DNA of 64,000 bases. Origin: Acidobacteriaceae bacterium. GTDB taxonomy: Bacteria; Acidobacteriota; Terriglobia; Terriglobales; Acidobacteriaceae. The position numbers and the translations under genes were made by a program. This document shows positions 1 through 64,000 of the stretch, one piece after another. Every line of letters begins with the position of its first letter. Position 1 is the first letter of the stretch. The DNA is taken from assembly GCA_030037545.1 (NCBI GenBank), contig JASHRF010000010.1, positions 1 through 64,000 of the forward strand. The letters run 5' to 3'. The notes under the pieces were generated by a model. The model was given only the letters and a program-made list of their open reading frames with translations. It did not search any database and was not told where the DNA came from.

Positions 1-85
1 TGAAGTTCGTTGTGTCAACGACCATCCTCAAAGCAGGTCAGTCGACCGCCCGCTCCGGACCATAGCATATCTGTGGCGTACGCGT

Positions 86-1417
86 TCACCTGCCTTTTGC
101 CAGGAACAGCACTACCACCAGGAGCACGAGCAGAAGGAACGTGTTGATCACCAGTAATACCGGCACCATGGATTCAAGTTTGGTCTTGGGCGGCGCCGGT
201 ATAGCGACTGGCGGAAGCTTGAGTGCGGGCGGCGCCGGAATCGCCGGTGCAGGAGCTGGCGCGAGTTTGGGTGCGAGGGGCGCCGGCATCGCCGGGGCGG
301 CAGGAATGTGGGGCGCTGCGGGCACTGGCGGCGCTTGCATTGCCGGCACAGGAATCTGAAACGTGGCCGGTGCAGCAGGCGCGGGTGGCTCCGCTGGCGC
401 AGATTGGGCAACAGGAGCACTTTCTGCACCGATCTTTGCAATCATCCGGGTAAACTCCCCGGGACCGGAATTTACGGGAAGTGGCGACGGGGGCGCCGGC
501 ACGGCGGGAGCAGGAGGCGCAGCCGGCTGCTGCGCAAGTTTCTGAATCAGCCGCGTGACGCCGCCCGGTTCCGCGCCGGGCTCCGCGGGCGCCGGCGCAG
601 GCGCGGCAAACGGCGTCCGCGCGGCAGGACGATACGGCCCCGGCTCCTGCCTTCCTGCACCGGTCGGATTGCCTGCCGAGGTTGAGGAAAGCGAAGAAAG
701 CAGGCTGGTGACACTGGGCCCAGCGGCGGCCGGCGTGTCGGCGACGGGCTGCATTCCTTCTCGCCGGAGCGGCTCGGCCCCGGTGGCCGGGCTGGGTGCA
801 GGCGGCACAGAACGCGATGCGGATCCTGAAGCGGAAGCGTTGAAATACTGCGTAAAGCTTCCCGCGCCGGAAGCGGAATCCGATACTCCTGGCGACGAGA
901 GCCCCTTGGCGCCGGCGCTCGAAGCAGCCGCAGGGGGTAACCCGGGCAACTCGTCGGTTTTCTTTGGAGACGAGCCTGGCGTGGGGCTTTTGCCGCTCAC
1001 GAAAATGCGTGTGAATTCTCCCGGAGCGGGTCCGCCGTGTGCAATCGGCGCTGATGAAACGGACGCCGCTGCCGGCGACGGAGGAACTGGCGACAGCGGA
1101 CCTGCCGGCATAGGCTCTCCGGAGGCACGTGGCTCCAGGGTTTTCAAAAACCGGGTAAACTCGCCTGGCGCCGAGGCGGGCACAGCAGCTTGCGGCGTTC
1201 CAGAGGCCTGTTCCGGCGCTGCGAAGGCAGATCGCGCCGGGCCGGACGGTCCAAAAGGATCCGGCCCTGCGCCGGCTTGCGCAGGCGCTGCCGAACCGCC
1301 TGATGCCGCTGCGGTTTCCGGTTTGGTCTCGAAAGCGCGAAGGAACATCCCTGTTGCGCTCAGCGAATCTGCCTGCTCCGGCGTCTCGCTTCCTGATTTT
1401 TCATCTATTTTGGCCAT
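86..1417 (-). CDS. Pro/Ala-rich tail-anchored protein with repeated GEFTR motifs
   Basis: The protein has 443 residues. It is almost entirely low-complexity Pro/Ala/Ser sequence, with one strongly hydrophobic helix at the extreme C terminus (about 417-439) followed by KGR, so a tail-anchored protein with a cytoplasmic body is likely. Short motifs recur through the linker: APGEFTRFL (about 84), APGEFTRIF (about 132), GSFTQYF (about 186), GGVTRLI (about 285) and GPGEFTRMI (about 318), with weaker versions near 20 and 233. Each carries a Thr followed by Arg or polar and then hydrophobic residues. It is divergent from tssL, sharing a 270-bp intergenic region. With a PP2C phosphatase and a Ser/Thr kinase nearby, the Thr motifs could be phosphorylation or FHA-docking sites; that is inference. 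No enzyme domain is visible. Confidence 0.8.
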   Translation of the reverse strand: MAKIDEKSGSETPEQADSLSATGMFLRAFETKPETAAASGGSAAPAQAGAGPDPFGPSGPARSAFAAPEQASGTPQAAVPASAPGEFTRFLKTLEPRASGEPMPAGPLSPVPPSPAAASVSSAPIAHGGPAPGEFTRIFVSGKSPTPGSSPKKTDELPGLPPAAASSAGAKGLSSPGVSDSASGAGSFTQYFNASASGSASRSVPPAPSPATGAEPLRREGMQPVADTPAAAGPSVTSLLSSLSSTSAGNPTGAGRQEPGPYRPAARTPFAAPAPAPAEPGAEPGGVTRLIQKLAQQPAAPPAPAVPAPPSPLPVNSGPGEFTRMIAKIGAESAPVAQSAPAEPPAPAAPATFQIPVPAMQAPPVPAAPHIPAAPAMPAPLAPKLAPAPAPAIPAPPALKLPPVAIPAPPKTKLESMVPVLLVINTFLLLVLLVVVLFLAKGR

Positions 1418-1687
1418 CGCATCAGCCCCCTTGCCGAACGCAAGTCCCCACTGCGAAGCTTACACGCGCGCCCGGCGAGCGTAAAGTACTTCCGCATCCG
1501 TTTCTAGCAGCCTGGCCGGAAAACCAGGAAAAGAACTTCGTGGACGAAAACAAGTTGTGCCTTGTAATTCCCCGGTTGAGGTATTCTCTTAGTGATTTCC
1601 GAACCGCCTCGCTCGTTACCCCATCGCAACTTGATCGGGCTGGTTGTTTGGAGCCATCGACCCCGCCGTACACTTTAGGAGACACCG

Positions 1688-2419
1688 ATGCCTCAGCTTT
1701 CTCAATCGACTTACAACCTTGCCTCCTGTTACGAAAACGCGCTCACCATCATTCTGCGGCTTTCCACCATGCAGCCTCAGGCATCGGGCGACTCCCAGGA
1801 TTTCCGCGTCAGCATCCGGGCGGCGCTCAAGGCAGCCATGGAACAGGCCAAAACGCTGGGATACTCGAGCGAGATCAACCAGCTTGCATTCTTCGCGGTG
1901 GTTGGATTCCTGGATGAAAGCGTCCTCAAGGCTCAAAACCCATCCTTTGCGGATTGGGCGCAGCGGCCACTGCAAGAGGAGATGTTTGGGCATAATCGTG
2001 CCGGAGAGGTGTTTTTCGATCATCTCCACACCCTTTTGAACCGGCAGGATTCGCGAGAAACGGCGGATTGTCTCGAGGTCTATAGCCTCTGCATGCTGCT
2101 TGGCTTTAGAGGCCGTTACGCTTTGAGCGGCGGCGAGATCAACGTTCTCATCCGCCAGGCCCGTGAAAAGATCGATCGCATTCGGGGGCAACACGGTTTC
2201 ATGCCCCGCGCCGAGGCTCCGGACATCAAGGCCATTGCAACTGTCGACCGCTGGAGCAGGGGGTTGGGAATTGCGGCAATCGTATTGGTGGTCCTCACTG
2301 TTCTTGCCTTTGGTGGATTCTGGTTCATATTGAATTCGGGAGCCTCGCGCATCAGCTATAGCGGTTCCACGGTAATTGGGGTGGTTTCTCCCGAGCTGCA
2401 GAAGGTGGCTTTTTCTTGA
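1688..2419 (+). CDS. tssL: T6SS membrane-complex protein TssL (DotU family)
   Basis: TssL/DotU is an inner-membrane component of the type VI secretion trans-envelope complex and works with TssM. The 243-residue product has the DotU core: FLDESVL (about 75), W..RPLQEEMFG..RAGEVFF (about 90-110), LEVYSLCMLLGFRGRY (about 127-142), and one C-terminal membrane anchor at about 192-216. No OmpA-like peptidoglycan-binding domain follows the anchor, so this is the short form. The start is supported by AGGAGA about 6 bases upstream. It lies 79 bp upstream of tssM on the same strand. The other T6SS core genes (sheath, Hcp, ClpV) are not in this window. Confidence 0.9.
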   Translation: MPQLSQSTYNLASCYENALTIILRLSTMQPQASGDSQDFRVSIRAALKAAMEQAKTLGYSSEINQLAFFAVVGFLDESVLKAQNPSFADWAQRPLQEEMFGHNRAGEVFFDHLHTLLNRQDSRETADCLEVYSLCMLLGFRGRYALSGGEINVLIRQAREKIDRIRGQHGFMPRAEAPDIKAIATVDRWSRGLGIAAIVLVVLTVLAFGGFWFILNSGASRISYSGSTVIGVVSPELQKVAFS

Positions 2420-2498
2420 AAAGCCGCTTGGCCGCTCTGGCCTGAGGGTAACAGCAACTGTGGAACCGCTATGATCTCGCCCCTTCAGGGAGGGTAAA

Positions 2499-5400
2499 TT
2501 GGTTATCTATCTGCTTGCCGTTCTGGTCGTCGTGGTAGCCGCGCTCCTGGCATTTGGAATTGCTGCATTGCTGCATTTGCAGGGAGTCGCCTACGCCATT
2601 TTTGTGGTGTTGCTCCTGGTTATCGGAATCGCGGCTGCGGTCACAATTCTGGTGCTTCATTTCCGATCCAAGCGGCAGCAGGAAGAGGAGGGGAACGCAT
2701 CCGCCGGCGGCGATAGCGGCGAACTCGATCTCCTCCTCAACGATGCCAATCGCAAATTGCGAGCGTCCCAGCAGGGCGCCAAAACCCTCGATGCCCTGCC
2801 CCTGATCTACCTGCTCGGCCAGCCTGGCTCGGCGAAAACCACCACCGTGGTGCAATCCGGCCTCGATCCCGAACTTGTGGCCGGAACGGCGATGCACGAA
2901 ACCGAGCAGGTATCGACTGCGGTTCTCAATCTCTGGTTTACAGGAACCGCGGCGCTCCTCGAAATCGGATCTGCACTGCGTGGAAATTCTGCCCAGTTGC
3001 ATCGCCTGGTGCATCGCACCCGCGCCAAAGCCTATCGTTCCGCATTCGGATCGGGCGCCGCGCCCCGCGCGGCCATCGTCTGCCTCAGCATGGACCAGTT
3101 GCTGGTGCAGGATGGAGGGCAATCGCTTCTCGCAGCCGCCCACGCCACCAACGCGGACCTGCGCGAAATCAGCCGCCTGCTGGGAATGCCGATTCCGGTT
3201 TACGTGATCGTCACCAAAACCGATCGCGTTTCCCATTTTGATCAGTATGTGCGCAACCTCTCTGAAGACGAAGTCCGCCAGGTGCTCGGTGTTACCCTCC
3301 CGCGCACGGAAGCGTCTCCCGGAACCTACGCCGACCTCGCTTCCCGCTCGCTCGCCGAGGTCGTGGACGGCATTGTCTACAAACTCGGCGAATTTCGCGT
3401 GGAGATGCTCGATCGCGAAACCGATGCGCGAAATGCACCCGGGGTGTATGAGTTCCCGAGAGAATTCGGGAAGCTCCGCAAGGGCCTTAACCAGTACCTC
3501 GTGGAGCTCTGCAAGCCAAGTCAGCTAAGCGTCAATCCCTACCTGCGTGGAATCTATTTCACCGGCATTCGTGCCCGCGTGGTGGAACGGGTCGTCACGG
3601 CTCCCGAACTGGCTCAGGTTCCCGCCATGCAGGAAGCGGGGGCAACCCAATTCCTCAACATCTCAAAGATGCGGGCGGAGGGAGCCGCTCGCGCTGCGAC
3701 TGCCACCAGGGTATCGACCCGGGTTCCACAGTGGACCTTCCTTCCGCGGCTGCTCCCTGAAGTGATTCTCGGGGACAAGCGTGCGCTCTCTGCCAGCAAG
3801 CAATCCGCACCCGCGCGACTTTTCCGCAGGATTCTCTACGGTTCCGTCGTGGTCCTGGCGGCGTTTTACCTCATATTCCTGCTGGTTTCCTACTCCAACA
3901 ATGCGGCGCTTGAACACCGGGTAGCCTATGCCGCGGGTACGTTGTCCAGCTCCACTGCCGCACTTCCCGGAATGGTGGAACTGCAGGCACTCGACGATCT
4001 ACGCCAGTCCATCGTTCAGATGGACGATTTCCGCGCTCACGGGACACCTCTCAGCTATCGGTTCGGCCTTTATCAGGGAGGCAAGCTAGATGCGCAGGCG
4101 CGACGCGTTTATTTCGATCGCTTCCGGTCCTTGATCCTCAACCCGGCGCAGGAAAACTTCTTGAGTTACATGCGCTCGCTTCCCGACGCGCCGGCCACCA
4201 ACAGTGATTTCGGATCCTATCTCTCGGCTTACAATCCTCTGAAGGCGTACTTGATCACCACCAGTAATCCTGAGAAGAGCCAGGTGAAATTCCTCACCCC
4301 GGTGCTCCTTCAGTACTGGATCGGCACGCGCAGTGTGGACCCCGCCCAGCAGCAACTGGCGCAAAAGCAGATGGATTTTTACGGCAATGAGCTGCTGAGT
4401 CAACCGCCCTACGTCATCGCTCCGGATCCTGCCGTGGTGGAACACACGCGCGGCTATCTTTCCAAGTTTCTTGCTGAAACGCGCATCTACCAGGGCATGC
4501 TTTCCGACGCTGACCGAACCAGCCCTTCGGTCGATTTCAACAAACAGTATCCCGGCTCCGCGGCTTACGTGACGGATGCTCATGTGGTGCGCGGTGCCTT
4601 TACGTCCAGCGGATTCAAATTTATGCAGGATGCCATCCAGCACCCGGAGAAATACGCGCAGGGAGAGACGTGGGTGCTCGGAAATCAGAGCGGTCAGGCC
4701 TTGAATAGCGCGCAGATAAGCCAAGATCTGGAGGCTCTATACAAATCCGATTTCATGAAGGAGTGGCATGAGTTTCTGATCGACGCCCGTGTGGCCGGTT
4801 GCGGAAGTCTGAAGGAAGCTCCGGATCGCCTGAATGCCCTGGCGGGTCCCGCTTCACCTTTGCTGAGCCTGTTCTTCACGGTCTCGCACAATACAGCCGT
4901 GGCCGATCCCGCCATCAAGTCCACCTTCCAGCCGGCACAAGCCCTTGTCGATCCGAATGCCACCGACCGGTTGATCGGACCCGGCAACGCTCCTTACGTC
5001 ACCGCCCTCTCGCAATTGGCGGGCGCAGTCGAACTGGCTGCGCAGAACCCCGCGGCCGCGACGGATCCAACCGTCTTTGCGCCCGTCTCGCAGCAGGTGG
5101 TGATGGCCGGCGGAGCCGCGCAGCAGGCGGCGCAGTCTTTCAACGTCGATCAGCAAATGCACACCGAAGCTACGGTGCTGGGGTTGATGCAGGCGCCCAT
5201 TCAATGCGTCGCCAGGCTCGCTCCAAGTCCGGGAGCTCCGGCCAACGGCGCCGGGCAGAAGATCTGCGCCACCATTGCTCCGCTGCTGGCGAAATTCCCC
5301 TTTGCGCCTAATTCGCCAACGCAGGCTACCTTGCCTGAAGTGGATGCCGCTTTTGCGCCCGACACGGGAGCTCTCTGGGCTGTCTACAATACCTCCTTGA

Positions 5401-5945
5401 AGTCATACTTGGTCCCGCAGGGAGCACAGTACGGCGCCAATCCCGCAGCGCCGCAGCCGGTCAATCCACGTTTCCTCCAGTACTTCAATCGTGCTGCGCA
5501 TATCAGCACAACGCTGTATCCAGCCGGGCAGAAATCGGCGTCGCTCGCCTTCAATCTGCGCTTCCTTCCCGGCAATGGCGTATCCAGCGCCACGTTGATC
5601 GTGGACGGCCAGCGGATTCCCGCCGGCGCTGCCAGCCAGCAATTCACGTGGAACGGGGCCTCCGCACAAAGAGCATGGCTGGTGTACGACAACAACGAAG
5701 TCCTGCCCTTCCAGGGGACCTGGTCGCTGTTCCAACTGGTTCGAACCGCGCAGATCTCCCGAATGGCTGGCGGATACCGGCTCGATTATCCGATCAATAC
5801 AGCCACCACGATTGCAGGTCACACCATTGGCGGGACAGGAGGCAGTCAGAAGATCGCGAGCTTTGAGATTTCCGGCCCCGGCGCCGATCTGCTGGTTCCG
5901 GAGGGATTTTCCGGCCTGAGCTGTGCGTTGCCGGTGGTCAAATAG
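2499..5945 (+). CDS. tssM: T6SS membrane-complex protein TssM (IcmF family)
   Basis: TssM/IcmF spans the inner membrane and reaches the outer-membrane lipoprotein TssJ in the T6SS membrane complex. The product has 1148 residues, typical for the family. Two N-terminal membrane helices (about 3-25 and 30-54) precede a cytoplasmic NTPase-like domain with Walker A GQPGSAKTTT (about 107-116). A third helix at about 446-468 is followed by a long periplasmic region, ending in the beta-rich IcmF C-terminal domain (about 1030-1090, with TLIVDGQ and GTWSLFQLV). The start is TTG, placed because AGGGAGGG lies about 4-5 bases upstream and the sequence enters the first membrane helix directly. Its last bases overlap the convergent PP2C gene by 8 bp. 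Confidence 0.93.
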   Translation: MVIYLLAVLVVVVAALLAFGIAALLHLQGVAYAIFVVLLLVIGIAAAVTILVLHFRSKRQQEEEGNASAGGDSGELDLLLNDANRKLRASQQGAKTLDALPLIYLLGQPGSAKTTTVVQSGLDPELVAGTAMHETEQVSTAVLNLWFTGTAALLEIGSALRGNSAQLHRLVHRTRAKAYRSAFGSGAAPRAAIVCLSMDQLLVQDGGQSLLAAAHATNADLREISRLLGMPIPVYVIVTKTDRVSHFDQYVRNLSEDEVRQVLGVTLPRTEASPGTYADLASRSLAEVVDGIVYKLGEFRVEMLDRETDARNAPGVYEFPREFGKLRKGLNQYLVELCKPSQLSVNPYLRGIYFTGIRARVVERVVTAPELAQVPAMQEAGATQFLNISKMRAEGAARAATATRVSTRVPQWTFLPRLLPEVILGDKRALSASKQSAPARLFRRILYGSVVVLAAFYLIFLLVSYSNNAALEHRVAYAAGTLSSSTAALPGMVELQALDDLRQSIVQMDDFRAHGTPLSYRFGLYQGGKLDAQARRVYFDRFRSLILNPAQENFLSYMRSLPDAPATNSDFGSYLSAYNPLKAYLITTSNPEKSQVKFLTPVLLQYWIGTRSVDPAQQQLAQKQMDFYGNELLSQPPYVIAPDPAVVEHTRGYLSKFLAETRIYQGMLSDADRTSPSVDFNKQYPGSAAYVTDAHVVRGAFTSSGFKFMQDAIQHPEKYAQGETWVLGNQSGQALNSAQISQDLEALYKSDFMKEWHEFLIDARVAGCGSLKEAPDRLNALAGPASPLLSLFFTVSHNTAVADPAIKSTFQPAQALVDPNATDRLIGPGNAPYVTALSQLAGAVELAAQNPAAATDPTVFAPVSQQVVMAGGAAQQAAQSFNVDQQMHTEATVLGLMQAPIQCVARLAPSPGAPANGAGQKICATIAPLLAKFPFAPNSPTQATLPEVDAAFAPDTGALWAVYNTSLKSYLVPQGAQYGANPAAPQPVNPRFLQYFNRAAHISTTLYPAGQKSASLAFNLRFLPGNGVSSATLIVDGQRIPAGAASQQFTWNGASAQRAWLVYDNNEVLPFQGTWSLFQLVRTAQISRMAGGYRLDYPINTATTIAGHTIGGTGGSQKIASFEISGPGADLLVPEGFSGLSCALPVVK

Positions 5946-6747
5946 CCGGCGCACCGTCTTCCAGCTCGTACCCATCCGTTCCCGGCGCGGCTTCGGTGGC
6001 GCGCAGCGCGATGCAGGTAATGTTGTCTGCGCCTCCGCCGCGCTTGGCGTGTTCGATCAGCTTGTTGCAGAAAGATGCCAATTCCTCGGTATCGTTGCTG
6101 GCCGCGAGTATCTCCTCCGCACTCGCATAGCGCGTCAGACCATCTGTAGCCAGCAGAAGCAGATCTCCAGCTTGAAGCCGGGCTGCGAACAGATCGGGCT
6201 CCACCGTGTCCCCGGCGCCGATAGCGCGCGTGATGACCGATTGCAGGTCAGAAGCGGCGGCCATTTCCGGCGTGATATTTCCCTTGCGAACCTCTTCGGC
6301 CAGGAAGGAATGGTCCTGCGTGATCTGGGAGCAGGTCCCCTCCCGAAGAAGATACGCGCGGCTGTCGCCCACATTTGCCACCACGGCGCGATCGCCGTCC
6401 AGACATGCACACACCAGGGTCGTACCCATGTGGTTCAAGTCGGGGTTTCCATTGCCCGCATCCCGTACCGCCCGATTGGCTGCGACAATCGCGTTGAGCA
6501 GCCGGTCCTCAACCGGCTTCACTTCGGTGGCCACCAATTCTCCGTTGGGAACGCCGAAGCTTTCGATGAGGGTTTGCACCGCCATGCTGCTTGCCACTTC
6601 TCCGGCTGCGCTCCCGCCCATTCCGTCGCACACCACGAATATTCCCTGCTCGGCGTCGTAGCCGAAGCAGTCTTCGTTATTCGATCGCTTGCAGCCAATG
6701 TCGGTGGCAGCCGCAAAGGTGAAGGCGAGGATCGGTGGCCGGAGCAT
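5938..6747 (-). CDS. PP2C-family protein serine/threonine phosphatase (PppA-like)
   Basis: This metal-dependent phosphatase removes phosphate from Ser/Thr. The 269-residue protein is a single cytoplasmic PP2C domain with all expected metal-ligand motifs: RSNNED near the N terminus, VVCDGMGG.AAGE (about 45-58), GDSRAYLL (about 136), ATDGLTRY (about 199) and DNITCIAL (about 247). The start at 6747 is preferred over upstream options because GAGAAAGG lies about 6 bases before it and the fold begins there. It is downstream of the DUF4280 gene on the same strand and convergent with tssM. In characterised T6SSs, PppA-type phosphatases reverse PpkA kinase action on FHA proteins. The kinase at 17.1-21.1 kb is the likely partner, by inference. 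Confidence 0.9.
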   Translation of the reverse strand: MLRPPILAFTFAAATDIGCKRSNNEDCFGYDAEQGIFVVCDGMGGSAAGEVASSMAVQTLIESFGVPNGELVATEVKPVEDRLLNAIVAANRAVRDAGNGNPDLNHMGTTLVCACLDGDRAVVANVGDSRAYLLREGTCSQITQDHSFLAEEVRKGNITPEMAAASDLQSVITRAIGAGDTVEPDLFAARLQAGDLLLLATDGLTRYASAEEILAASNDTEELASFCNKLIEHAKRGGGADNITCIALRATEAAPGTDGYELEDGAPAI

Positions 6748-6844
6748 ATGGAACCTTTCTCGACCGGTCTTAACCAGGCAAACCCGCAACCTGCAACAGG
6801 AACCGCCGCAAATCATCCGCGCCGCGCAATTGTCGCGCTTCTAC

Positions 6845-7231
6845 CTACGGAACTTGAATTGTTTCCTCGCCCGGGTCGGTAAATGTGATGACGCCGCCCC
6901 AGACGCACATCAGTTGCGAGACGTTATCGAGGGTAGGAGCGTTGCCCAGAAGGACCGTTGCGGCGCCCGGAACCCAGGGCGCGGGAGTGTTTGGTATGCA
7001 GGGCATCGGCGTGAGCACACCTAGCGCCGCCGCCGTAGCCGCCGCTACCGTGGGATTCGACGGAGAATTGCACATTCCAAAGGGCATGATATTGGTCATC
7101 GGAATGTGATCCATGATATTCGCGTCCGGGACATTGGTCAGAACCTTGTTGGTCGGGAGTACAACCAGAGAACTCGGGGCCATGCCGAACGTGCATTGCA
7201 TCATGGCTCCCATGCAGACCTGCATCGGCAT
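6845..7231 (-). CDS. PAAR-like protein (DUF4280), candidate T6SS spike tip
   Basis: DUF4280 proteins are PAAR-like and are thought to cap the VgrG spike of contractile secretion systems. The 128-residue product has the family's Cys-containing blocks: QVCMGAMMQCTFG at the N terminus, NIMPFGMCNSP in the middle, PCIPNTPAPWVPGA (about 84-97) and LMCVWGGVITFTDPG near the C terminus. The start at 7231 is chosen because AGGAGG lies 6 bases upstream; an in-frame TTG six bases earlier would sit directly on the ribosome site. No toxin extension is attached, so any effector would have to be a separate protein. The gene is 97 bp upstream of the phosphatase on the same strand. Confidence 0.85.
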   Translation of the reverse strand: MPMQVCMGAMMQCTFGMAPSSLVVLPTNKVLTNVPDANIMDHIPMTNIMPFGMCNSPSNPTVAAATAAALGVLTPMPCIPNTPAPWVPGAATVLLGNAPTLDNVSQLMCVWGGVITFTDPGEETIQVP

Positions 7232-8143
7232 CGCCAACCTCCTGATCCAGTTTCAGTACGAATCGTGTTCACTAGAGCATAAAGGGGAAAGTTCCTTCCC
7301 ATGGGAAGAAACTGTGAAAATTATGCCCTGCCTATCGCCGTCCAGCGCGCCCCCGCCGGACAGTCACCGCAATGAGTGTCGCAATTTCGCGTGGCTTCCG
7401 CAAGAGCCAGGGCAGTAAATTCTGCCATTCCAGACCTGTTGAGCCGGCTTTCCAAGTCAGCATTCTTTCACGGGTCCAGCGTTTTCGCAACGACTGTGTC
7501 CGGATCGCAATTCTCTGCCGGGTGGCATTTTCCCAAGGAAAAGACACCCTTCACTACGCCTCAGATACCCTGGTGCGTGCGTTCTCGATCGACTTCAGCA
7601 CGACTGAGCCGGTCGCCTCGGTAGAAACCCCGGCCGCAGGCCTGACCCTCTGCCCGGTTACAAGACCGCACCGATAACAGTTTTTCGAAGACCGATCAAG
7701 CCGTGCCCCGATTCATGACCTCGCCGGTTTTGAATTCATCCGTCACCTGTAACGTCATGCCCGGTTCGAATGCCGTTTCCGCGAGGAGTCTTCCCCTTTC
7801 TCAGCCGCAAGCCTGCAACCCAACTCCGCAGCTTTTGTCTTGACGGGCCGAATGTTGCGTGTTAGTTTTTGTCACATCTAAGGAGTCTCACCAAACCGGA
7901 CCCGGACTCAACCGCAGGCTCAGTTAGGATGTGTGCCTGAGAGTTGAGGTGCTGTTTTCCGTCAGGAGGTTTTCCTGGCGCTTCCCTGTTTTTGTGGGTT
8001 TGCCGCGCTCCGCGGCCCACCGATGTGAAATTAGAGTTCGACAGCACTCCCTTTACGTGCCAGCCGATCCAGCCCCTGAATCAGTGTTCCCCATTCCCCC
8101 ACCCCACACCTGGGTTCTGGTGTTTGTTGTCTGGAGAAGAACG
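7232..8143. other. Intergenic region, no supported gene
   Basis: This region of about 900 bp separates the divergent DUF4280 and FG-GAP genes. Open frames of 60-100 codons exist on both strands (for example 7372-7677), but they overlap each other in different frames, lack ribosome sites and resemble no family. It probably holds the promoter and long leader of the giant surface-protein gene. I see no clear riboswitch or operator. Confidence 0.5.
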
Positions 8144-11100
8144 ATGATCCGCAATCAATGGCTTGGCCGATATGTTCTATATACCGGCGTGCTTCTTCTT
8201 GCCCCGACCGTGTTCCATACGAACAGCCTGCATGCCCAAGCCGATGAGCCCGCCGTGAGCAATGCCGCGGCAACGGTGCGTCCGGTTTCCCACGCGCCTG
8301 CAGAGTTTCTGGTCGCTCCGCACTTCTCTCTGAGTTATTCCCCCACCAGCGTGGCCGTTGGCGATCTCAATGGCGACGGGCGCCCGGACCTGGTCGTCAC
8401 GGAGAGCGGCTCGTCCGCCGTTACGGTGTTTTTGGGCCAGGGCAATGGCGGCTTCGCCGGCGGTGTTGCGTACTCCGCCGGAATCCAGCCGGGAAACGTG
8501 TTGCTGGCCGACGTGAATGGCGACGGCAAGCTCGACGCGATCGTTGCCGACAACGGCTCAGGCAGCGTGCAGGTGCTATTGGGCAACGGCGACGGAACCT
8601 TCGGCAAGCCGGTCTCTTACCCCGCGATTGCCAATCCCGCGGCCTTGGTTCTAGGGAACTTTGACGGCAAGGGCCAGATCGATCTGGCGGTCGCGGGGCC
8701 CAGCGGCATGGTTGTACTGCTCAACGACGGCAGCGGCCATTTTGCTGCGCCGCTACAGATTGCGCTCGCCAGCGCGCCAATTTCCATCGCGGTGGGCGAT
8801 TTCAACTCCGACGGGCACGACGATCTGGCGGTGGGTAATGCGGATGGAGCCCTGAGCATTCTTCTCGGCGATGGAACGGGTCACTTCAACGCTCTGGCTC
8901 CTATGTCCGTCGGAACCGCGTCCCTGACCTCGATCGCTGCCGCCGACTTCAATGGCGATGGCAAGCCCGACATGGCCGTCACGCAAGCCAATTCCAGCAC
9001 AGTTACCGTTCTCCTGGGCAATGGCGACGGCACGTTTGCGTCCGGCGTGACCTACAAGGTCACCAACACGCCCGGCTTCGTAACCGTCGCCGATATGAAC
9101 GGCGACTCCAGGATCGACCTGATCACCGTCAGTCCCACGGCCAACACCTTCAGCATCCTGCTGGGCAACGGCGACGGCACGTTCCAATCGTCGCTGGACT
9201 TTGTCTCCGGCCATTCTCCTGTTGCCGCCGTGGTGGGCGATTTCAACGGCGACGGCCATCCTGACCTGGCCATCATCAACAGCCAGGACATGAGCATCGG
9301 CGTGCCCCTGGGCCGCGGCGACGGCACCTTCGAAGCGGCGCGCGCCTATGCGTCGGATTACCAGTCTGAAGCGGTCGTTTCCGGCGATCTCAACGGCGAT
9401 GGACTGCTCGATCTGGTGGTGATCTCCAGGTGCGGCAGCGATCCCGCGTGCGGTGGCAATGGCAGCGCCGGCGTCTACCTGGCCGGCATCGGCGACACCT
9501 ACCGGCTGGCGGGCACTTATGCGCTGGGCAGCGGCCCCGTAGCCGCCGCGCTCGCTGACCTGAACGGCGACAAGAAACTGGACTTGGTCATCGTCAACCG
9601 CGGCGACAAGACCGCCACGATCATGCTCGGTAAGGGCGACGGAACCTTCGCCGCCGCGCAAACCTTCTCGCTCCCAAGCTATCCCCGCTCGCTTTTGATC
9701 GGCGACTTCAATGGCGACGGCAAATCCGATCTGGCGATCGTCTCCGATTGCGGCCAGACCACCTGCACGCAGCCCGGAACCCTGGACGTGTGGCTGGGCA
9801 ACGGCGACGGCACGTTTACCCATTCGGCCGCCTATCAAACCGGGTACGAGCCGGACTCCATTGCCGTCGGCGACCTGCTCGGCAACGGCCATCTTGACCT
9901 GGTAGTCTCCAACTCCTGCGGCGAAGACGTCTCCTGCGCTTCGCCAGGCACGGCCATGGTCTTCATGGGCGACGGCACGGGAAAATTCACCGAGAGCAAC
10001 GAGATCGGCATCGGCAGCGCGCCCTCGGCCATTGCGCTCAGCAACCTGTCGGGAAGCGGGCCCTCGGGCGGCAATCTTGACCTGGTGGTAGCCGACCGCG
10101 GCAGCAACCAGCTCGCGGTGTTGGCCAGCGACGGCACCGGCAGCTTCGGCGCTCCCGCCACCTATTCTGTCGGCTCGGAGCCCTCTGCGCTGGCCATTGC
10201 CGACTACAATGGCGACGGCATCCCGGACGTCGCGGTCTCCAACTACGGCGACGCCACGGTGAGCGTCCTCACGGGCACGGGCAGCGGTGCGGCGCTCCAA
10301 GCCAGCAACACCTATACGGTCGGCACGGGCACCGCGGGGATTGCCGCGGTCAGCGCGTCCACGGTCGGCGGTTCCGCAGGCGGTGCCGGTCTGGTCACTG
10401 CTGACGCCGGCAGCGGCTCCCAGCCGCTGGCCAGTGGAGGCGTCACCTCGTTGGGCGGAGGCGATCCCGGCGTGGGCACGACCACCGTTGCGTTCACTTC
10501 TTCAGCGATTACCGGGACCGTCGACAGCGCCCAAACAATCACGGGGACTGTGACGGAGACGAATCCCGTTTACCCCGCTGCCGGTTCCGATCAATACCCT
10601 CAAGGAAGCGTGGCGTTCGCCATCGATGAGGGTGGCGGCGTGTACGTCCCTCTCTCCGACTGCGGTACCGGGGGCGTGGTCACGCTGGGCACCACCGGCA
10701 CCACCGACGGCGTCAACACAGCCAGTTGCACCACCCAACTTCTTCCCGCGGGCAGCCCCACCAACGTGGTATTGGAGTACTCGGGCGATACGAACTACGC
10801 CGCAAACAACTCCGCCGACCAGGCGGAGACGATCTCCCCGGACGCCATCAGCATAGGCGTTAGCTCGTCGGCGGGGACCGGCAGCAACGTCAATCAGTCG
10901 GTAACCCTCACCGCGGTCGTCAGTCCCAGCCCGTCGCCCGCAAAACCGGACGACAACGTGCCGTTCAGCACCGCAACCGTAGCCTTCCAGGACGGGTCGG
11001 GCAACGATATTTCCGGCTGCAGCGCTGAATCCATAACCAATCAGGCCAACGGGACGGCGACGGCCGCCTGCACCACCAGCGCGCTGACCGCATCCGCGAG

Positions 11101-14100
11101 CGCTACAATTGTGGCCAGCTATAGCAGCGGCGATCCGAATTACACTTCCGGCAGCGGCTCCTTGACGAATTACACCGTCGCCGCGCTGCAACCGACCGTC
11201 ACCGTCACCCCATCCCCGGTATCGCCGTCGCCGCTGAATACGTCCGTCACGTTCACAGCGGCTCTGACCGGCGTGACCCTCACTCCGACAGCTCCCACCG
11301 GCACCGTCACCTTCAAGCTGAACGGCGTTACCGCGACCTGCGTGGGCGCTGCCAATCCGGTGACCATCGCTGCGGCCGGAACTGCGGCTTGTGCGATCCA
11401 GAACATGCCCGTCGGCACAACCAACACGGTGAGCGCGAGCTACTCCGGAGATACCAACTTCAAGACCGCATCCGGCACCTCGGCCGCGTACACGGTCACC
11501 GCTCTCAGCCCGACTGTCATCGTCACCCCATCTCCGGTATCTCCGTCGCCGCTGAATACGTTGATCACCTTCACGGCGGCCCTGACCAACACGACCCTCA
11601 CTCCGGTAACTCCTACCGGCACCATCACCTTCAAGCTGAACGGCTCTTCCGCTACGTGTGTGGGAGGAAGCAATCCGGCGACCATTTCTGCGGCCGGAAC
11701 TGCGACCTGTGCGATCCAGAACATACCCGCCGGCACATCCACTCCGGTGACCGCAAGCTACTCTGGAGATACCAACTTTAATGCTGAATCCGGCAGCTCG
11801 ACCGCGTATACGATCACCGCGCTGCAGCCGGCCTTCGTCATCACCGGTTCGCCATCAGGCACGGTTTCCGCGGGAACTACGGTGACCTACACGGCGACCA
11901 TGAGCGGCGTAACCTTTACCCCCATCGCCCCCAGCGGAACTGTGTTGTTCAAGCTCAACGGAACTACAGTGACGGCGTGCAGCGCGGTCGCCGTCACCTC
12001 CGAGGTCGCTTCATGCCAGATCAGTTCCCTCGTGGCTCCCGAGGACTCCATCACCGCGACCTACAGCGGAGACAACAACTACGCGCCCAACCCCAATCCA
12101 GCTTCATTCACCCAGAACGTAGGCCAGGGCTCGTCGTCCGTGGATCTGACGTCCTCTGCGAACCCGTCGGTGGTGAACCAGAGCATTACGTTGACAGCAG
12201 TGGTTCCAGCTCCGGCCGGGCAGACAGGAGCGCCTTTCCCGGAAGGCACGGTGACGTTCACACAGGGAGGCAGCACTCTTTGCGGCGGCCCACAAGGACT
12301 CAGCGTCCCGACGCTGCCTCTCTCCACAACGAATCAGCCCACCGCGACGTGCACCACTGTTTTCAGCACTGCGGCCACTGACCCCATCATTGCGACCTAT
12401 AACGGCGATCAGAGTTTCGTGGCCGCAACCTCAGCTACCCTGTCGCAGGTGGTCAATGCTGACGGCACAACCACGTCCCTCGCCTCCTCTGGAGCAGCGC
12501 CCGTCAATCAGTCCGTAACCTTCACCCCGACGGTTACACCGAACAATTCCGGCACGGCTGTCCCGCAGGGAACTGTCGCGTTCACCGTCACCGGCGCATC
12601 GCCGACGGGCACTTGCACTTCCGGCGTAACGTTGAGCAGCGCCGGGGTCGCACCGAGTTGCACGTTGACCTTTGCGGCCGCCGGCACCTTCGATGTGACC
12701 GCCAAGTTCGTCCCCACGGGCAGCAATTTCTTAACGAGCACATCGACGGAGCTGCCCCAGACGATCAATACCGCGTCGGTCACCGTGACCCTCTCGTCGG
12801 CGACCAACCCTTCCACGGTCAACCAGCAGGTCAGCTTGAGTACTGCATTCGGCGCCATCACCGGAACCCAGCCCAGCGGGAACATGACATTCACTGATAC
12901 GCTGACCGGCCTCACCCTCTGCTCAAACGTGACGGTCACCTCCGGTTCCGCCGCCACCTGCTTAGCCACGTTTGGTTCGACCGGCGCGCACCCCGTGAGC
13001 GCAAGCTTTGTGGACACCGATAACAACTTCAACAACGCCGCGTCGAATGTCATAATCCAAACCGTGAACCAGACGTCTACGACGACAGCCGTCGTATCGG
13101 CCACTCCGAGCTCCGGCGTCAACGGACCGGTCGCCTTCACCGCCAATGTGGCGGCGGGAGTGAGCGGGCCAACTTCACCCACTGGCACTGTCACCTTCAG
13201 CGCCGCGCTCAACGGTAATAGCACGGTTCTTTGCGCCGGCATTCCGGTCAGTACGGCCGGAAGCGTGACCACTTCGTTGTGCGATGCCCCATTCTCGGAG
13301 GTAGGATCCTATACGGTCACCGCCGCGTATAACGGCGACAGTAACTTCAAGGCCAGCACGTCGCCTGCTATCACGCAGACCGTCGGGACCGCATCCACCG
13401 CTATTCTTATCTCGGGGCCGACTAGCCCGTCCGTAAATCAACAAGTTGCGTATAATGTGCTCGTCATCCCCATAATCACGGGGCCGGGAGTGCCCACGGG
13501 AACCGTGACAATCACCGACAGCGTCACCGGTACGCAGGTTTGTTCGCCGACTGCCTTAGCCCCCAATGGCAGCGACGGAGCTGCGGCCTCCTGCGCTGTC
13601 TCGTTCCTGGCTGCCGGATCGCACATCCTGACGGCCACCTACTCCGGCGACTCCAACTTCACCGGCATTGCGAACAAAGCGGGAATCCAGGTGGCGCAGA
13701 CCGCAACCGCAGTCAGCATTACGCCATCCGCCAATCCCACGGTCGCCACCAAGCCGGTCACATTCGTTGCGATCATAACTCCCACCTATACCGGTGGCGC
13801 TGTTCCCACCGGCACAGTAACTTTCACTTCCGCCGACGGAACCCTGGATGGCTGCACGAACATCGTTGTTACTCCAACCGCCGGCGGGACGGCTAGCGCC
13901 AGTTGCATCGGTACTTTCCCGCACACCACCACTTTCACCACCGGCCAGATTGAGGTCACGGCGGTCTACTCCGGGAACACCAATTTCACTACGAGCTCCG
14001 CGGCCCCGTTCATCGAGACAGTGCAGGATTTCAATCTTGCGTTCGCTGTCGCTCCGACGGCCGTTACAGGTGGAACGAACATATCGAGCGCCAAGGGTGT

Positions 14101-14986
14101 CTATATCGCGCAGGGCTATTCGAACACCGCCGACATATTCAACCCGGCGGCCATCACGGCGGTCGTAACCTCATCGGGCGGGTACGGCGACCTGCTAAAA
14201 ATCACCTGCTCGGTCATTAATACGTCTACTTCGAGCCCGGTGACCGATCCCTCGTGCTCGGTGTCGTCAACTGTGTCGGGAACCACGGGAACTTCGGTCG
14301 CTGTCACGGTGAGCGCATCTGCGACCGCTCCGGTTGGCACTTACTCGGTGGCGATCACGGCGATCGATTCGTCCATAGCGGCTCTATCTCAAACCACTGC
14401 TCCTGCACTAATCGTCAATGTTCTCGGTGTCAGCGCGCCATTAAGTTTGGCGACTGGAGCCCAGGGAAGCCTGACAGCTCAATTCAACACTGCCAGCGCG
14501 GCGAACGGCACGCTGACGTCGTTCAGCTGTCCCGAAATTTGGGACACAACTAAACTGCAAATGGACAGCAATGCCGAGAACGCATTGATCGGTTGCACGG
14601 CGTCCTCGGCAACCATCACCGGTGCGGACACCTCGGTTGCCATTACCATCACGGCGTCCGGTTCCACGCAAGCTAGGTTGAACCGGGTTAACCCGCTGCA
14701 ACTGGCTGGAGTCATCGGCCTGCCCTTCCTGGCCCTGGCAGGCTGGTTCGGAAATAAGGGCAGCGGCAGAAAGAGCCTCTTCAAGCTCTTCTTGATCGCC
14801 CTCTTCGCCCTGGGGATTCCCTTCGCCAGTGGTTGTGGCAGCAGCTTCAGCATCTCGAGTACGGGAACCACGTCCAGCGGGATCTCGCCCGGCACCTATC
14901 TGGTGCAGGTCGTTGCAACCGATTCCTCGGGAAATAACTATTACTCGGTTGTTCAGCTGACGGTAAATTCAGTGAGCGGGCAATAA
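8144..14986 (+). CDS. Giant secreted FG-GAP/VCBS repeat and Ig-like domain protein
   Basis: The start at 8144 (GGAGAA about 6 bases upstream) gives 2280 residues and a clean signal peptide ending near HAQA; the frame is open further upstream but has no signal there. Residues of about 60-740 hold about 13 FG-GAP/VCBS calcium-type repeats of the form VGDFNGDG.PDLAV, likely a pair of beta-propellers. Residues of about 770-2000 hold roughly a dozen bacterial Ig-like (group 3) domains with TATYSGD.NF motifs. The C terminus has a hydrophobic helix, a GSGRK basic loop, a second hydrophobic helix ending FASGC (Cys2231), and a final Ig-like strand. A cell-surface or matrix adhesin role is likely. The barrel protein 58 bp downstream may be functionally linked. 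Confidence 0.85.
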   Translation: MIRNQWLGRYVLYTGVLLLAPTVFHTNSLHAQADEPAVSNAAATVRPVSHAPAEFLVAPHFSLSYSPTSVAVGDLNGDGRPDLVVTESGSSAVTVFLGQGNGGFAGGVAYSAGIQPGNVLLADVNGDGKLDAIVADNGSGSVQVLLGNGDGTFGKPVSYPAIANPAALVLGNFDGKGQIDLAVAGPSGMVVLLNDGSGHFAAPLQIALASAPISIAVGDFNSDGHDDLAVGNADGALSILLGDGTGHFNALAPMSVGTASLTSIAAADFNGDGKPDMAVTQANSSTVTVLLGNGDGTFASGVTYKVTNTPGFVTVADMNGDSRIDLITVSPTANTFSILLGNGDGTFQSSLDFVSGHSPVAAVVGDFNGDGHPDLAIINSQDMSIGVPLGRGDGTFEAARAYASDYQSEAVVSGDLNGDGLLDLVVISRCGSDPACGGNGSAGVYLAGIGDTYRLAGTYALGSGPVAAALADLNGDKKLDLVIVNRGDKTATIMLGKGDGTFAAAQTFSLPSYPRSLLIGDFNGDGKSDLAIVSDCGQTTCTQPGTLDVWLGNGDGTFTHSAAYQTGYEPDSIAVGDLLGNGHLDLVVSNSCGEDVSCASPGTAMVFMGDGTGKFTESNEIGIGSAPSAIALSNLSGSGPSGGNLDLVVADRGSNQLAVLASDGTGSFGAPATYSVGSEPSALAIADYNGDGIPDVAVSNYGDATVSVLTGTGSGAALQASNTYTVGTGTAGIAAVSASTVGGSAGGAGLVTADAGSGSQPLASGGVTSLGGGDPGVGTTTVAFTSSAITGTVDSAQTITGTVTETNPVYPAAGSDQYPQGSVAFAIDEGGGVYVPLSDCGTGGVVTLGTTGTTDGVNTASCTTQLLPAGSPTNVVLEYSGDTNYAANNSADQAETISPDAISIGVSSSAGTGSNVNQSVTLTAVVSPSPSPAKPDDNVPFSTATVAFQDGSGNDISGCSAESITNQANGTATAACTTSALTASASATIVASYSSGDPNYTSGSGSLTNYTVAALQPTVTVTPSPVSPSPLNTSVTFTAALTGVTLTPTAPTGTVTFKLNGVTATCVGAANPVTIAAAGTAACAIQNMPVGTTNTVSASYSGDTNFKTASGTSAAYTVTALSPTVIVTPSPVSPSPLNTLITFTAALTNTTLTPVTPTGTITFKLNGSSATCVGGSNPATISAAGTATCAIQNIPAGTSTPVTASYSGDTNFNAESGSSTAYTITALQPAFVITGSPSGTVSAGTTVTYTATMSGVTFTPIAPSGTVLFKLNGTTVTACSAVAVTSEVASCQISSLVAPEDSITATYSGDNNYAPNPNPASFTQNVGQGSSSVDLTSSANPSVVNQSITLTAVVPAPAGQTGAPFPEGTVTFTQGGSTLCGGPQGLSVPTLPLSTTNQPTATCTTVFSTAATDPIIATYNGDQSFVAATSATLSQVVNADGTTTSLASSGAAPVNQSVTFTPTVTPNNSGTAVPQGTVAFTVTGASPTGTCTSGVTLSSAGVAPSCTLTFAAAGTFDVTAKFVPTGSNFLTSTSTELPQTINTASVTVTLSSATNPSTVNQQVSLSTAFGAITGTQPSGNMTFTDTLTGLTLCSNVTVTSGSAATCLATFGSTGAHPVSASFVDTDNNFNNAASNVIIQTVNQTSTTTAVVSATPSSGVNGPVAFTANVAAGVSGPTSPTGTVTFSAALNGNSTVLCAGIPVSTAGSVTTSLCDAPFSEVGSYTVTAAYNGDSNFKASTSPAITQTVGTASTAILISGPTSPSVNQQVAYNVLVIPIITGPGVPTGTVTITDSVTGTQVCSPTALAPNGSDGAAASCAVSFLAAGSHILTATYSGDSNFTGIANKAGIQVAQTATAVSITPSANPTVATKPVTFVAIITPTYTGGAVPTGTVTFTSADGTLDGCTNIVVTPTAGGTASASCIGTFPHTTTFTTGQIEVTAVYSGNTNFTTSSAAPFIETVQDFNLAFAVAPTAVTGGTNISSAKGVYIAQGYSNTADIFNPAAITAVVTSSGGYGDLLKITCSVINTSTSSPVTDPSCSVSSTVSGTTGTSVAVTVSASATAPVGTYSVAITAIDSSIAALSQTTAPALIVNVLGVSAPLSLATGAQGSLTAQFNTASAANGTLTSFSCPEIWDTTKLQMDSNAENALIGCTASSATITGADTSVAITITASGSTQARLNRVNPLQLAGVIGLPFLALAGWFGNKGSGRKSLFKLFLIALFALGIPFASGCGSSFSISSTGTTSSGISPGTYLVQVVATDSSGNNYYSVVQLTVNSVSGQ
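11185..11820 (+). repeat. Tandem 318-bp duplication of an Ig-like domain
   Basis: Two consecutive 318-bp units (11185-11502 and 11503-11820, 106 codons each) inside the giant surface-protein gene are highly similar in DNA as well as protein. Both contain the SPVSPSPLNT segment and the FTAALT, TFKLNG, CAIQN and ASYSGDTNF blocks in register. The neighbouring Ig-like domains are much more diverged, so this is a recent duplication. Confidence 0.8.
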
Positions 14987-15044
14987 GTGAAAACAACGGC
15001 GTGCTGACTCGGAACAACGGCGCCGATTGCGCAAGGGAGAATCT

Positions 15045-16337
15045 GTGAAGACCAGAAATCTGCTTCTCTTCGCCTGGATCATGTCTGCGGGAATATCATT
15101 CGCGCAGCAGAACTGCACTGGTTCCACCAACCTGGTTTGCGAGTTTCCGGTTTCGGCAACGACTCTGTCGGACAAGACGTTCGGAGACGTCCCCGCCGCC
15201 CTGAGTGCGGCGCTGGTCCCTGCGGCGTCGATGAACGCGGCCATCGCTACGCAACTTACCCAGCTTCCCGTTCCGAGCGCAACCGTGGGTGTGGTCTCTC
15301 TGCGACGCAGCGGCAGCGAAGTGCCCACCCCCTTCGACAATCTGGGGCCAATCCTCATTGACCGCCCGGATACCGTAGGACGGGGCAATGTCTTCATCGG
15401 GGGGAGTTATCAGCACTTCAACTTCAATGCCCTCGACGGCTTAAGCCTTCAGGCGCTGCCCGTAGGTTTTAACTTCGTCAACGGCTCCGAGACCGATTAC
15501 GGTAGCATGGTCAATAACGTAAACTTCACGCTCGACCAGTACGTAGGGATCGCGACTGTCGGAGTCACTCATTCAACCGATATCTCGGTGATCGTTCCTA
15601 CAAATTCGGTATCGCTTTCCGTAGTCTCGTCGAAGTTTACAGCAGTCGCTTATGACTCCACAAAAAACACGTACACGACTTTGAGTCCCGCGCCCAGCAC
15701 CAAGGCGACCGCGACTGGGTCTGCGTCCGGCATTGGAGATGTGACCCTTAACGTGAAGCAAATGGTGCTGGGACAGAACCACTTTCGTCCTGCGGCTGCA
15801 CTGGGAGCGACGTTCAGATTTCCCACCGGCAACTCGCTCAGTTACCTTGGATCGGGCGCTTACGGCGGCAGCATTTACGGGCTGGCGGAGTACCGCGCCC
15901 GCTTATCCCCGCATATGCAACTCGGCTATCAGTGGAATGGCTCCTCCAAAATACTCCAATTCCAGGGGCTATCGAACACGCGCCTGCCGGGCGGCCTGAG
16001 CTATGCGCTGGGCGCGGATTTTCGAATCAATACGCGCCTTACTATGGATACCGACATCATCGGCACACAGTTCGTGAACACACCTTATTTTGCCGAGCAG
16101 ACCTTGTCATTCAATCCAACGCCAGCAGCCAGCAGCGGAGTCCCCTCCACATACCTTGTCGTTAACGCCACAAATAATACTTATGCCACGGTCAATTTCA
16201 GCGGCGGTCTGAAGTTCTCGCTGCCTGGCCATTTCCTTCTCTACGGTAATGCCCTGGTGCAACTGAATAATGTCGGCTTGCGCAGTAACGTCGTTCCCCT
16301 GGGCGGCATCGCCTACAGCTTCCGCAGGGCGCGCTGA
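15045..16337 (+). CDS. Outer-membrane beta-barrel protein (MetA-pathway/transporter-like)
   Basis: The product is 430 residues from a GTG start at 15045, preceded by AGGGAGA; an in-frame TTG 18 bases earlier would put charged residues before the signal peptide. The signal peptide ends at ISFA-QQ. The rest is rich in alternating hydrophobic strands, with GSYQHFNFNALDG, VIVPTNSVSLSV, GDVTLNVKQMVLG and AATFRFPTGN-type segments. These resemble the outer-membrane family annotated as phenol-degradation MetA-pathway proteins, and the protein ends in a strand closing with FRRAR. Its substrate is unknown. It follows the giant FG-GAP protein by 58 bp and is probably cotranscribed, so it could be an export or anchoring partner; that is inference. 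Confidence 0.7.
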   Translation: MKTRNLLLFAWIMSAGISFAQQNCTGSTNLVCEFPVSATTLSDKTFGDVPAALSAALVPAASMNAAIATQLTQLPVPSATVGVVSLRRSGSEVPTPFDNLGPILIDRPDTVGRGNVFIGGSYQHFNFNALDGLSLQALPVGFNFVNGSETDYGSMVNNVNFTLDQYVGIATVGVTHSTDISVIVPTNSVSLSVVSSKFTAVAYDSTKNTYTTLSPAPSTKATATGSASGIGDVTLNVKQMVLGQNHFRPAAALGATFRFPTGNSLSYLGSGAYGGSIYGLAEYRARLSPHMQLGYQWNGSSKILQFQGLSNTRLPGGLSYALGADFRINTRLTMDTDIIGTQFVNTPYFAEQTLSFNPTPAASSGVPSTYLVVNATNNTYATVNFSGGLKFSLPGHFLLYGNALVQLNNVGLRSNVVPLGGIAYSFRRAR

Positions 16338-16487
16338 CCGGTCTCATTTCTTCTTCTGTATGCCGGAGCCGGAAACCTTGGTGGCGTTTCACGCCACCGG
16401 CACAAAAATCGCAAGCGGTGCACGCAAACGAGAAATGCTCTTGCGTACGATGGGTTCCCATCGACGCCCTTGATCGAGGGATAGATC

Positions 16488-16994
16488 ATGTCAGACGAAC
16501 TCAATCGAGGATTAGGATTCCTATCCCTGAGCAAGGAGCAACAGGACACTTTTCACCCCTCGCCACTTCCCGTTCTAACCAGGATCGAGGCCGGGGAGTG
16601 CGTGTACAAATGGACAGCATATCCCTTGCAGGATCCCAAGACCGGAAAGATTACAGAGTACTGGTCACCCTGGAAACGCCTCCAGCTCGGAACCATGGAG
16701 ATTCCAGGCTTCAAGGAATTGCGGATACGCTACCGCAATGTGGGCGCCGGGGCGGGACGCCCCCAGGAATTTGCGCGGGCGCGAAACGCGGTCACAGAAC
16801 AGTGGAACCCGATGTCTTCGCTGTTGAAGGCAGAATTCCTCAAACCGGTGTGGGGCTTCGCCGGACGCACATCGGGTCAGCGGAAGTTCGATGATCCCGC
16901 GCACCCGCAAGAGCAGGCCAATGTTTTCTTCATTGGTGGTGATTTCCAGCTTTGCATTCCGAACCTGACTTCGGATTGGATCAAGAAGCTGTAG
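16488..16994 (+). CDS. Hypothetical protein, possible secretion-linked accessory
   Basis: I do not recognise this 168-residue protein. It is soluble, has no signal peptide or membrane helix, and is rich in Trp/Phe/Arg. Features include KEQQDTFHPSPLPVLTRI near the N terminus, WSPWKRLQLG (about 65), ARARNAVTEQWNPMSSLL (about 95-112), WGFAGRTSGQ (about 121) and a C-terminal VFFIGGDFQLCIPNLT segment. The sequence lacks low complexity and has family-like conserved aromatic clusters, so it is likely real. It lies 150 bp after the barrel gene and is convergent with the kinase. Given the nearby DUF4280 and T6SS genes, it could be a cargo, adaptor or immunity protein, but nothing in the sequence proves that. 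Confidence 0.65.
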   Translation: MSDELNRGLGFLSLSKEQQDTFHPSPLPVLTRIEAGECVYKWTAYPLQDPKTGKITEYWSPWKRLQLGTMEIPGFKELRIRYRNVGAGAGRPQEFARARNAVTEQWNPMSSLLKAEFLKPVWGFAGRTSGQRKFDDPAHPQEQANVFFIGGDFQLCIPNLTSDWIKKL

Positions 16995-17070
16995 CTTCGG
17001 GCCCAAGGAAGCGGCCCGCTGCAGACCTTTGATCTTCAGGAATGTGGAAGCATGCACGTCACCATGGGAC

Positions 17071-20000
17071 TTACCATCCGGTGACCTGCCAATTCCCGTC
17101 CCCACCCCGGGTAAACCGGAATGTCTTCTGCTGTGCGGGAAAATCCTGATTCCCGCCGTCCTTGGTCCGCACTGTGATTTTTTCTGTGCAGGTCAGAGTC
17201 GGAGATTCCGGCGATCCTCCCACGCTGGTGCACTGCTCGCTGGGCGTGAAATTCTTGGCCAGGTCACACCAGCTTGTGAAATCCCGGAGCTTGCCGCCGT
17301 ACACCCCCCCGAAAGCACCCTTGCACTCCTTTCCGCTCTTGCCTGACGCTCGGGCGAAAACAGATTCATAGGAAGCAGACAGGGCTCGCAGCAGAGTCTC
17401 CTTGTCCGGACCGCTTGGCTGTGCGGGCGGCGCCTGAGCCACAGGCGCCGGCGCGGCCTGGGGCTTGGGTGCGTCATGAACTTCCACGCTCTGTTCGGCC
17501 AGCGGCGAACCGTTCGCGATGAGCTGATAGACGGTGTTCTGGGTTGGATAGACCTGACGCGTCCCCATAGGCGCCACGGCGCCGATCCCGGTGATCTCGA
17601 CGGAGGAAGCATTGGACACCTGCCAGACCAGGGTGACAGAGTGACCCCGCTCCACCGAATTTGTGCTCACATCCAGCTTGCCGCTGGGACTCGGCGCCGG
17701 AGCCGGGGGTACCGGGGTCGGGGCCGCCGCAGCCGGGGGAGGTGTCTGTGCCACTTGCGTCGCGTTCCCACGCGGCTGAACAGGAGGAGCCGGCGCCAGC
17801 TTGGTGAGCAGGATGTGATCCGCAAAATCTCCGTCCTTCGCGATCTGGATTTGGTGTTCCGGCGAGTCCTGGTAGCCGGGCCATGCGTATTTCACGCGGT
17901 ATGTGCCCACCGGAAGCAGGATCTTTTCCCCGGCGTGCTTTTCCCCCTTCAACTCGCCATTCACGAAAACCCGAACATTGGGCAGGTCGCTCTGGGGGAA
18001 AACCGCGAAGCTTCCGGTAGGCACACCGGCCGGCGGTAGAGGCGTGAGCCGGAAGTCCTCGCGCACCGATTGCCCCTCAGCCACGTCCAGCGTGTCGCTG
18101 AAAGGCTCAAAGCCGCTCATCGTTACATTGATGTCGTGATGCCCTGGCTTTACAACCGCAACCACGCTTCCATTGGCTCCGGCCTTCTGCGGCACGCCGT
18201 CAATCGCCACTTGCGCCCCCGACGGCACTTTCGGAAACTGGATCTGGGACTGCGCTGCAGTTGGGGCCGGCGTTTTGCGCATTTGCCAAACCAGAACCAT
18301 GGAGATGGCGGCTACGACGATAGCGCCGGCTCCCACCACCGCCCACGTCGGCAGTCGGCGCGGCCTGGCTTGCGCAATCTCCGCGAGCTGCCGGTCGAAG
18401 ACCTCCTGGCCGCCCGCGGAATCGACATCCTGCAAAGCCTTCTTGACCGTTTGCGCCAGCCTTTGCCAGTCCGCACGTTTCTGCTCATCCGCGAATTCCA
18501 GCATGGCGGTCGAATTTTTCAGGCTCTCCAACGCTCCCATTGGATCTTTCTTGAGCAATGCGGCGCGCGCCGACTCGACAGACTTGCCCACCACGTCGCG
18601 CGCATAGGCGGAGCGCTTCTGTTCGATTTCGTGAATCGCGCCCGCCAGCTCAGGGGCCTCGCCGTAAGCTTGGGAGACAGCCTGTATGGCCTGCAGGGCG
18701 GACGAAAAATCGTTCCTTCCAGCGGCTTCCGTGGCCGCGTGAATTGCCTGCTGCGTAGCTTGCTGGCGCTTCTGTTCGGCCTCCAGCTCCTCCTGCAGTT
18801 TCTGCAACGCGCCGTTTCCGGGAGTGGCCGCGAGCTGGTCCTGTATCAGGCGGATGGCCTCTTCGAACGCGCCGCGGCTGCGTGCCGCGGCTACGCGCTT
18901 GTGCAGGGCCTCCAGCTTGCGTGCCTGAGCGGTCTGTTGCTGCCGGACCTCGTCGAGCAGCAGCGCCAGAGCATTGTCAGAGGTCCGGTCCAGCCCCGAC
19001 TGCAGAATGCTCGCCGCTTCGTCCAGGCGGCCATCCCGCATCATGGCCCGGGCGTCAGAGATGCACCGCGAAACAATCTCGGTTTGCTGGCGGGTGGCCA
19101 GTTCTCCGCGTGCGAAAGCCAGCAATCCATCAACGTCCGCCTGCTGGCCTGTTTCCAGCTGAAAGCTCTCCAGGACATCGATGGCCTCTTCGTATTTCTG
19201 GGCCGCCATCAGTTCACGAGCCTTCAGAACCATGCCTTCGCGGAGCTGCTCGGAACGCCTGGAGTCGAGCTCGCGGCGAAGGGAAGCCTCGTAGGCCACC
19301 AGCCTCTCCTCGCCGGGCATTTTCTCAAGCGCGTTTTGCAGGGCTGTCAACGCCTCCAGCGGCGATTCCGGGAACAGGTCGCTTGCCCGCGTAATGGCTG
19401 CATCCACAAAGCGCTTGGCATGAATCTTGCGCGCCTCCGCGTCCACCGAAGCCTTGAGCCGATGCAACATGGTCTCGTTGGGCAGCTTTTCAAGGGCGCG
19501 ATCGAGCAAATCAGATGCCTGTTCGTAGGCTTCTGCGCGCAGGAACCCGTGAACCGTTGCCTCGATCTCTGCGAGAGCCGCGCGCCGCTGTTCGAGTTCC
19601 TTTGCCTTGCTCAGCTCCCGGCGCAGTTTGTCGACTTCGATGCTCGACGCGTCGATTTTTGAGGCTTCCGCCAGCAGCCTTTCGGCGGCCTCGAGATCCT
19701 TTGACGCCAAAGCTCGCGCACCGGCTTCGATCAGCTCCAGAAGCTTGTTTCGCTGGGCCTCCGCTTCCAGTTGGCGCGCCAGGACGGTGCTGGCGGCGAT
19801 CAGCTTTTTGTTTTCAGGATCCTCTTCCAGAGCCTTGGTGAGGATACGCATCGCCCCATTGACATCGCCGCGGGATTTGGTGGTCTCAGCATCCGTCAAT
19901 GCCTTGGCGCTGCGTTCGCGGCGGCGCATCTTTTCTTCCACGGCCTCGATCCGCGCCTTGATCTCGGCGTTAGAAGAATCCAGATTGGCGGCGTCCTTAA

Positions 20001-21078
20001 GCTGGGTGAGGGCCTCGTCGAAATTTTCTGAAAGAAGAGCTTCTTCGCTCTTCAGCAAGCACTCGCGCAGCCGCTCCGCGCGCCGGATGCGCTCCTGGTG
20101 CTCGCGCACCAGCTTGCGCAGTTTGCGGGCCTGGGTATTGGAGGGATCGAGCTTGACCGCTTCGTCCAGCAGTTCCAGCGCCGGAGCGTAGCGCCGCTCG
20201 GTGGTCAGGCGCTCGGCGTCGTTGAACAGCTCCGCCACACGGCTTCGCTTCAGGTCCTCAATCACCTCGTGCAGCGCGTCGGCAAAGTCCTCGCCGGTCT
20301 GGTACCGGTCTTCCGGGTTCTTGGCTAGAGCCTTGGACACAATCTCATCCAGGGCCGGCGGATAATCGTGCAAGTATGCGCTGAGCGGCGCATGCGCCTC
20401 GTTCATGATCTTGAAGGACGCCGTAGCCTCGCCCCCGCCGAAGGGTTCGGTGCCCGTCAGCAGCTTGAAAAGCGTAACTCCGGCGGAGAAGATATCCGCT
20501 CTGCCATCCACCGTGCCGCCAAAAAATCGCTCCGGCGCAATGTAATGCAGCGACCCGATCAGTTGGCTGTCCTTGGTCAGGCCCGCCTGGCTCGCGTCTT
20601 CTTGAAACTTGGCAATCCCGAAGTCGATAATCTTGGCCACGCCATCCGGTTGAACGATGATATTGGCCGGTTTGATGTCCCGATGGATGATCCCGTTCTC
20701 GTGGGCGTAGCCCAGGGCCGAGGAAACTTGTTCGATGATGCGCAGCTTGGGAATTAAATCAAGTTCGCGCCGGGAGTCGATAATCTTTTCCAGGGATTCG
20801 CCTTCGACGAATTCCATGGCGATGAAGGGCAGATCGTCATGCACCCCCATCTCGTAAACAGCGGGGATATTGGGGTGGCGCAGGGTAGCGGCTTTGGCTT
20901 CCACCTGGAATCGAGCCAGGCCTTCGGCGACGGTTGACTTGAACGGCCGTTTGATGGCCACGCGCCGTCCCAGGATTTCATCCTCGGCGAGGAGCACCTC
21001 GCCCATCCCGCCGCGTCCGAGAACCTTCAGGATCGCGTAGCGCCCGATCTTTCCCAAAGCAACTTGTTCCATGCGCAT
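17071..21078 (-). CDS. Membrane Ser/Thr protein kinase with coiled/TPR linker and PEGA domains
   Basis: The 1335-residue protein begins with a complete Hanks-type kinase domain (about 12-275): LGRGGMGEV glycine loop, VAIKRP lysine, HRDIKPANI catalytic loop, DFGIAKF and APERF. A long helical region (about 290-890) with TPR-like and charged coiled segments follows, then one membrane helix at about 908-932. Outside are two PEGA-like domains (about 950-1015 and 1030-1110), an Ig-like segment (about 1150-1215) and a small C-terminal Cys-containing domain (about 1240-1335). The architecture suggests sensing at the envelope and signalling in the cytoplasm, as in T6SS PpkA-type kinases. A PP2C phosphatase is 10 kb away. 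Targets could include the GEFTR-repeat protein (inference). Confidence 0.88.
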   Translation of the reverse strand: MRMEQVALGKIGRYAILKVLGRGGMGEVLLAEDEILGRRVAIKRPFKSTVAEGLARFQVEAKAATLRHPNIPAVYEMGVHDDLPFIAMEFVEGESLEKIIDSRRELDLIPKLRIIEQVSSALGYAHENGIIHRDIKPANIIVQPDGVAKIIDFGIAKFQEDASQAGLTKDSQLIGSLHYIAPERFFGGTVDGRADIFSAGVTLFKLLTGTEPFGGGEATASFKIMNEAHAPLSAYLHDYPPALDEIVSKALAKNPEDRYQTGEDFADALHEVIEDLKRSRVAELFNDAERLTTERRYAPALELLDEAVKLDPSNTQARKLRKLVREHQERIRRAERLRECLLKSEEALLSENFDEALTQLKDAANLDSSNAEIKARIEAVEEKMRRRERSAKALTDAETTKSRGDVNGAMRILTKALEEDPENKKLIAASTVLARQLEAEAQRNKLLELIEAGARALASKDLEAAERLLAEASKIDASSIEVDKLRRELSKAKELEQRRAALAEIEATVHGFLRAEAYEQASDLLDRALEKLPNETMLHRLKASVDAEARKIHAKRFVDAAITRASDLFPESPLEALTALQNALEKMPGEERLVAYEASLRRELDSRRSEQLREGMVLKARELMAAQKYEEAIDVLESFQLETGQQADVDGLLAFARGELATRQQTEIVSRCISDARAMMRDGRLDEAASILQSGLDRTSDNALALLLDEVRQQQTAQARKLEALHKRVAAARSRGAFEEAIRLIQDQLAATPGNGALQKLQEELEAEQKRQQATQQAIHAATEAAGRNDFSSALQAIQAVSQAYGEAPELAGAIHEIEQKRSAYARDVVGKSVESARAALLKKDPMGALESLKNSTAMLEFADEQKRADWQRLAQTVKKALQDVDSAGGQEVFDRQLAEIAQARPRRLPTWAVVGAGAIVVAAISMVLVWQMRKTPAPTAAQSQIQFPKVPSGAQVAIDGVPQKAGANGSVVAVVKPGHHDINVTMSGFEPFSDTLDVAEGQSVREDFRLTPLPPAGVPTGSFAVFPQSDLPNVRVFVNGELKGEKHAGEKILLPVGTYRVKYAWPGYQDSPEHQIQIAKDGDFADHILLTKLAPAPPVQPRGNATQVAQTPPPAAAAPTPVPPAPAPSPSGKLDVSTNSVERGHSVTLVWQVSNASSVEITGIGAVAPMGTRQVYPTQNTVYQLIANGSPLAEQSVEVHDAPKPQAAPAPVAQAPPAQPSGPDKETLLRALSASYESVFARASGKSGKECKGAFGGVYGGKLRDFTSWCDLAKNFTPSEQCTSVGGSPESPTLTCTEKITVRTKDGGNQDFPAQQKTFRFTRGGDGNWQVTGW

Positions 21079-21494
21079 AAGGCAGGTCGCCCGGCCATTC
21101 GAATCAAGCTGGGAAGACGATGCCGCCTCTCGTAGTTGGTAACGGTAGTCTAGGGGGAACGCTTACCCCCAAAAGGTAACACGGATTCCCTCCCCTATCC
21201 AGTACAACTTCTGATGCACAAGGAATTTGTGCAGACTGGGATGGGACACGGGAGGAACCTGTTTCAAATCAAGGAACTGGCGCTCGCGCCCCAAGGGACT
21301 GAGGCCTGAAGGCCGGGGACTTGAGGGGCTTGGACTTGACCGCATTCGGGCTGGAGGCAGTTGCCGGCCCTCAGGTCATAAAACGGCGGAATTCCGCCGT
21401 GCTGAGAACGGCGGCGCTGTTGCCGGGACGATCACCGCTTGCGCAGGTCCTGTCCGGTGGCTGAAACCGCGTCACCGGCAGGGTCGTTGGCGCA
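21079..21494. other. Intergenic region upstream of kinase, with an 18-bp palindrome
   Basis: This stretch of about 400 bp has no convincing gene. It contains the perfect 18-bp palindrome ACGGCGGAATTCCGCCGT at 21383-21400, followed by a further GGCGGCGC repeat. This could be an operator or a repeat-element stem. The open frame running through on the plus strand (21227-21808) looks like a by-product of high GC content. Confidence 0.4.
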
Positions 21495-21743
21495 TCAGGC
21501 CGCGCGGCGCGAATCGTAATCGTCCCGGCTCGAGTACGGCGAGCCGGAAATGTCCCGCGAAAACAGGCGCATTACATCGAGGAGGGCGGTCAGATACCCG
21601 TGCGCCCAGTACCCACGCTCCTGACTGCCTTCGACCAGATGCTTCTGCTCGACTTCGCATTGCGGGGCATGGCTCAGGATCCAAATCTTCAACTCTCTGC
21701 ACCGGCCTTCGATTTTGCGAAACTCTATGCTCTCACTCTCCAT
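21495..21743 (-). CDS. Conserved-looking small hypothetical protein
   Basis: This 82-residue soluble protein starts at MESESIEFRKIEGR. It has a balanced, charged composition, a central CEVEQKHL segment and an ERGYWAHGYLTALLDVMRLF block that looks like a folded amphipathic helix pair rather than random translation. No signal peptide or membrane segment is seen. The ribosome site is weak (AAGCCGAG). It sits alone in a repeat-rich spacer between the kinase and the MITE-like element. I cannot assign a function. Its amino-acid usage argues that it is real, but no neighbour supports it. Confidence 0.5.
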   Translation of the reverse strand: MESESIEFRKIEGRCRELKIWILSHAPQCEVEQKHLVEGSQERGYWAHGYLTALLDVMRLFSRDISGSPYSSRDDYDSRRAA

Positions 21744-21923
21744 CTCGGCTTAGATGCAATCCGCCAAATTCCTGCTCGCCGCTGCCTTCGATAGCGCCAA
21801 GTCTATGATTCTACATTGGCCTACGCATTGCCCCTTTTGAATAGGCCTCACGGCCGGCGTCAGGCTCGGTTGCGCAGCGGCGGGCGCTGCCACTCTGGCA
21901 GCCTGTGGTAAAAGTCGAGTTTT

Positions 21924-21990
21924 GAAAGGGCACGGCTTCAGCCGTGCCGTAAGTGGCCTCAAATCAATGCGGCTTTAGCCACTGAGGAAT
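21924..21990 (+). repeat. REP-like palindromic repeat, copy 1
   Basis: The unit begins TTTGAAAGGGCACGGCTTCA. It holds an inverted pair (GGCACGGCTTCAGCCGTGCC) and ends with GGCTTTAGCCACTGAGG. A diverged second copy lies at 22303-22369 in the same orientation. The compact hairpin and the tail of the form GGCTTTAGCC.xTGAGG resemble bacterial REP units mobilised by RAYT transposases. No such transposase is in the window. Confidence 0.7.
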
Positions 21991-22039
21991 GTTTTACTTG
22001 AATTTTTGACTTTCGCCACGGGCTGCTAGGCGACCTCCA

Positions 22040-22573
22040 GGGCAATCGCGCTTCAAAAACCGGCCATCCTGTTGAAGGACCTCTTCTTTGCTTAGCCGTT
22101 GTCAAGTCCTTGCCAAGGCCACGCCGCCCGCATCGCCCTTATTCGGCGGGAAATATATTTTCGCCCTTCGTTGCGGGTTAATTTCGCCCTTCCGCTATGC
22201 TGTGAAGAAACGTTCTCAGGCGCTCGTGGCCGCTCGAGAATCCGGAGCCGGCAGGCGCAAAGAAGCGCAGGAAAGCTAGAAGCTGTCTCATAACCCTGCT
22301 TTGAAAGGGCACAGCTTCAGCCGCGCCAATAAGTTCCCCAAAAACGTGGGGCTTTAGCCCTTGAGGGACGATGACAGATGGTTTATGAAACCACTTCTAA
22401 CTCTAAGTTTTCTTGCACAAATCCGCATGTTAATCGCACCCGAAAACGAACCCAACCATCAGAAAACAAGGAGCTTCATGGCAGAATCCTATGCACCCCC
22501 CCGAGGGGTACATATGAACCTGAAATCAACACTGTCGGCGCACCTTTCCAAGTCCAAGTGCGATTGCCACGGG
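22040..22573 (+). mobile_element. MITE-like dispersed repeat, copy 1 (interrupted)
   Basis: The unit is bounded by imperfect terminal inverted repeats, GGCAATCGCGCTT at the left and AAGTGCGATTGCC at the right. Most of its length is shared, inverted, with 63134-63531. Shared blocks include the TTGAAGGAC region, the ATTCGGCGGGAAATATATTT region, the GCTATGCTGTGAAGAAACGT region and a C-run/G-run palindrome near 22494-22511. Compared with copy 2 it carries extra DNA of about 100 bp that includes a REP-like unit (22303-22369), which suggests a nested insertion. No transposase is encoded, so a non-autonomous element is likely. Confidence 0.7.
22303..22369 (+). repeat. REP-like palindromic repeat, copy 2, nested in the MITE-like element
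   Basis: The unit starts TTTGAAAGGGCACAGCTTCA and ends GGGGCTTTAGCCCTTGAGGG, matching the layout of copy 1 at 21924-21990 but with changed stem bases that keep partial pairing. It sits in the part of the larger element that copy 2 at 63 kb lacks. Confidence 0.65.
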
Positions 22574-22625
22574 CACCCTCCTGCGAGTGCATTGCCTTCC
22601 CGGCCCGGGCCGATATCCTGACTCC

Positions 22626-23582
22626 ATGAAACTTCCGTCACTGGACGAAATCCGGAACGCGCAGCGCGTGGTTTACCGGCACATGCCGCCGACGCCGCAA
22701 TACTCGTGGCCGCTGCTGAACCGGCGGCTGGGCACTGAAGCATGGGTGAAGCATGAGAACCATACGCCGGTGGGGGCGTTCAAGATTCGCGGTGCGCTTG
22801 TCTACCTTGACCGGCTGATGCGCGAGCAGCCCGGGCTGGCCGGCGTGGTTGCGGCTACGCGCGGCAACTTCGGCCAGGGCGTGGCCATGGCGGCGCGATT
22901 GTTTGGGTTGCGAGCCGTCATCGTAGTTCCCCATGGGAATAGCGTGGAAAAGAACCGCGCCATGCTGGCTCAGGGAGCGGAACTGGTGGAGCATGGAGAG
23001 GATTTTCAAGAGTCGCTTGAGTTTGCCCGTGCGCTGGCTGCGGAACTGGAGCTGGCATTCGTTGAATCCTTCGACGAGCGCCTGGTGCTGGGCACGGCCG
23101 GCTACGCGCTGGAGTTTCTTGAGGGCGCGCCGCCGCTCGACACCGTCTACGTCCCCATTGGGATGGGATCATCGATCTGCGGAATGGCTGCGGCGCGCAA
23201 CGCGCTGGCGCTTACGACAGAGATCGTAGGAGTGGTGGCCGCGGAGGCGCCGGCGTACGCGCGCAGCTTCAGGGAGCGCAGGCTGGCGGAAGCGCCCGCG
23301 CGCACCGCGATTGCCGACGGCCTGGCTTGCCGCACGCCGCATCCCGAGGCGCTGGACGTGATTTGGGCAAACGTGAGCCGGATGGTTGAGATTTCCGATG
23401 AGGCAATCAAAGCTGCCATGCGCGCCTGCTACGAGGACACGCACAATCTGGCGGAAGGCGCAGGCGCGGCTGGTTTGGCCGCTGCGCTCGAGGAGAAAGC
23501 GCAGATCGGCAGCAGGCGGGTTGGCATTGTGCTCACCGGGGGTAACGTTGATCGCGAGGTCTGCGCGGCAGTGCTGAGTTAG
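22626..23582 (+). CDS. PLP-dependent threonine/serine dehydratase
   Basis: This is a fold-type II PLP enzyme that deaminates threonine (or serine) to a 2-oxoacid and ammonia in the cytoplasm. The 318-residue product has the PLP lysine in GAFKIRGA (Lys53), the N-terminal PPTPQYSWPLLNRRLG substrate region, a VAATRGNFGQGVA Asn-loop (about 80), the phosphate-binding loop GMGSSICGM (about 180) and a C-terminal GIVLTGGNVD motif. The ACT regulatory domain of biosynthetic IlvA is absent, so a catabolic or 3-hydroxy-amino-acid dehydratase role is more likely. The start is the ATG at 22626; an in-frame upstream ATG would add 13 residues from repeat DNA. The MITE-like copy ends only about 50 bp upstream and may supply its promoter region. 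Confidence 0.85.
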   Translation: MKLPSLDEIRNAQRVVYRHMPPTPQYSWPLLNRRLGTEAWVKHENHTPVGAFKIRGALVYLDRLMREQPGLAGVVAATRGNFGQGVAMAARLFGLRAVIVVPHGNSVEKNRAMLAQGAELVEHGEDFQESLEFARALAAELELAFVESFDERLVLGTAGYALEFLEGAPPLDTVYVPIGMGSSICGMAAARNALALTTEIVGVVAAEAPAYARSFRERRLAEAPARTAIADGLACRTPHPEALDVIWANVSRMVEISDEAIKAAMRACYEDTHNLAEGAGAAGLAAALEEKAQIGSRRVGIVLTGGNVDREVCAAVLS

Positions 23583-23699
23583 GTTCCGGGCTGGTGGCTC
23601 GGTTACGGCCTGGGTCACATTTGTAGTGGGTGGAATGTGCGAAACTAAAGGGTCCGGACAACGTTCCCTTCCTCGATCGCTCTCCGGCGGGATAGCTTG

Positions 23700-24623
23700 A
23701 TGGCCGTTCTTCGTTCTGCCTTTATCGCTCTCTCCCATAATCGTCCCCTTCGCCATTTCGTGGAGCAGTCCCGCATGTGCGCCCGGCTCAGCTCCCGCTT
23801 TATTGCCGGCATGACGCTGGACGACGCCATCCGTGTAGCCGAGGCCGTGAACCGCCAGGGCATGTCGGTTACGCTCGATTCGCTGGGCGAAAGCGTGACT
23901 TCGGAGATAGAGGCGCATCGAGCCGCGGAGGCGTACTATCGACTGCTCGAAGCCATTGCAGCTCGCAAGCTGGACGCCAACGTTAGCGTAAAGCTGACGC
24001 AGATGGGGCTGGAGCAGTCACCACGACTGGCCGAAGCTATTGCCGCCGGGCTGGCGCAAGACGCGCGTGCGAAGGGAAACTTTGTGCGCATCGACATGGA
24101 GGATTCGCGGCTCACGCAGGTTACGCTCGACATCGTGCGCCGGCTGCACGCGCGTGGCGATTTGCGCGGGTCCATCGGGGTTGTCATCCAGGCTTATCTC
24201 TACCGTTCCGAATCCGACATCGAAACATTGCTGGCTGACGGCATTCGCGTGCGGCTGTGCAAGGGTGCGTATAAAGAACCGCCCGAAGTGGCCTTTCCGC
24301 GCAAGGCGGATGTGGACAAAAACTTCGTCCGCCTGAGTGGCAAACTGCTCGACAGTCCCATCTACCACGCCATCGCTACGCACGACGAAAAAATGATTAC
24401 GGCGGCCAAGGCGCTCGCAAAAGAGCGTGGCATCGACCGCAGCCGCTTCGAGTTTCAGATGCTCTATGGAGTACGCCGCGATTTGCAGCGGAAACTGGTC
24501 GAGGAGGGTTACCGGGTTCGGGTCTACGTGCCGTTTGGCCCGGAGTGGTACCCGTACGTGATGCGCCGGATGGCGGAGCGGCCGGCGAACGTGATCTTTC
24601 TGGCACGTAATTTTTTCCGGTAG
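23700..24623 (+). CDS. Proline dehydrogenase
   Basis: This FAD-dependent enzyme oxidises L-proline to pyrroline-5-carboxylate, the first step of proline catabolism, usually at the inner face of the membrane. The 307-residue single-domain protein has the TIM-barrel signatures of the family: VTLDSLGESV (about 61), NVSVKLTQMGL (about 99), RIDMEDSR (about 130), GVVIQAYLYRSE (about 160), VRLCKGAYKEP (about 182), ATHDE (about 222) and FEFQMLYGVR (about 246). The start is the ATG at 23700, one codon after a TTG. There is no P5C dehydrogenase domain, so that step must be encoded elsewhere. With the adjacent dehydratase it suggests an amino-acid catabolic locus. Confidence 0.92.
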   Translation: MAVLRSAFIALSHNRPLRHFVEQSRMCARLSSRFIAGMTLDDAIRVAEAVNRQGMSVTLDSLGESVTSEIEAHRAAEAYYRLLEAIAARKLDANVSVKLTQMGLEQSPRLAEAIAAGLAQDARAKGNFVRIDMEDSRLTQVTLDIVRRLHARGDLRGSIGVVIQAYLYRSESDIETLLADGIRVRLCKGAYKEPPEVAFPRKADVDKNFVRLSGKLLDSPIYHAIATHDEKMITAAKALAKERGIDRSRFEFQMLYGVRRDLQRKLVEEGYRVRVYVPFGPEWYPYVMRRMAERPANVIFLARNFFR

Positions 24624-24723
24624 TCTGCAAGCTCCCGGCAGCGTGCGTAGCTGCAGGGCGGCGCCACGCACGGGTCGGGGCCGTGCGCTGTTGCGCTCCG
24701 TGAGAAATGCGGCGGTGCCGGCT

Positions 24724-24966
24724 CTATTCGGCGTAGCGCTTATGGGGGTCGCCGCTGCGATGGCGCTTCCTGAGATAAACCCTGGTCTTGCAGGTCCTGC
24801 AGCGCCAAGGGAAGTAGCCGAAAAGAGGGAAAATCCACTTCTCTTTCAGGCCATGGCGTTCCACCCGGTGAATCCGGTCCCCTCCGCAGAAACTACATTT
24901 CACTTCGGCGTCTGCCGGACTCGATTGTGGCGTGGATGTTTGCTTAGCTGGGGCTTCGATTGCCAA
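24724..24966 (-). CDS. Small zinc-ribbon-like protein
   Basis: This 80-residue protein has two CxxC pairs, CSFCGG (about 24) and CRTCKT (about 56), separated by about 30 residues containing WIFPLFGYFPWRC. This pattern is consistent with one zinc-binding ribbon. The TTG start at 24966 is chosen because AGGAG lies 6 bases upstream. It has no signal peptide or membrane helix, and the C-terminal half is strongly basic. It is convergent with the proline dehydrogenase. A nucleic-acid or protein-binding role is possible but not shown. Confidence 0.7.
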   Translation of the reverse strand: MAIEAPAKQTSTPQSSPADAEVKCSFCGGDRIHRVERHGLKEKWIFPLFGYFPWRCRTCKTRVYLRKRHRSGDPHKRYAE

Positions 24967-25159
24967 TTCGCTCTCCTGAAGACGCGCAAAAATAGGTTCC
25001 TGAAAATCCGGTCAGGTACCGAGAGGAGGCGGTCTTCAAGCCCGGGAGTCGCAGGAGAACCAGCAGGTTACACAATATCAACAATATTAGCCAAGAAATG
25101 TTCTCGTGTAGAAGAAAAAAAGAAAAAGTCCACTGCCACGATAATTCTTCCGGTCCCTC

Positions 25160-26122
25160 TTATGCTTCCAATCGGGCAAAAGCCCGCTGGGCGAGGTCGG
25201 CAACCGCCTGGGCGAGCGGAATTGAAGCATTCAGCGATTCCGGCCGCTCCAGGCGCACGCCAAGTTGGACGGCGTTTTCACGGAAAAGATGATCGACGTC
25301 GAACAAGATCTCCACGTGGTCGCATAGGAAGCCTATCGGCTGAAGAATCAAGTGCTTAAATCGAGCGGCGGCGATGACGTGGAGCGTTTCCTCCACTGAT
25401 GGACCCAGCCATGGGCCGCCGCTGGCGCCTTGGCTCTGAAAAGCAAACCACCATTTTGGAATCTCTGGAACCCGAGCTGCAACCAGTTCTGCGGTGTGCC
25501 GGGCCTCTTCGGCGTAGGGGTCGATTCCCTGCCCCGGCCAGAGACGCGGGCCGGCGTCTGAGCCTTGCGGGAGCTCGACGGTCCGCATGGGGACACTGTG
25601 AGCTGTGAAGAGCACGGGAACCGGTTCGCCGGCTTCGGCGCTGAGCTTTTCCCATGCCGGACGGAGGCGCTCGGCAAAAGCATCTGCGAGCAGCGGGTGG
25701 CGCGCCCAGCCATCGGTAAAATCGATGCGCAACCCGGCGGCCTCGGCTTCGACCGCACGCCGGTATAATCCTACGCTGGTGCGCGAGTTCTGCGGCGCCA
25801 TGCAGACGACGGCAGCCTCTTCAATACCGTCGTCGCGCATCCTGCGCACCACGTCAGGGATATACGGACGCCAGTTGCGCATGCCTATGTAGACCGGGGT
25901 CGGCCGACCCGCGGCGGCCAGTTCCCTTTCCACCATGCGCGCCTGTTCATATGTGATTTCGGTCAAAGGGCTGTGGCCGATCAGCGCATAGCGGTGCTGA
26001 ATCTCTTCGACCACGGCCCGCGGCACGAGACGGCCGCTGACTACGTTGCGCAGGTATTCGGGAATCTGCTCGACAGTCTCCGGCGTGCCGTGGGCCAGCA
26101 GCAAAACCGCGCGCCTAGGCAT
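25160..26122 (-). CDS. hemH: Ferrochelatase
   Basis: Ferrochelatase inserts ferrous iron into a porphyrin in haem synthesis. The 320-residue product has the LLLAHGTPE opening, a GHSPLTEIT segment (about 46), GMRNWRPYIPDVVRRM (about 75-90), the FTAHSVPMRT motif with the catalytic-region His (about 170-180), and a C-terminal GFLCDHVEILFDVD block carrying the conserved His/Glu region. The start at 26122 is chosen because this is where homology begins. It overlaps the hemE stop by 8 bp, showing translational coupling. The frame is open further upstream inside hemE but reads as non-coding. A terminal SAM-like iron-sulfur Cys cluster is not evident. Confidence 0.93.
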   Translation of the reverse strand: MPRRAVLLLAHGTPETVEQIPEYLRNVVSGRLVPRAVVEEIQHRYALIGHSPLTEITYEQARMVERELAAAGRPTPVYIGMRNWRPYIPDVVRRMRDDGIEEAAVVCMAPQNSRTSVGLYRRAVEAEAAGLRIDFTDGWARHPLLADAFAERLRPAWEKLSAEAGEPVPVLFTAHSVPMRTVELPQGSDAGPRLWPGQGIDPYAEEARHTAELVAARVPEIPKWWFAFQSQGASGGPWLGPSVEETLHVIAAARFKHLILQPIGFLCDHVEILFDVDHLFRENAVQLGVRLERPESLNASIPLAQAVADLAQRAFARLEA

Positions 26123-27212
26123 GAGCGCCCTCCAGCCGGAATTCACGCACCATGCGCACCACGGCCTGAACGTTTTCCACCGGCGTGGCGGGAACGATGC
26201 CGTGGCCGAGGTTGAAGATGTGACCGGCGCGGCCGCCGGCGGCGCGCAGAATCTCTCCGACGCGAGCCTCGATAATTTCGAGCGGCGCAAAGAGCGTGAT
26301 AGGGTCGAGATTGCCCTGAACAGCGTGCCTGTGGCCCACAGCGCGCCAGCCCTCGTCGAGCGGCTGTCGCCAGTCCAGGCCGATCACGTCGGCTCCAGTG
26401 GAGGCCATCGCACCCAGCAGGCCGGCCGTTTCGACCCCGAAGTAAATCACCGGCACGCCCATCTGCTGCACGGCGCGAATGAGACGCTTTGAAGCCTCGA
26501 AGGCATAGTCGCGATAATCCACGAGAGAAAGCGAACCCACCCAACTGTCGAAGATCTGAATGACCTCGGCGCCGGCCTGCACCTGCATGCGGCAGTATTC
26601 CGTCAACACGTTGACCAATTTATCCAGAAGGCTGCCCCACGCAGTGGAGGTGACGCCGTACATCAAACGCTTGGTCTCGATGTAATTGCGCGAGCCGCCG
26701 CCTTCGATCATATAGCTGGCCAGCGTAAAAGGCGCGCCGCAAAAGCCGATGACGCCGATGCGATCGCGGAAGTGCGTGGCCACTTTCTGGATGGCGCGGG
26801 CCACGTAGTCGAGGTCCTGGACGCGGTCGGTGCGCAGCAGGCGCACGTTCTCCGCGGTGCGCACGGGGTGGTGCACCACCGGGCCTTCGCCGGCCTGGAA
26901 TTCGAAGTCCAGGCCCATGGGCTCCAGCGGCAGCAGCAGGTCGGCAAAGATAATGGCTGCGTCGACGCCCAGCTTTTCGGCGGCCGTGATGGTGACTTCG
27001 GCGGCCAAATCGGGCTGCTTGCAAATCTCAATCAGCGTGTGGTGCTTGCGGACATCGCGGTACTCCTGCATGTAGCGGCCGGCCTGGCGGAGAAACCAGA
27101 TCGGGGTGCGGTCCACCGGCTTGCGCAGACAGGCGCGCAGGAAGCGGCTGCCGGCAAAGAGGTTTTCGTCCGGATTCTCGTCCGCGCCGGGGCCTTGGTG
27201 AGCTGATTCCAT
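26115..27212 (-). CDS. hemE: Uroporphyrinogen decarboxylase
   Basis: HemE decarboxylates the four acetate side chains of uroporphyrinogen III to give coproporphyrinogen III. The 365-residue protein shows the family signatures: RTPIWFLRQAGRYMQEYR near residue 36-53, FADLLLPLEPMGLDFEF (about 88-104), GFCGAPFTLASYMIEGGGS (about 154-172), IQIFDSWVGSLS (about 225) and FNLGHGIVPATPVENV (about 330-345). It is the first gene of a hemE-hemH pair. The extra N-terminal 20 residues (MESAHQGPGADEN) are poorly conserved in type, but the ATG at 27212 is the only good start before the core. Divergent ispG begins 157 bp upstream. Confidence 0.95.
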   Translation of the reverse strand: MESAHQGPGADENPDENLFAGSRFLRACLRKPVDRTPIWFLRQAGRYMQEYRDVRKHHTLIEICKQPDLAAEVTITAAEKLGVDAAIIFADLLLPLEPMGLDFEFQAGEGPVVHHPVRTAENVRLLRTDRVQDLDYVARAIQKVATHFRDRIGVIGFCGAPFTLASYMIEGGGSRNYIETKRLMYGVTSTAWGSLLDKLVNVLTEYCRMQVQAGAEVIQIFDSWVGSLSLVDYRDYAFEASKRLIRAVQQMGVPVIYFGVETAGLLGAMASTGADVIGLDWRQPLDEGWRAVGHRHAVQGNLDPITLFAPLEIIEARVGEILRAAGGRAGHIFNLGHGIVPATPVENVQAVVRMVREFRLEGAHA

Positions 27213-27368
27213 ATAGAGTTGATTCTACCGGGGAGCGCGCGTCAGAGAGACGGAGGCACCATAAATTGTCTTCGGCTGCCATCCAGGTCGAGACTGGAGA
27301 TATCTGCCTTCGATCGGCTGCGTCCAAAACGAGGCGCCACAGGATCGCGCTGCGGGTAAACTAGAGCT

Positions 27369-28610
27369 ATGGCGGAGATACAGCGCAGGAAAACCCCTAC
27401 GGTTAAGATCGGGCACGTTCGCATGGGCTGGGAGGTTCCGGTTGTCGTTCAATCGATGACCAACACGGACACGGCGGACGTGGAAGGAACCATCGAACAG
27501 GTTGCGGCCCTGGCGCTGGCCGGGTCGGAGCTGGTGCGCGTCACGGTAAACAACGAGGACGCCGCGGCGGCCGTGCCGCACATTGTCGAGGGCCTGGAGA
27601 AGCGCGGGCTGCGCGTGCCCATTGTCGGCGACTTCCACTACAACGGGCACATCCTGCTCAAGAAGTATCCGGCCACGGCGCGGGCGCTGGCCAAGTACCG
27701 CATCAATCCGGGCAATGTTTCGATCGGGCGCAGGGACGACGACAACTTCCGCATCATGGTGGAGTGCGCGGTCGAGAACCGGAAACCGGTGCGCATCGGG
27801 GTGAACTGGGGCTCGCTGGATCAGGCGCTGCTGACGCGCATGATGGACGAGAACAGCAAGCGGCCTGAGCCGATGCCGGCGCGCGAGGTGATGATCGAGG
27901 CCATGATCGCCAGCGCGCTCAACTCGGCTGCCGCGGCGGAACATTACGGGCTGGGCCACGACATGATTATCCTGTCGGCCAAGGTGAGCGGGGTGCGGGA
28001 CCTGCTTGACGTCTATAGCAAACTTGCCGAGCGCTGCGATTACGCGCTGCATCTGGGGTTGACGGAAGCGGGCATGGGATCGAAGGGGCTGATTGCATCA
28101 ACTGCGGGCCTCGCGCCGTTGCTGCTGGCGGGGATTGGCGACACCATTCGCGTGAGCCTTACGCCGAAGCCGGGCGGAGATCGCACGGAAGAGGTGCAGG
28201 CCGCGCAACAAATTTTGCAGTCGCTTTCGATTCGCAGCTTCATGCCGCAGGTGACGAGCTGCCCCGGCTGCGGGCGCACGACGAGCACTTATTTCCAGGA
28301 GCTGGCCGAGCAGATTCAGAGTTACCTGCGCACGTCGATGCCGGAGTGGCGGAAGAAATATGCGGGCGTGGAGGATCTGAAGCTTGCGGTGATGGGCTGC
28401 GTGGTGAACGGACCCGGCGAATCGAAGCATGCCAACCTGGGCATCAGCCTGCCGGGAACGTTCGAAGAGCCCAAGGCGCCGGTTTACGTGGACGGCAAGC
28501 TCTACACCACGCTGCGCGGCGACACGATTGTGGCCGAGTTCAAGCAGATCCTCGACAGGTACGTGGAGAGCCACTACGGCAAAAAGAGCGTGGAGCTGAT
28601 TGGAGCGTAG
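27369..28610 (+). CDS. ispG: 4-hydroxy-3-methylbut-2-enyl diphosphate synthase
   Basis: IspG (GcpE) is the iron-sulfur enzyme of the MEP isoprenoid pathway that converts MEcPP to HMBPP. The 413-residue product begins with the TIM-barrel segment [17 protein letters not shown] and contains [15 protein letters not shown] (about 93) and [12 protein letters not shown] (about 114). The cluster-binding cysteines are in SCPGCGR (Cys298, Cys301) and GCVVNGPGE (Cys344, with Glu351 close by). The start ATG follows a GCTATGG context with no strong ribosome site, but homology begins right there. It is monocistronic and divergent from hemE-hemH. Confidence 0.96.
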
Positions 28611-29009
28611 GCGCGTTCTGAATAGCTCTTCGGGCTCCAATTGTACACAGGCTTCTCTTTGTTCCCCTCACCAGGCTGAGGATGGAATGCGGCCGAATCA
28701 TGGCCGCGGTCTTGAATTTCTTCGCAGTCGAATTTATAGTCTATCGGCACTGTTACACGAATCGCCCTCAATCTCTCAATCGCCTGTCGCCTTTCCTGTT
28801 TGAGAAAGAGGCCGCACCTGACGAACCTCATCCCCCTCTTCCAGCTTCTATTGATTCCGGAAGACGCACTGCGAGGCTGTCACCCCATCTTTCGATCTTC
28901 ATTGGAGTTTTTCCCGCCTCATAAAGCAGTTTTGCCCTGTATGCCCGCGCCTGCTTTTCGCGCGCTGCCGAGTGAGTTACCATGGTCCTTCCCCGGAAAG
29001 AAGGCTCTC
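28611..29009. other. Intergenic leader, with one sigma70-type promoter candidate
   Basis: No gene is supported in these 400 bases. A short GCGGCC...GGCCGC hairpin lies at 28689-28707. Just after it is a promoter-like pair (see the entry at 28712). The rest looks like a long untranslated leader. Confidence 0.4.
28712..28740 (+). promoter_or_regulatory. Candidate sigma70-type promoter
   Basis: TTGAAT at 28712-28717 and TATAGT at 28735-28740 are separated by exactly 17 bases. The next gene on this strand starts at 29010, so the leader would be about 260 bases. Confidence 0.4.
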
Positions 29010-29528
29010 ATGATGCGCCGTCGCCTCTGGCTGACGTTGATCGCATTGGCTGTCCCACTCGCGCTCTTTGCTGCCAAGCCCAAGAAATGCGTCACGGCTG
29101 ACGAAGCCGCCAAAATGCTCAACAAAGACGTTTGCATTTCGGCGCATGTGTATGACGTGGTGCAACTTCCCGACGGGACCCGGTTTCTGGACGTGTGCTC
29201 GCCGCAGACTCCGGACGACAAATGCCGGTTTACGGTGGTGAGCCTGTGGGAGGATCACGATACGGTGGGCGAGCTGAAGAAATATCGCGACATGGACGTG
29301 CAGGTGCGCGGTATTGTGCGGCCCATGCACGGGCGCGCGGGGATGGTGTTGAGCCATGCGCGGCAGTTTTACGGCGGTCCGCCGAAGTTCAAGGCCAATC
29401 CCCTGCTGGCGCATGGGTTCAACGCCGAACAGGACCGGCCGCCGGTCATCGATCCCAACCTGCGCGCGCAGGGAACGCGGCGAGCGTTTATGAATACGCG
29501 GGATCAGGAGACGATGCCGGCCAAGTAG
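29010..29528 (+). CDS. Exported OB-fold-like protein of unknown function
   Basis: The start at 29010 (ATGATG, AAGG about 6 bases upstream) gives 172 residues with a signal peptide, MMRRRLWLTLIALAVPLALF-AAK. The mature part has CVTADEAAKMLNKDVCISAHVYDVV, then FLDVCSPQTPDDKCRFTVVSLW and DMDVQVRGIVRPMHGRAGMVLSHARQF. These blocks read like a small beta-barrel of the nucleic-acid-binding OB type (tRNA_anti-like), as seen in bacterial exported homologues. Four cysteines in the mature part could form two disulfides. The frame extends upstream to 28800 but without signal or ribosome site. The function is unknown. Confidence 0.75.
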   Translation: MMRRRLWLTLIALAVPLALFAAKPKKCVTADEAAKMLNKDVCISAHVYDVVQLPDGTRFLDVCSPQTPDDKCRFTVVSLWEDHDTVGELKKYRDMDVQVRGIVRPMHGRAGMVLSHARQFYGGPPKFKANPLLAHGFNAEQDRPPVIDPNLRAQGTRRAFMNTRDQETMPAK

Positions 29529-29533
29529 CGGGC

Positions 29534-29654
29534 CAGCGGGGTTAGCGGCGCTGGCAAGATGTCGGCCGAGGTGCAAGCCAAGATCGCGCCGTGCACTCCC
29601 TCAAGTTGATTTACTCCAATCGTTGTCCATTCCTTAGCTCCGCTAACCCCGCTG
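29534..29654. repeat. Perfect 15-bp inverted repeat between convergent genes
   Basis: The arm CAGCGGGGTTAGCGG (29534-29548) and its exact reverse complement (29640-29654) flank a 91-base spacer. Three more flanking bases pair after one mismatch. It fills the gap between two convergent genes, so it could act as a two-way transcription stop or mRNA 3' stabiliser. Confidence 0.65.
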
Positions 29655-29660
29655 ACAATG

Positions 29661-30881
29661 CTAACTCCGCTTCTCTTCCAACTCCGGCGCAAAGCGGGCG
29701 CCAATCAGCAGAATGATGCACGAGACGAGAAGAGTCACCAGGGTTGCGCCCAGGCCGAGGCTGAGGTTGGAACGGTCGGAGATGGCGCCGATGATCTGAG
29801 GGGAAAACGCGTCGCCAAAGCAGTGAATGCAGAAAAGGTTGATGGAGATGGCGGTGGCGCGGACGGGCGCCGAGACGGAGTTGACCAGCGCGGTATTCAA
29901 TGGGCCGGTGTTGAGGAACAGAAAGAACTCGGCTGCAACCAGTGAGGGGACAGCCCAGGATCGCGGACCGAAAAAGACGAGCGCGCCAAAGGGCAGCGTG
30001 AGTGCCACGCTCCATGCGGAGATGAGGTAGAGGGCGCGATGGTTGGTGCGCAGCCAGATCTGCGCGAGCCAGCCGCCGATGATGGTTCCGGCGATTCCGT
30101 CTACCACCGTGATGGCGCCAACGGTGAGGCTGGCCTTGCCCATTGACATACCGGCCGAGCGGCGCAGAAACTCGGGCATCCACCAGGCGATGCCGCCCAT
30201 GGCAAAGGTCAGCATGGCGAGACCGAAGGTTGCGGTCAGGAAGGCGGGATTGCAGAAGAGCCCGAGGACGGTATTGCGATCGAGAGTGGGCGCGATGTGG
30301 TCCGAAGCGCCGCGCTCGGGCTCGCGGCCCAGCCAACCGTAAAGAGCGGCGGCCAGAAAGCCTGGCACTGCGCAAACGAAAAAGGACGCGCGCCAGCCCC
30401 AGCGCGAGCCCATCTCGCCGCCGGCCAGATAGCCCAGAGCGGCGCCGACAGGGATGGCGACATAAAAGATGGATAGGATGCGGTTGCGCTCGCGCTCCGG
30501 ATAAAAATCGGAGAGCACGGCGGGCGCGAAGATTCCGAATGTGGCTTCGCCGATGCCGACCAATGCCTGGCGCATGTAGAGGGTTGCGTAGCTGTGCACC
30601 CAGAGCGCGGCGAGTGTGGCCAGGCTCCAGAGCGTAGCGCCGGCGATAATCAGCGGCTTGCGGCGGAAACGATCTCCGAGCCAACCAGTCAACGGCGCGG
30701 CAATCATGTAAAAAACGAAAAACGCTGTCCCCAGCGCACCCATCTGCTGGTCAGTGGCGTGGAACTCGTGCTGGATGGGCCGCATCTCGCCGGAAAGGAT
30801 GTAGCGATCGATGTAATTGAGCAGGTTGAGGGCGATGAGCAGCAGGACTGTCCCTGTTGCGGGGCTGATACGGGAGCGCAT
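29661..30881 (-). CDS. MFS transporter (Spinster-like)
   Basis: This major-facilitator carrier has about 12 membrane helices in 406 residues from the ATG at 30881. The frame continues upstream to a GTG at 30950 (429 residues), and neither start has a strong ribosome site. The shorter one is preferred because helix 1 (LLLIALNLLNYIDRYIL) begins a few residues in. Family marks include NYIDRY in helix 1, the loop GWLGDRFRRKPLI (about 65-77), GIGEATFGIFAPAVLSDFYP (about 110) and GWRASFF (about 160). This helix-1 signature is usual in the Spinster/sphingolipid and hexuronate-like groups. The substrate cannot be read from sequence. It appears monocistronic. Confidence 0.88.
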   Translation of the reverse strand: MRSRISPATGTVLLLIALNLLNYIDRYILSGEMRPIQHEFHATDQQMGALGTAFFVFYMIAAPLTGWLGDRFRRKPLIIAGATLWSLATLAALWVHSYATLYMRQALVGIGEATFGIFAPAVLSDFYPERERNRILSIFYVAIPVGAALGYLAGGEMGSRWGWRASFFVCAVPGFLAAALYGWLGREPERGASDHIAPTLDRNTVLGLFCNPAFLTATFGLAMLTFAMGGIAWWMPEFLRRSAGMSMGKASLTVGAITVVDGIAGTIIGGWLAQIWLRTNHRALYLISAWSVALTLPFGALVFFGPRSWAVPSLVAAEFFLFLNTGPLNTALVNSVSAPVRATAISINLFCIHCFGDAFSPQIIGAISDRSNLSLGLGATLVTLLVSCIILLIGARFAPELEEKRS

Positions 30882-31001
30882 GGTTTGAGTCGCAGTCGAC
30901 AAGCGGGCTGGTCCAAGAAGGGTCTCAGCGCAACCTTTAAGATAAGACACTACTCACGGATGGGCAAAAGCGTGAAGGAAAATCCAGGCCACCGGAATGG
31001 G

Positions 31002-31400
31002 TCAGGCTACCGGCCGCGGCCAGCGCGCTTCCACGGTGGTGCCGATGCCGCCGCGGGGGCGAAAGACGCCTTTCACAACTGCCCACACCGGGTTGCAGGC
31101 TTTGACCACGTCGTCCAGAACCTGGTTGACGATGTTCTCCTGGAAGATGCCGAGATTGCGGTAGGAGAAGAGATACTCTTTGAGCGACTTCAACTCCAGG
31201 CAGCGGTCGCGGGGCATGTAGCGGATGGTAAGCACACCGAAATCGGGCAGGCCGGTTTTGGGGCAGACGGAGGTCAGCTCGGGATCGTCAATTTCGATTT
31301 CGTAACCGGGAAATTGATTCTGCCAGGTTTCGATGGGCGGAAAGACAAAATCCAGGCCGGCCTTGGCGTGCTCGTCGGTGTAGCGGGGCGAAGAAACCAT
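31002..31400 (-). CDS. queF: NADPH-dependent preQ0 (7-cyano-7-deazaguanine) reductase
   Basis: QueF reduces the nitrile of preQ0 to the aminomethyl group of preQ1 for queuosine in tRNA. The 132-residue protein matches the short, unimodular type. It has the nucleophile in LTSVCPKTGLPDFG (Cys46), the QueF motif in the LELKSLKEYLFSYRN block (about 69-83) and the FRPRGGIGTTVEARW C-terminal segment. Other queuosine genes are not in the window. The gene is 21 bp downstream of the TM2-domain gene on the same strand and may share its transcript. Confidence 0.95.
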   Translation of the reverse strand: MVSSPRYTDEHAKAGLDFVFPPIETWQNQFPGYEIEIDDPELTSVCPKTGLPDFGVLTIRYMPRDRCLELKSLKEYLFSYRNLGIFQENIVNQVLDDVVKACNPVWAVVKGVFRPRGGIGTTVEARWPRPVA

Positions 31401-31420
31401 GGCTCCATTCTACGAGGCTT

Positions 31421-31813
31421 TCATACCGCTTGCCCCGCTTGCGGCTTCTGCTTCAAGTTTGATTGCAGGTTGCAGCGGCGAACCATGAAAGGAATGAGAA
31501 ACAAATCGACCAGTTCCCAGACCAGGGTTACGAGCAGCAGCAAACCGGCCAGGGCATCGCAAAGCATGGCGCGAAGCAAATCGGGTTTTACCACCATAAC
31601 AGTGCCGGCGATGAGCAGAGCGATGAGCGAAAAGACGAGCATGAGCAGCCCGGTGACGCGCCGGCGCAGGTACAGCCGGTGGACGCCGAGCCAGCCCAGC
31701 GGCACAGCCAGAACGTAGACCAGCCAGAGTTTCTTGTCGTGTCTGGTGAAGGCTTCATGAGAGGCGCGGTTCTCGAGAGGTGCGGTTGGTTTTTCCGATT
31801 GCCGATCTTGCAT
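31421..31813 (-). CDS. TM2-type small membrane protein
   Basis: The 130-residue protein has a soluble N terminus (about 1-28) and two to three hydrophobic segments. The first is LWLVYVLAVPLGWLGVHRLYL, where GWLGVHRLYLRR is the turn motif of the TM2 domain. It is followed by RVTGLLMLVFSLIALLIAG and a longer LLLLVTLVWELVDLFLIPFMV helix. TM2 proteins are widespread and of uncertain function. It lies just upstream of queF on the same strand and is divergent from the efflux-adaptor operon. Confidence 0.75.
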   Translation of the reverse strand: MQDRQSEKPTAPLENRASHEAFTRHDKKLWLVYVLAVPLGWLGVHRLYLRRRVTGLLMLVFSLIALLIAGTVMVVKPDLLRAMLCDALAGLLLLVTLVWELVDLFLIPFMVRRCNLQSNLKQKPQAGQAV

Positions 31814-32053
31814 CGCATTCCCCCGGGTTAGCGCGCGGAGTGAATGAACTCATTTCGCACGAATAGAGCCATTGTAGGGCAAGCGCCGGGCAGACGCGGG
31901 TGATTTGTTGCAATAAGGCCAGCGCGCTTCAGCGAAGAGCAGTACGGTTCAACACGCGAAATGATTCGAGCGCGAAAATTGGCTGCGCCAGCAAGAATCT
32001 CTGCGCCGCGGGCATAAGTAATTGAGTCCTATATACTGACACTGGTTACCGGG

Positions 32054-33292
32054 ATGGCTGAGGCAAGAACGCAAACGAGCCGGCGCTGGCTTTGGATGGG
32101 CGCCGTGGTGGTGTTGGTGGCCGTGTTCTTCGTGGCGCGTTTTCTGTTGCGCGAGCGGCTCACGGTGCGCGCCGTGGAGGTGCAGCATGAGCAGATTATT
32201 AACACGGTGAGCACCAATGGGCGCGTCGAGCCCGAGAAAGCCTACGACTTCTATAGCCCCATTCCGACCACGGTGAAGGCCGTGTATGTGGAGCCGGGCG
32301 ACGTGGTCCCGGCCGGCAAGCTCATGGTGGTGCTGGACGACGTGGAGGCGCGGGCGCACGTAGCTTCGGCAGAGAGTGGAATCAAGGCGGCGCAGGCGGC
32401 GCTCTTCGCCGTGCTGCACAACGGGACCCAGGCCGAGCAGCAGGCTTCCGAGGCTGAGATTACCCAGGACCGGTTGAGTGTCGACCAGGCCCGGCACGAT
32501 CTCGATGCCCTGACGCGCCTGGAGTCTACGGGCGCCGCTGCTCCCGACGAAGTGGCTGTGGCGCAGCAGCGGCTGGCCACCGCGGAAGCGGCCCTGAACG
32601 CAGCCGAACAGACTTCAAAGAGCCGCTACTCATCCGATGAGATTGCCCGCGCGCGCGCCGCGCTCAGCGATGCCGAGGCCAATCTTGCCGCGGCGCAGTC
32701 CGTGGAAGCGCAGACGCGCATGGTCGCGCCCATCCGGGGAACGGTGTACACCCTGGATGCGGCGCCCTCCGACTTTGCCGAACAGGGCAAGCTGCTGCTG
32801 CAAATGGCGAATCTGAAGCTGGAGCGGGTGCGCGCCTATTTTGACGAGCCCGACCTGGGCCGGTTGGCGGTGGACCAGAAGGTGGTGATCCGCTGGGACG
32901 CCAAGCCCAGCCAGGAGTGGCACGGGCATATTGAGCGCCTTCCGGCATCGGTGGTGACTTATACCACGCGCAACGTAGGCGAGGTGCTGGTTTCGATCGA
33001 CGGGCCGAGGGACGGCCTGCTGCCGGATACGAATGTAACCGTGCAAGTGACCACCGCCAGCCAACCCAACGCGCTGAGCATGCCGCGCGAGGCGTTGTAC
33101 TCAGAGAATGGCCAATACTACGTCTACAAAATTGTGGGCAACCAACTGCGGCGCACTCCGGTGACCATCGGAGCTCCGAATCTGACCCAGGTGCCCGTAC
33201 TTTCCGGCCTGAAAGAAGGTGACTGGGTGGCAACGGGAACAACCAACGGCCAGCCCTTGCAGCAGGGCGTGCCAGTCAAGGTTGAACAGTGA
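32054..33292 (+). CDS. Efflux periplasmic adaptor (HlyD/MacA-type)
   Basis: Membrane-fusion adaptors link an inner-membrane pump to a TolC-type channel. The 412-residue product has a short N terminus, one membrane helix (about 12-34), a biotinyl/lipoyl half-motif VYVEPGDVVPAGKLMVVLDD (about 76-95), an alpha-helical hairpin of about 110 residues rich in Ala/Glu/Arg (about 98-215), the second lipoyl half IRGTVYTLD (about 230), and beta-barrel and membrane-proximal domains to the end. The layout is closest to MacA-like ABC-pump adaptors. The stop codon overlaps the start of the next gene. No pump gene is present in the operon. Confidence 0.88.
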   Translation: MAEARTQTSRRWLWMGAVVVLVAVFFVARFLLRERLTVRAVEVQHEQIINTVSTNGRVEPEKAYDFYSPIPTTVKAVYVEPGDVVPAGKLMVVLDDVEARAHVASAESGIKAAQAALFAVLHNGTQAEQQASEAEITQDRLSVDQARHDLDALTRLESTGAAAPDEVAVAQQRLATAEAALNAAEQTSKSRYSSDEIARARAALSDAEANLAAAQSVEAQTRMVAPIRGTVYTLDAAPSDFAEQGKLLLQMANLKLERVRAYFDEPDLGRLAVDQKVVIRWDAKPSQEWHGHIERLPASVVTYTTRNVGEVLVSIDGPRDGLLPDTNVTVQVTTASQPNALSMPREALYSENGQYYVYKIVGNQLRRTPVTIGAPNLTQVPVLSGLKEGDWVATGTTNGQPLQQGVPVKVEQ

Positions 33293-34335
33293 AGCGGATT
33301 TTCGCCACCGGACGCGGCCTGGCGGCAGGGCTGTTGGCAGGCGCGCTTGCGGCATCGGGCGCGGCCGCGGCTGCTTGGGACGGTTCTGTTGTTTCGGGGG
33401 GTGCGGAGGGCGCCGGCAAAGCGGCTGCGCGCGGCGCGCTGGCGCAGGCCAATGACGCACTGCAAGCCGGCGAGGCCGATAAGGCGCTTTCCTTGATCCA
33501 GTCTCTGCCCGGCGGTGGTGTCGATGATGCCGAGGCAGAAAACCTGGCCTGCCGCATTGAGTTCACCATGGAGCAATGGGAGCCTGCGATTCGCGCCTGC
33601 CAGCAGGCCATCAAGCTCGATCCGCAGAACTCCTACAACCATCTGTGGTTGGGGCGCGCGCTGGGCGAAAAGGCCGATAAATCCTCATTTCTGAACGCAT
33701 TTACGCTGGGCAAACGTGTACTGGAGGAGTTTCAGCGGTCCACGCAGCTCGACCCGCGCAACGCTGAAGCGCTCTCCGACCTGGGCGAGTTTTATCTGGA
33801 AGCGCCGGGCCTGGTAGGTGGGGGTCTAGAAAAAGCCGCGAGCGTGGCCGAAGAGCTGGACCGCGTGGATCCGGTGCGTGCGGCAGAGTTGCGCGCGGGC
33901 ATTGCCGGCGAAAGCGGCGATTATGGCGGGGCCGAAGCCGATTTAAAGAAGGCGCTTGCCATCAGCCACCATCCGGCGCGGCAATGGGCTACTCTGGCGA
34001 GGTTCTACGCGGCACGCGGCCGCTGGGTCGAATTGGAGAACGCCGTCGGCAACTGCGAGGCGGCCGAGGCGCGCGATCCTCATGCGGCCGTGGCGCTCTT
34101 TGACGCGGCGGGGGTGCTGATTAAGGTCAAGCGCGATCCGAAGATGGCGATCAAGCTTCTTGAAGAATACCTCGCCAGCCTGGACAAGACGGAGGAGGCC
34201 CCCGCATTTGTGGCCTACGTGCGCCTGGCGCGGCTGCAACAAGAGCAGGGCGACGCGGCGAATGCGCAAGTGGCCATGTCCGCAGCATACGGGCTGGCTC
34301 ACGAGTACCGCCCGGTGCAGGATTTGAGACGATAA
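33289..34335 (+). CDS. Exported TPR-repeat protein
   Basis: The product has 348 residues from a GTG start that overlaps the adaptor stop (GTGA). A signal peptide (about 1-25, ending near ASGAAAAA) is followed by tetratricopeptide-type helical repeats, for example EAENLACRIEFTMEQWEPAI, AIKLDPQNSYNHLWLGRAL, STQLDPRNAEALSDLGEFYL and later ARFYAARGRWVELENAV. It probably acts as a periplasmic or outer-membrane-associated scaffold. Its position between an adaptor and an outer-membrane channel, with a 4-base overlap, suggests it is a subunit or assembly factor of that export machine. A TPR protein inside a tripartite efflux operon is unusual. Confidence 0.82.
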   Translation: MKRIFATGRGLAAGLLAGALAASGAAAAAWDGSVVSGGAEGAGKAAARGALAQANDALQAGEADKALSLIQSLPGGGVDDAEAENLACRIEFTMEQWEPAIRACQQAIKLDPQNSYNHLWLGRALGEKADKSSFLNAFTLGKRVLEEFQRSTQLDPRNAEALSDLGEFYLEAPGLVGGGLEKAASVAEELDRVDPVRAAELRAGIAGESGDYGGAEADLKKALAISHHPARQWATLARFYAARGRWVELENAVGNCEAAEARDPHAAVALFDAAGVLIKVKRDPKMAIKLLEEYLASLDKTEEAPAFVAYVRLARLQQEQGDAANAQVAMSAAYGLAHEYRPVQDLRR

Positions 34336-34350
34336 CGGGATGCAGAGTTG

Positions 34351-35691
34351 ATGGCGGGGCAAAATTCGCGCTTGATGCTGGCGGGAGTTCTGGCAGGGGC
34401 GGCCCTGCTCGTGGTTCCGGCCGCCGCGTGGGCGCAGGTGTCACTGCGCACGGTCGTGGAGATGGCGCAGCGCAACAGCAGCACGGTGCGGCTGGCGCAG
34501 GCCGATGTATTGAAAGCCGCTGCAAACTTGTCTGAAAGCCGCGATGTATTTGTTCCCTCGCTCAACTTCGGTTCCGGGCTGCCGGTATTTCCGGAGGTTG
34601 GATTCACCGGCAACCTGCCGACCATCTGGGACGCGAACGTGCAGTCACTGGCCTTCAGCATGGGCCAGATTCGCTACGTTCAGGCAGCGCGAATGGGTTT
34701 GCGGGCCGCTCAGCTCAGCCTCAACGACGCAAAGGAGCAGGTGACGCTCGATGCCTCCGACGACTACATCGAATTGGACACGGTGAATCGCGAGCTGGAG
34801 GCGGCGCGCGAGCAGGAAGACGATGCCGCGCGGCTCGTGGCCATTGAGCAGGAGCGCGCTGAGGCGGGTGTGGACCCGCTGAGCCAGTTGCTGCAGGCGC
34901 GGCTGACGGCCGCAGAGATCAAGCTCAAGCGGCTGCACCTGGAGACGCGCGCCGCCGCGCTGGCCAAGCAGATTTCAGTCCTGACCGGGCTTCCGACAGC
35001 CTCAATTGTGCCCGACCACGGCAGCATTCCAGAAATTCCCGCCGTCACGGGCGACGAAGTACCGCGGCAGAGCGCGGCGCTCGATTCCGCGGAGATGATT
35101 GCGCGTTCGAAGGAACGTGCGGCCAAAGGAGACCAGTTGCGCACCTGGACGCCTACGTTGGGCTTTGGCGTGCTTTATAACCGCAATACGACAGTGCTTA
35201 ACGATATTGAGAGTTACTTTAATCCGAAAAAGCCATTTCCGGCTAACAATTTCAGTTCCGGCATTTCCATCCAGCTACCGATCTTTAACGCCGAGCTGCG
35301 CGCCCAGGCTCGCGCGTCCGCCGCCGATGCGCTACGCGCCAAAGTAGAAGCGGAACAAGCCGAGCGCCAGAACGAAGTCCAGATCGTGGAGCTGGACAGC
35401 AGTCTGCGCGAGCTGGACACGGAAGCGGAAATCGCCAGCCTGAAGCAGCAGATTGCCGGCGAGCAGTTGAAGACGGTGATGACGCAGCTGGAACTGGGCA
35501 GCGGCGCCGGCAACGGGCCGGGGGCTCCCGCGCCGCTCAGCCCCCAGGCCGAGCAACAGGCACGCATTGACGAGCGCGCGAAGTACGAAGATGCTCTGGA
35601 TGCCGGTCTGCAGTTGAGCAAGGCGCGGCTCAGCCTGCTGCGCGCGCTGGGGCACATGCAGGACTGGCTCAACGAGTTGCAGATTCATTAG
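34351..35691 (+). CDS. TolC-family outer-membrane efflux protein
   Basis: The 446-residue product from the ATG at 34351 has a signal peptide ending near AAAWA-QVSL. Two long coiled-coil halves follow, typical of OEP-domain channels: SLRTVVEMAQRNSSTVRLAQADV (about 30-50), LNDAKEQVTLDASDDYIELD and RAEAGVDPLSQLLQARL in the first half, then FSSGISIQLPIFNAELRAQARA and EIASLKQQIAGEQLKTV in the second half. It is the third gene of the adaptor-TPR-channel operon, 15 bp after the TPR gene. A one-codon-upstream TTG is possible. What the machine exports cannot be read from this window. Confidence 0.88.
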   Translation: MAGQNSRLMLAGVLAGAALLVVPAAAWAQVSLRTVVEMAQRNSSTVRLAQADVLKAAANLSESRDVFVPSLNFGSGLPVFPEVGFTGNLPTIWDANVQSLAFSMGQIRYVQAARMGLRAAQLSLNDAKEQVTLDASDDYIELDTVNRELEAAREQEDDAARLVAIEQERAEAGVDPLSQLLQARLTAAEIKLKRLHLETRAAALAKQISVLTGLPTASIVPDHGSIPEIPAVTGDEVPRQSAALDSAEMIARSKERAAKGDQLRTWTPTLGFGVLYNRNTTVLNDIESYFNPKKPFPANNFSSGISIQLPIFNAELRAQARASAADALRAKVEAEQAERQNEVQIVELDSSLRELDTEAEIASLKQQIAGEQLKTVMTQLELGSGAGNGPGAPAPLSPQAEQQARIDERAKYEDALDAGLQLSKARLSLLRALGHMQDWLNELQIH

Positions 35692-35798
35692 AGCGGAACA
35701 AGAGTCACCGTGGCTTGCAGGGAGTATTCAGGGCATTTCCTGATGAAAAATATCGCTTCGCGGGCGTGCCTCCGGGATACGCCTACTCTGGTTCCGCT
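35692..35798. repeat. Imperfect 14-bp inverted repeat after the efflux operon
   Basis: AGCGGAACAAGAGT (35692-35705) pairs with ACTCTGGTTCCGCT (35785-35798) with one mismatch, separated by about 80 bases. It starts directly at the TolC-like stop codon and could terminate the operon transcript or be a repeat unit. Confidence 0.4.
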
Positions 35799-35802
35799 GT
35801 GA

Positions 35803-35831
35803 TTGCACCGCTGTGCGAACCCTGATAATCT
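35803..35831 (+). promoter_or_regulatory. Candidate promoter of tRNA-Arg
   Basis: TTGCAC (35803-35808) and TAATCT (35826-35831) have a 17-base spacer and lie about 50 bases before the tRNA. Confidence 0.4.
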
Positions 35832-35880
35832 GTCAATGGTTCCGTGGAAGCGGCTTTTAATTCCACTTAGGATCGTGTGT

Positions 35881-35957
35881 GCGCCCGTAGCTCAGCTGGA
35901 TAGAGCGACTGACTACGAATCAGTAGGCCGGGAGTTCGAATCTCTCCGGGCGCACCA
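35881..35957 (+). tRNA. tRNA-Arg (anticodon ACG)
   Basis: The 77-base gene folds into a standard cloverleaf. The 7-bp acceptor stem is GCGCCCG with CGGGCGC, the D-arm is GCTC...GAGC, the anticodon stem is ACTGA/TCAGT with loop CTACGAA giving anticodon ACG, and the T-arm GGGAG TTCGAAT CTCTC has one G-T pair. The 3' CCA is encoded. The ACG anticodon is normally edited to ICG and reads CGU/CGC/CGA. No duplicated 3' end that would mark an island attachment site was noticed downstream. Confidence 0.97.
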
Positions 35958-36017
35958 TATAAGTTCAATTTTATAATGAACTTAAAGGTCGGTTGTGGCG
36001 TCACCGAGCTCGAAAAA

Positions 36018-39000
36018 TTAGTTGCTGCTCGTCAAGGTAAACGCCGTTGTCTGCGATAGGGAGCCGGAGGTTGCGGTGATCGTGACCGTGGAGGTCTGCC
36101 TCGATGGGCCGCTAGACACGGAGCCTCCGCAAGCGGTTGCGCCAATTCCCAAGGCCACGGCAAAGGCGATCATCGATAACCGCCCAAAGATACGGCGGCA
36201 TTTTCGCGCGCGGCTGAAGAACCAAAAACCAAATCCCAGGGCCGCGAAAATCAACGGAGCACGGCCGCCACTTGAATCAGGGCTCGCCATGGCCGAATTG
36301 GTGCCCGAAAACGTAACGGTGGTGTTCGCCGGCGCGCCTGCCGGCGTAACCGTGGAGGGATTGAAGCTGCACGAGACGCCGGAAGGCAGCCCGGAGCAGG
36401 CAAAAGTCACCGCGGCATTGAAGCCGTTGACCGGCGTCACGGTAACGGTCGTTGATGCCGACGTGGAACTCGTCTCCGTGCCGCTTCCCGGACTGATCGA
36501 CAGCGAGAAGTCCGGCGGAGGAGGCGCGGAAATGGTCACCGTCACTGCCGGCGAAGTGCTGCCATTGAAGTTGGGGTCGCCGCCGTAGACGGCGGTGATG
36601 CTGTCGGCGCCTACAGGCAGTTGCGTGGTCGAATAGTTCGCCTGGCCGGACGCGTTCAGCGTTCCCGTCGCCAGCGTGGTAGTGCCGTCAAGGAACGTCA
36701 CGGTTCCCGTGGGCAGGGCATTCCCGGAAGCGGGAGTGACGGTCGCAGTGAACGTGATGTTGGTCCCGCTGGTGGCGGAGGTAGCGGAGGCAGTCAACAC
36801 AGTCGTGGTGCCGATCAGAGGAGCCCCCGCTCCGCTCAAATCGAATTTGGAGATAAAGGCATTTCCCTGGACGCCAGGGCCGGGATTCACCCACTGCAGC
36901 GCAGTCTGGAATGCGCCGCTGGTGACGGGAAAATCGACGGAGACGGCGTTCCCTGCTGCGTACACATTGTTGGTGCTGTCGAGCGCCAGACCGACAGCCT
37001 GGTCGCCATATCCGGCTTCCGTACCCGCCCCGGCCCAACCGGCCCAACCGACGCCGTTCCCGCCCAGAAAAGTGGAGTAAAGTAATTCATTTCCCGATGG
37101 GTTCAACTCGGTGACGAACGCGTTGTAACCGCCGACGCTGTTCCCGTAGTATGGCAGGACTTGATCGTTGTTGACCGTCTGAAACGCGCCCTGCGTCACG
37201 GGGAAATTGGACGAAGCCGTGTAGCCTGTCACGTAGCCATCGCCGGCGCTGTCGACTGCGACGCCGGTGGCCTGGTCTCCGGCCACCATGAAAAGGGAGT
37301 CCGAAAAATTAACCGTCCCGCCGCTCCCGCCCAAATAAGTGGAGTAAACCAGCGCCGAGCCTGCCGGATTGAGCTTGGTGAGAAAGGCATTTGGACCGTA
37401 CATGGCGTATGTTCCGGTGAGGGATGAGAGGAAGCCAAAATTATTTGTGGTCTGAAACGCCCCGGCGGTCACGGGGAAATCGGTGGATGTAGCGGATCCG
37501 GCGATGTAGGCGTTGCCGGAGGCGTCCACTGCCACGGCGGCGGCCGAATCGCCCTCGCCCCCCGTACTTCCACCCAAATACGTGGAGTAGACAAGCGATG
37601 TACCGGTGGGATTCAGCTTGGTGACAAAAGCGTCGGGAAAGACATAGGTGCTTCCACTTGGATGGAGGGTCGTCTGAAATGCTCCGGACGTTACCGGGAA
37701 GTTTGTCGAGGAGGTTTTACCGGTCACATACGCGTTGCCTGCCGAGTCCACTGCGATGCCGGACGCCGCATCGGCCCCCCTTCCACCCAAATACGTGGAG
37801 TAGACCAGCGCGGTGCCAGTGGCATTCACTTTGGTGACAAAGGCGTTGGACCCTCCATTCAACACGGTCTGAAAAGCTTCTGGCGTCACCGGAAAATTCG
37901 TCGATTCGGTGCTGCCGGCCACGTAAGCTTCGCCTGCTGAATCCACAGCGATGCCACAGCTTACCTCTGCTGAGTTGTTCGTCGCGGCGCTACAGCCCAC
38001 CACAGCAGTGTCGAGGATGCCGCTGCCGCCGAGATAAGTGGAGTAAACCAGTGCCGTGCCGGTCGGATTAAGCTCAGTGACGAAGGCCGTAGCCACCTGG
38101 TTGGCCGCGGCCTTGTTCGTCGTCTGAAAGGCCCCCGGCGTCACGGGAAAATCCGTCGAGCAGGCCGAGCCGGTCACGTAGGTATCGCCGGAGCTGTCGA
38201 CGGCGATGGCGCTGATGCTGTCCCCGCCGCAATCGGTCGTTCCGCTACCACCCAGGTAGGTCGAGTAGACAAGAGCCGTTCCGGCCGCGTTCAGTTTGGT
38301 GACGAATCCGTTGCCTAGTGTGTCGTGGATTAGCGTTTCACTGTCGTTGTCTTGTGGCTGAAAAACTCCCGAAGTAACCGGGAAATTCGGCCCCGTGCTG
38401 CCGGCGATATAGGCCTCGCCGCTCGCATCCACTGCGATCGCATAGGCCGCGTCTCCTCCGCCCGAGTTGCCGCCACCTAGTAACGTGGAATAGACCAGCG
38501 TGGGATCGATCACCAGCGGTTTGCCGTGATCGTAGCGGCCCAGCCGGAATTGCACCGCGCCGCCGTGCGCCAGTGTAAACTCACCCGTAACCGGCGCGTG
38601 ACTCCCTTTTACTAATTGATAAATCTGCGGTCTGCGGAGCACTGCCCCGCCTCCTTCCATTCTCAGCATCAAGTCGCCGTTGGCCGCTCGCCGCACATGC
38701 ACGGCTCCGTCGAATTGCAGCCGGATCAGCTTTGCATCGGCGCCGGGAGCCACGACAAAGTCGTATTCCAGCTCGCGATGGTTGCCGTAATACACCAGAT
38801 CGATGCCGGGATAGATGTCCTGGTAGCGCACGTTGGCGTAGGTGGGAATGCCTGTGCGCCACCGGGCGGGATCGTTGCCTATGAAGTAGTTGATTTTGCC
38901 TGGCAACTGCATTTCGCCGGTGGGCTTCGCTCGGCTGTTTGCGCCTTCAATCTGCATGCGCACCGCATTGCAAGCTGGGGATCGCCGCAAGCGGTCAGAG

Positions 39001-39311
39001 GAATGCGTAAGACCGTGCCTAGTCCCGCCGCCCGGCAAGGCATGGCAAAACGCCAGCACGGCCGCATCGCCCGTCAGATAGAGCGAGTAGTCGTTGCCGC
39101 GCGCAAGGAATCTTGCGCTTGCGTCCGCCTGCCCCCGATTGGCCTCGAAACTGAGGGGCAGTTCCGCGTAATGCTGAGCGACCTGCGCCGTTGACGCGTG
39201 CGAGGAGCCGGTCAGCGAATTCGCCGTTTCAGCCCACGCACCACAAACTGGCAACACCGCAATGAGTCCCGCCGCCAGCAGGGCTCGCGCACATGAAGCA
39301 TGTAGCAGCAT
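36018..39311 (-). CDS. Secreted SBBP beta-propeller repeat protein with Ig-like and C-terminal anchor
   Basis: The 1097-residue protein has a signal peptide ending near GAWA. An N-terminal domain (about 45-290) is marked by LSFEANRGQADASARFLARG and NVRYQDIYPGIDLVYYGN. About eight to nine SBBP repeats (about 290-850) follow, each with AVDSAG.AYVTG.T.S.NFPVT.GAFQT then AFVTKLN..GTALVYSTYLGG. Next come an Ig-like group-3 domain (about 860-960) and a Pro/Ser linker. The C terminus has a helix (APLIFAALGFGFWFF), basic SRARKCRR, a second helix ending GATAC (Cys1061) and a last strand TTAFTLTSSN. The same C-terminal plan is seen in the giant FG-GAP protein at 8.1 kb. It is likely surface-exposed. 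It appears monocistronic. Confidence 0.85.
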   Translation of the reverse strand: MLLHASCARALLAAGLIAVLPVCGAWAETANSLTGSSHASTAQVAQHYAELPLSFEANRGQADASARFLARGNDYSLYLTGDAAVLAFCHALPGGGTRHGLTHSSDRLRRSPACNAVRMQIEGANSRAKPTGEMQLPGKINYFIGNDPARWRTGIPTYANVRYQDIYPGIDLVYYGNHRELEYDFVVAPGADAKLIRLQFDGAVHVRRAANGDLMLRMEGGGAVLRRPQIYQLVKGSHAPVTGEFTLAHGGAVQFRLGRYDHGKPLVIDPTLVYSTLLGGGNSGGGDAAYAIAVDASGEAYIAGSTGPNFPVTSGVFQPQDNDSETLIHDTLGNGFVTKLNAAGTALVYSTYLGGSGTTDCGGDSISAIAVDSSGDTYVTGSACSTDFPVTPGAFQTTNKAAANQVATAFVTELNPTGTALVYSTYLGGSGILDTAVVGCSAATNNSAEVSCGIAVDSAGEAYVAGSTESTNFPVTPEAFQTVLNGGSNAFVTKVNATGTALVYSTYLGGRGADAASGIAVDSAGNAYVTGKTSSTNFPVTSGAFQTTLHPSGSTYVFPDAFVTKLNPTGTSLVYSTYLGGSTGGEGDSAAAVAVDASGNAYIAGSATSTDFPVTAGAFQTTNNFGFLSSLTGTYAMYGPNAFLTKLNPAGSALVYSTYLGGSGGTVNFSDSLFMVAGDQATGVAVDSAGDGYVTGYTASSNFPVTQGAFQTVNNDQVLPYYGNSVGGYNAFVTELNPSGNELLYSTFLGGNGVGWAGWAGAGTEAGYGDQAVGLALDSTNNVYAAGNAVSVDFPVTSGAFQTALQWVNPGPGVQGNAFISKFDLSGAGAPLIGTTTVLTASATSATSGTNITFTATVTPASGNALPTGTVTFLDGTTTLATGTLNASGQANYSTTQLPVGADSITAVYGGDPNFNGSTSPAVTVTISAPPPPDFSLSISPGSGTETSSTSASTTVTVTPVNGFNAAVTFACSGLPSGVSCSFNPSTVTPAGAPANTTVTFSGTNSAMASPDSSGGRAPLIFAALGFGFWFFSRARKCRRIFGRLSMIAFAVALGIGATACGGSVSSGPSRQTSTVTITATSGSLSQTTAFTLTSSN

Positions 39312-39528
39312 GATTTATCCTCCTGAGCCCAACGCGGTATCGGCGCACGTTCTTGTTGCTTGGCTCGACATCAGCTCAACTCTCCCGCAGTTAATGAAAC
39401 GCGCTACGGACGTCCACCATCCGGACCCGGCGCGCCATGGAAAGGCGTACCGGGTCCAAACGGCCTCTTCTGTTTCAGCACGGTCAGCATGACGGTTGTG
39501 CTGAGGACGATCGATCCTCCCGTACCGG

Positions 39529-41841
39529 TTAGTTTTCCACGTCAAGCGTAAATGCCGTCGTAGAGAGAACGCCGTTGCCGTTCGTCCCGGCGATCGTAAC
39601 GGTGTAATCTCCAATGCCCGGATTTGCAGGCGCCGGGACGTCGATGGTCAAGTAGCAGGTGTAGGTGCCTGGCGGCGCTTCACCTCCAATGCAGAGCGGG
39701 ATACTGATGATCTCATTCATCTCATTGATGGGAACGGGGAGCAAAGTCGACGATGATACCATTGACAACGCTTTGAGGGCCACCCCGGAAGGATCGCTGA
39801 ACCCACTGGGGATGGTGATCGTGATTGGATACAAGATGGCGGGACCGCCTACCGTCACCACGACTGGGCCGTCGGCCGAGAGCAGGACTCTAGGCGCCAA
39901 GGTGTCAATCAGCGCCTGTCCCTTGGGGCTTCCCCATCCAGTGACCATGTTGTATTCGCCCGTGAGGACCGAATACCCACCGTTACTTCCCTCTTCAATC
40001 TCATTGAAGTTGGTGAGATAGGTGGTATTGTTTTCACCTACCTCGCCGGCGATGTAGTCCTCGCCGATGGTGTAAGTGTAGGGGTTGAGAAACCCAATCG
40101 AGGGTTGGTTGTTAGCGGCGGACTGCTGGTTGACGAGCGCCGCAAAACCAGCCCAGCGTGGAGCAGCAAAGCTGGTGCCTCCCCAATAATTGGCAGTGCA
40201 TGAGCCTAAGGAGCAGACATAATTGTCGAAGTTCGCGTCCATTGCCACGTCAGGCGCGTCGCGGTAGCTAGTCGAGGTTTCGTTGGGATCGGGCGTGCCG
40301 TCGTCGATCAATGGCTCCTGGTAGGCGTTGCCGGACTGGTAGGAGGGTATTGGGAAGTCGTCCGGGCTGATGCCGCCGCCGCTGTAGCTCCACCCGCTTT
40401 CCGACACCCAGGAGCCCCCGGCGCCGCTGGTTGTCAGGTCTGTCCCGCCAACCGTAGTAACATAGGGCGTCTCCTCGGGATAGAAATAGCATCGGTAGGG
40501 ATTCGTGTAATAGCAGGTGAAGTTCGAATTCCAGGAGCCGTTGTCTCCGGCGGCAGCAAAGAAGCTGATGCCAATCGCGTTGAATTCCTGGAACGCATAA
40601 TTATCGGGATCGTTGAGGGGATCCTCGGGAGCCCAGTTCCAGGAGATACTCGCCTGGTTGCAACCTACGCCCGCTCCATAGTCGTTAATCATCTGCTCGA
40701 AAATGGCATAGTCATCCGAGCTTGACGGAAAGTTGTAGTAAAACGGGTAGTTTCCGCTGGGCGGGGCTTGGGTCCATGCGCCTGCGTCAGGCGCGATGTA
40801 CACGCGAAGCTGACTCATGCCGGGGGCCATGCCGATTGCCTGGGCCATATCGATCACGACTTCCAGCTCATCGCCGTCGTACGTGCCAACGTTGCCTCCG
40901 TTCACCGGCACGTTGTTGATGGGTATGGTGTATTGAACTCCGCCGGTGGTATATGACAACAGGTAATCGGTGTTGCCGCTATACCCGCCGTTGCCGTTTG
41001 TGGTCGACGTGGCCGTGTTTGCCCCGGATTGCCCCGCTAACGTTTGAGTAAGGTCGTTGCCGCCGGTCGAGTAAGAAGGGTTGTCGGTCATGTCATAGCC
41101 ACCAAATTCGACTAGGCTGACGCATTGGCCGTTGCCCGTCAGGCCGGTGGCCCCTAGAGTTTTGGTGTAGTAAGCCGCGCGCATGTCGCTGGCAAGGTAG
41201 GCCCCATTGTCGCCGGAAGATCCGTTTACGTTAGCTTGACCATTGCCCTTCGAAAGTGCCGGACGAGGCGGCGAAAAGTTGTTCAGGCCGGAAATGGCCT
41301 GGACCGGAACGCTAAAGTTCAAAGAAGGCTGGCGGTCGAGAGAGAAAAACAGCCGGTTTTCGGTCGGATGCTGGTAGATGTTCATTTTCACATGAAACGC
41401 GCTCTCAATTTGCGCTACAGTGCCCTGGACAGGCACGCTCATGCGATCCGCGGGCGTTCCGGTCACAGTGAAGCCGCTGGCTTGAGCGAACTTTACCAAT
41501 GCGTTGTAATCGTCTGCGGTGGGGCCGAACATCTGCGTGAACTGCGGTACAGTGAGGAATTGGCGGTAATTGGGGCTGTTTGAGTCGTAAAGCTGATTCA
41601 GCAGATTCTGCAGCTGGGCCTCGTTGCGCAGCGGCAGCACGATCGAAAAGTAGAGTTGTTGCGTGGACGATAGGTGAGCTACCAATGCCGCCTGCCCGTT
41701 TGACACTGCGAGCGGGACGTTATTGGACAGCACTGGGGTCGCTTGCTGCGCCAGCGCTAACGATGTGAACGACATGAGCGCGGCTGCGCAGGCAAGCGCA
41801 GCCGGTCCGAACAGAGAACGAGGACTTCTCTTCCGGTTCAT
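39529..41841 (-). CDS. Sedolisin (S53) serine-carboxyl protease, pro-kumamolisin type
   Basis: This is a secreted acid protease. The 770-residue precursor has a signal peptide (ending near LALA-QQ), a pro-kumamolisin activation domain (about 40-185, with LSSTQQLYFSIVLPLRNEAQLQ and GTPADRMSVPVQGTVAQIESAFHV), and a catalytic domain with the sedolisin pair in ELEVVID (Glu327 and Asp331, the E-x3-D spacing) and the nucleophile in GGTSFAAPRWAGF (Ser557). A C-terminal Ig-like extension of about 130 residues ends TTAFTLDVEN. All key residues are present, so it should be active. Such enzymes are common in acid-tolerant soil bacteria and degrade external protein. Its start is the ATG at 41841, followed by a basic MNRKRS region. 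Confidence 0.92.
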   Translation of the reverse strand: MNRKRSPRSLFGPAALACAAALMSFTSLALAQQATPVLSNNVPLAVSNGQAALVAHLSSTQQLYFSIVLPLRNEAQLQNLLNQLYDSNSPNYRQFLTVPQFTQMFGPTADDYNALVKFAQASGFTVTGTPADRMSVPVQGTVAQIESAFHVKMNIYQHPTENRLFFSLDRQPSLNFSVPVQAISGLNNFSPPRPALSKGNGQANVNGSSGDNGAYLASDMRAAYYTKTLGATGLTGNGQCVSLVEFGGYDMTDNPSYSTGGNDLTQTLAGQSGANTATSTTNGNGGYSGNTDYLLSYTTGGVQYTIPINNVPVNGGNVGTYDGDELEVVIDMAQAIGMAPGMSQLRVYIAPDAGAWTQAPPSGNYPFYYNFPSSSDDYAIFEQMINDYGAGVGCNQASISWNWAPEDPLNDPDNYAFQEFNAIGISFFAAAGDNGSWNSNFTCYYTNPYRCYFYPEETPYVTTVGGTDLTTSGAGGSWVSESGWSYSGGGISPDDFPIPSYQSGNAYQEPLIDDGTPDPNETSTSYRDAPDVAMDANFDNYVCSLGSCTANYWGGTSFAAPRWAGFAALVNQQSAANNQPSIGFLNPYTYTIGEDYIAGEVGENNTTYLTNFNEIEEGSNGGYSVLTGEYNMVTGWGSPKGQALIDTLAPRVLLSADGPVVVTVGGPAILYPITITIPSGFSDPSGVALKALSMVSSSTLLPVPINEMNEIISIPLCIGGEAPPGTYTCYLTIDVPAPANPGIGDYTVTIAGTNGNGVLSTTAFTLDVEN

Positions 41842-42225
41842 TATGTTCTTCCTTTCGCTTGAGATCGCGGATTGATGAGGTGCTGGCCGTGCCGCGATCT
41901 ACCACTACGCCAGTACCTTCTCGTGCGCGGCATCCACCGTGATCAGCGGTGATGTGCGGGCCTTGCGTCTCTCCAGGACGGATAAATTGCAACCCCGCAC
42001 GACTCGTCCAGCGCAGTCCAGGGAGGTGAACCCACAACGACGCCGCGCACAAGAGCGATTCAGATTCGTGCCCTTAGAGGGTATCTTTGAATTCGGCAGG
42101 AGAGTAGCGCGACCATTGCCACATGTCAAGGCAGGTTTCGCATGAAAAGATCGTTGCGAGCGAATCGATTCAGTTAAAGCATTGAAGAACTGAGTTCTTT
42201 GGTGGGTTACAAGAATTGACCCGCA

Positions 42226-42239
42226 GTGATCTATATCAC
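42226..42239. promoter_or_regulatory. CRP/FNR-type palindrome (GTGA-N6-TCAC), remnant region
   Basis: GTGATCTATATCAC is a near-perfect palindrome with the CRP/FNR-family half-sites GTGA and TCAC separated by six bases. It lies 385 bp upstream of the sedolisin start and at the 3' end of a gene relic, so its present target is unclear. Confidence 0.45.
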
Positions 42240-42463
42240 CACAAAGTTCCCTGCTGATGGGCGACGATGTCCATCACCAGGTTCAATCGGCGCCCGTCAA
42301 TCGACGTCCAGGTAAACATATCGCCGATGTCGGCCGCGGAGTCCGCAATCACTGTAGATGCCGACGGTAGCAGTTGCTGATGGTGACGCCGCTGGCGACG
42401 TCCAGGGCGCAAACAGCGAAGTGACTCCGTGACGTTCATACTCGTGCGACCGCTGGCAATCAA
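42236..42463 (-). pseudogene. Possible remnant of a DUF4331-like secreted protein
   Basis: A 75-codon minus-strand frame contains ADSAADIGDMFTWTS, then DGRRLNLVMDIVAH. This resembles the N-terminal ADI.D.F.W.S.D...NLVM pattern I associate with DUF4331 proteins. It stops after about 30 matching residues where the family continues for several hundred. It has no ribosome site or signal peptide and lies next to another relic. The identification rests on memory of a short motif and is weak. Confidence 0.3.
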
Positions 42464-42853
42464 TTGGCGGGCCTCGTCAGTGGCCCCTTTTTCGCGAACA
42501 TCCTCACCCAGGAGATCGGCTATCAGGTTGTGTCAGGAGAACCCTGCTACCTGCCATGCTGCACTTCCTCCTCGACGTGCGTCTTTCCAAACGCGGCGAT
42601 TCCACAAAGTGCATGGTCAGTCCCGGCGCAACGGATGCTCGAATACATTCCCTTTCCGAACACGGCTTCGGGGACCTTCGCTACCTCTTCCTACGATCAA
42701 ACGGTGCGCGACGACAAGGCAGGCTCGCGGGTCGATTGGAGCACACACTTGGGGCTGATGTCAGCCTACTACTTCATCGACGACTTCTTATCCAGTAGCG
42801 CAGGGCGGAGCCAGCGCACCGGGTTTTTCGGCCGCGCGCTTGCGCGAGGTTAA
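42464..42853 (+). pseudogene. Fragment of Oar-like TonB-dependent receptor
   Basis: About 110 residues match the interior of the large acidobacterial carboxypeptidase-regulatory-like/Oar-type TonB receptors: VSGPFFANILTQEIGYQVVSGEP, CVFPNAAIPQSAWSVPAQRMLEYIP, FPNTASGTFATSSYDQTVRDDK and RVDWSTHLGLMSAYYFIDDF. Intact members exceed 1000 residues and carry a signal peptide, a carboxypeptidase-like domain, a plug and a barrel. Here nothing before or after the fragment continues the family, so it is a deletion remnant. The motif order matches the family and the reading frame is undisturbed within the fragment, so the decay is fairly recent or the piece was moved by recombination. Confidence 0.7.
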
Positions 42854-42914
42854 CGCGTCGCGCTCGATTAGAGATTCACTCTTTCTCAAAGAAAGGGCCC
42901 AGAAAACGCTCATT

Positions 42915-42930
42915 TGTGACCGCCGTCACA
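42915..42930. promoter_or_regulatory. Perfect CRP-type palindrome upstream of the seven-gene operon
   Basis: TGTGACCGCCGTCACA fits the CRP consensus TGTGA-N6-TCACA with no mismatch and lies about 97 bp before the chosen start of the DAHP synthase gene. It is the best operator candidate in the window. A CRP/FNR-family regulator would link the operon to cAMP, oxygen or nitrogen-oxide signals. Which one cannot be told from the site. Confidence 0.6.
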
Positions 42931-43026
42931 GGTCTTGCTGCAACCGCATCATTTTCCACCCTTTGATTGAGGCAGCGTGTATTTGCCAGACCTACACTGA
43001 TGCTTCCCCAGACAGGAGTACGCGGG

Positions 43027-43914
43027 GTGCGCGAAAGCTGGCAAGGCCGGTTTGGCGAAACCCCCGGCGTTCTCAAAGGTGCGAGTCACGAACAGACGAT
43101 CGTGCCCGTGCTCGACTTTGAGATCGGCGGGAGCGAGTTCATCACCATGGCTGGGCCTTGCTCGGTTGAAACCGAGGCACAGCTCCTCTCCACTGCTCAC
43201 AGTGTTCGCCGCGCTGGCGCCCGCATTCTTCGCGGAGGCGCCTTCAAGCCCCGCACTTCTCCTTACTCATTTCAGGGTCTCGGTCTTGATGGGCTCAAGC
43301 TGCTGGCTCACGCGCGTCATGAGACCGGGCTGGCTATCGTCACAGAGGTCATGTCTGAGACCGACGTGGACCTGGTTGCCGAATACGCAGATATTCTGCA
43401 AATTGGCTCGCGCAACATGGAGAACGACTCGCTGATTGTTGCGGCAGCGCGCTCAGGCAGGCCGATGCTGCTCAAGCGCGGCTTGGTGGCCACCGTTGCC
43501 GATCTTTTTCGCGCTGCCCAGCTCGCGCTCGACTATGGCAACCCCAATGTCATCCTTTGCGAGCGCGGCATCCGCACTTTTGAAACGGCGATGCGCAACA
43601 CATTCGATGCAGCGTCGATCGCGGTCATGAAGCATGTATCGCATCTGCCGGTCATCGCCGACCCGAGCCACGCTACGGGGCGCCGTGATCTGGTGCCCTT
43701 TGCGGCGCGCATCGGGGTCGCTGCCGGCGCCGATGGACTCATCGTCGAAGTTCATCCTGATCCAGATACCGCGTGGAGCGACGGCGACCAGTCGCTCGAT
43801 TTCGCCGAGTTTGACGCAATGATGGTTTCGCTCGCGCCGTGGATTGCGCTGCGCGAGGGCGAGATGCGGTTGCGCTTGGAAAACAATCTCGATGTCGCGG
43901 AGGTGGCGGGATGA
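43027..43914 (+). CDS. aroF: 3-deoxy-7-phosphoheptulonate (DAHP) synthase, type I beta
   Basis: DAHP synthase condenses phosphoenolpyruvate with erythrose 4-phosphate, the first step of the shikimate pathway. The 295-residue product has the full catalytic set: MAGPCSVETEAQL, ILRGGAFKPRTSPYSFQGLG (substrate loop), VTEVMSETDVDLVAEYADILQIGSRN, LLKRGL, NVILCERGIRTFE and LPVIADPSHATGRRD, then GLIVEVHPDPDTAWSDG. No ACT or chorismate-mutase regulatory domain is fused. The start is the GTG at 43027, 8 bases after AGGAG; an ATG at 43000 is the alternative. Its stop overlaps the next gene's ATG (ATGA), so it is the first gene of a tightly coupled operon of exported proteins, which is unusual for this enzyme. 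Confidence 0.92.
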   Translation: MRESWQGRFGETPGVLKGASHEQTIVPVLDFEIGGSEFITMAGPCSVETEAQLLSTAHSVRRAGARILRGGAFKPRTSPYSFQGLGLDGLKLLAHARHETGLAIVTEVMSETDVDLVAEYADILQIGSRNMENDSLIVAAARSGRPMLLKRGLVATVADLFRAAQLALDYGNPNVILCERGIRTFETAMRNTFDAASIAVMKHVSHLPVIADPSHATGRRDLVPFAARIGVAAGADGLIVEVHPDPDTAWSDGDQSLDFAEFDAMMVSLAPWIALREGEMRLRLENNLDVAEVAG

Positions 43915-45317
43915 GATTGTCCCTCGGCGCGGGTGCGATTGCGGTCCTGATTGCTGCATTGAGTGTGCGGTGCGGCCTCTCTGCGGATTCGTCACAGCTA
44001 TCTCTCCCTGATGTAATCGTTACCGCTGCGCCCGGCTACCAGCCCCTGGCAGCTCTTAGCGGCAAAGAGCGCTTCCCGAAGGGAGCGCAACTGCTCCTGG
44101 TTCACAACGGCAGCGCCGAGCCGCTTGCGTCTCAGCTTTGGGCCTCGGCCGATGCGAATGTATCGTTCGACGGCCAGCGCGTACTGTTCGCCGGCAAACA
44201 GAAGCAGACCGATCATTGGCAGATCTGGGAGATGACACTGCGTGGCCGCTCGCTGCGCCTGCTTTATGCCGGATCCGATGATGCCATCCGGCCCATGTAT
44301 CTTTCTTCCGGACAATTCTTCTTCGCTCAGCGCACTGCGCCGGGATTTCAGATCGTCGTTGCCGGCACGCAATCCGGCGATCCTTTCGCCCCGATTGACT
44401 CCAACGCGAGCGCAAAACTGCTTCCCATCACTTATCTCCCAGCCAGCGCAATTCCCGACGATGTGCTGCTCGACGGGCGCATTCTCTTTGAGTCGTACTT
44501 TCCGCTCGGCTCAGGTACGACGCCCGAAGAGTTCCTGGTCTATGCCGACGGCTCTGGCGTCGAGTCGTATCGCTGCGATCACGGCCGCGCGCGCTGGGGC
44601 GGCCATCAGCTTGCCTCGGGCGATGTGATCTTTACCCACGGAACATCGCTGGCGAGGTTTACGTCGCCGCTTGCACACGAGGCGCCGGTCGCCGCGCCGC
44701 ACGGCGAATATGCCGGCGCGATTGCGGAAACGCAATCGGGCGAGTGGCTGGTGAGCACGCGGCCGGACGCCCAGGCGCACTTCGCGCTTCGGCTCGTTAC
44801 TCCGGGCGCAGCCGGAATGCGGACCGTATTTTCGCGTTCCGATCGCGATCTGATCGAACCGGTGCTCGTGGCGCAACGCGCACGGCCGCACCGGCACCCT
44901 TCAGCGCTGCATCCATGGAACTACGCGAACATGCTGTCGCTCGATTCGCGCCTCTCGCGCGAAGGCGATCTCAAGACGGCTCCTGCATCGGTCCGGCTTG
45001 AAACCCTCGATCCGCAGGGCCGCATTCGTTCCAATGGCACAGCGCCCGTCGAGTCGGATGGCTCTTTCTTTGTCCAGGTTCCGGGCGACCGGCCCATCCG
45101 ATTTGTTCTGCTTGATCGGAATGGTAAAGCCGTGCGCCAGGAACGCGGATGGTTCTGGATTCGCGCCGGCGAGCAGCGCATTTGCGTTGGCTGTCATACA
45201 GGACCGGAGTGCGCCTCTGAAAACCGCGTACCGGCAGTCTTGATGCGCACCACTACGCCATTCGACCTGACCAACGCAAAGCCTGCCACGCAAACGCAGG
45301 CGAGTAGGGGCAACTGA
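43911..45317 (+). CDS. Secreted HzsA-like/PD40-like protein with one CxxCH haem site
   Basis: The 468-residue protein has a signal peptide (about 1-24). The central part reads like a beta-propeller of PD40/TolB-type blades (NVSFDGQRVLFAGKQKQTDHWQIW, AIRPMYLSSGQFFFAQRT). The C-terminal part has IRFVLLDRNGKAVRQERGWFW, then GEQRICVGCHTGPEC (CVGCH at about 425-429). This combination of FDGKRVLFAGK-type blades and a GEQR.CVGCH end resembles the hydrazine synthase alpha subunit-related (HzsA-like) family; I am fairly but not fully sure of that assignment. One c-type haem is expected. It is coupled to DAHP synthase upstream and separated by one base from the ASPIC/UnbV gene downstream. Confidence 0.75.
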   Translation: MRLSLGAGAIAVLIAALSVRCGLSADSSQLSLPDVIVTAAPGYQPLAALSGKERFPKGAQLLLVHNGSAEPLASQLWASADANVSFDGQRVLFAGKQKQTDHWQIWEMTLRGRSLRLLYAGSDDAIRPMYLSSGQFFFAQRTAPGFQIVVAGTQSGDPFAPIDSNASAKLLPITYLPASAIPDDVLLDGRILFESYFPLGSGTTPEEFLVYADGSGVESYRCDHGRARWGGHQLASGDVIFTHGTSLARFTSPLAHEAPVAAPHGEYAGAIAETQSGEWLVSTRPDAQAHFALRLVTPGAAGMRTVFSRSDRDLIEPVLVAQRARPHRHPSALHPWNYANMLSLDSRLSREGDLKTAPASVRLETLDPQGRIRSNGTAPVESDGSFFVQVPGDRPIRFVLLDRNGKAVRQERGWFWIRAGEQRICVGCHTGPECASENRVPAVLMRTTTPFDLTNAKPATQTQASRGN

Positions 45318-45318
45318 C

Positions 45319-47097
45319 ATGAGGCACTTTTCACTTTTGTTGATCGGCGTATTGGGGATGGCTCAGCATTCCGTCGCTCAAGCCGGACCAAAACTTGCGG
45401 AAGCGGCTCAGTTCGCTGATCCCATTGCGATGGCACTCAGCGATGAGGCGCCTAAGGCGCAGACAGCCGAACCGCAGGCGCCATCGGCAACAGAGTCCAC
45501 CATCAAATTTGAAGACGCCACCGACGCCTCGGGTATCGATTTCACCGAAAGCTTCGGTTCGGCCAAGTTGGGCTCGCTGCTTGAAGGCACTGGCGCGGGC
45601 TGCCTCTGGTTCGACTACAACAATTCCGGACTGCAATCGCTCTATGTCGTCAGCGGCCGTCCGCTCGACGATTCGATGCATCCGTTTCCACTGAAAGTAA
45701 AGCCGAATCCTCCGCCGCATAACCACCTCTATCGGAACGACGGCAATGGCCACTTCACCGATGTGACCGATCAATCCGGGCTCAACCCCGACATGTACTC
45801 AGTGGCCGTTACTGCCGCGGACTACGACAATGACGGCAATGAAGACCTGTTGGTCACGGGCTACGGCAAAGTCGTTCTCTATCACAACGACGGCAACGGC
45901 CATTTTACCGACGTCACCGCGAAGGCCGGCATCAAGGTCGATGGCTGGGCCATCAGCTCTACCTGGCTCGATTACGACAGAGATGGGTGCGTTGATCTGT
46001 TTGTGGGACGCTACGTGAAGTTCGACCCCGCCTACCGCGCCTTTTACGCGCCCACCAATTATCCGGGCCCGCTGGACTACGAAGGCGAAACGAACATGTT
46101 GTTCCACAACAACTGCGATGGGACGTTTACCGATGTGACGGACAAGTCGGGCATTGGCGCATATGTGGGACGCGAGATGGGCGTGACGGCGTCGGACTTC
46201 GACAATGACGGTTGGGACGATATCTACGTGGCCAACGACCGGACAGAGAACTTCCTCTTCCGCAACAAGCATGATGGAACCTTTGAGGAGATTGGGAACG
46301 ACACGGGCACGGCCTACGGGCAGAATGGCGAGTCGACTTCGTCGATGGGCCCGGTCTTTGCCGACTTCGAAGGCCGGGGATTGCTCGACTTGTGGGTGAC
46401 GGACGGCCACTACAATCGCTTCCTGCTAAACACCGGAAAGCAGAGCTTTGAGGACATGGGCGCATCGAATGGCATTTCGCAGGCCAATGCGCAATACGTG
46501 AGTTGGGGCACGGGCGTCTACGATTTCGACAACGACGGCCAGCTTGACATCCTCATCTTTCACGGCGGACTCATTCAACTCATCCCGGAGGAGCACTCGT
46601 TGTTTCGGGGGCTCGGCAACGGGCGGTTCGAAGATGTCTCTCGCGACGCCGGTCCCGTGCTGAGTAATCGCACCGTAGCCCGCGGCGCATGCTTTGCCGA
46701 CTACGAGAACAACGGCAAGGTTGGCGCTTTTATGGTGAATCTCGGCGCAAAGGGGGCCCTGCTGAAAAACGTTTCAACGGGTGCCGGGCATTGGATCGAA
46801 ATCAAGCTTGTGGGCGGCATGCGCGCAGGCGATCGCGGAGCAGCACCCGGACCTGGCGCAAAGAGCAACCGTGACGGAATCGGCGCGCGCGTTGAAATCG
46901 TCGCCGCCGGCAAGCGCCAAACGGCCGAGCGGGTTGCCGCGAGTGGCTATCTCTCGCAGAACGATGAGCGCCTGCACTTTGGGCTAGGCGCAGCGGAATC
47001 GATCGATCGGATCACCGTGCATTGGCCGAGCGGGCGCGTGCAGACGCTCACGAACCAGGCCGTCGATCGCGTAATCACCGTCGAGGAGCCCAAATGA
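45319..47097 (+). CDS. Secreted CRTAC1-type protein with FG-GAP repeats and ASPIC/UnbV domain
   Basis: The 592-residue protein has a signal peptide (about 1-21), then FG-GAP/VCBS repeats with calcium-type loops such as ADYDNDGNEDLLVTGYG, LDYDRDGCVDLFVGRYV, SDFDNDGWDDIYVAND and YDFDNDGQLDILIFHGG. The end is an ASPIC/UnbV domain (about 510-592: SNRDGIGARVEI, SGYLSQNDERLHFGLG, ITVHWPSGRVQTL). Related acidobacterial and planctomycete proteins are exported, with no established chemistry. It starts one base after the HzsA-like stop and overlaps the next gene by 4 bases, so translation of the three is coupled. It carries no CxxCH. Confidence 0.88.
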   Translation: MRHFSLLLIGVLGMAQHSVAQAGPKLAEAAQFADPIAMALSDEAPKAQTAEPQAPSATESTIKFEDATDASGIDFTESFGSAKLGSLLEGTGAGCLWFDYNNSGLQSLYVVSGRPLDDSMHPFPLKVKPNPPPHNHLYRNDGNGHFTDVTDQSGLNPDMYSVAVTAADYDNDGNEDLLVTGYGKVVLYHNDGNGHFTDVTAKAGIKVDGWAISSTWLDYDRDGCVDLFVGRYVKFDPAYRAFYAPTNYPGPLDYEGETNMLFHNNCDGTFTDVTDKSGIGAYVGREMGVTASDFDNDGWDDIYVANDRTENFLFRNKHDGTFEEIGNDTGTAYGQNGESTSSMGPVFADFEGRGLLDLWVTDGHYNRFLLNTGKQSFEDMGASNGISQANAQYVSWGTGVYDFDNDGQLDILIFHGGLIQLIPEEHSLFRGLGNGRFEDVSRDAGPVLSNRTVARGACFADYENNGKVGAFMVNLGAKGALLKNVSTGAGHWIEIKLVGGMRAGDRGAAPGPGAKSNRDGIGARVEIVAAGKRQTAERVAASGYLSQNDERLHFGLGAAESIDRITVHWPSGRVQTLTNQAVDRVITVEEPK

Positions 47098-49028
47098 GCA
47101 GCGTCCTCACCAATACGCGCAAGCTGCCGCACCGTTTGGCCGTGGCCGCATTAGCTGTATGCGGATCGTGCCTGGTCGGTCTCTCGTCGCTCGTGCCTGC
47201 CACTCATGCCGCACAGGACGAAAACGGGATCGAGACTTACATTTCTCCGCTTGAAATTGTCGTTTCACCTGACGGCGCACGGCTCTATGTGCTTTGCCAG
47301 GACGCCCGCGAAGTTCGCGTGCTCGATGCGGCAACGCATGCGCTCATCAAGTCCATCGCGGTCGGCCAGGTCCCGCGCGGCATCGCGCTCTCTCGCAGCG
47401 GAGATCGGCTTTACGTCACAAATTCCTGGGACGATACGCTCTCGGTGATCGATACCCATCAGTTGACAGTGGTTGCAACCTGGGCCGTTGGAGCCGAGCC
47501 TTCGGGTGTTGTCTCCGATCCAGACGGCAAGCAGATTTTTGTGGCCAATCGCATCTCGAACGATGTGGCCGTGCTGAATGCGCGGACCGGCGCTGAAGAA
47601 AAGCGGTTGAAGGCCGGCCGCGGAGCCAGCTACCTCGTCTTGTCTCCCGATGGCAGCCGTATCTATGCGACACACGTTTATCCCAATCCATCGCCGCTTC
47701 GCACCGGGCTCGAAAACCGTACCCCTCCTCAATCTGAGATTACGGTCATCGATGCGGCTCGTGCCCAGGTAGTCGATCGCATTCCACTCAAGTCGATCGC
47801 CGGCGTCTTTCATCTCGCTTTTTCTCCCGATGGCCGCCTCGGCGCAGTGGCCGAATACCACCCCAAGAACATGATTCCGCTGGCGCACCTTGAGCACGGC
47901 GGCGCATTCGCTTACACGCTCACGCTCTTTGGCGCCGATGTAGGTGAGCCCGTTGAAGTTCCCCTCGACGAACTCGAGCGCTACGCATCGCAGCCATTCG
48001 GCGTGGCGTTCACACCCGACAAACGGGAACTTTATGTTTCAGTTGCCGGATCGGAATGCGTTCTGGCCATCGACGTTCAGCGCCTGCTGCAGTTCGTTCA
48101 CTCGCATCCACGGCCGGCGAGCAACTCGTTTGAGAGCGACCTTGCCGCCAGCGGCAATTATGTTGTTGCCCGCATCCCTGTGGGAGCCAATCCACGAGGG
48201 ATCGCGGTCAGCCGCGACGGCCGCTCGGTGTTCGTGGCCAACCGGCTTGACGACACCATCAGCGTCATCGACACGCGCAGCAATCGCGTGGTTTCAATGA
48301 TCGCGCTGGGTGACGGGAAGCCACCTTCGGCTATGCGCCACGGCGAGCAGACGTTCTACACAGCCCGCTACTCGTTTCAGGGCCAGATCGGCTGCTCCAG
48401 TTGTCATATCGACTCCACCTTCGACGGCATTACGTGGAACCTGGAGCCGGACGGCTTTGGCCGCAGCATTGTCGACAACAAGCTGCTTGAGGACATCAAT
48501 GGCACGGAGCCCTACAAGTGGACCGGCACCAATCCGAGCGTTGCCATCGAATGCGGACCGCGCACCGAAAAGTATTTCTGGCGGTCGGAGCAGTATGACG
48601 ACCGGACGCTGGCCGATCTGTCTCTGTACGTCCTTTCGTTGCCACCCCGCCCCAACCGCTGGCGCTCGCCTGATGGGGAGCTCACTCCGGCACAGGAGCG
48701 CGGCAAGGCCATCTTTGAGCGCTCCGTGGACACGTTCAAGAAGCCAATCCCGGAATCCAACCGCTGCTCCTATTGCCACAGCGGGCCTAAAGGCACCAGT
48801 CAGAAGATCTTCGACGTGGGGACGCGTAAGCCCACCGACAATACGGGCCTTTTCAAGGCGCCAATGCTGACCAACATCGTGCTCACAGCGCCCTACCTGC
48901 ACGATGGGTCGGCGCGTTCGCTTGAGGAAATTTGGACCATCTACAACCCAGACGACAAGCACGGCCGCACCAACGACCTTACCAAAGACGAACTTAACGA
49001 TCTGATCGAATACCTCAGGTCTCGATAG
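47094..49028 (+). CDS. YVTN beta-propeller fused to di-haem peroxidase-type cytochrome c
   Basis: The protein is 644 residues from the ATG that overlaps the previous stop. The signal peptide is followed by a YVTN propeller (about 40-430: GARLYVLCQDAREVRVLD, GDRLYVTNSWDDTLSVIDT, GKQIFVANRISNDVAVLN, GRSVFVANRLDDTISVIDT). The C-terminal domain has two c-type haem sites, CSSCH (434-438) and CSYCH (558-562), plus AYLHDGSARSLEEIW-type sequence (APYLHDGSARSLEEIWTIYN, about 619-638), as in bacterial cytochrome c peroxidase/MauG-like enzymes. The haem domain is shorter than canonical CcpA. MauG-family relatives oxidise protein Trp or Tyr residues. Here the fused propeller could hold the substrate or partner (inference). 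Confidence 0.88.
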   Translation: MSSVLTNTRKLPHRLAVAALAVCGSCLVGLSSLVPATHAAQDENGIETYISPLEIVVSPDGARLYVLCQDAREVRVLDAATHALIKSIAVGQVPRGIALSRSGDRLYVTNSWDDTLSVIDTHQLTVVATWAVGAEPSGVVSDPDGKQIFVANRISNDVAVLNARTGAEEKRLKAGRGASYLVLSPDGSRIYATHVYPNPSPLRTGLENRTPPQSEITVIDAARAQVVDRIPLKSIAGVFHLAFSPDGRLGAVAEYHPKNMIPLAHLEHGGAFAYTLTLFGADVGEPVEVPLDELERYASQPFGVAFTPDKRELYVSVAGSECVLAIDVQRLLQFVHSHPRPASNSFESDLAASGNYVVARIPVGANPRGIAVSRDGRSVFVANRLDDTISVIDTRSNRVVSMIALGDGKPPSAMRHGEQTFYTARYSFQGQIGCSSCHIDSTFDGITWNLEPDGFGRSIVDNKLLEDINGTEPYKWTGTNPSVAIECGPRTEKYFWRSEQYDDRTLADLSLYVLSLPPRPNRWRSPDGELTPAQERGKAIFERSVDTFKKPIPESNRCSYCHSGPKGTSQKIFDVGTRKPTDNTGLFKAPMLTNIVLTAPYLHDGSARSLEEIWTIYNPDDKHGRTNDLTKDELNDLIEYLRSR

Positions 49029-49039
49029 GAGATGGCGTG

Positions 49040-50101
49040 ATGAAGAGGCTCTGTACAATCGCACTGCTAATGGCCGCGGCAACCCTGGCCTTTGCATCGG
49101 GCCCGAATATGCCCCGTTTCCGCTTTGAGAACTTTACAACCGCCGATGGTCTTCCCAACGATCATGTGTACGCGGTGCTGGTGGATGGAGACCGCATCTG
49201 GGCCGGCACCGATAACGGGCTCGGGCTCTACGAGAACGGCAGGTGGAAAACCTACACCACAGCCGACGGGCTTGCCCATCGCGCCGTGCTTTCGCTCGCC
49301 CTCGACAAGCGCACGGGCGACGTCTGGGCCGGTACCATGGGCGGCCTTAGTCGCATTTCGGGTGGGCGCATTGACAGCTTCACCCAATTGAACTCCGGGT
49401 TGAGCAACGACGTGGTTTATGGAGTTTCGGTGGAAGGCGAGAACGTCTGGGTAGCGACGGCGGCCGGCGCATGCCGACTCAACCTGCATACCGGAGAGTG
49501 GTCTCTTTATAACGAGCGCAATACGCCCATGGAGGAGATATGGGCATACGGCGTTTCCGCAACGCCGACCAAGGTCTTCTACGCCATATGGGGCAGCGGG
49601 GTGCTTGAGTACAACCAGAAGACTGGCCGCTGGAACAGGTACGACGATCCCGATGGCCAAAACAGCATCGTGCTCTTCAAAGACCAGGGGCTGGTGCACG
49701 AGATCGTCGGAAATGTAAGTTATGTGGACGACATTCTCTGGGTTGGTACATATTTCGGTGATAGCCGTTATGACGGCCGCTACTGGCACAATTTTCTGAC
49801 CAAAGATAGCGGTCTGCCATCGAACTTTACCAACTTCGTAAAAGGTGTTGACGCGAATCACGCCTGGTTCTGCACCGACAAGGGACTGGCCTACTATGAC
49901 GGCGTGAACTGGGCCGTCTACACGCTCTCGCTTACAACGCACAAGCCCGTGATGACAGTGCGTGACGGGGAGGGGAATGTAACGCAGATTCCCGCAACCA
50001 CCGGACCCGCGCACAACTATATTCTCGGCATTGACTCTCAGGGTGATGACATCTGGGTTGCCACAGCCGAGGGGCTGAGCCACGGAATTCGTCAACGATA
50101 A
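49040..50101 (+). CDS. Exported two-component-regulator-type propeller protein
   Basis: The protein has 353 residues with a signal peptide ending near LAFA-SG. The rest is Reg_prop-type propeller blades: FTTADGLPNDHVYAVLVDGDRIWAGTDNGLGLY, YTTADGLAHRAVLSLALD, DVWAGTMGGLSRI and later DSGLPSNFT and ISWVG-like segments. In hybrid two-component sensors these blades form the periplasmic sensor, but here there is no membrane helix, kinase or DNA-binding part, so it is a free periplasmic propeller. The start at 49040 has AGGAG 9 bases upstream; a GTG one codon earlier is possible. It is 11 bases after the di-haem gene, in the same operon. Confidence 0.82.
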   Translation: MKRLCTIALLMAAATLAFASGPNMPRFRFENFTTADGLPNDHVYAVLVDGDRIWAGTDNGLGLYENGRWKTYTTADGLAHRAVLSLALDKRTGDVWAGTMGGLSRISGGRIDSFTQLNSGLSNDVVYGVSVEGENVWVATAAGACRLNLHTGEWSLYNERNTPMEEIWAYGVSATPTKVFYAIWGSGVLEYNQKTGRWNRYDDPDGQNSIVLFKDQGLVHEIVGNVSYVDDILWVGTYFGDSRYDGRYWHNFLTKDSGLPSNFTNFVKGVDANHAWFCTDKGLAYYDGVNWAVYTLSLTTHKPVMTVRDGEGNVTQIPATTGPAHNYILGIDSQGDDIWVATAEGLSHGIRQR

Positions 50102-50120
50102 GAGAAAAGGAACCAAAACC

Positions 50121-50621
50121 ATGAGCACATTTGCTGAGATTTTCGCGAGCCTTGGACAGAAGCCGGTGAAGAAGCGCGCCATAACGAATCACGAAGTGCT
50201 GAACGAAGCGTTCGCATACGCAAAGCCAAGTTCATTTTCGCGCGGCATGAGGATCGATCTGAACGGCTTGACGATTTTGCTGATCTCGGGCACGGCGTCG
50301 ATCGACGAGAACGGCGTGAGCGTGCACAGCGGCGATTTTCGCGCGCAGATGCGCCGCACATTTTCGAACATCACGGGCTTGCTGGCCAGCGAAGGCTGCA
50401 CCTGGCACGATATCGTTCGCACCACCTGCTACCTTCGAGACATCGAGCGCGACTACGAAGCATTCAACGAGGAGCGCACAGCGTTCTTTAAACAGCAGGA
50501 ACTCGACCCGCTGCCCGCATCCACCGGCATTCAGGCGATCCTCTGCCGGCCGGAGTTACTCGTCGAGATCGAGGCGATCGCCATGTTCCGCACGGAAGAG
50601 TCCGGTGAGAGCAAGGAGTAG
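50121..50621 (+). CDS. RidA/YjgF-fold protein, chorismatase-like subgroup possible
   Basis: The 166-residue cytoplasmic protein (no signal peptide) has a RidA/YjgF-type core at about 35-155: SSFSRGMRI, ILLISGTASIDENGVSVHSGDF, QMRRTFSNITGLLASEGCTWHDIVRTTCYLRDI and a C-terminal ILCRPELLVEIEAIAMF. RidA proteins hydrolyse reactive imines. The ISGTAS-x-x-x-x-x-S-H-x-GD pattern also resembles the C-terminal half of FkbO/Hyg5-type chorismatases, which cleave chorismate to hydroxybenzoates or dihydroxy acids. Those enzymes are about 330 residues, and this protein has only one such domain, so activity is uncertain. Its presence with a DAHP synthase in one operon makes the chorismate link worth testing. 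AAAAGGA lies upstream. Confidence 0.78.
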   Translation: MSTFAEIFASLGQKPVKKRAITNHEVLNEAFAYAKPSSFSRGMRIDLNGLTILLISGTASIDENGVSVHSGDFRAQMRRTFSNITGLLASEGCTWHDIVRTTCYLRDIERDYEAFNEERTAFFKQQELDPLPASTGIQAILCRPELLVEIEAIAMFRTEESGESKE

Positions 50622-50626
50622 CGGCC

Positions 50627-52618
50627 ATGCTTAAGGGATGGTTGGTGGTTTGTGCAGGTTTGTTCATGCTATGCGCAACGCTCGCTTGCGCGGCGCAGGA
50701 TGTGAAACACGTTTGCGAATGCGGCGCCCATCCGCCCGGCCCTCCCAAAGACCGTACGGTCGAGCCGTATGCAGGGGTGCCTGCGGACCTGCGTCCGTTC
50801 ACCAAGTTCGAAAAACCTTACTACAAAAACTACATCACTCCAAATATCTATACCGGCGCGGGGCGCGACATTCCCCAGCCCAAGGGTCTCACCGAGGTCC
50901 GCATCGGTTTCGCTGCTCCGGTAGAGCCCAATCCCGAGGCGGTCTTCGGACAGCGAATGCTCCACGGCGCCCAACTCGCCGTCGAGGAGTGGAACGCCCG
51001 CGGCGGCTACGGCGGCATACCTTTTAAGCTGATGATCCACAACGACTACAACAATTGGCAGGCCAACGCGGTCTACGGCCCGGATCGGCCGACCGATAAA
51101 AGCATATGGGGATCGACGTCGGATATGGCCGTGAAGATGGCTTATGACGAGGAGGACTGGGCGATCTTCGGCTCCATCAGCTCCGAGACGACGCACATTA
51201 TCTTGCGCGTGTCTCTGAAATCCGAGGTTCCCATTGTCAACTCCGCTTCCACCGACCCCACCATTCCAGAAACTTACATTCCCTGGTACTTCACCGACAT
51301 CCAGGACGACCGCGTGCAGTGCCTCACGCTCGCACGGCGCATATACACCGAACTTGGCCTCAAGCGTGTGGCGATCCTGCGCGTGAGCAATCGCTACGGA
51401 AGGATGGGCGTAGGTAATTTCCGCAATGCCGCGATCCGATTGGGTCACCCGGTCGTCATCGAACAGGAGTACCTGCCCGGCGATACAGATTTCACGCGCG
51501 AATTGCATATCATCCGCGACTCGCGCGTCGATGGAGTCGTGCTATGGGCCGATGAAGGCGAGGCGGCCGGCATCCTGAAGCAAATGCGCGCGATGGGTAT
51601 GAAGCAGCGCGTCTTCGGCGCCTACCGCACGCTGGGACCGGAATTGCTGGCTCAAGCCGGTACCGCTGCCGAGGGATTTGAAGCTGTTTTTCCTTACGAC
51701 CCGACACGTAACGATCCTCGCTGGCTCGACTTCAACCGCCGCTTCGAGGCCCGCTTCCACGAGCCGCCGGAGCAGTTTGCCTCGCTGGCTTATGACGCCA
51801 TGAATATGCTGCTGGACTCCATCTGCAAGGCTGGGCTGAACCGCGCGCGGATTCACGACGCGCTCGCAGACATCGAAGAGTATGACGGCGTGACCGGACA
51901 CATGATCTTCGATCCCAACCAGAAGAATGTGGCTCCTATGTACCTGGGCACCGTCCACAATGGCGCCGTCGCCTACCGGCTTGCAACGATGGATAAGCCG
52001 CCCACAGCGCAACACCCTTCTGACGCGCCGGCGCCGTCCGCGGTGCCACAGACGCCCTACGCGCGCGTGGGCGAAGATGGAGTGTGTTACGTAGGCCCGC
52101 GAACCGCCAGTCTGCCGCCGGGACCGGTACGTGTGGTTCTGTTCGGGCCCAACGCGGCGGGGATCGCGCAGTCGCCGGAGATCCTGACGGCGCTGCGCGC
52201 CAAAGCGCCGAATGGAGAGCAATGGATCTTGCTGCCCGTGGAGAGCGGGCAGAACTGGGGCGCGGCGTCAACACAGCTGGTTCACGATCTGATGGACGAA
52301 CATGCCCTGGCGATTGTGGCTCTGGATCGAGATGCCGGCCACTTGTCGGAGCAGCTTGCGTTAAAGTGCTTCGTCCCGGTGGTGGCGCTGAGCAACGACA
52401 AATCGCTCACCTCGGCCAATGTCCCCTGGATCTTCCGCATGCCGGCTACAACCACCCCGGCTACGGCGCTGCGGCTGCTGGAAGAGGCTTCGGACCGCAA
52501 CGGCGCGAACCGGGGACAGATCCGGGATATTCTTGCTTCGGGCAAACCGATTCTTGGCGTTGCTTTCGAGCCCGGCGGCGAACCGCGCTCTGCGGTCTCC
52601 ACGGCGCAGCCAGAGTAG
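50627..52618 (+). CDS. ABC-type periplasmic binding protein with a second binding-protein-like lobe
   Basis: The product has 663 residues. A signal peptide (about 1-22) is followed by a short Cys-containing linker (CECGAHPPGPPKD) and a Leu/Ile/Val-type periplasmic binding domain (about 85-470: IGFAAPVEPNPEAVFGQRM, HGAQLAVEEWNARGGY, IFGSISSETTHIIL, VAILRVSNRYGRMGVGNFRNA, GVVLWADEGEAAGILKQMRA, DAMNMLLDSICKAGLNRARIHDALADI). A second region (about 500-655) has VRVVLFGPNAAG, ALAIVALDRDAGHLSEQLA and CFVPVVALSNDKS, which read like another, truncated binding-protein-like fold. No permease or ATPase gene is in the operon. It starts 5 bases after the RidA-like gene. Similar binding proteins accompany PQQ-linked YVTN systems in methylotrophs, a possible analogy. 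Confidence 0.85.
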   Translation: MLKGWLVVCAGLFMLCATLACAAQDVKHVCECGAHPPGPPKDRTVEPYAGVPADLRPFTKFEKPYYKNYITPNIYTGAGRDIPQPKGLTEVRIGFAAPVEPNPEAVFGQRMLHGAQLAVEEWNARGGYGGIPFKLMIHNDYNNWQANAVYGPDRPTDKSIWGSTSDMAVKMAYDEEDWAIFGSISSETTHIILRVSLKSEVPIVNSASTDPTIPETYIPWYFTDIQDDRVQCLTLARRIYTELGLKRVAILRVSNRYGRMGVGNFRNAAIRLGHPVVIEQEYLPGDTDFTRELHIIRDSRVDGVVLWADEGEAAGILKQMRAMGMKQRVFGAYRTLGPELLAQAGTAAEGFEAVFPYDPTRNDPRWLDFNRRFEARFHEPPEQFASLAYDAMNMLLDSICKAGLNRARIHDALADIEEYDGVTGHMIFDPNQKNVAPMYLGTVHNGAVAYRLATMDKPPTAQHPSDAPAPSAVPQTPYARVGEDGVCYVGPRTASLPPGPVRVVLFGPNAAGIAQSPEILTALRAKAPNGEQWILLPVESGQNWGAASTQLVHDLMDEHALAIVALDRDAGHLSEQLALKCFVPVVALSNDKSLTSANVPWIFRMPATTTPATALRLLEEASDRNGANRGQIRDILASGKPILGVAFEPGGEPRSAVSTAQPE

Positions 52619-52872
52619 TCTCCCGCCGAAAGGCGGATTCAGCCTCCCGCAGTGCGCCGCAGCCCGCCGCTCACCCCATTTCCTTTTCCATCTACCACAG
52701 GTCCCGGGACATTCGATTTTGCATTCAGGCCAACCCACTCATCGAGCCGACCGGTACCTGAACATGCCATTGGTTTAAAGGTCGGCGATTATCTGCTTGT
52801 CGAGATGCTGTATGAGCCTCCAATTGTCGACCAGTCACTCGGCTAGCAAGGCCATGCACTCTGAGAGCACTC

Positions 52873-55800
52873 TTACGTTGTCGCCACCCTCTCTTTCTCG
52901 CTCTCTCTCAGCGTATGAGAACTGAGTCTTTCTTTGCGTAGCTCGTGCCGCTTCATAAGCAGAAAGAAGACCGGAACCAAAATCAGAACGTGAATCGTCG
53001 ATGTGATCATTCCGCCGACGATGGGTGCGGCGATCGGCTTCATCACATCGGAGCCGATGCCCGACTCCCAGAGGATGGGCGCAAGGCTGAGAATCACTGC
53101 GGTGACCGTCATCAACTTGGGGCGAAGCCGTTGGACTGCACCGGCGATGGTGGCCTGCACCAGGTCGGCCTCGGTCAGAGGCGTGTCTTGCTTCATTCGC
53201 TCCTCAAGCGCCTCATGCAGGTAGACCACCATCACCACGCCAGTTTCAACAGCGATGCCGAAGAGCGCAATGTAGCCGACCCACACAGCCACGCTGAAGT
53301 TGTATCCAAGCAGCCACTGCAACAAGAGCCCGCCTGACATGGCGTAGAACGTGGGGAAGATGAGCACCGCAGCCTCGGCAACTGATTTGAAGACCAGGTA
53401 GAGGAGCATAAAGATGACGAAGAAGACGATCGGCAAAATGATCATGAGCCGCTGCTTGGCCCGCATCTCGAATTCATACTCTCCCGCCCAGCGCCACGTG
53501 TAACCCACTGGAAGCGTCACTTTTTGCTGAAGCAGACGATTTGCCCGGTTGACGAAGCCGCCATAATCGCTCGTCTTCAGGTTGAGGTAAACGTAGCCGG
53601 TGAGCGAGCCGTCCTCATCGCGAATCATGGCGGGACCTCGCGAGTAGTAGACGCGGGCTACTTCACTCACGGGAATCTGCTCACCGGAGGGCGTTGAAAT
53701 CAAAGCCTGCGAAAGGGTATTCGAGCTATCGCGAAAGTCATGCTGATAGCGGACCGCAATCGGAAACCGCTCGCGCCCTTCGATGTTCTCTGCAATGTCC
53801 ATGCCGCCGATCTCGGAGGAAACAACGCGCTGCACGTCGGCAACGGTAAGGCCGTAGCGCGCGGCTGCAGGACGGTTCACATCCACGTTGAGATAAAAAC
53901 CCTGAGACACGCGCTCGGCATAGACACTGCTCGTCTCGGGCATGGTAGAGAGCACCTGCTGCATCTGTGCACCGAGGTCCTGAATGCGCGTCAAGTCGTT
54001 GCCCTGAATCTTGATCCCAATCGCCGTTTTGATCCCGGTGAGCTCCATATCGAGACGGTTTTCAACCGGCATGGTCCACGCGTTCGTGAGACCGGGAAAT
54101 TGCAGTTTGTCGTCCATCTCGCGGATGAGCTTGTCGTAGGTTATGCCAGGGCGCCATTGCTCTCGCGGCTTGAGCATGATGGTGGTGTCGTACATGTCGA
54201 GCGGGGCATTGTCTGTTGCGCTGTCGGAGCGGCCTACAGTTCCGAAGACTGTTGACACCTCTGGGAATGAGTGAATGATGCGGTCTTGCTGCTGCATGAG
54301 CGAGACGGCTTGCGTAATGGAGATTCCAGGCAGCGAACTCGGCATGTAGAGGGAAGATCCTTCGTAGAGCGCCGGCATGAACTGGCTGCCGAGTTTAAAG
54401 CAGAGCGGAATCGTTGCTGCGAGGAAAGCGAGGTTGAGCGCGACGACGATTTTCCAGTGACACAGGCACCAGCGCAGAACCGGGAGGTAGAGCGCCTGGC
54501 TGAGGCGGGCTGCGGGATTCTTCGATTCGGGCAACAGTTTGCCGCGCAGGAAGATCGGCAGGAGCGCGGGAACCAGGGTGATCGAAAGCAGCGAAGAGAA
54601 GATCAACGCGAGAGTTTTTGTCCACGCGAGTGGACGGAACATGCGGCCTTCCTGCGCTTCGAGCAGAAAGACAGGCAGGAACGATACGACAATGATGATG
54701 AGCGAGTAGAAGAGCGCGGGGCCGACCTGCTGCGCTGCGACGACAAGGACGCGGCGGCGTTCCGGGCCATCAAGTTCATGGTCGCCATTGCGCTCGGCTA
54801 TATGGCGGTAGCCGTTTTCCACCATCACGATAGCCGCATCGATAAGCACACCGATGGCCAACGCCAGCCCGCCCAGCGACATGATGTTCGAACTGACCTG
54901 CAAATAGTACATAGGGATGAACGCGGCCAGAACCGCGATGGGCAGCGTGATGATGGGCACGAGGGCTGAGCGGAAGTGGAACAGGAAGAAGATGCTGACG
55001 AAGCTGACGATGATCGCTTCGATGATCAGGTCGCGTTTGAGGGTATGAATGGATTGGTTGATCAGCCAGGAGCGGTCATAGCCGGTGACGATTTCGACGC
55101 CGGGAGGCAATGAAGGACCAATCTCCCTGAGCTTGGCTTTTACGCCGTCGATGACATTGAGTGCATTCGTTCCATACCGCATGACCACAATGCCGCCGAC
55201 AGTTTCGCCTTCTCCCTGCCAATCGGCTGCACCGCGCCGCGCGTCGGGGCCAAGGGTAACGGTGCCCAGGTCGCGTACCAGCACGGGTGTTCCATTCTTG
55301 TTCGCGACGGGAACATTTTCAAGATCCGCGACATTGCGCAGATAACCGAGGCCGCGAATCATGTACTCCGCACCGCCCATCTCGAGTACGTCGCCGCCGA
55401 CTTCGTTGGTGCTCTGCCTTACGCGGTCGATCACGGTGGAAGCCGGAATGCCGTAGGAGAAGAGCTTTTGCGGATCGAGGTTGACCTGATACTGCCGCAC
55501 GAATCCCCCAATGCTGGCCACTTCGGCCACTCCCGGAACCGTTTCAAGCTGGTAGCGCAGGAACCAGTCCTGCAAAGTGCGCAGATCGGCGAGGCTGTGC
55601 TGGTGCGAGCGGTCGACGATGGCGTATTCGTAGACCCAGCCGGCGCCGGTTGCATCCGGACCGATGACGGGATTCACCCCAGCCGGCAGACGGCCCGCGA
55701 GCTGTTGCATGTATTCGGAGACGCGGGACCGCGCCCAGTAAAGATCGGTGCTGTCATCGAAGATGACGAAGACGCAGGAGTCACCAAACATGGTTTGGGC

Positions 55801-56049
55801 GCGGACGTTTTTGACGTGAGGGGCGGAGAGAAGCGCCGTAACGATGGGGTAGGTAACTTGGTCTTCGACGACATCGGGTGGTTCGCCTGGCCAGTTTGTG
55901 TGGACGACGACCTGCACGTCGCTGATGTCCGGCAGGGCGTCGAGAGGCACGCGCCGGAGCGACCAGATGCCGGCAATCGTCAGCAGCATCGCGCCTGTGA
56001 AAACGAGGAACGGATTACGAGCGCACCATGCAATCGTTCGCGAGATCAT
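52873..56049 (-). CDS. cusA: Heavy-metal RND efflux pump (CusA/CzcA type)
   Basis: This is the inner-membrane pump of a copper/silver-type tripartite efflux system. The 1058-residue protein starts at MISRTIAWCARNPFLV (the TGATG overlap with cusB fixes the start). It shows RND features: DALPDISDVQVVVHTNWPGE (about 40-60), 12 predicted membrane helices in two halves, a large periplasmic loop in each, GGLALAIGVLIDAAIVMVEN (about 395-414, with the intramembrane Asp) and IALFGIAVETGVVMVVYLHE near the second half, a CusA/CzcA-type signature. Length and motifs are complete. Copper/silver specificity is inferred from the Cys/Met-rich small protein at the head of the operon, not read from metal-site residues. 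Confidence 0.92.
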   Translation of the reverse strand: MISRTIAWCARNPFLVFTGAMLLTIAGIWSLRRVPLDALPDISDVQVVVHTNWPGEPPDVVEDQVTYPIVTALLSAPHVKNVRAQTMFGDSCVFVIFDDSTDLYWARSRVSEYMQQLAGRLPAGVNPVIGPDATGAGWVYEYAIVDRSHQHSLADLRTLQDWFLRYQLETVPGVAEVASIGGFVRQYQVNLDPQKLFSYGIPASTVIDRVRQSTNEVGGDVLEMGGAEYMIRGLGYLRNVADLENVPVANKNGTPVLVRDLGTVTLGPDARRGAADWQGEGETVGGIVVMRYGTNALNVIDGVKAKLREIGPSLPPGVEIVTGYDRSWLINQSIHTLKRDLIIEAIIVSFVSIFFLFHFRSALVPIITLPIAVLAAFIPMYYLQVSSNIMSLGGLALAIGVLIDAAIVMVENGYRHIAERNGDHELDGPERRRVLVVAAQQVGPALFYSLIIIVVSFLPVFLLEAQEGRMFRPLAWTKTLALIFSSLLSITLVPALLPIFLRGKLLPESKNPAARLSQALYLPVLRWCLCHWKIVVALNLAFLAATIPLCFKLGSQFMPALYEGSSLYMPSSLPGISITQAVSLMQQQDRIIHSFPEVSTVFGTVGRSDSATDNAPLDMYDTTIMLKPREQWRPGITYDKLIREMDDKLQFPGLTNAWTMPVENRLDMELTGIKTAIGIKIQGNDLTRIQDLGAQMQQVLSTMPETSSVYAERVSQGFYLNVDVNRPAAARYGLTVADVQRVVSSEIGGMDIAENIEGRERFPIAVRYQHDFRDSSNTLSQALISTPSGEQIPVSEVARVYYSRGPAMIRDEDGSLTGYVYLNLKTSDYGGFVNRANRLLQQKVTLPVGYTWRWAGEYEFEMRAKQRLMIILPIVFFVIFMLLYLVFKSVAEAAVLIFPTFYAMSGGLLLQWLLGYNFSVAVWVGYIALFGIAVETGVVMVVYLHEALEERMKQDTPLTEADLVQATIAGAVQRLRPKLMTVTAVILSLAPILWESGIGSDVMKPIAAPIVGGMITSTIHVLILVPVFFLLMKRHELRKERLSSHTLRESEKERVATT

Positions 56050-57659
56050 CACATTCCTCCCGTGGCGTCGGCTGTGAGCTTTTGAGTCGCAATGACAGCG
56101 CCGGCGCGTTGAACGGTGACAGTCACTTGCCAAGTGCCTCCGGAGTCGAGTTCAAGAGGGCCTTCATAAATGCCTCGGCCTTTTGCAGCGAGTGACGCAG
56201 CTGCGCGTTCGGCTGCCATTCCCATCCCAGGCATGGCAGGCATGAAGAACGTGGCCGACACCTGGACTCCGTCCACTGGCTTTCCGCCGGCGCCAACAAG
56301 CTTGATGCGCACTGTGTTCTTGCCCTTCTGGAGGGTCGTAGGCTCGGTTGTCATTTCGATCTTGATCTGTTCGGGAGGGACACTAGATGATTGCGCCTGG
56401 GCGTATGCAGGATTTGCGCCTTGCTGCGGAGGGTTGAATGATCCGAGCGCTGCCTGAAGCTGTGCTTCGGAATCGACCAGGAAGTTCGCCGAGCTTACGA
56501 CGCGGTCGCCCGGTTTTAGGCCTTTGACAACCACGATAGAGTCGTCTACCTGCAGACCGGTTTCAATCTCGCTCGGCTCAAGATTGCCGTCGCCGTGATC
56601 GATGAAGGCGATGGTTCGCGAGCCTGACTGAAAGACGGCGGATGCAGGAATCACGAGCTGCTTTCCAAGCGGGACGTTAATGCCAACGTTCACGTACATG
56701 CCAGGCTTGAGCACGACGCCGGGATTTCGGAAGACGAGGCGTACGCGCACGGTGCGCGTGGCAGGATCGACCTGGGGAAGAATCTGATCGACGCGGCCGT
56801 TAAATGCACGGCCCGGATACGCATCGACAGTTACTTGTGCCGGATCTCCGGGTCTCAGGCGGCCCACCGCGTCCTGAAAGACGTTGGCGTAGACCCACAC
56901 GGTGGAGAGATCGGCGATGGTGTAGAGCTTGGTGTCAGGCTGCACGTATGCGTTGGGCAGCGCGTTACGCTCGATGGTGAATCCAGATGCAGGCGATTCG
57001 ACCGCAATTTCTCGCTGAACTTTTCCGCTCTGATCCAACGAAGTGATTTCCAACGCCGGAACGCCGAACTGACGCAGGCGCTCTTCAGCGGCATCCAGCA
57101 ACCAGCCGCCCTCCTGCGCAGCCATTCCGTGCGGGCTGGGAGCGAGTGCCTTCTGGTTCTGTTTGGCCAACAGGTACTCTTGTTCGGTGCTCACCAGGTC
57201 GGGGCTGTAGATCGTGAATAGACACTGCCCCTTCTTCACGTACTGGTAGGTTGCGTTTGCGTAGACGTTCTGAATCCATCCGGAAAAGCGTGTCTGAACA
57301 TAGGAAAGACTCTGCTCGTCGATATCCACGTTGCCGGGAATTTCCAGCTTGTCGCTGAGGTTTTTCACCTGTGCGGCAGCGGTAGTTACGCCAATCTGCT
57401 GCAGGCGCTGCGGCGAAATCTGGAATGGAGCGAGCTGCGGCTCTGTGCCTGGAGGAACCGTGCCTTGTGGGCCGCTGGGCGCGTTTTGACCCATTGCCGC
57501 GTCCGAGGCTGCCGGGCCACGTGCTACGACCGGGTCGCCGGTCTCACCGGTAGGCATTGGATGGTTGCGATGCAGGAGCAGATAGCCAACTCCCGCTGCG
57601 AGTGCAACACATGCCGTCAGAGTCATAAAGAATGCTTGTCGATATAGGCGGTCGCTCAT
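56049..57659 (-). CDS. cusB: Efflux periplasmic adaptor (CusB type) with C-terminal FixH/YtkA-like domain
   Basis: The 536-residue membrane-fusion protein has one N-terminal helix (about 8-30), Pro-rich linker, lipoyl/coil region (LEIPGNVDIDEQSLSYVQTR about 107; VSTEQEYLLAKQNQKAL), barrel domain and a C-terminal extension (about 430-530, EMTTEPTTLQKGKNTVRIKL, MPAMPGMGMAAERAA) resembling the FixH/YtkA-like domain fused to some CusB proteins. The extension is Met-rich and could pass Cu(I) or Ag(I). It overlaps cusC by 4 bases and cusA by 1 base, so the three are coupled. Family-conserved features of CusB are present in order. Confidence 0.9.
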   Translation of the reverse strand: MSDRLYRQAFFMTLTACVALAAGVGYLLLHRNHPMPTGETGDPVVARGPAASDAAMGQNAPSGPQGTVPPGTEPQLAPFQISPQRLQQIGVTTAAAQVKNLSDKLEIPGNVDIDEQSLSYVQTRFSGWIQNVYANATYQYVKKGQCLFTIYSPDLVSTEQEYLLAKQNQKALAPSPHGMAAQEGGWLLDAAEERLRQFGVPALEITSLDQSGKVQREIAVESPASGFTIERNALPNAYVQPDTKLYTIADLSTVWVYANVFQDAVGRLRPGDPAQVTVDAYPGRAFNGRVDQILPQVDPATRTVRVRLVFRNPGVVLKPGMYVNVGINVPLGKQLVIPASAVFQSGSRTIAFIDHGDGNLEPSEIETGLQVDDSIVVVKGLKPGDRVVSSANFLVDSEAQLQAALGSFNPPQQGANPAYAQAQSSSVPPEQIKIEMTTEPTTLQKGKNTVRIKLVGAGGKPVDGVQVSATFFMPAMPGMGMAAERAAASLAAKGRGIYEGPLELDSGGTWQVTVTVQRAGAVIATQKLTADATGGM

Positions 57660-59020
57660 TGGTTTGTCTCCTGCGTTGCTGCATTTGGCTGTTGTACCGT
57701 CGGCTCTATTGGTGCACCGACGGCGAGTTCAAGATCAGACATACTTGTTGCAAAGTCGCCCATCGACTGAAACCACGCGAGGTTTACGTCGATGACCGTC
57801 ATCTGACTGTCGATGAGGTCAAGAAGATCGGTCTGGTTGTTCTCGTAGGCGATGACTGCGGCATGAAGCGTGGCCTCGGCTTGCGGCTCAAGTGACTCGT
57901 GGTACATGCGCGCCAGGCGCTGCGCCGAACGAGCCTCGGCCAGTGCTTCGTCAATCTGCCCAAAGGCCGCATTGCGCATCGCGCCCACTTCGGCGTCCTG
58001 CTCTGTTACCTTCACTGCTGCCTCGTTCATTTCCGCGTCGTGCTTTTTGCGGTTGAGCCACGGCAGCGTCATTGAGCCCTCGAACATGTAGTTGTTGCGC
58101 GGGTCGGAGCCAGTGGGCATCAGCATGTATCCGCCGGCGACGCTGAAGTCGGGGACGTAGGCTTTGCCCGCGAGCAATTGCTCTTTACGGCTCCTGTCGG
58201 CCGCTGCCTGTGCTTCAAGTAAGTCTGGGCGCGACTGAAGCGAGAGTTGCTGCAATTGCTTTTCGGCCGGAAGATCCGTGCCGATTCCAAAGTCGCCCTG
58301 CACACGGATGGGAGTCGCCGGATCGCGGCCGAGCAGGGTGTTCATTCGGACGCGCGCAACCTCGGCGTCGCGCTCGAAACGGATAATGTGCTCCTCAAGG
58401 CGGGTCATCGCGAGCTGAGCTTTTAGCACATCCTGCTGCGGGACTTTGCCAACCGTGTACTTGATACGCGCTGCTTCAATGGCCTGGCGTGCGATGTCTA
58501 CGTGCTGGTCGTGGATCCGCATCTCCTCCTGCGCCAGCAGAAGATCGAAAAACGCCTTGCGCACTTCGACGCGAACTCGCAGGCGCACAGACTCCAGTTC
58601 GTCCTTTGCTACGGTCACGTCCGATTGCGCGATGCTGGCCTGGAGAGGTCGCGTTCCCGGGCCCGGCAGCGACTGGCCCAACATCAGCATGTTCTGCGCT
58701 GCGTTCAGGTCCCAGGGCTTGCTGAGTGGGACCTGCCAGTTGCGCAGCATGAATTGCGGATCGTCCAGCTTGCCCGTAGTGGGCACATGCGCCTCAGCCA
58801 TAGCGACTTTGCGCGCCGCGACGTGAATCTCAGGATTTTCGGCAAGGGCGATGCGTTCGATTTCGTCCAGAGTCAGCGTGGGCGTTAATTGCTCAGGGGA
58901 TTTGGGTGCATCAACAATGGCGCTGAAGCCAGCCAGTGGGTCACTCGCTCCTTGAGCTTGCGCTTCGCTGCGGTCAGCAAAAACGGCAAATAAGCAAAGT
59001 ACTGCGAATAGAGTTTTCAT
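57656..59020 (-). CDS. cusC: Outer-membrane channel of Cus-type efflux (TolC/CusC family)
   Basis: The product is 454 residues from MKTLFAVLC, where GAGGGAGG lies just upstream and a signal peptide (about 1-18, ending RSEAQA) follows; the frame is open further upstream but lacks a signal. The body has the two OEP repeats with long helices: LDEIERIALAENPEIHVAARKVAMAEA (about 55-80), LGQSLPGPGTRPLQASIAQSDV, ELESVRLRVRVEVRKAFFDLLLAQEE, and later AEKQLQQLSLQSRPDLLEAQAAADR and AEMNEAAVKVTEQDAEVGAM. It overlaps cusB by 4 bases and lies 116 bp after the small Cys/Met protein on the same strand. Confidence 0.9.
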   Translation of the reverse strand: MKTLFAVLCLFAVFADRSEAQAQGASDPLAGFSAIVDAPKSPEQLTPTLTLDEIERIALAENPEIHVAARKVAMAEAHVPTTGKLDDPQFMLRNWQVPLSKPWDLNAAQNMLMLGQSLPGPGTRPLQASIAQSDVTVAKDELESVRLRVRVEVRKAFFDLLLAQEEMRIHDQHVDIARQAIEAARIKYTVGKVPQQDVLKAQLAMTRLEEHIIRFERDAEVARVRMNTLLGRDPATPIRVQGDFGIGTDLPAEKQLQQLSLQSRPDLLEAQAAADRSRKEQLLAGKAYVPDFSVAGGYMLMPTGSDPRNNYMFEGSMTLPWLNRKKHDAEMNEAAVKVTEQDAEVGAMRNAAFGQIDEALAEARSAQRLARMYHESLEPQAEATLHAAVIAYENNQTDLLDLIDSQMTVIDVNLAWFQSMGDFATSMSDLELAVGAPIEPTVQQPNAATQETNQ

Positions 59021-59136
59021 TCCTCCCTCGAATCCATCCTCCGGCTTATGAGGCCGGTTCATGACATGGACGCGTGTTCGTGAGCGCGCAAAGCACACTT
59101 CGATCACGAAACCTCAATCAGAAATCGAGGGGATGA

Positions 59137-59502
59137 TCAGATTCGAAGGATGGTACTGGCGCCCGAAAGTGATCGCGGAGGTGGCGCCTTGGACGGACTT
59201 GGGCCTCGTCTCGTCGATAGGGAAAGGGCCGGAAGATCTATGGAAGCCAGCGTCTGCGACGAGCCCGTAGGAGTGCTGGTCACTGCGGCCCGGCCTGGCG
59301 GCAAGGCGGTATTGGAAGACTGCATCTGGCAGCAAGGATGAGCGGAGATCATTGCCGAATCGCAATCCATCATCCCCATCATCTTCATCGCCCGGCAGCA
59401 TGGGTGGCCGGGCACAGCCGCCAGGCAGGCGAGTGCCGGAATCGCAGCCCACAGGGCCGCAACCGCCAGCATTAAAATCGCGCCTTTTCTGCCCATAGGC
59501 AT
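59137..59502 (-). CDS. Small exported Cys/Met-rich protein heading the Cus operon
   Basis: The product is a 121-residue protein with a signal peptide (MGRKGAILMLAVAALWAAIPALA) followed by a Cys/Met/His-rich segment (about 25-60: GHPCCRAMKMMGMMDCDS and AHPCCQMQSS), typical of Cu(I)/Ag(I) ligands. The rest is a Ser/Pro/Thr tail of low complexity. It is the first gene before cusCBA. Small metal-binding proteins (CusF-like in role, not in sequence) commonly sit here. A CRP/FNR-type palindrome lies 52-67 bp upstream of the start. Confidence 0.7.
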   Translation of the reverse strand: MPMGRKGAILMLAVAALWAAIPALACLAAVPGHPCCRAMKMMGMMDCDSAMISAHPCCQMQSSNTALPPGRAAVTSTPTGSSQTLASIDLPALSLSTRRGPSPSKAPPPRSLSGASTILRI

Positions 59503-60128
59503 AGTCTAAACCGAACCCTTGCATCCAGCATCTGCTGACAGCTTCCTATATGCCGTGATCTAGATCACAGTAAATCGGGCCACTTAGCTTGGTAACGGTA
59601 AACAATTCACACCCAACCAATCATCTGGACTCAGTTAGGACATGCAGAGCCAAATGCTCATCGGAACTTCAAAAGGCATCACAGACGGTCGATTTGAAAC
59701 TCGGCGACTTGTCTTAAACCCAGGCGGCATTCTTATTGATGCGAAGACCAGCGAAGGTTTTTAACGGGTTCAGAGACTAAGCTAGTCGTATTTGTTCTTG
59801 CTTGGCCGACGGCCCTGGCAGTCGGAAAACCCTCGCATCATTCAGACGGAATCCTCGCCGGTCCCGGCTTTGGCCGTCGTCCTTGGCACTACGGTAGAAA
59901 GTACGCAAACGTGAACAATTTACGCGGCAACTGGGGTTTACAGGGGTCTTTTTGGCGAAAACCGCGCCGGAACTATTGTAGGTAAGCATTTTATGTTTCA
60001 TACGAATACAAGTTTTCCCGCAACCTCCCGCTTTTGGCGTCGGCATTGCTCTTGTAAAGGACAAGCGCAAGGAAACCATCATCCTGGAGTGAATTTGAAA
60101 AACCGCGTGAAAGATAGGAGGTTTAGGG
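59503..60128. other. Intergenic region: operator palindrome, one weak small ORF
   Basis: This stretch of about 620 bp holds the palindrome annotated at 59554. It also has a 40-codon plus-strand ORF (59642-59764; MQSQMLIGTSKGITDGRFET) whose start resembles the first strand of BNR/YCF48-like propellers, possibly a relic. It has no strong ribosome site and is not called as a gene. Nothing else is supported. Confidence 0.4.
59554..59569. promoter_or_regulatory. CRP/FNR-type palindrome upstream of the Cus operon
   Basis: CGTGATCTAGATCACA has 14 perfectly palindromic bases and fits TGTGA-N6-TCACA with one mismatch. It lies 52 bases upstream of the start of the small Cys/Met protein on the minus strand, a position where it can act as an operator. 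A related site (42915-42930) precedes the seven-gene operon. Confidence 0.55.
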
Positions 60129-60266
60129 ATGAAGACTGAAAAAGGCAGAAGCTTTACCTGGGGAAGTTGGCCTCGGACGGTATGCGCGTCGATCCTGATG
60201 TCATGTGCATTGATCCGAGCGTCAGAGTGTTATGAGCAAATCGCCGAGAGCAGGTTAGTGTGTTAG
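60129..60266 (+). CDS. Small ORF with strong ribosome site
   Basis: This is a 45-codon ORF, MKTEKGRSFTWGSWPRTVC then ASILMSCALIRASECYEQIAE. AGGAGG lies 7 bases before the ATG, one of the best ribosome sites in the window. The product has a short hydrophobic stretch (CASILMSCALI) and four Cys, so a small secreted or membrane peptide, a leader peptide or a broken gene start is possible. The membrane-protein gene begins 19 bases after its stop, on the same strand. Confidence 0.4.
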   Translation: MKTEKGRSFTWGSWPRTVCASILMSCALIRASECYEQIAESRLVC

Positions 60267-60285
60267 TCCATGAAAGGGCCCAACT

Positions 60286-60684
60286 GTGAGCACTCCTCAG
60301 GAACCGTATTACGAAGCGATGAATGTGGCGAGCGCACCTATCCGATTTGCAAAAAGCATGGCGCAAGCGGCTCTCATCATTCCGCTACTAATTGAAGCTG
60401 GAATCCTATACCCTATCTATCTCACCTGTACCGGGCAAGCGGTCACAGCGACATCACTGGTAATTTCCGGACTGACCGTTCTTGCTGTTTTCACCTTTTT
60501 CTATACCCCCTACTACTTCGTATTGGGTGGAGCAGCCTTTGCTGCTATATTCACGTTGGGTGTTCACTATCACGAGACCTTCATGTACGCCAGCAACTTC
60601 AGTCGATGGGGATATGCGTGGCTCATATTTGGGTTCCTTACCCTGGGTATCCTGCAAAAGTTCATCCGGAATCAATTGTTTTGA
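60286..60684 (+). CDS. Small polytopic membrane protein of unknown function
   Basis: The 132-residue protein begins at a GTG with AAAGGG about 6 bases upstream. It has four likely membrane helices: AALIIPLLIEAGILYPIYL, LVISGLTVLAVFTFFYTPYY, VLGGAAFAAIFTLGVHYH and WLIFGFLTLGILQKF. It has no recognised domain. It sits just upstream of the ctaD/qcrB relic on the same strand, so a former role beside a respiratory oxidase is possible, but I see no subunit motif. Composition is more AT-rich than its neighbours, which may reflect different ancestry. Confidence 0.6.
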   Translation: MSTPQEPYYEAMNVASAPIRFAKSMAQAALIIPLLIEAGILYPIYLTCTGQAVTATSLVISGLTVLAVFTFFYTPYYFVLGGAAFAAIFTLGVHYHETFMYASNFSRWGYAWLIFGFLTLGILQKFIRNQLF

Positions 60685-60912
60685 TAAGTTAAAGCATCTC
60701 CAACCGCAAGCCAGCCGAACCCATCAGCGTTTGCACCGTCGTTCTACCAATCGACCAACTTCGCCCCAAAATTAATCCGGCCGATAGCAGTCCGTGCTGG
60801 ATTCAATCAAGATCGATAAACGAAGCTGAGGGAGCGGATGAGCTGTCTTTGCAGGATCGGCTTCTTTTGCTCTCCGGGGCGCGCTAGCTTTGAACTTATG
60901 CAGAAGGCGGCG

Positions 60913-61623
60913 ATGGCATTGGCGAACATCCATGGGTCTATGTGATCTTTCTTCTCGCCACGGGAATGATCTCGCTGATCATTCCGGTATTTTCAAGGCA
61001 CCCCATTGTTGGTTATCACTACATTGCCATCGCAACAGTCCTCACCGGCGTGGTGGGCTTCGCCGTCTGGCTCCATCACATGTTTACGGTGGGCATGTCG
61101 GACATCGCCATGGGCATCTTCTCCGCCGGCAGCAATCCTCACTGGAATCTTCATCGCCCTCTTCTTCAATGGCAGTAAAGGAGACGTGATTTATGAAGGC
61201 TCTTACCGTCCCCTCGATGGCGTGCACATGTCGGCGGCCTTCCGGTCCCTGCTCCACATCAGCTTCGATATTCCCGGCGGCCTGTTAATGCGACAGATGC
61301 ATCACTGGGCCGCCGACATCTTCATCGGCGCCATCGTGGCGCACCTGGCCCGCCTTTATTTCACCGCGGCATATCGAAAACCGCGCGAGATCAACTGGAT
61401 TATCGGGCTCACCCTGCTGATTCTGGCCCTGGCCAACGGCTTCTTTGGATACTCATTGGGCGACGACATGCTTTCCGGCGCGGGGATGCGCATCGGCTAT
61501 GCCATCCTTCTCTCCGTTCCCTTTATCGGACCGTATCTCGCGTTTCTCGTCTTTGGCGGCGTCGTTCCCACCGAGGCCGCCATCCTCCGGATGTACGCCT
61601 TGCACATCTTCGTCGTGCCGGCT
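60913..61623 (+). pseudogene. Chimeric relic: cytochrome oxidase subunit I piece joined to cytochrome b piece
   Basis: The first part (60913-about 61130) reads EHPWVYVIFLLATGMISLII, FSRHPIVGYHYIAIATVLTG and VWLHHMFTVGM, which is the core of cytochrome c oxidase subunit I (CtaD). After a frame change near 61130 the sequence reads GDVIYEGSYRPLDGVHMSAA, SFDIPGGLLMRQMHHWAADI, RKPREINWIIGLTLLILA and SLGDDMLSGAGMRIGYA, which is the core of a QcrB-type cytochrome b of complex III, up to LRMYALHIFVVPAL. Each piece lacks both ends and the join has no shared function. It is a deletion-fusion remnant. Beyond 61623 the frame reads as non-coding. Confidence 0.8.
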
Positions 61624-61717
61624 TTGGATTCACGCCGTCGCCAAATGTGGGAGCCGAGGAAGCCTGATGGCTTTTGTTTCGCGGCGGGATTTATGCCGCG
61701 GCCGTGAAAATCGGAAC

Positions 61718-63061
61718 TCATCCCTCGATGGTCCTGGCGTCCGCATTCCATGTAGCCGCATTGCGATGAAAGTACGAGTAGTTTGCCATGTGACAAGCGA
61801 TGGCCGCGTGGTTGCCGAAGACCTCGTTTTCCGCCACCGGCTCGCGCGTCTCGACAGCGCGAAAGAAGCTCGCGAGGTGGTCCGCGGTGTCGTCGTAGCC
61901 CGGCGGCGCCGAGTACGTCTCCACCTCGGCCAGAGCGGCCGGCGGCGCCGGATGCGCCGCATTCCAATCGTCCAGATACTGCTTCTTGGCCGCCGCAGTC
62001 CATCCATTCAGTGCATAGCCTTCCGGCTGCGGCCGCGTATCCTGCGGCGCCACTGACAGCGTGTTGCCGTTCATGGTCATCGTGGCTTCCTTGCCGTAGA
62101 AGATGATCGGCTCGCCTGCCGCATTGTTCTGGTTGCAGTGCAGGTTCACGGTCGCGCCGTCGTATTCGTAAAGCGTCGCCAGCAGGTCCGGGAAATCGCG
62201 CCCATCCTTGAAACAGGTCAGACTGCCGCTGGATTGCGCCCGCTTCGGCGCCGCGTTGATTCCGCTTACGTACTGGATCCCCGACAACAAGTGCACATAC
62301 AAATCGCCCGCTACGCCCTCGCCGTAATCGGCAAAGCACCGCCAGCGGAAGAACCGCACTGCGTCGAAGGGACGCTGGGGCGCGTCACGCAAGAACGCTT
62401 TCCAGTCGATCGTCTGCTCGCTCGCATCCGGCGGAATCGGGTAAACCCATGCTCCCGACGGCGAATTGCGGTCGGAATGGCCTTCGATATAGGTCACTTC
62501 ACCCAGCCTGCCCGACGCGAAAATCTCCCGCGCCTTCTTATATACAATGTTGCTCACTCGCTGGCTGCCCACCTGGAAGACGCGCTTGTTTGCCCTCACG
62601 GCTTCCACCATGGCGAATCCGTCGGCCACGTTGTGCGACATCGGCTTCTCGCAATAAACATCTTTGCCGGCGGCCAGACAATCAATGACAATGGCCCTGT
62701 GCAAATGGTCTGAGACCGCCACAATTACCGCATCGACATCCTTGCGTTCGAGCAACGGGCGATAATCGCCGGTGGTTGGCACGTCGGCGCCGTAGGCTTC
62801 GAGGCCCGCCTTTCGGTGCATTTCGTAAAGATCCGCCGTGGCCACCAGCTCTCCCATCGGCACCTTGCGCGCCGAGCGGAGCAGATCGCAGCCGCGAATT
62901 CCGCTCCCGATGGAAACAAAGCGAATCTTTCGTCCGCCCGTTGGCGTTTGGCCGGCCAGCGCCGGCGGATCCAGCAGCATGGCCTTGGTTGCCGCGCCCG
63001 CAACGGCCGCAGCCCCGCCCAGACGCACAAAATCCCGCCTCGTATATATTGGCGTTTTCAT
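61718..63061 (-). CDS. Tat-exported Gfo/Idh/MocA-family oxidoreductase
   Basis: The 447-residue protein from the ATG at 63061 starts with a twin-arginine signal MKTPIYTRRDFVRLGGAAAV. The NAD(P)-binding fold follows (IRFVSIGSGIRG about 46, DLYEMHRKAGLEAYG, VDAVIVAVSDHLHRAIVIDCLAAGKDVYCEKPMS about 108-140), where EKP is the family's conserved Lys-containing motif. A C-terminal substrate domain continues to the end (DGATVNLHCNQNN, MTMNGNTLSVAPQDTRP). Family members oxidise or epimerise sugars and inositols with a tightly bound cofactor when exported by Tat. The sugar substrate is unknown. The gene appears monocistronic. Confidence 0.9.
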   Translation of the reverse strand: MKTPIYTRRDFVRLGGAAAVAGAATKAMLLDPPALAGQTPTGGRKIRFVSIGSGIRGCDLLRSARKVPMGELVATADLYEMHRKAGLEAYGADVPTTGDYRPLLERKDVDAVIVAVSDHLHRAIVIDCLAAGKDVYCEKPMSHNVADGFAMVEAVRANKRVFQVGSQRVSNIVYKKAREIFASGRLGEVTYIEGHSDRNSPSGAWVYPIPPDASEQTIDWKAFLRDAPQRPFDAVRFFRWRCFADYGEGVAGDLYVHLLSGIQYVSGINAAPKRAQSSGSLTCFKDGRDFPDLLATLYEYDGATVNLHCNQNNAAGEPIIFYGKEATMTMNGNTLSVAPQDTRPQPEGYALNGWTAAAKKQYLDDWNAAHPAPPAALAEVETYSAPPGYDDTADHLASFFRAVETREPVAENEVFGNHAAIACHMANYSYFHRNAATWNADARTIEG

Positions 63062-63133
63062 GTTTGCCCTCAAAGCGAACACAATTCTATTGTTCGGCCT
63101 GGCTTCTGTCCATAAGTCGAAGCTAAAGAGTCA

Positions 63134-63531
63134 GGGCCATCGCACTTGGAAAGGCGCGCCGGCAGGGTTGATTTCAGATTCATACGTACCCCCCCGGGGG
63201 GGTGCGTGAGATTCTTCCATTAAGCTCCTTGTTTTCTGATGGTTGAATGCGTTTTTGGGTGTGGTATATGTGCGTTTTCAGGCGTTTTAGAGCGACTTTC
63301 TTGCGCTTTTTTGCGCCTGCCGGCCCCGGATTCTCCGGCAGCCACGAGTGCCTGAGAACGTTTCTTCACAGCATAGCGGAAGGGCGAAATTAACCCGCAA
63401 CGAAGAGCGAAAATATATTTCCCGCCGAATGAGCGCGATGCGGCAGATTTGGGCTTTTGAAGGGCTTGACAAGAGGGCGAAGAAGAGGAGTCCTTCAAGA
63501 GGATTGCCGGTTCTTTGAAGTGCGATTGCCC
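63134..63531 (-). mobile_element. MITE-like dispersed repeat, copy 2 (inverted)
   Basis: On the minus strand this unit reads GGCAATCGCACTT at its left end and AAGTGCGATGGCC at its right end. In between it carries the same blocks as 22040-22573: the ATTCGGCGGGAAATATATTT region, the GCTATGCTGTGAAGAAACGT region, and the C7G7 palindrome at about 63188-63203. It lacks the REP-like unit found in copy 1, so it is closer to the empty element. The product of any internal ORF (about 60 codons, for example MSSPSKAQICRIALIRREIY) is similar between copies but has no recognisable domain. Confidence 0.7.
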
Positions 63532-63686
63532 CGGCTCAAGGGTGGTGAATCGCCGGCGTCGATTTCTCCTGACCCCACGCGATGCGCGCATCCGATGTGC
63601 AGCCGGCCGGTAATCCGCCTCCGCACGAATCTCGGCGCATAGCCGGGGCCACGGCCCGCGCGTATTGAGGAACGCTCGCTCAACAA

Positions 63687-63716
63687 AAGAGCGAAGCGCC
63701 AGTGCGCTTCGCTCTT
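63687..63716 (-). terminator. Rho-independent-type hairpin after the TonB gene
   Basis: AAGAGCGAAGCGC, loop CAGT, then GCGCTTCGCTCTT forms a perfect 13-bp hairpin, 23 bases after the TonB-family stop on the minus strand. A short A-run on the plus strand (63685-63688) gives the U-tract for minus-strand transcription. Confidence 0.75.
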
Positions 63717-63738
63717 ACGTTCAAACCCAATCCGTCTG

Positions 63739-64000
63739 TCAATACAGCCGGAAGTTCACTTCCACGGTGACCATGACCGGAACCGGTGTTGTGCCATTCT
63801 TCATAGCGGGCTTGAACTTGTATTTGCGGACGGCTTCGAGAGCCTTTTCATCCAGGCCCATGCCCAGCGGCCGGATCACGCGCGGGTTCTGGGGATTGCC
63901 CTGCGCGTCCACGATCATGGAGATAAGGCAGACGCCCTGATACTTGGCGCGGCGGGCTTCGTCAGAGAATTCCGCTTCGGGCTGGAAGATGGGGATGGGC
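63739..64000 (-). CDS. TonB-family energy transducer, C-terminal part (partial)
   Basis: The frame runs off the right edge of the window. The 86 visible C-terminal residues read PIPIFQPEAEFSDEARRAKY, GVCLISMIVDAQGNPQNPRV, GMGLDEKALEAVRKYKFKPA and TPVPVMVTVEVNFRLY. These are the TonB C-terminal domain motifs (PxYP-like opening, G.V.....D..G......V, A..A....KF.PA). The domain contacts the TonB box of outer-membrane receptors. The N terminus with its membrane helix and proline-rich region is outside the window. The stop at 63739 is followed by the hairpin at 63687-63716. Confidence 0.85.
   Translation of the reverse strand, partial: PIPIFQPEAEFSDEARRAKYQGVCLISMIVDAQGNPQNPRVIRPLGMGLDEKALEAVRKYKFKPAMKNGTTPVPVMVTVEVNFRLY

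Follow-up and report, generated by a model that had tools for sequence, protein, structure and literature searches.

The genes coding for a DAHP synthase (DAHPS, the entry enzyme of aromatic biosynthesis), a Rid protein, two extra propellers and a type I binding protein accompany genes resembling those of hydrazine synthase (HZS), the key enzyme of anammox; the propellers and the binding protein are predicted to be exported. The locus analyzed here is embedded in a 64,000-nucleotide stretch of DNA from an Acidobacteriaceae bacterium (hereafter, the window), and its features are reported in Table 1. The seven products might form a periplasmic haem oxidoreductase complex built like HZS and provided with a dedicated cytosolic arm, the whole being a single transcription unit under a CRP/FNR-type regulator, a reading to which a little less than an even chance is assigned.

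Table 1. Features of the seven-gene locus (positions refer to the window)
Feature	Position	Strand	Product or role	Remarks
CRP-type palindrome	42915..42930	+	TGTGACCGCCGTCACA, TGTGA-N6-TCACA	~70 bases ahead of the aroF start used
Gene 1 (aroF)	43000..43914	+	DAHP synthase, class I-beta type, 304 aa	DAHPS (PF00793)
Gene 2	43911..45317	+	HZS-alpha-like protein, predicted exported, 468 aa	propeller region at the N-terminus, plus haem alphaI domain
CVGCH	45183..45197	+	haem motif, residues 425-429	equivalent of alphaC583-H587
Gene 3	45319..47097	+	FG-GAP/ASPIC (CRTAC1-family) protein, predicted exported, 592 aa	
Gene 4	47094..49028	+	fused HZS-beta-gamma-like protein, predicted exported, 644 aa	propeller (alignable with almost the whole of HZS beta) followed by di-haem domain
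CSSCH	48393..48407	+	haem gammaI motif, residues 434-438	
Cys487	48552..48554	+	gammaCys165 site	third bond to haem gammaI in HZS
CSYCH	48765..48779	+	haem gammaII motif, residues 558-562	
His623	48960..48962	+	gammaHis332 site	haem gammaII ligand
Gene 5	49040..50101	+	Reg_prop propeller, predicted exported, 353 aa from ATG	GTG start at 49037 also possible
Gene 6	50121..50621	+	cytosolic Rid-fold protein, 166 aa	motif PASTGIQA-x2-CRPELLVEIEA
Ser134	50520..50522	+	replaces RidA Arg105	
Gene 7	50627..52618	+	type I solute-binding protein, predicted exported	Peripla_BP_6 at residues ~90-450, plus C-terminal extension

The layout of the original prediction was confirmed: the seven ORFs are co-directional, the spacings of -4, +1, -4, +11, +19 and +5 bases are exact, and short gaps or overlaps between these genes recur in the relatives. 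The host of the unit is a soil bacterium. The Pfam/TIGR domains are, in gene order, DAHPS (PF00793; TIGR01361), HZS_alpha with CVGCH, FG-GAP/ASPIC, YVTN plus CCP_MauG, Reg_prop, L-PSP/Rid and Peripla_BP_6, in agreement with the labels given earlier to gene 2 (HzsA-like, with CVGCH), gene 3 (CRTAC1/ASPIC) and gene 5 (free Reg_prop propeller). Signal peptides had been claimed for five of the last six products, and these are indeed predicted from an N-terminal hydrophobic stretch (12-residue hydropathy of 2.40-2.73, versus 1.10 for the Rid protein). As also claimed, the binding protein comes without a permease: the ORF beyond gene 7 lies on the opposite strand and, judged by eye, does not encode an ABC permease, and none was found beside the Reg_prop and binding-protein genes in the window. 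A free Reg_prop propeller and a binding protein without such a neighbour might suggest a sensing or uptake system, in which the propellers and the binding protein would recognise an extracellular compound and the haems would only sense the redox state or a gas. This is decidedly improbable, since it leaves two cytosolic metabolic genes unexplained; moreover, no signalling protein was noticed among the listed neighbours of 18 loci, a weak point because most of these neighbours lack identification.

The conservation of the gene set was analyzed in 65 loci, i.e., those of the 121 distinct alpha matches with flanks of no less than 2.5 kb on the upstream and 9 kb on the downstream side (the other 56 were dropped, their flanks being too short). 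The pool is anchored on alpha, with 26 of the 65 loci near the window (alpha identity of at least 55%), and its named part is the best 80 of 172. The hzsBC gene is present in 65/65 loci, crtac1, the propeller and the binding protein in 64/65 each, rid in 59/65 and aroF in 53/65, and all seven genes lie on one strand within 12 kb in 52/65. Among the 39 loci whose alpha shares less than 55% identity with that of the window, 29 harbor all seven genes, 30 aroF and 35 rid. The lack of DAHPS next to the haem/propeller genes in related genomes had been set beforehand as the refutation of the aromatic link; the 52 complete loci show DAHPS in place, and the claim withstood this check. The idea of one system including DAHPS is also upheld by the complete set found in a second phylum, where loci L247 and L248 carry rid-aroF-hzsA-crtac-hzsBC-regp-pbp, and by the fact that the DAHPS of the loci are not one clade (see below). 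DAHPS is nevertheless frequent rather than obligatory, because it is missing within reach from 12/65 loci (seven of which have a rid match) and from one of the three long-flank loci of the second phylum. Amidase genes (24/65 loci) and TPR-ASPIC genes (26/65) do not belong to the core; in the window neither stands beside aroF, and an amidase (73%) is located on another contig.

A search of the phylum with the alpha profile matched 328 of 396 genomes at E 0.001, the weaker matches listed covering only parts of the model (a TolB-like propeller or a short haem region only); at least 20 of the 396 genomes have a match above 100 bits, a threshold set after viewing the list. In the phylogenetic tree, a single 26-row group (96/90), separate from the 8-haem and 1-haem forms, contains the window; the anammox row of the same tree joins a long outlier, and its root position was not used.

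Gene 1 encodes a DAHP synthase (344.6 bits against TIGR01361, cut-off 267.75), predicted to act on PEP and erythrose-4-phosphate, which leaves positions 1-74 of the 338-position NF006421 model unmatched. The invariant motifs are kept across 18 sequences, including Cys54 and His224, which we take to be metal ligands, these motifs presumably holding the catalytic residues. The locus copy is one of four PF00793 matches in its own genome, and 13 of 14 genomes contain 3-5 such matches (the remaining one contains a single match). These 14 genomes account for 59 matches in ~65 Mb, which gives a chance expectation of ~0.02 per 20 kb. That DAHPS is a chance neighbour, as its absence from 12 loci might suggest, is hence barely credible: it occurs in 53 of the 65, different DAHPS clades occupy different positions, and the association recurs in the second phylum.

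The position of aroF varies, the gene being found ahead of hzsA, between rid and pbp, behind pbp or next to rid, and a single clade of locus DAHPS was rejected (AU p 0.000186 for the two main types and 0.00248 for all five position classes; the classes were set before the tree, and the test was run after the tree was seen). On the basis of these several positions and of the rejected one-clade tree, aroF was probably recruited into the locus more than once. The tree relied on comprises 51 rows (12/56, 12/17 and 5/5 locus rows plus 22/26 paralogues), the long rows L081, L219, L225 and L238 being left out, and replaced a quick first tree of 104 rows that had given long-branch warnings. The paralogues were sampled in part (loci for 33 of 63 PF00793 matches), and six PF00793 loci (L212-L217) gave no tblastn match to the DAHPS of the window, one locus being a duplicate.

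Judging from its sequence, gene 2 is a short homologue of HZS alpha (4.3e-26 against 5c2v_A in a profile search of the PDB sequences). It has a single CxxCH and stops ~40 residues past the alphaI motif, so that the C-terminal haem alphaII domain is absent. The site of alphaTyr591, the iron ligand of haem alphaI in HZS, has no Tyr in the window, where the CxxCH is present, and no Tyr occurs in the five positions after this motif in 22 (A2) and 24 (A6) sequences. The alpha of one relative, L043, has three additional CxxCH.

The view of gene 4 as a mere YVTN/MauG/CCP-type enzyme had to be given up, since, generic YVTN propellers aside, its nearest solved relatives are HZS beta and gamma (9.5e-63 against 5c2v_B and 2.2e-43 against 5c2v_C); it is, as far as the profiles tell, a fused homologue of both. 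The scores against the MauG (24.4 bits, cut-off 443.85) and MbnH (49.9 bits, cut-off 362.85) models are both below threshold. The CxxCH of haem gammaI and the gammaCys165 residue are both present in the window, the third haem bond itself being predicted; across the family this site is Cys in 16/26, Asp in 9/26 and Ala in 1/26 sequences, which gives the family a di-haem site where Cys and Asp alternate at the position of the third haem bond of HZS. The ligands of haem gammaII, His229 and His332 (PMC12607021), are both kept in 26/26. The gammaHis144 site is Trp in 26/26, and the gammaAsp168 site is Thr in 21/26 and Asp in none.

According to Hagglund et al. (2025, PMC12758564), the site of the conserved Trp corresponds to that of the catalytic Trp in CCP/MauG. 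This Trp, together with the weak matches to the MbnH and MauG models, would fit a maturation role of the MauG/MbnH type, with CRTAC1, Reg_prop or the binding protein as the partner whose aromatic side chain the di-haem domain would oxidise. Such a role is improbable, since HZS beta and gamma are far nearer, gammaII retains the HZS ligand His332, and alpha, DAHPS and Rid would be left unexplained. The homology to three HZS subunits, with the gammaI/gammaII haem sites kept and gammaCys165 present in the window, raises the question of whether the complex is a hydrazine synthase proper, forming hydrazine from NO and ammonia or performing an alternative anammox step. This is very improbable, given the absence of alphaTyr591 and of the alphaII domain and the replacements at gammaHis144 and gammaAsp168; the own genome, besides, has neither a NirK match nor an HAO-like octahaem match at 1e-10, and Hagglund et al. 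(PMC12758564) judged their homologues likewise. The predicted complex is HZS-like and very probably not a hydrazine synthase. HAO-like octahaem proteins were rejected as associates of the locus: at 1e-10 they occur in 12 of 60 genomes, nine with and three without it.

Outside the genus, the Rid protein is better conserved than any other member of the set; a distant type (less than 50% identity) occurs in 3 of the 59 rid-bearing loci. Its Ser134 is conserved in at least 90% of 21 Rid sequences; lacking the arginine of imine hydrolases, the locus Rid is predicted not to be a RidA-type imine hydrolase. The earlier hint at a chorismatase was discarded on length (a single Rid domain of 166 aa versus ~340 aa) and on scores: TIGR04444 gives 31.5 bits versus a cut-off of 325, and two other Rid-family models outscore it (50.8 and 48.9 bits), also below their cut-offs. 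A 57-residue N-terminal fragment returned only one chance match from the PDB (E 0.14), and no Rid on plasmids matched at 1e-20. The locus Rid, with PASTGIQ and without Arg105, defines a subgroup that has a regular genomic partner.

As for regulation, the perfect TGTGA-N6-TCACA site claimed upstream of the operon is present. Its exact sequence, TGTGACCGCCGTCACA, occurs only once in the window, where three matches with at most one mismatch versus a shuffle mean of 1.10 make the site weak if the window is taken alone. In the 250 bases upstream of the first gene, aroF-first loci show 12/50 exact and 6/50 one-mismatch sites, versus 0/555 and 3/555 in random stretches of the same loci; the site is rare in hzsA-first loci (1/61 exact, 4/61 near). 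With 350 bases and both orientations, the aroF-first loci give 11/49 exact and 6/49 near sites (control, 2/545 and 4/545). A second motif, TTGAC-N4-GTCAT, picked post hoc from sequences already inspected, was found in 8 of 15 loci carrying a CRP/FNR regulator gene when one mismatch was tolerated (control, 8/545).

The regulator gene and sites and a di-haem domain akin to CCP/MauG are also consistent with a defence against stress, where the HZS-like complex would reduce NO or peroxide and the operon would supply Rid damage control and a replacement for an oxidant-inactivated Fe(II) DAHP synthase. Among the documented targets of H2O2 is DAHP synthase, and NO is a ligand of mononuclear iron (PMC8115020); Rid proteins have been linked to metabolite damage pre-emption (PMC4433059). 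Even so, this explanation is unlikely: Rid lacks the imine-hydrolase Arg; the locus DAHPS keeps the invariant Cys54 and His224 and is therefore not obviously oxidant-proof; and simple scavenging would not seem to call for five exported proteins, with two extra propellers and an amino-acid-type binding protein. NO supply by NirK was rejected, this protein being above the model cut-off in 2 of 99 genomes, both without the locus (weaker matches, under the cut-off, occur in 47 further genomes).

If the products do form an HZS-like oxidoreductase with a cytosolic arm, haem gammaII, with its bis-His ligation, would accept electrons from a cytochrome c and hand them on to haem gammaI, the site at which NO, peroxide or O2, as a small oxidant, would be activated; the intermediate might then move along the propeller channel to haem alphaI and react there with an organic substrate. 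To supply this substrate or its precursor, the spare DAHP synthase would push carbon into the shikimate pathway, the binding protein might capture substrate or product in the periplasm, and CRTAC1 and Reg_prop may be propeller partners or scaffolds. The Rid protein might handle a reactive intermediate of the organic substrate; this is a guess, because the Arg for imine hydrolysis is missing. A transporter linking the cytosolic arm with the periplasmic complex, though needed, was not found in the operon. The locus might, as originally proposed, make or sense an aromatic compound and oxidise either that compound or a protein residue in the periplasm.

HZS relatives were reported in 2025 without a function and are now linked to a concrete gene set in Acidobacteriota and in two second-phylum genomes, with DAHP synthase membership offering a metabolic handle, i.e., a pathway and a substrate class. 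The origin of HZS is debated between de novo birth and descent from periplasmic haem proteins. A bolder and unlikely possibility is that the locus represents a living form of the ancestral HZS system. It would be a widespread acidobacterial haem complex whose gammaI and alphaI sites, joined by a tunnel, act together on a small molecule derived from shikimate, by N-N, N-O or radical chemistry, and whose cytosolic half comprises DAHPS and the new Rid class. If so, anammox would have recruited an existing two-site haem machine, changing a few residues and dropping the aromatic arm. The locus is in any case a place to look for a pre-anammox role of hydrazine synthase.

Compared with known systems, gene 1 shares the conserved motifs of class I-beta DAHP synthases (TIGR01361, above cut-off), from which it differs in lacking the N-terminal part of the longer model and in being an extra copy tied to a haem operon. 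By sequence, gene 6 has the Rid fold of RidA and of the chorismatases FkbO and Hyg5, but Ser replaces the Arg105 of RidA, and one domain stands where the solved chorismatases have two. The di-haem domain of gene 4 belongs to the fold family of MauG, di-haem cytochrome c peroxidase and MbnH, with their conserved Trp; unlike these, it is fused to an HZS-beta-like propeller, has alpha as a partner and scores far below the equivalog cut-offs. With respect to hydrazine synthase (5c2v), the locus is homologous to alpha (propeller region and alphaI), to nearly all of beta and to gamma, including haems gammaI and gammaII, gammaHis332 and, in the window, gammaCys165; it differs in an alpha without haem alphaII and Tyr591, in Trp for gammaHis144 and Thr for gammaAsp168, and in its partners (DAHPS, Rid, CRTAC1, Reg_prop and the binding protein). 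The fusion of beta and gamma has also been reported for Scalindua. The Paludibaculum fermentans of HZS-homologue clade I is presumably acidobacterial. This species is named in that clade by Hagglund et al. (2025, PMC12758564), whose clades I and III are matched by relatives' loci with 8 or 1 extra haem motifs, respectively. Their clade II shares with the locus the alpha-CRTAC1-betagamma order, a short alpha without alphaII, and a betagamma in which two haem motifs are accompanied by Trp at gamma144 (PMC12758564). Genes 2 and 4 show the marks of clade II, the clade being compared by features. The main text of the same paper (PMC12758564) names CRTAC1 and binding proteins as neighbours of HZS homologues and does not mention DAHP synthase, Rid or acidobacteria by name; what is added here beyond that main text is the set of seven genes, together with its regulators and breadth.

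The seven open reading frames of the operon (aroF, hzsA, crtac, hzsBC, regp, rid and pbp) lie on one strand, and on recheck all six spacings had the values given in the original prediction; the upstream palindrome TGTGACCGCCGTCACA was likewise confirmed. According to Pfam and NCBIfam, the products carry, in this order, DAHP synthase (DAHPS), HZS_alpha, FG-GAP/ASPIC, YVTN propeller plus CCP_MauG, Reg_prop, Rid and type I binding protein domains.

Coordinates of the operon and of other features of the window
Position	Strand	Feature
2499-5942	+	IcmF-like type VI secretion protein (PF06761, 3.9e-61)
7931-14983	+	Protein of 2351 aa; FG-GAP repeats, eight matches to Ig-like domains
36018-39311	-	SBBP propeller protein, beyond the Pro-kumamolisin gene
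39532-41841	-	Pro-kumamolisin domain protein, probably an S53 peptidase
42464-42853	+	ORF immediately 5' of aroF; weak OMP_b-brl_4 (outer-membrane beta-barrel) match, 1.7e-4, below cut-off; possible remnant of a TonB-type receptor
42915-42930		Palindrome
43000-52618	+	Seven-gene operon
52873-57659	-	RND-type efflux pump (by eye) and membrane fusion protein, directly 3' of the operon

A match to the alpha protein (HzsA) was found in 50 of 99 genomes, the window's own included, and in 39 of the 58 other genomes of the same genus. Neighbourhoods were mapped by tblastn on the fetched flanks, and the 65 distinct loci with enough flank were taken as the base of the counts. The expectation that the gene order, DAHP synthase included, would recur in other Acidobacteriota was borne out: all seven genes are present in 52/65 loci and DAHP synthase in 53/65, together with the betagamma protein (65), CRTAC1, Reg_prop and the binding protein (64 each) and Rid (59, three of them of a distant type). 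These counts remain the same when restricted to the strand of the alpha gene and to 12 kb or less. Where the alpha protein is less than 55% identical to that of the window (39 loci), DAHPS is retained in 30, Rid in 35 and the whole set in 29. The 79 named loci, from the best 80 of 172, all belong, by their record titles, to Acidobacteriota (among them Granulicella, Acidobacterium, Terracidiphilus, Ca. Sulfotelmatobacter, Ca. Solibacter, Ca. Acidiferrum and Bryobacterales), with the only exception of one FCB-group MAG. The system is real and widely conserved in Acidobacteriota, and rare in a second phylum.

Some variants were observed within the genus. Four clusters are devoid of aroF, and three of these also of rid; two of the four (L031 and L032) are second copies in genomes G052 and G030, and the other two (L034 and L072) are both copies of G010. 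Genes for a TPR-FG-GAP-ASPIC protein and for an amidase-signature protein lie 5' of aroF, on the same strand, in many members of the genus (as in L069:1338-6342); in the window genome an amidase 73% identical is located on a different contig (L250, contig C110 of G000).

In the phylum group of the FCB-group MAG, counted as a second phylum on the basis of the title of that MAG and of the separation of its 245 genomes from the group of the window, the alpha gene was retrieved at 1e-15 in 4/245 genomes. Two of the loci (L247 and L248) harbor all seven genes in the order rid-aroF-hzsA-crtac-hzsBC-regp-pbp; a third (L246) reads crtac-hzsA-hzsBC-regp-rid-pbp, with aroF missing, and the fourth, that of the FCB-group MAG itself, lies on a short contig with crtac-hzsA only. 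Here Rid shares 66-69% identity with the window protein, whereas alpha reaches 27-28% and betagamma 39-43%. Judged by such identities, Rid is the most conserved member of the set outside the genus; in the seven acidobacterial loci of other haem types its lead is small, with a median of 49% (four loci, two of the distant type) versus 47% for DAHPS. The distant type found in L121 and L128 shows 35-38% identity and lacks PASTGIQ, a motif of the window protein.

Without deduplication, aroF precedes hzsA in 69 loci, lies between rid and pbp in 21, follows pbp in three and is placed elsewhere in two. In a 51-row DAHPS tree, the before-hzsA and rid-pbp types form separate groups (support 100/99 and 100/100), the former joining two paralogues (100/99) that come from genomes with the rid-pbp type, where they are encoded on other contigs. 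Forcing both main types together was rejected (p 0.000186), as was forcing all locus copies together (p 0.00248). Matches to PF00793, which also take in relatives such as KDO8P synthase, number one to five per genome in the 14 genomes checked (three to five in 13 of them) and four in the window genome. The plainest reading, with paralogues sampled in part, is that independent lineages of the operon system acquired or replaced DAHP synthase; this speaks for a need of the enzyme and against a chance association. Its recurrence suggests a substrate derived from shikimate. The main rival explanation is an oxidant-defence unit, in which the operon enzyme would replace a vulnerable DAHP synthase (PMC8115020).

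The CRP-type site precedes aroF-first loci in 12 exact and six near-exact cases of 50 (control, 0 exact and 3 near-exact of 555) or, with a longer upstream stretch, in 11 and six of 49 (control, 2 and 4 of 545); it is seldom found at hzsA-first loci (one exact and four near-exact of 61). Loci containing a CRP/FNR regulator gene show TTGAC-N4-GTCAT, exactly or with a single mismatch, in 8/15 cases (control, 8/545), a motif picked after inspection. One such regulator, that of L043, has the recognition helix SPETISR, which is FNR-like. On the basis of the two kinds of site, CRP/FNR control seems to be maintained, though regulator and site vary.

As for the haem proteins, the best NCBIfam score of the gene 4 product is to the hydrazine synthase (HZS) beta-gamma fusion (178.8 bits; cut-off 1250), with HzsB at 172.6 bits. 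Profiles built from 21 and 22 homologues matched, among PDB sequences, HZS beta (9.5e-63), gamma (2.2e-43) and alpha (4.3e-26), with MauG, CCP and MbnH far behind; for the propeller part, only a generic YVTN surface-layer protein outscores HZS beta. Adding 39 to the 5c2v_C position, a hand count in the alignments, gives Cys165, Asp168, His144 and His332 as named in the residue descriptions of PMC12758564 and PMC12607021. Both the gammaI and gammaII CxxCH motifs and His332 are conserved in 26/26 related betagamma proteins; the His144 site is Trp in all 26, and the Asp168 site is Thr in 21/26 and Asp in none. The gammaCys165 site (gene 4 residue 487), which provides the third HZS haem bond, is Cys in 16, Asp in nine and Ala in one of the 26; Cys and Asp alternate between lineages, and either might bond to haem. 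The alpha CxxCH is kept, but in alignments of 22 and 24 sequences none has a Tyr among the next five positions; the window alpha protein contains no second haem motif. A true hydrazine synthase is unlikely, because key residues have been lost and the locus is not accompanied by NirK or HAO-like genes. The conserved haem sites, together with the homology, support a gamma part that would act as a two-haem relay, with a putative further haem site in alpha.

Other haem types were also disclosed. The window-type betagamma protein has no haem motif before the propeller; eight are present in L119, L121, L122, L247 and L248, and one in L115, L127, L128, L129 and L246. These ten loci retain Reg_prop (10/10), the binding protein (10/10), Rid (7/10, two of the distant type) and DAHPS (5/10). 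In L116, L117 and L118, adjoining CRTAC1 and alpha, betagamma proteins of 835-850 aa carry six CxxCH and form their own group (support 100/100). One additional CxxCH motif ahead of the di-haem domain was seen in each of L031, L032, L072, L062, L064 and L070.

A known protein family is the base of the system, and the gene set itself was not found described: no paper joining the operon's genes was among those listed by searches of open-licence literature, and the terms DAHP, phosphoheptulonate, RidA and acidobacteri gave no hit in the main text of PMC12758564. In that main text, Hagglund et al. name CRTAC1 and binding proteins as neighbours of HZS homologues; by the marks set out there, the eight-motif loci resemble clade I, the one-motif loci clade III and the window type clade II. 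HZS-like enzymes have been suggested (PMC10732223) to be a wider family with other substrates.
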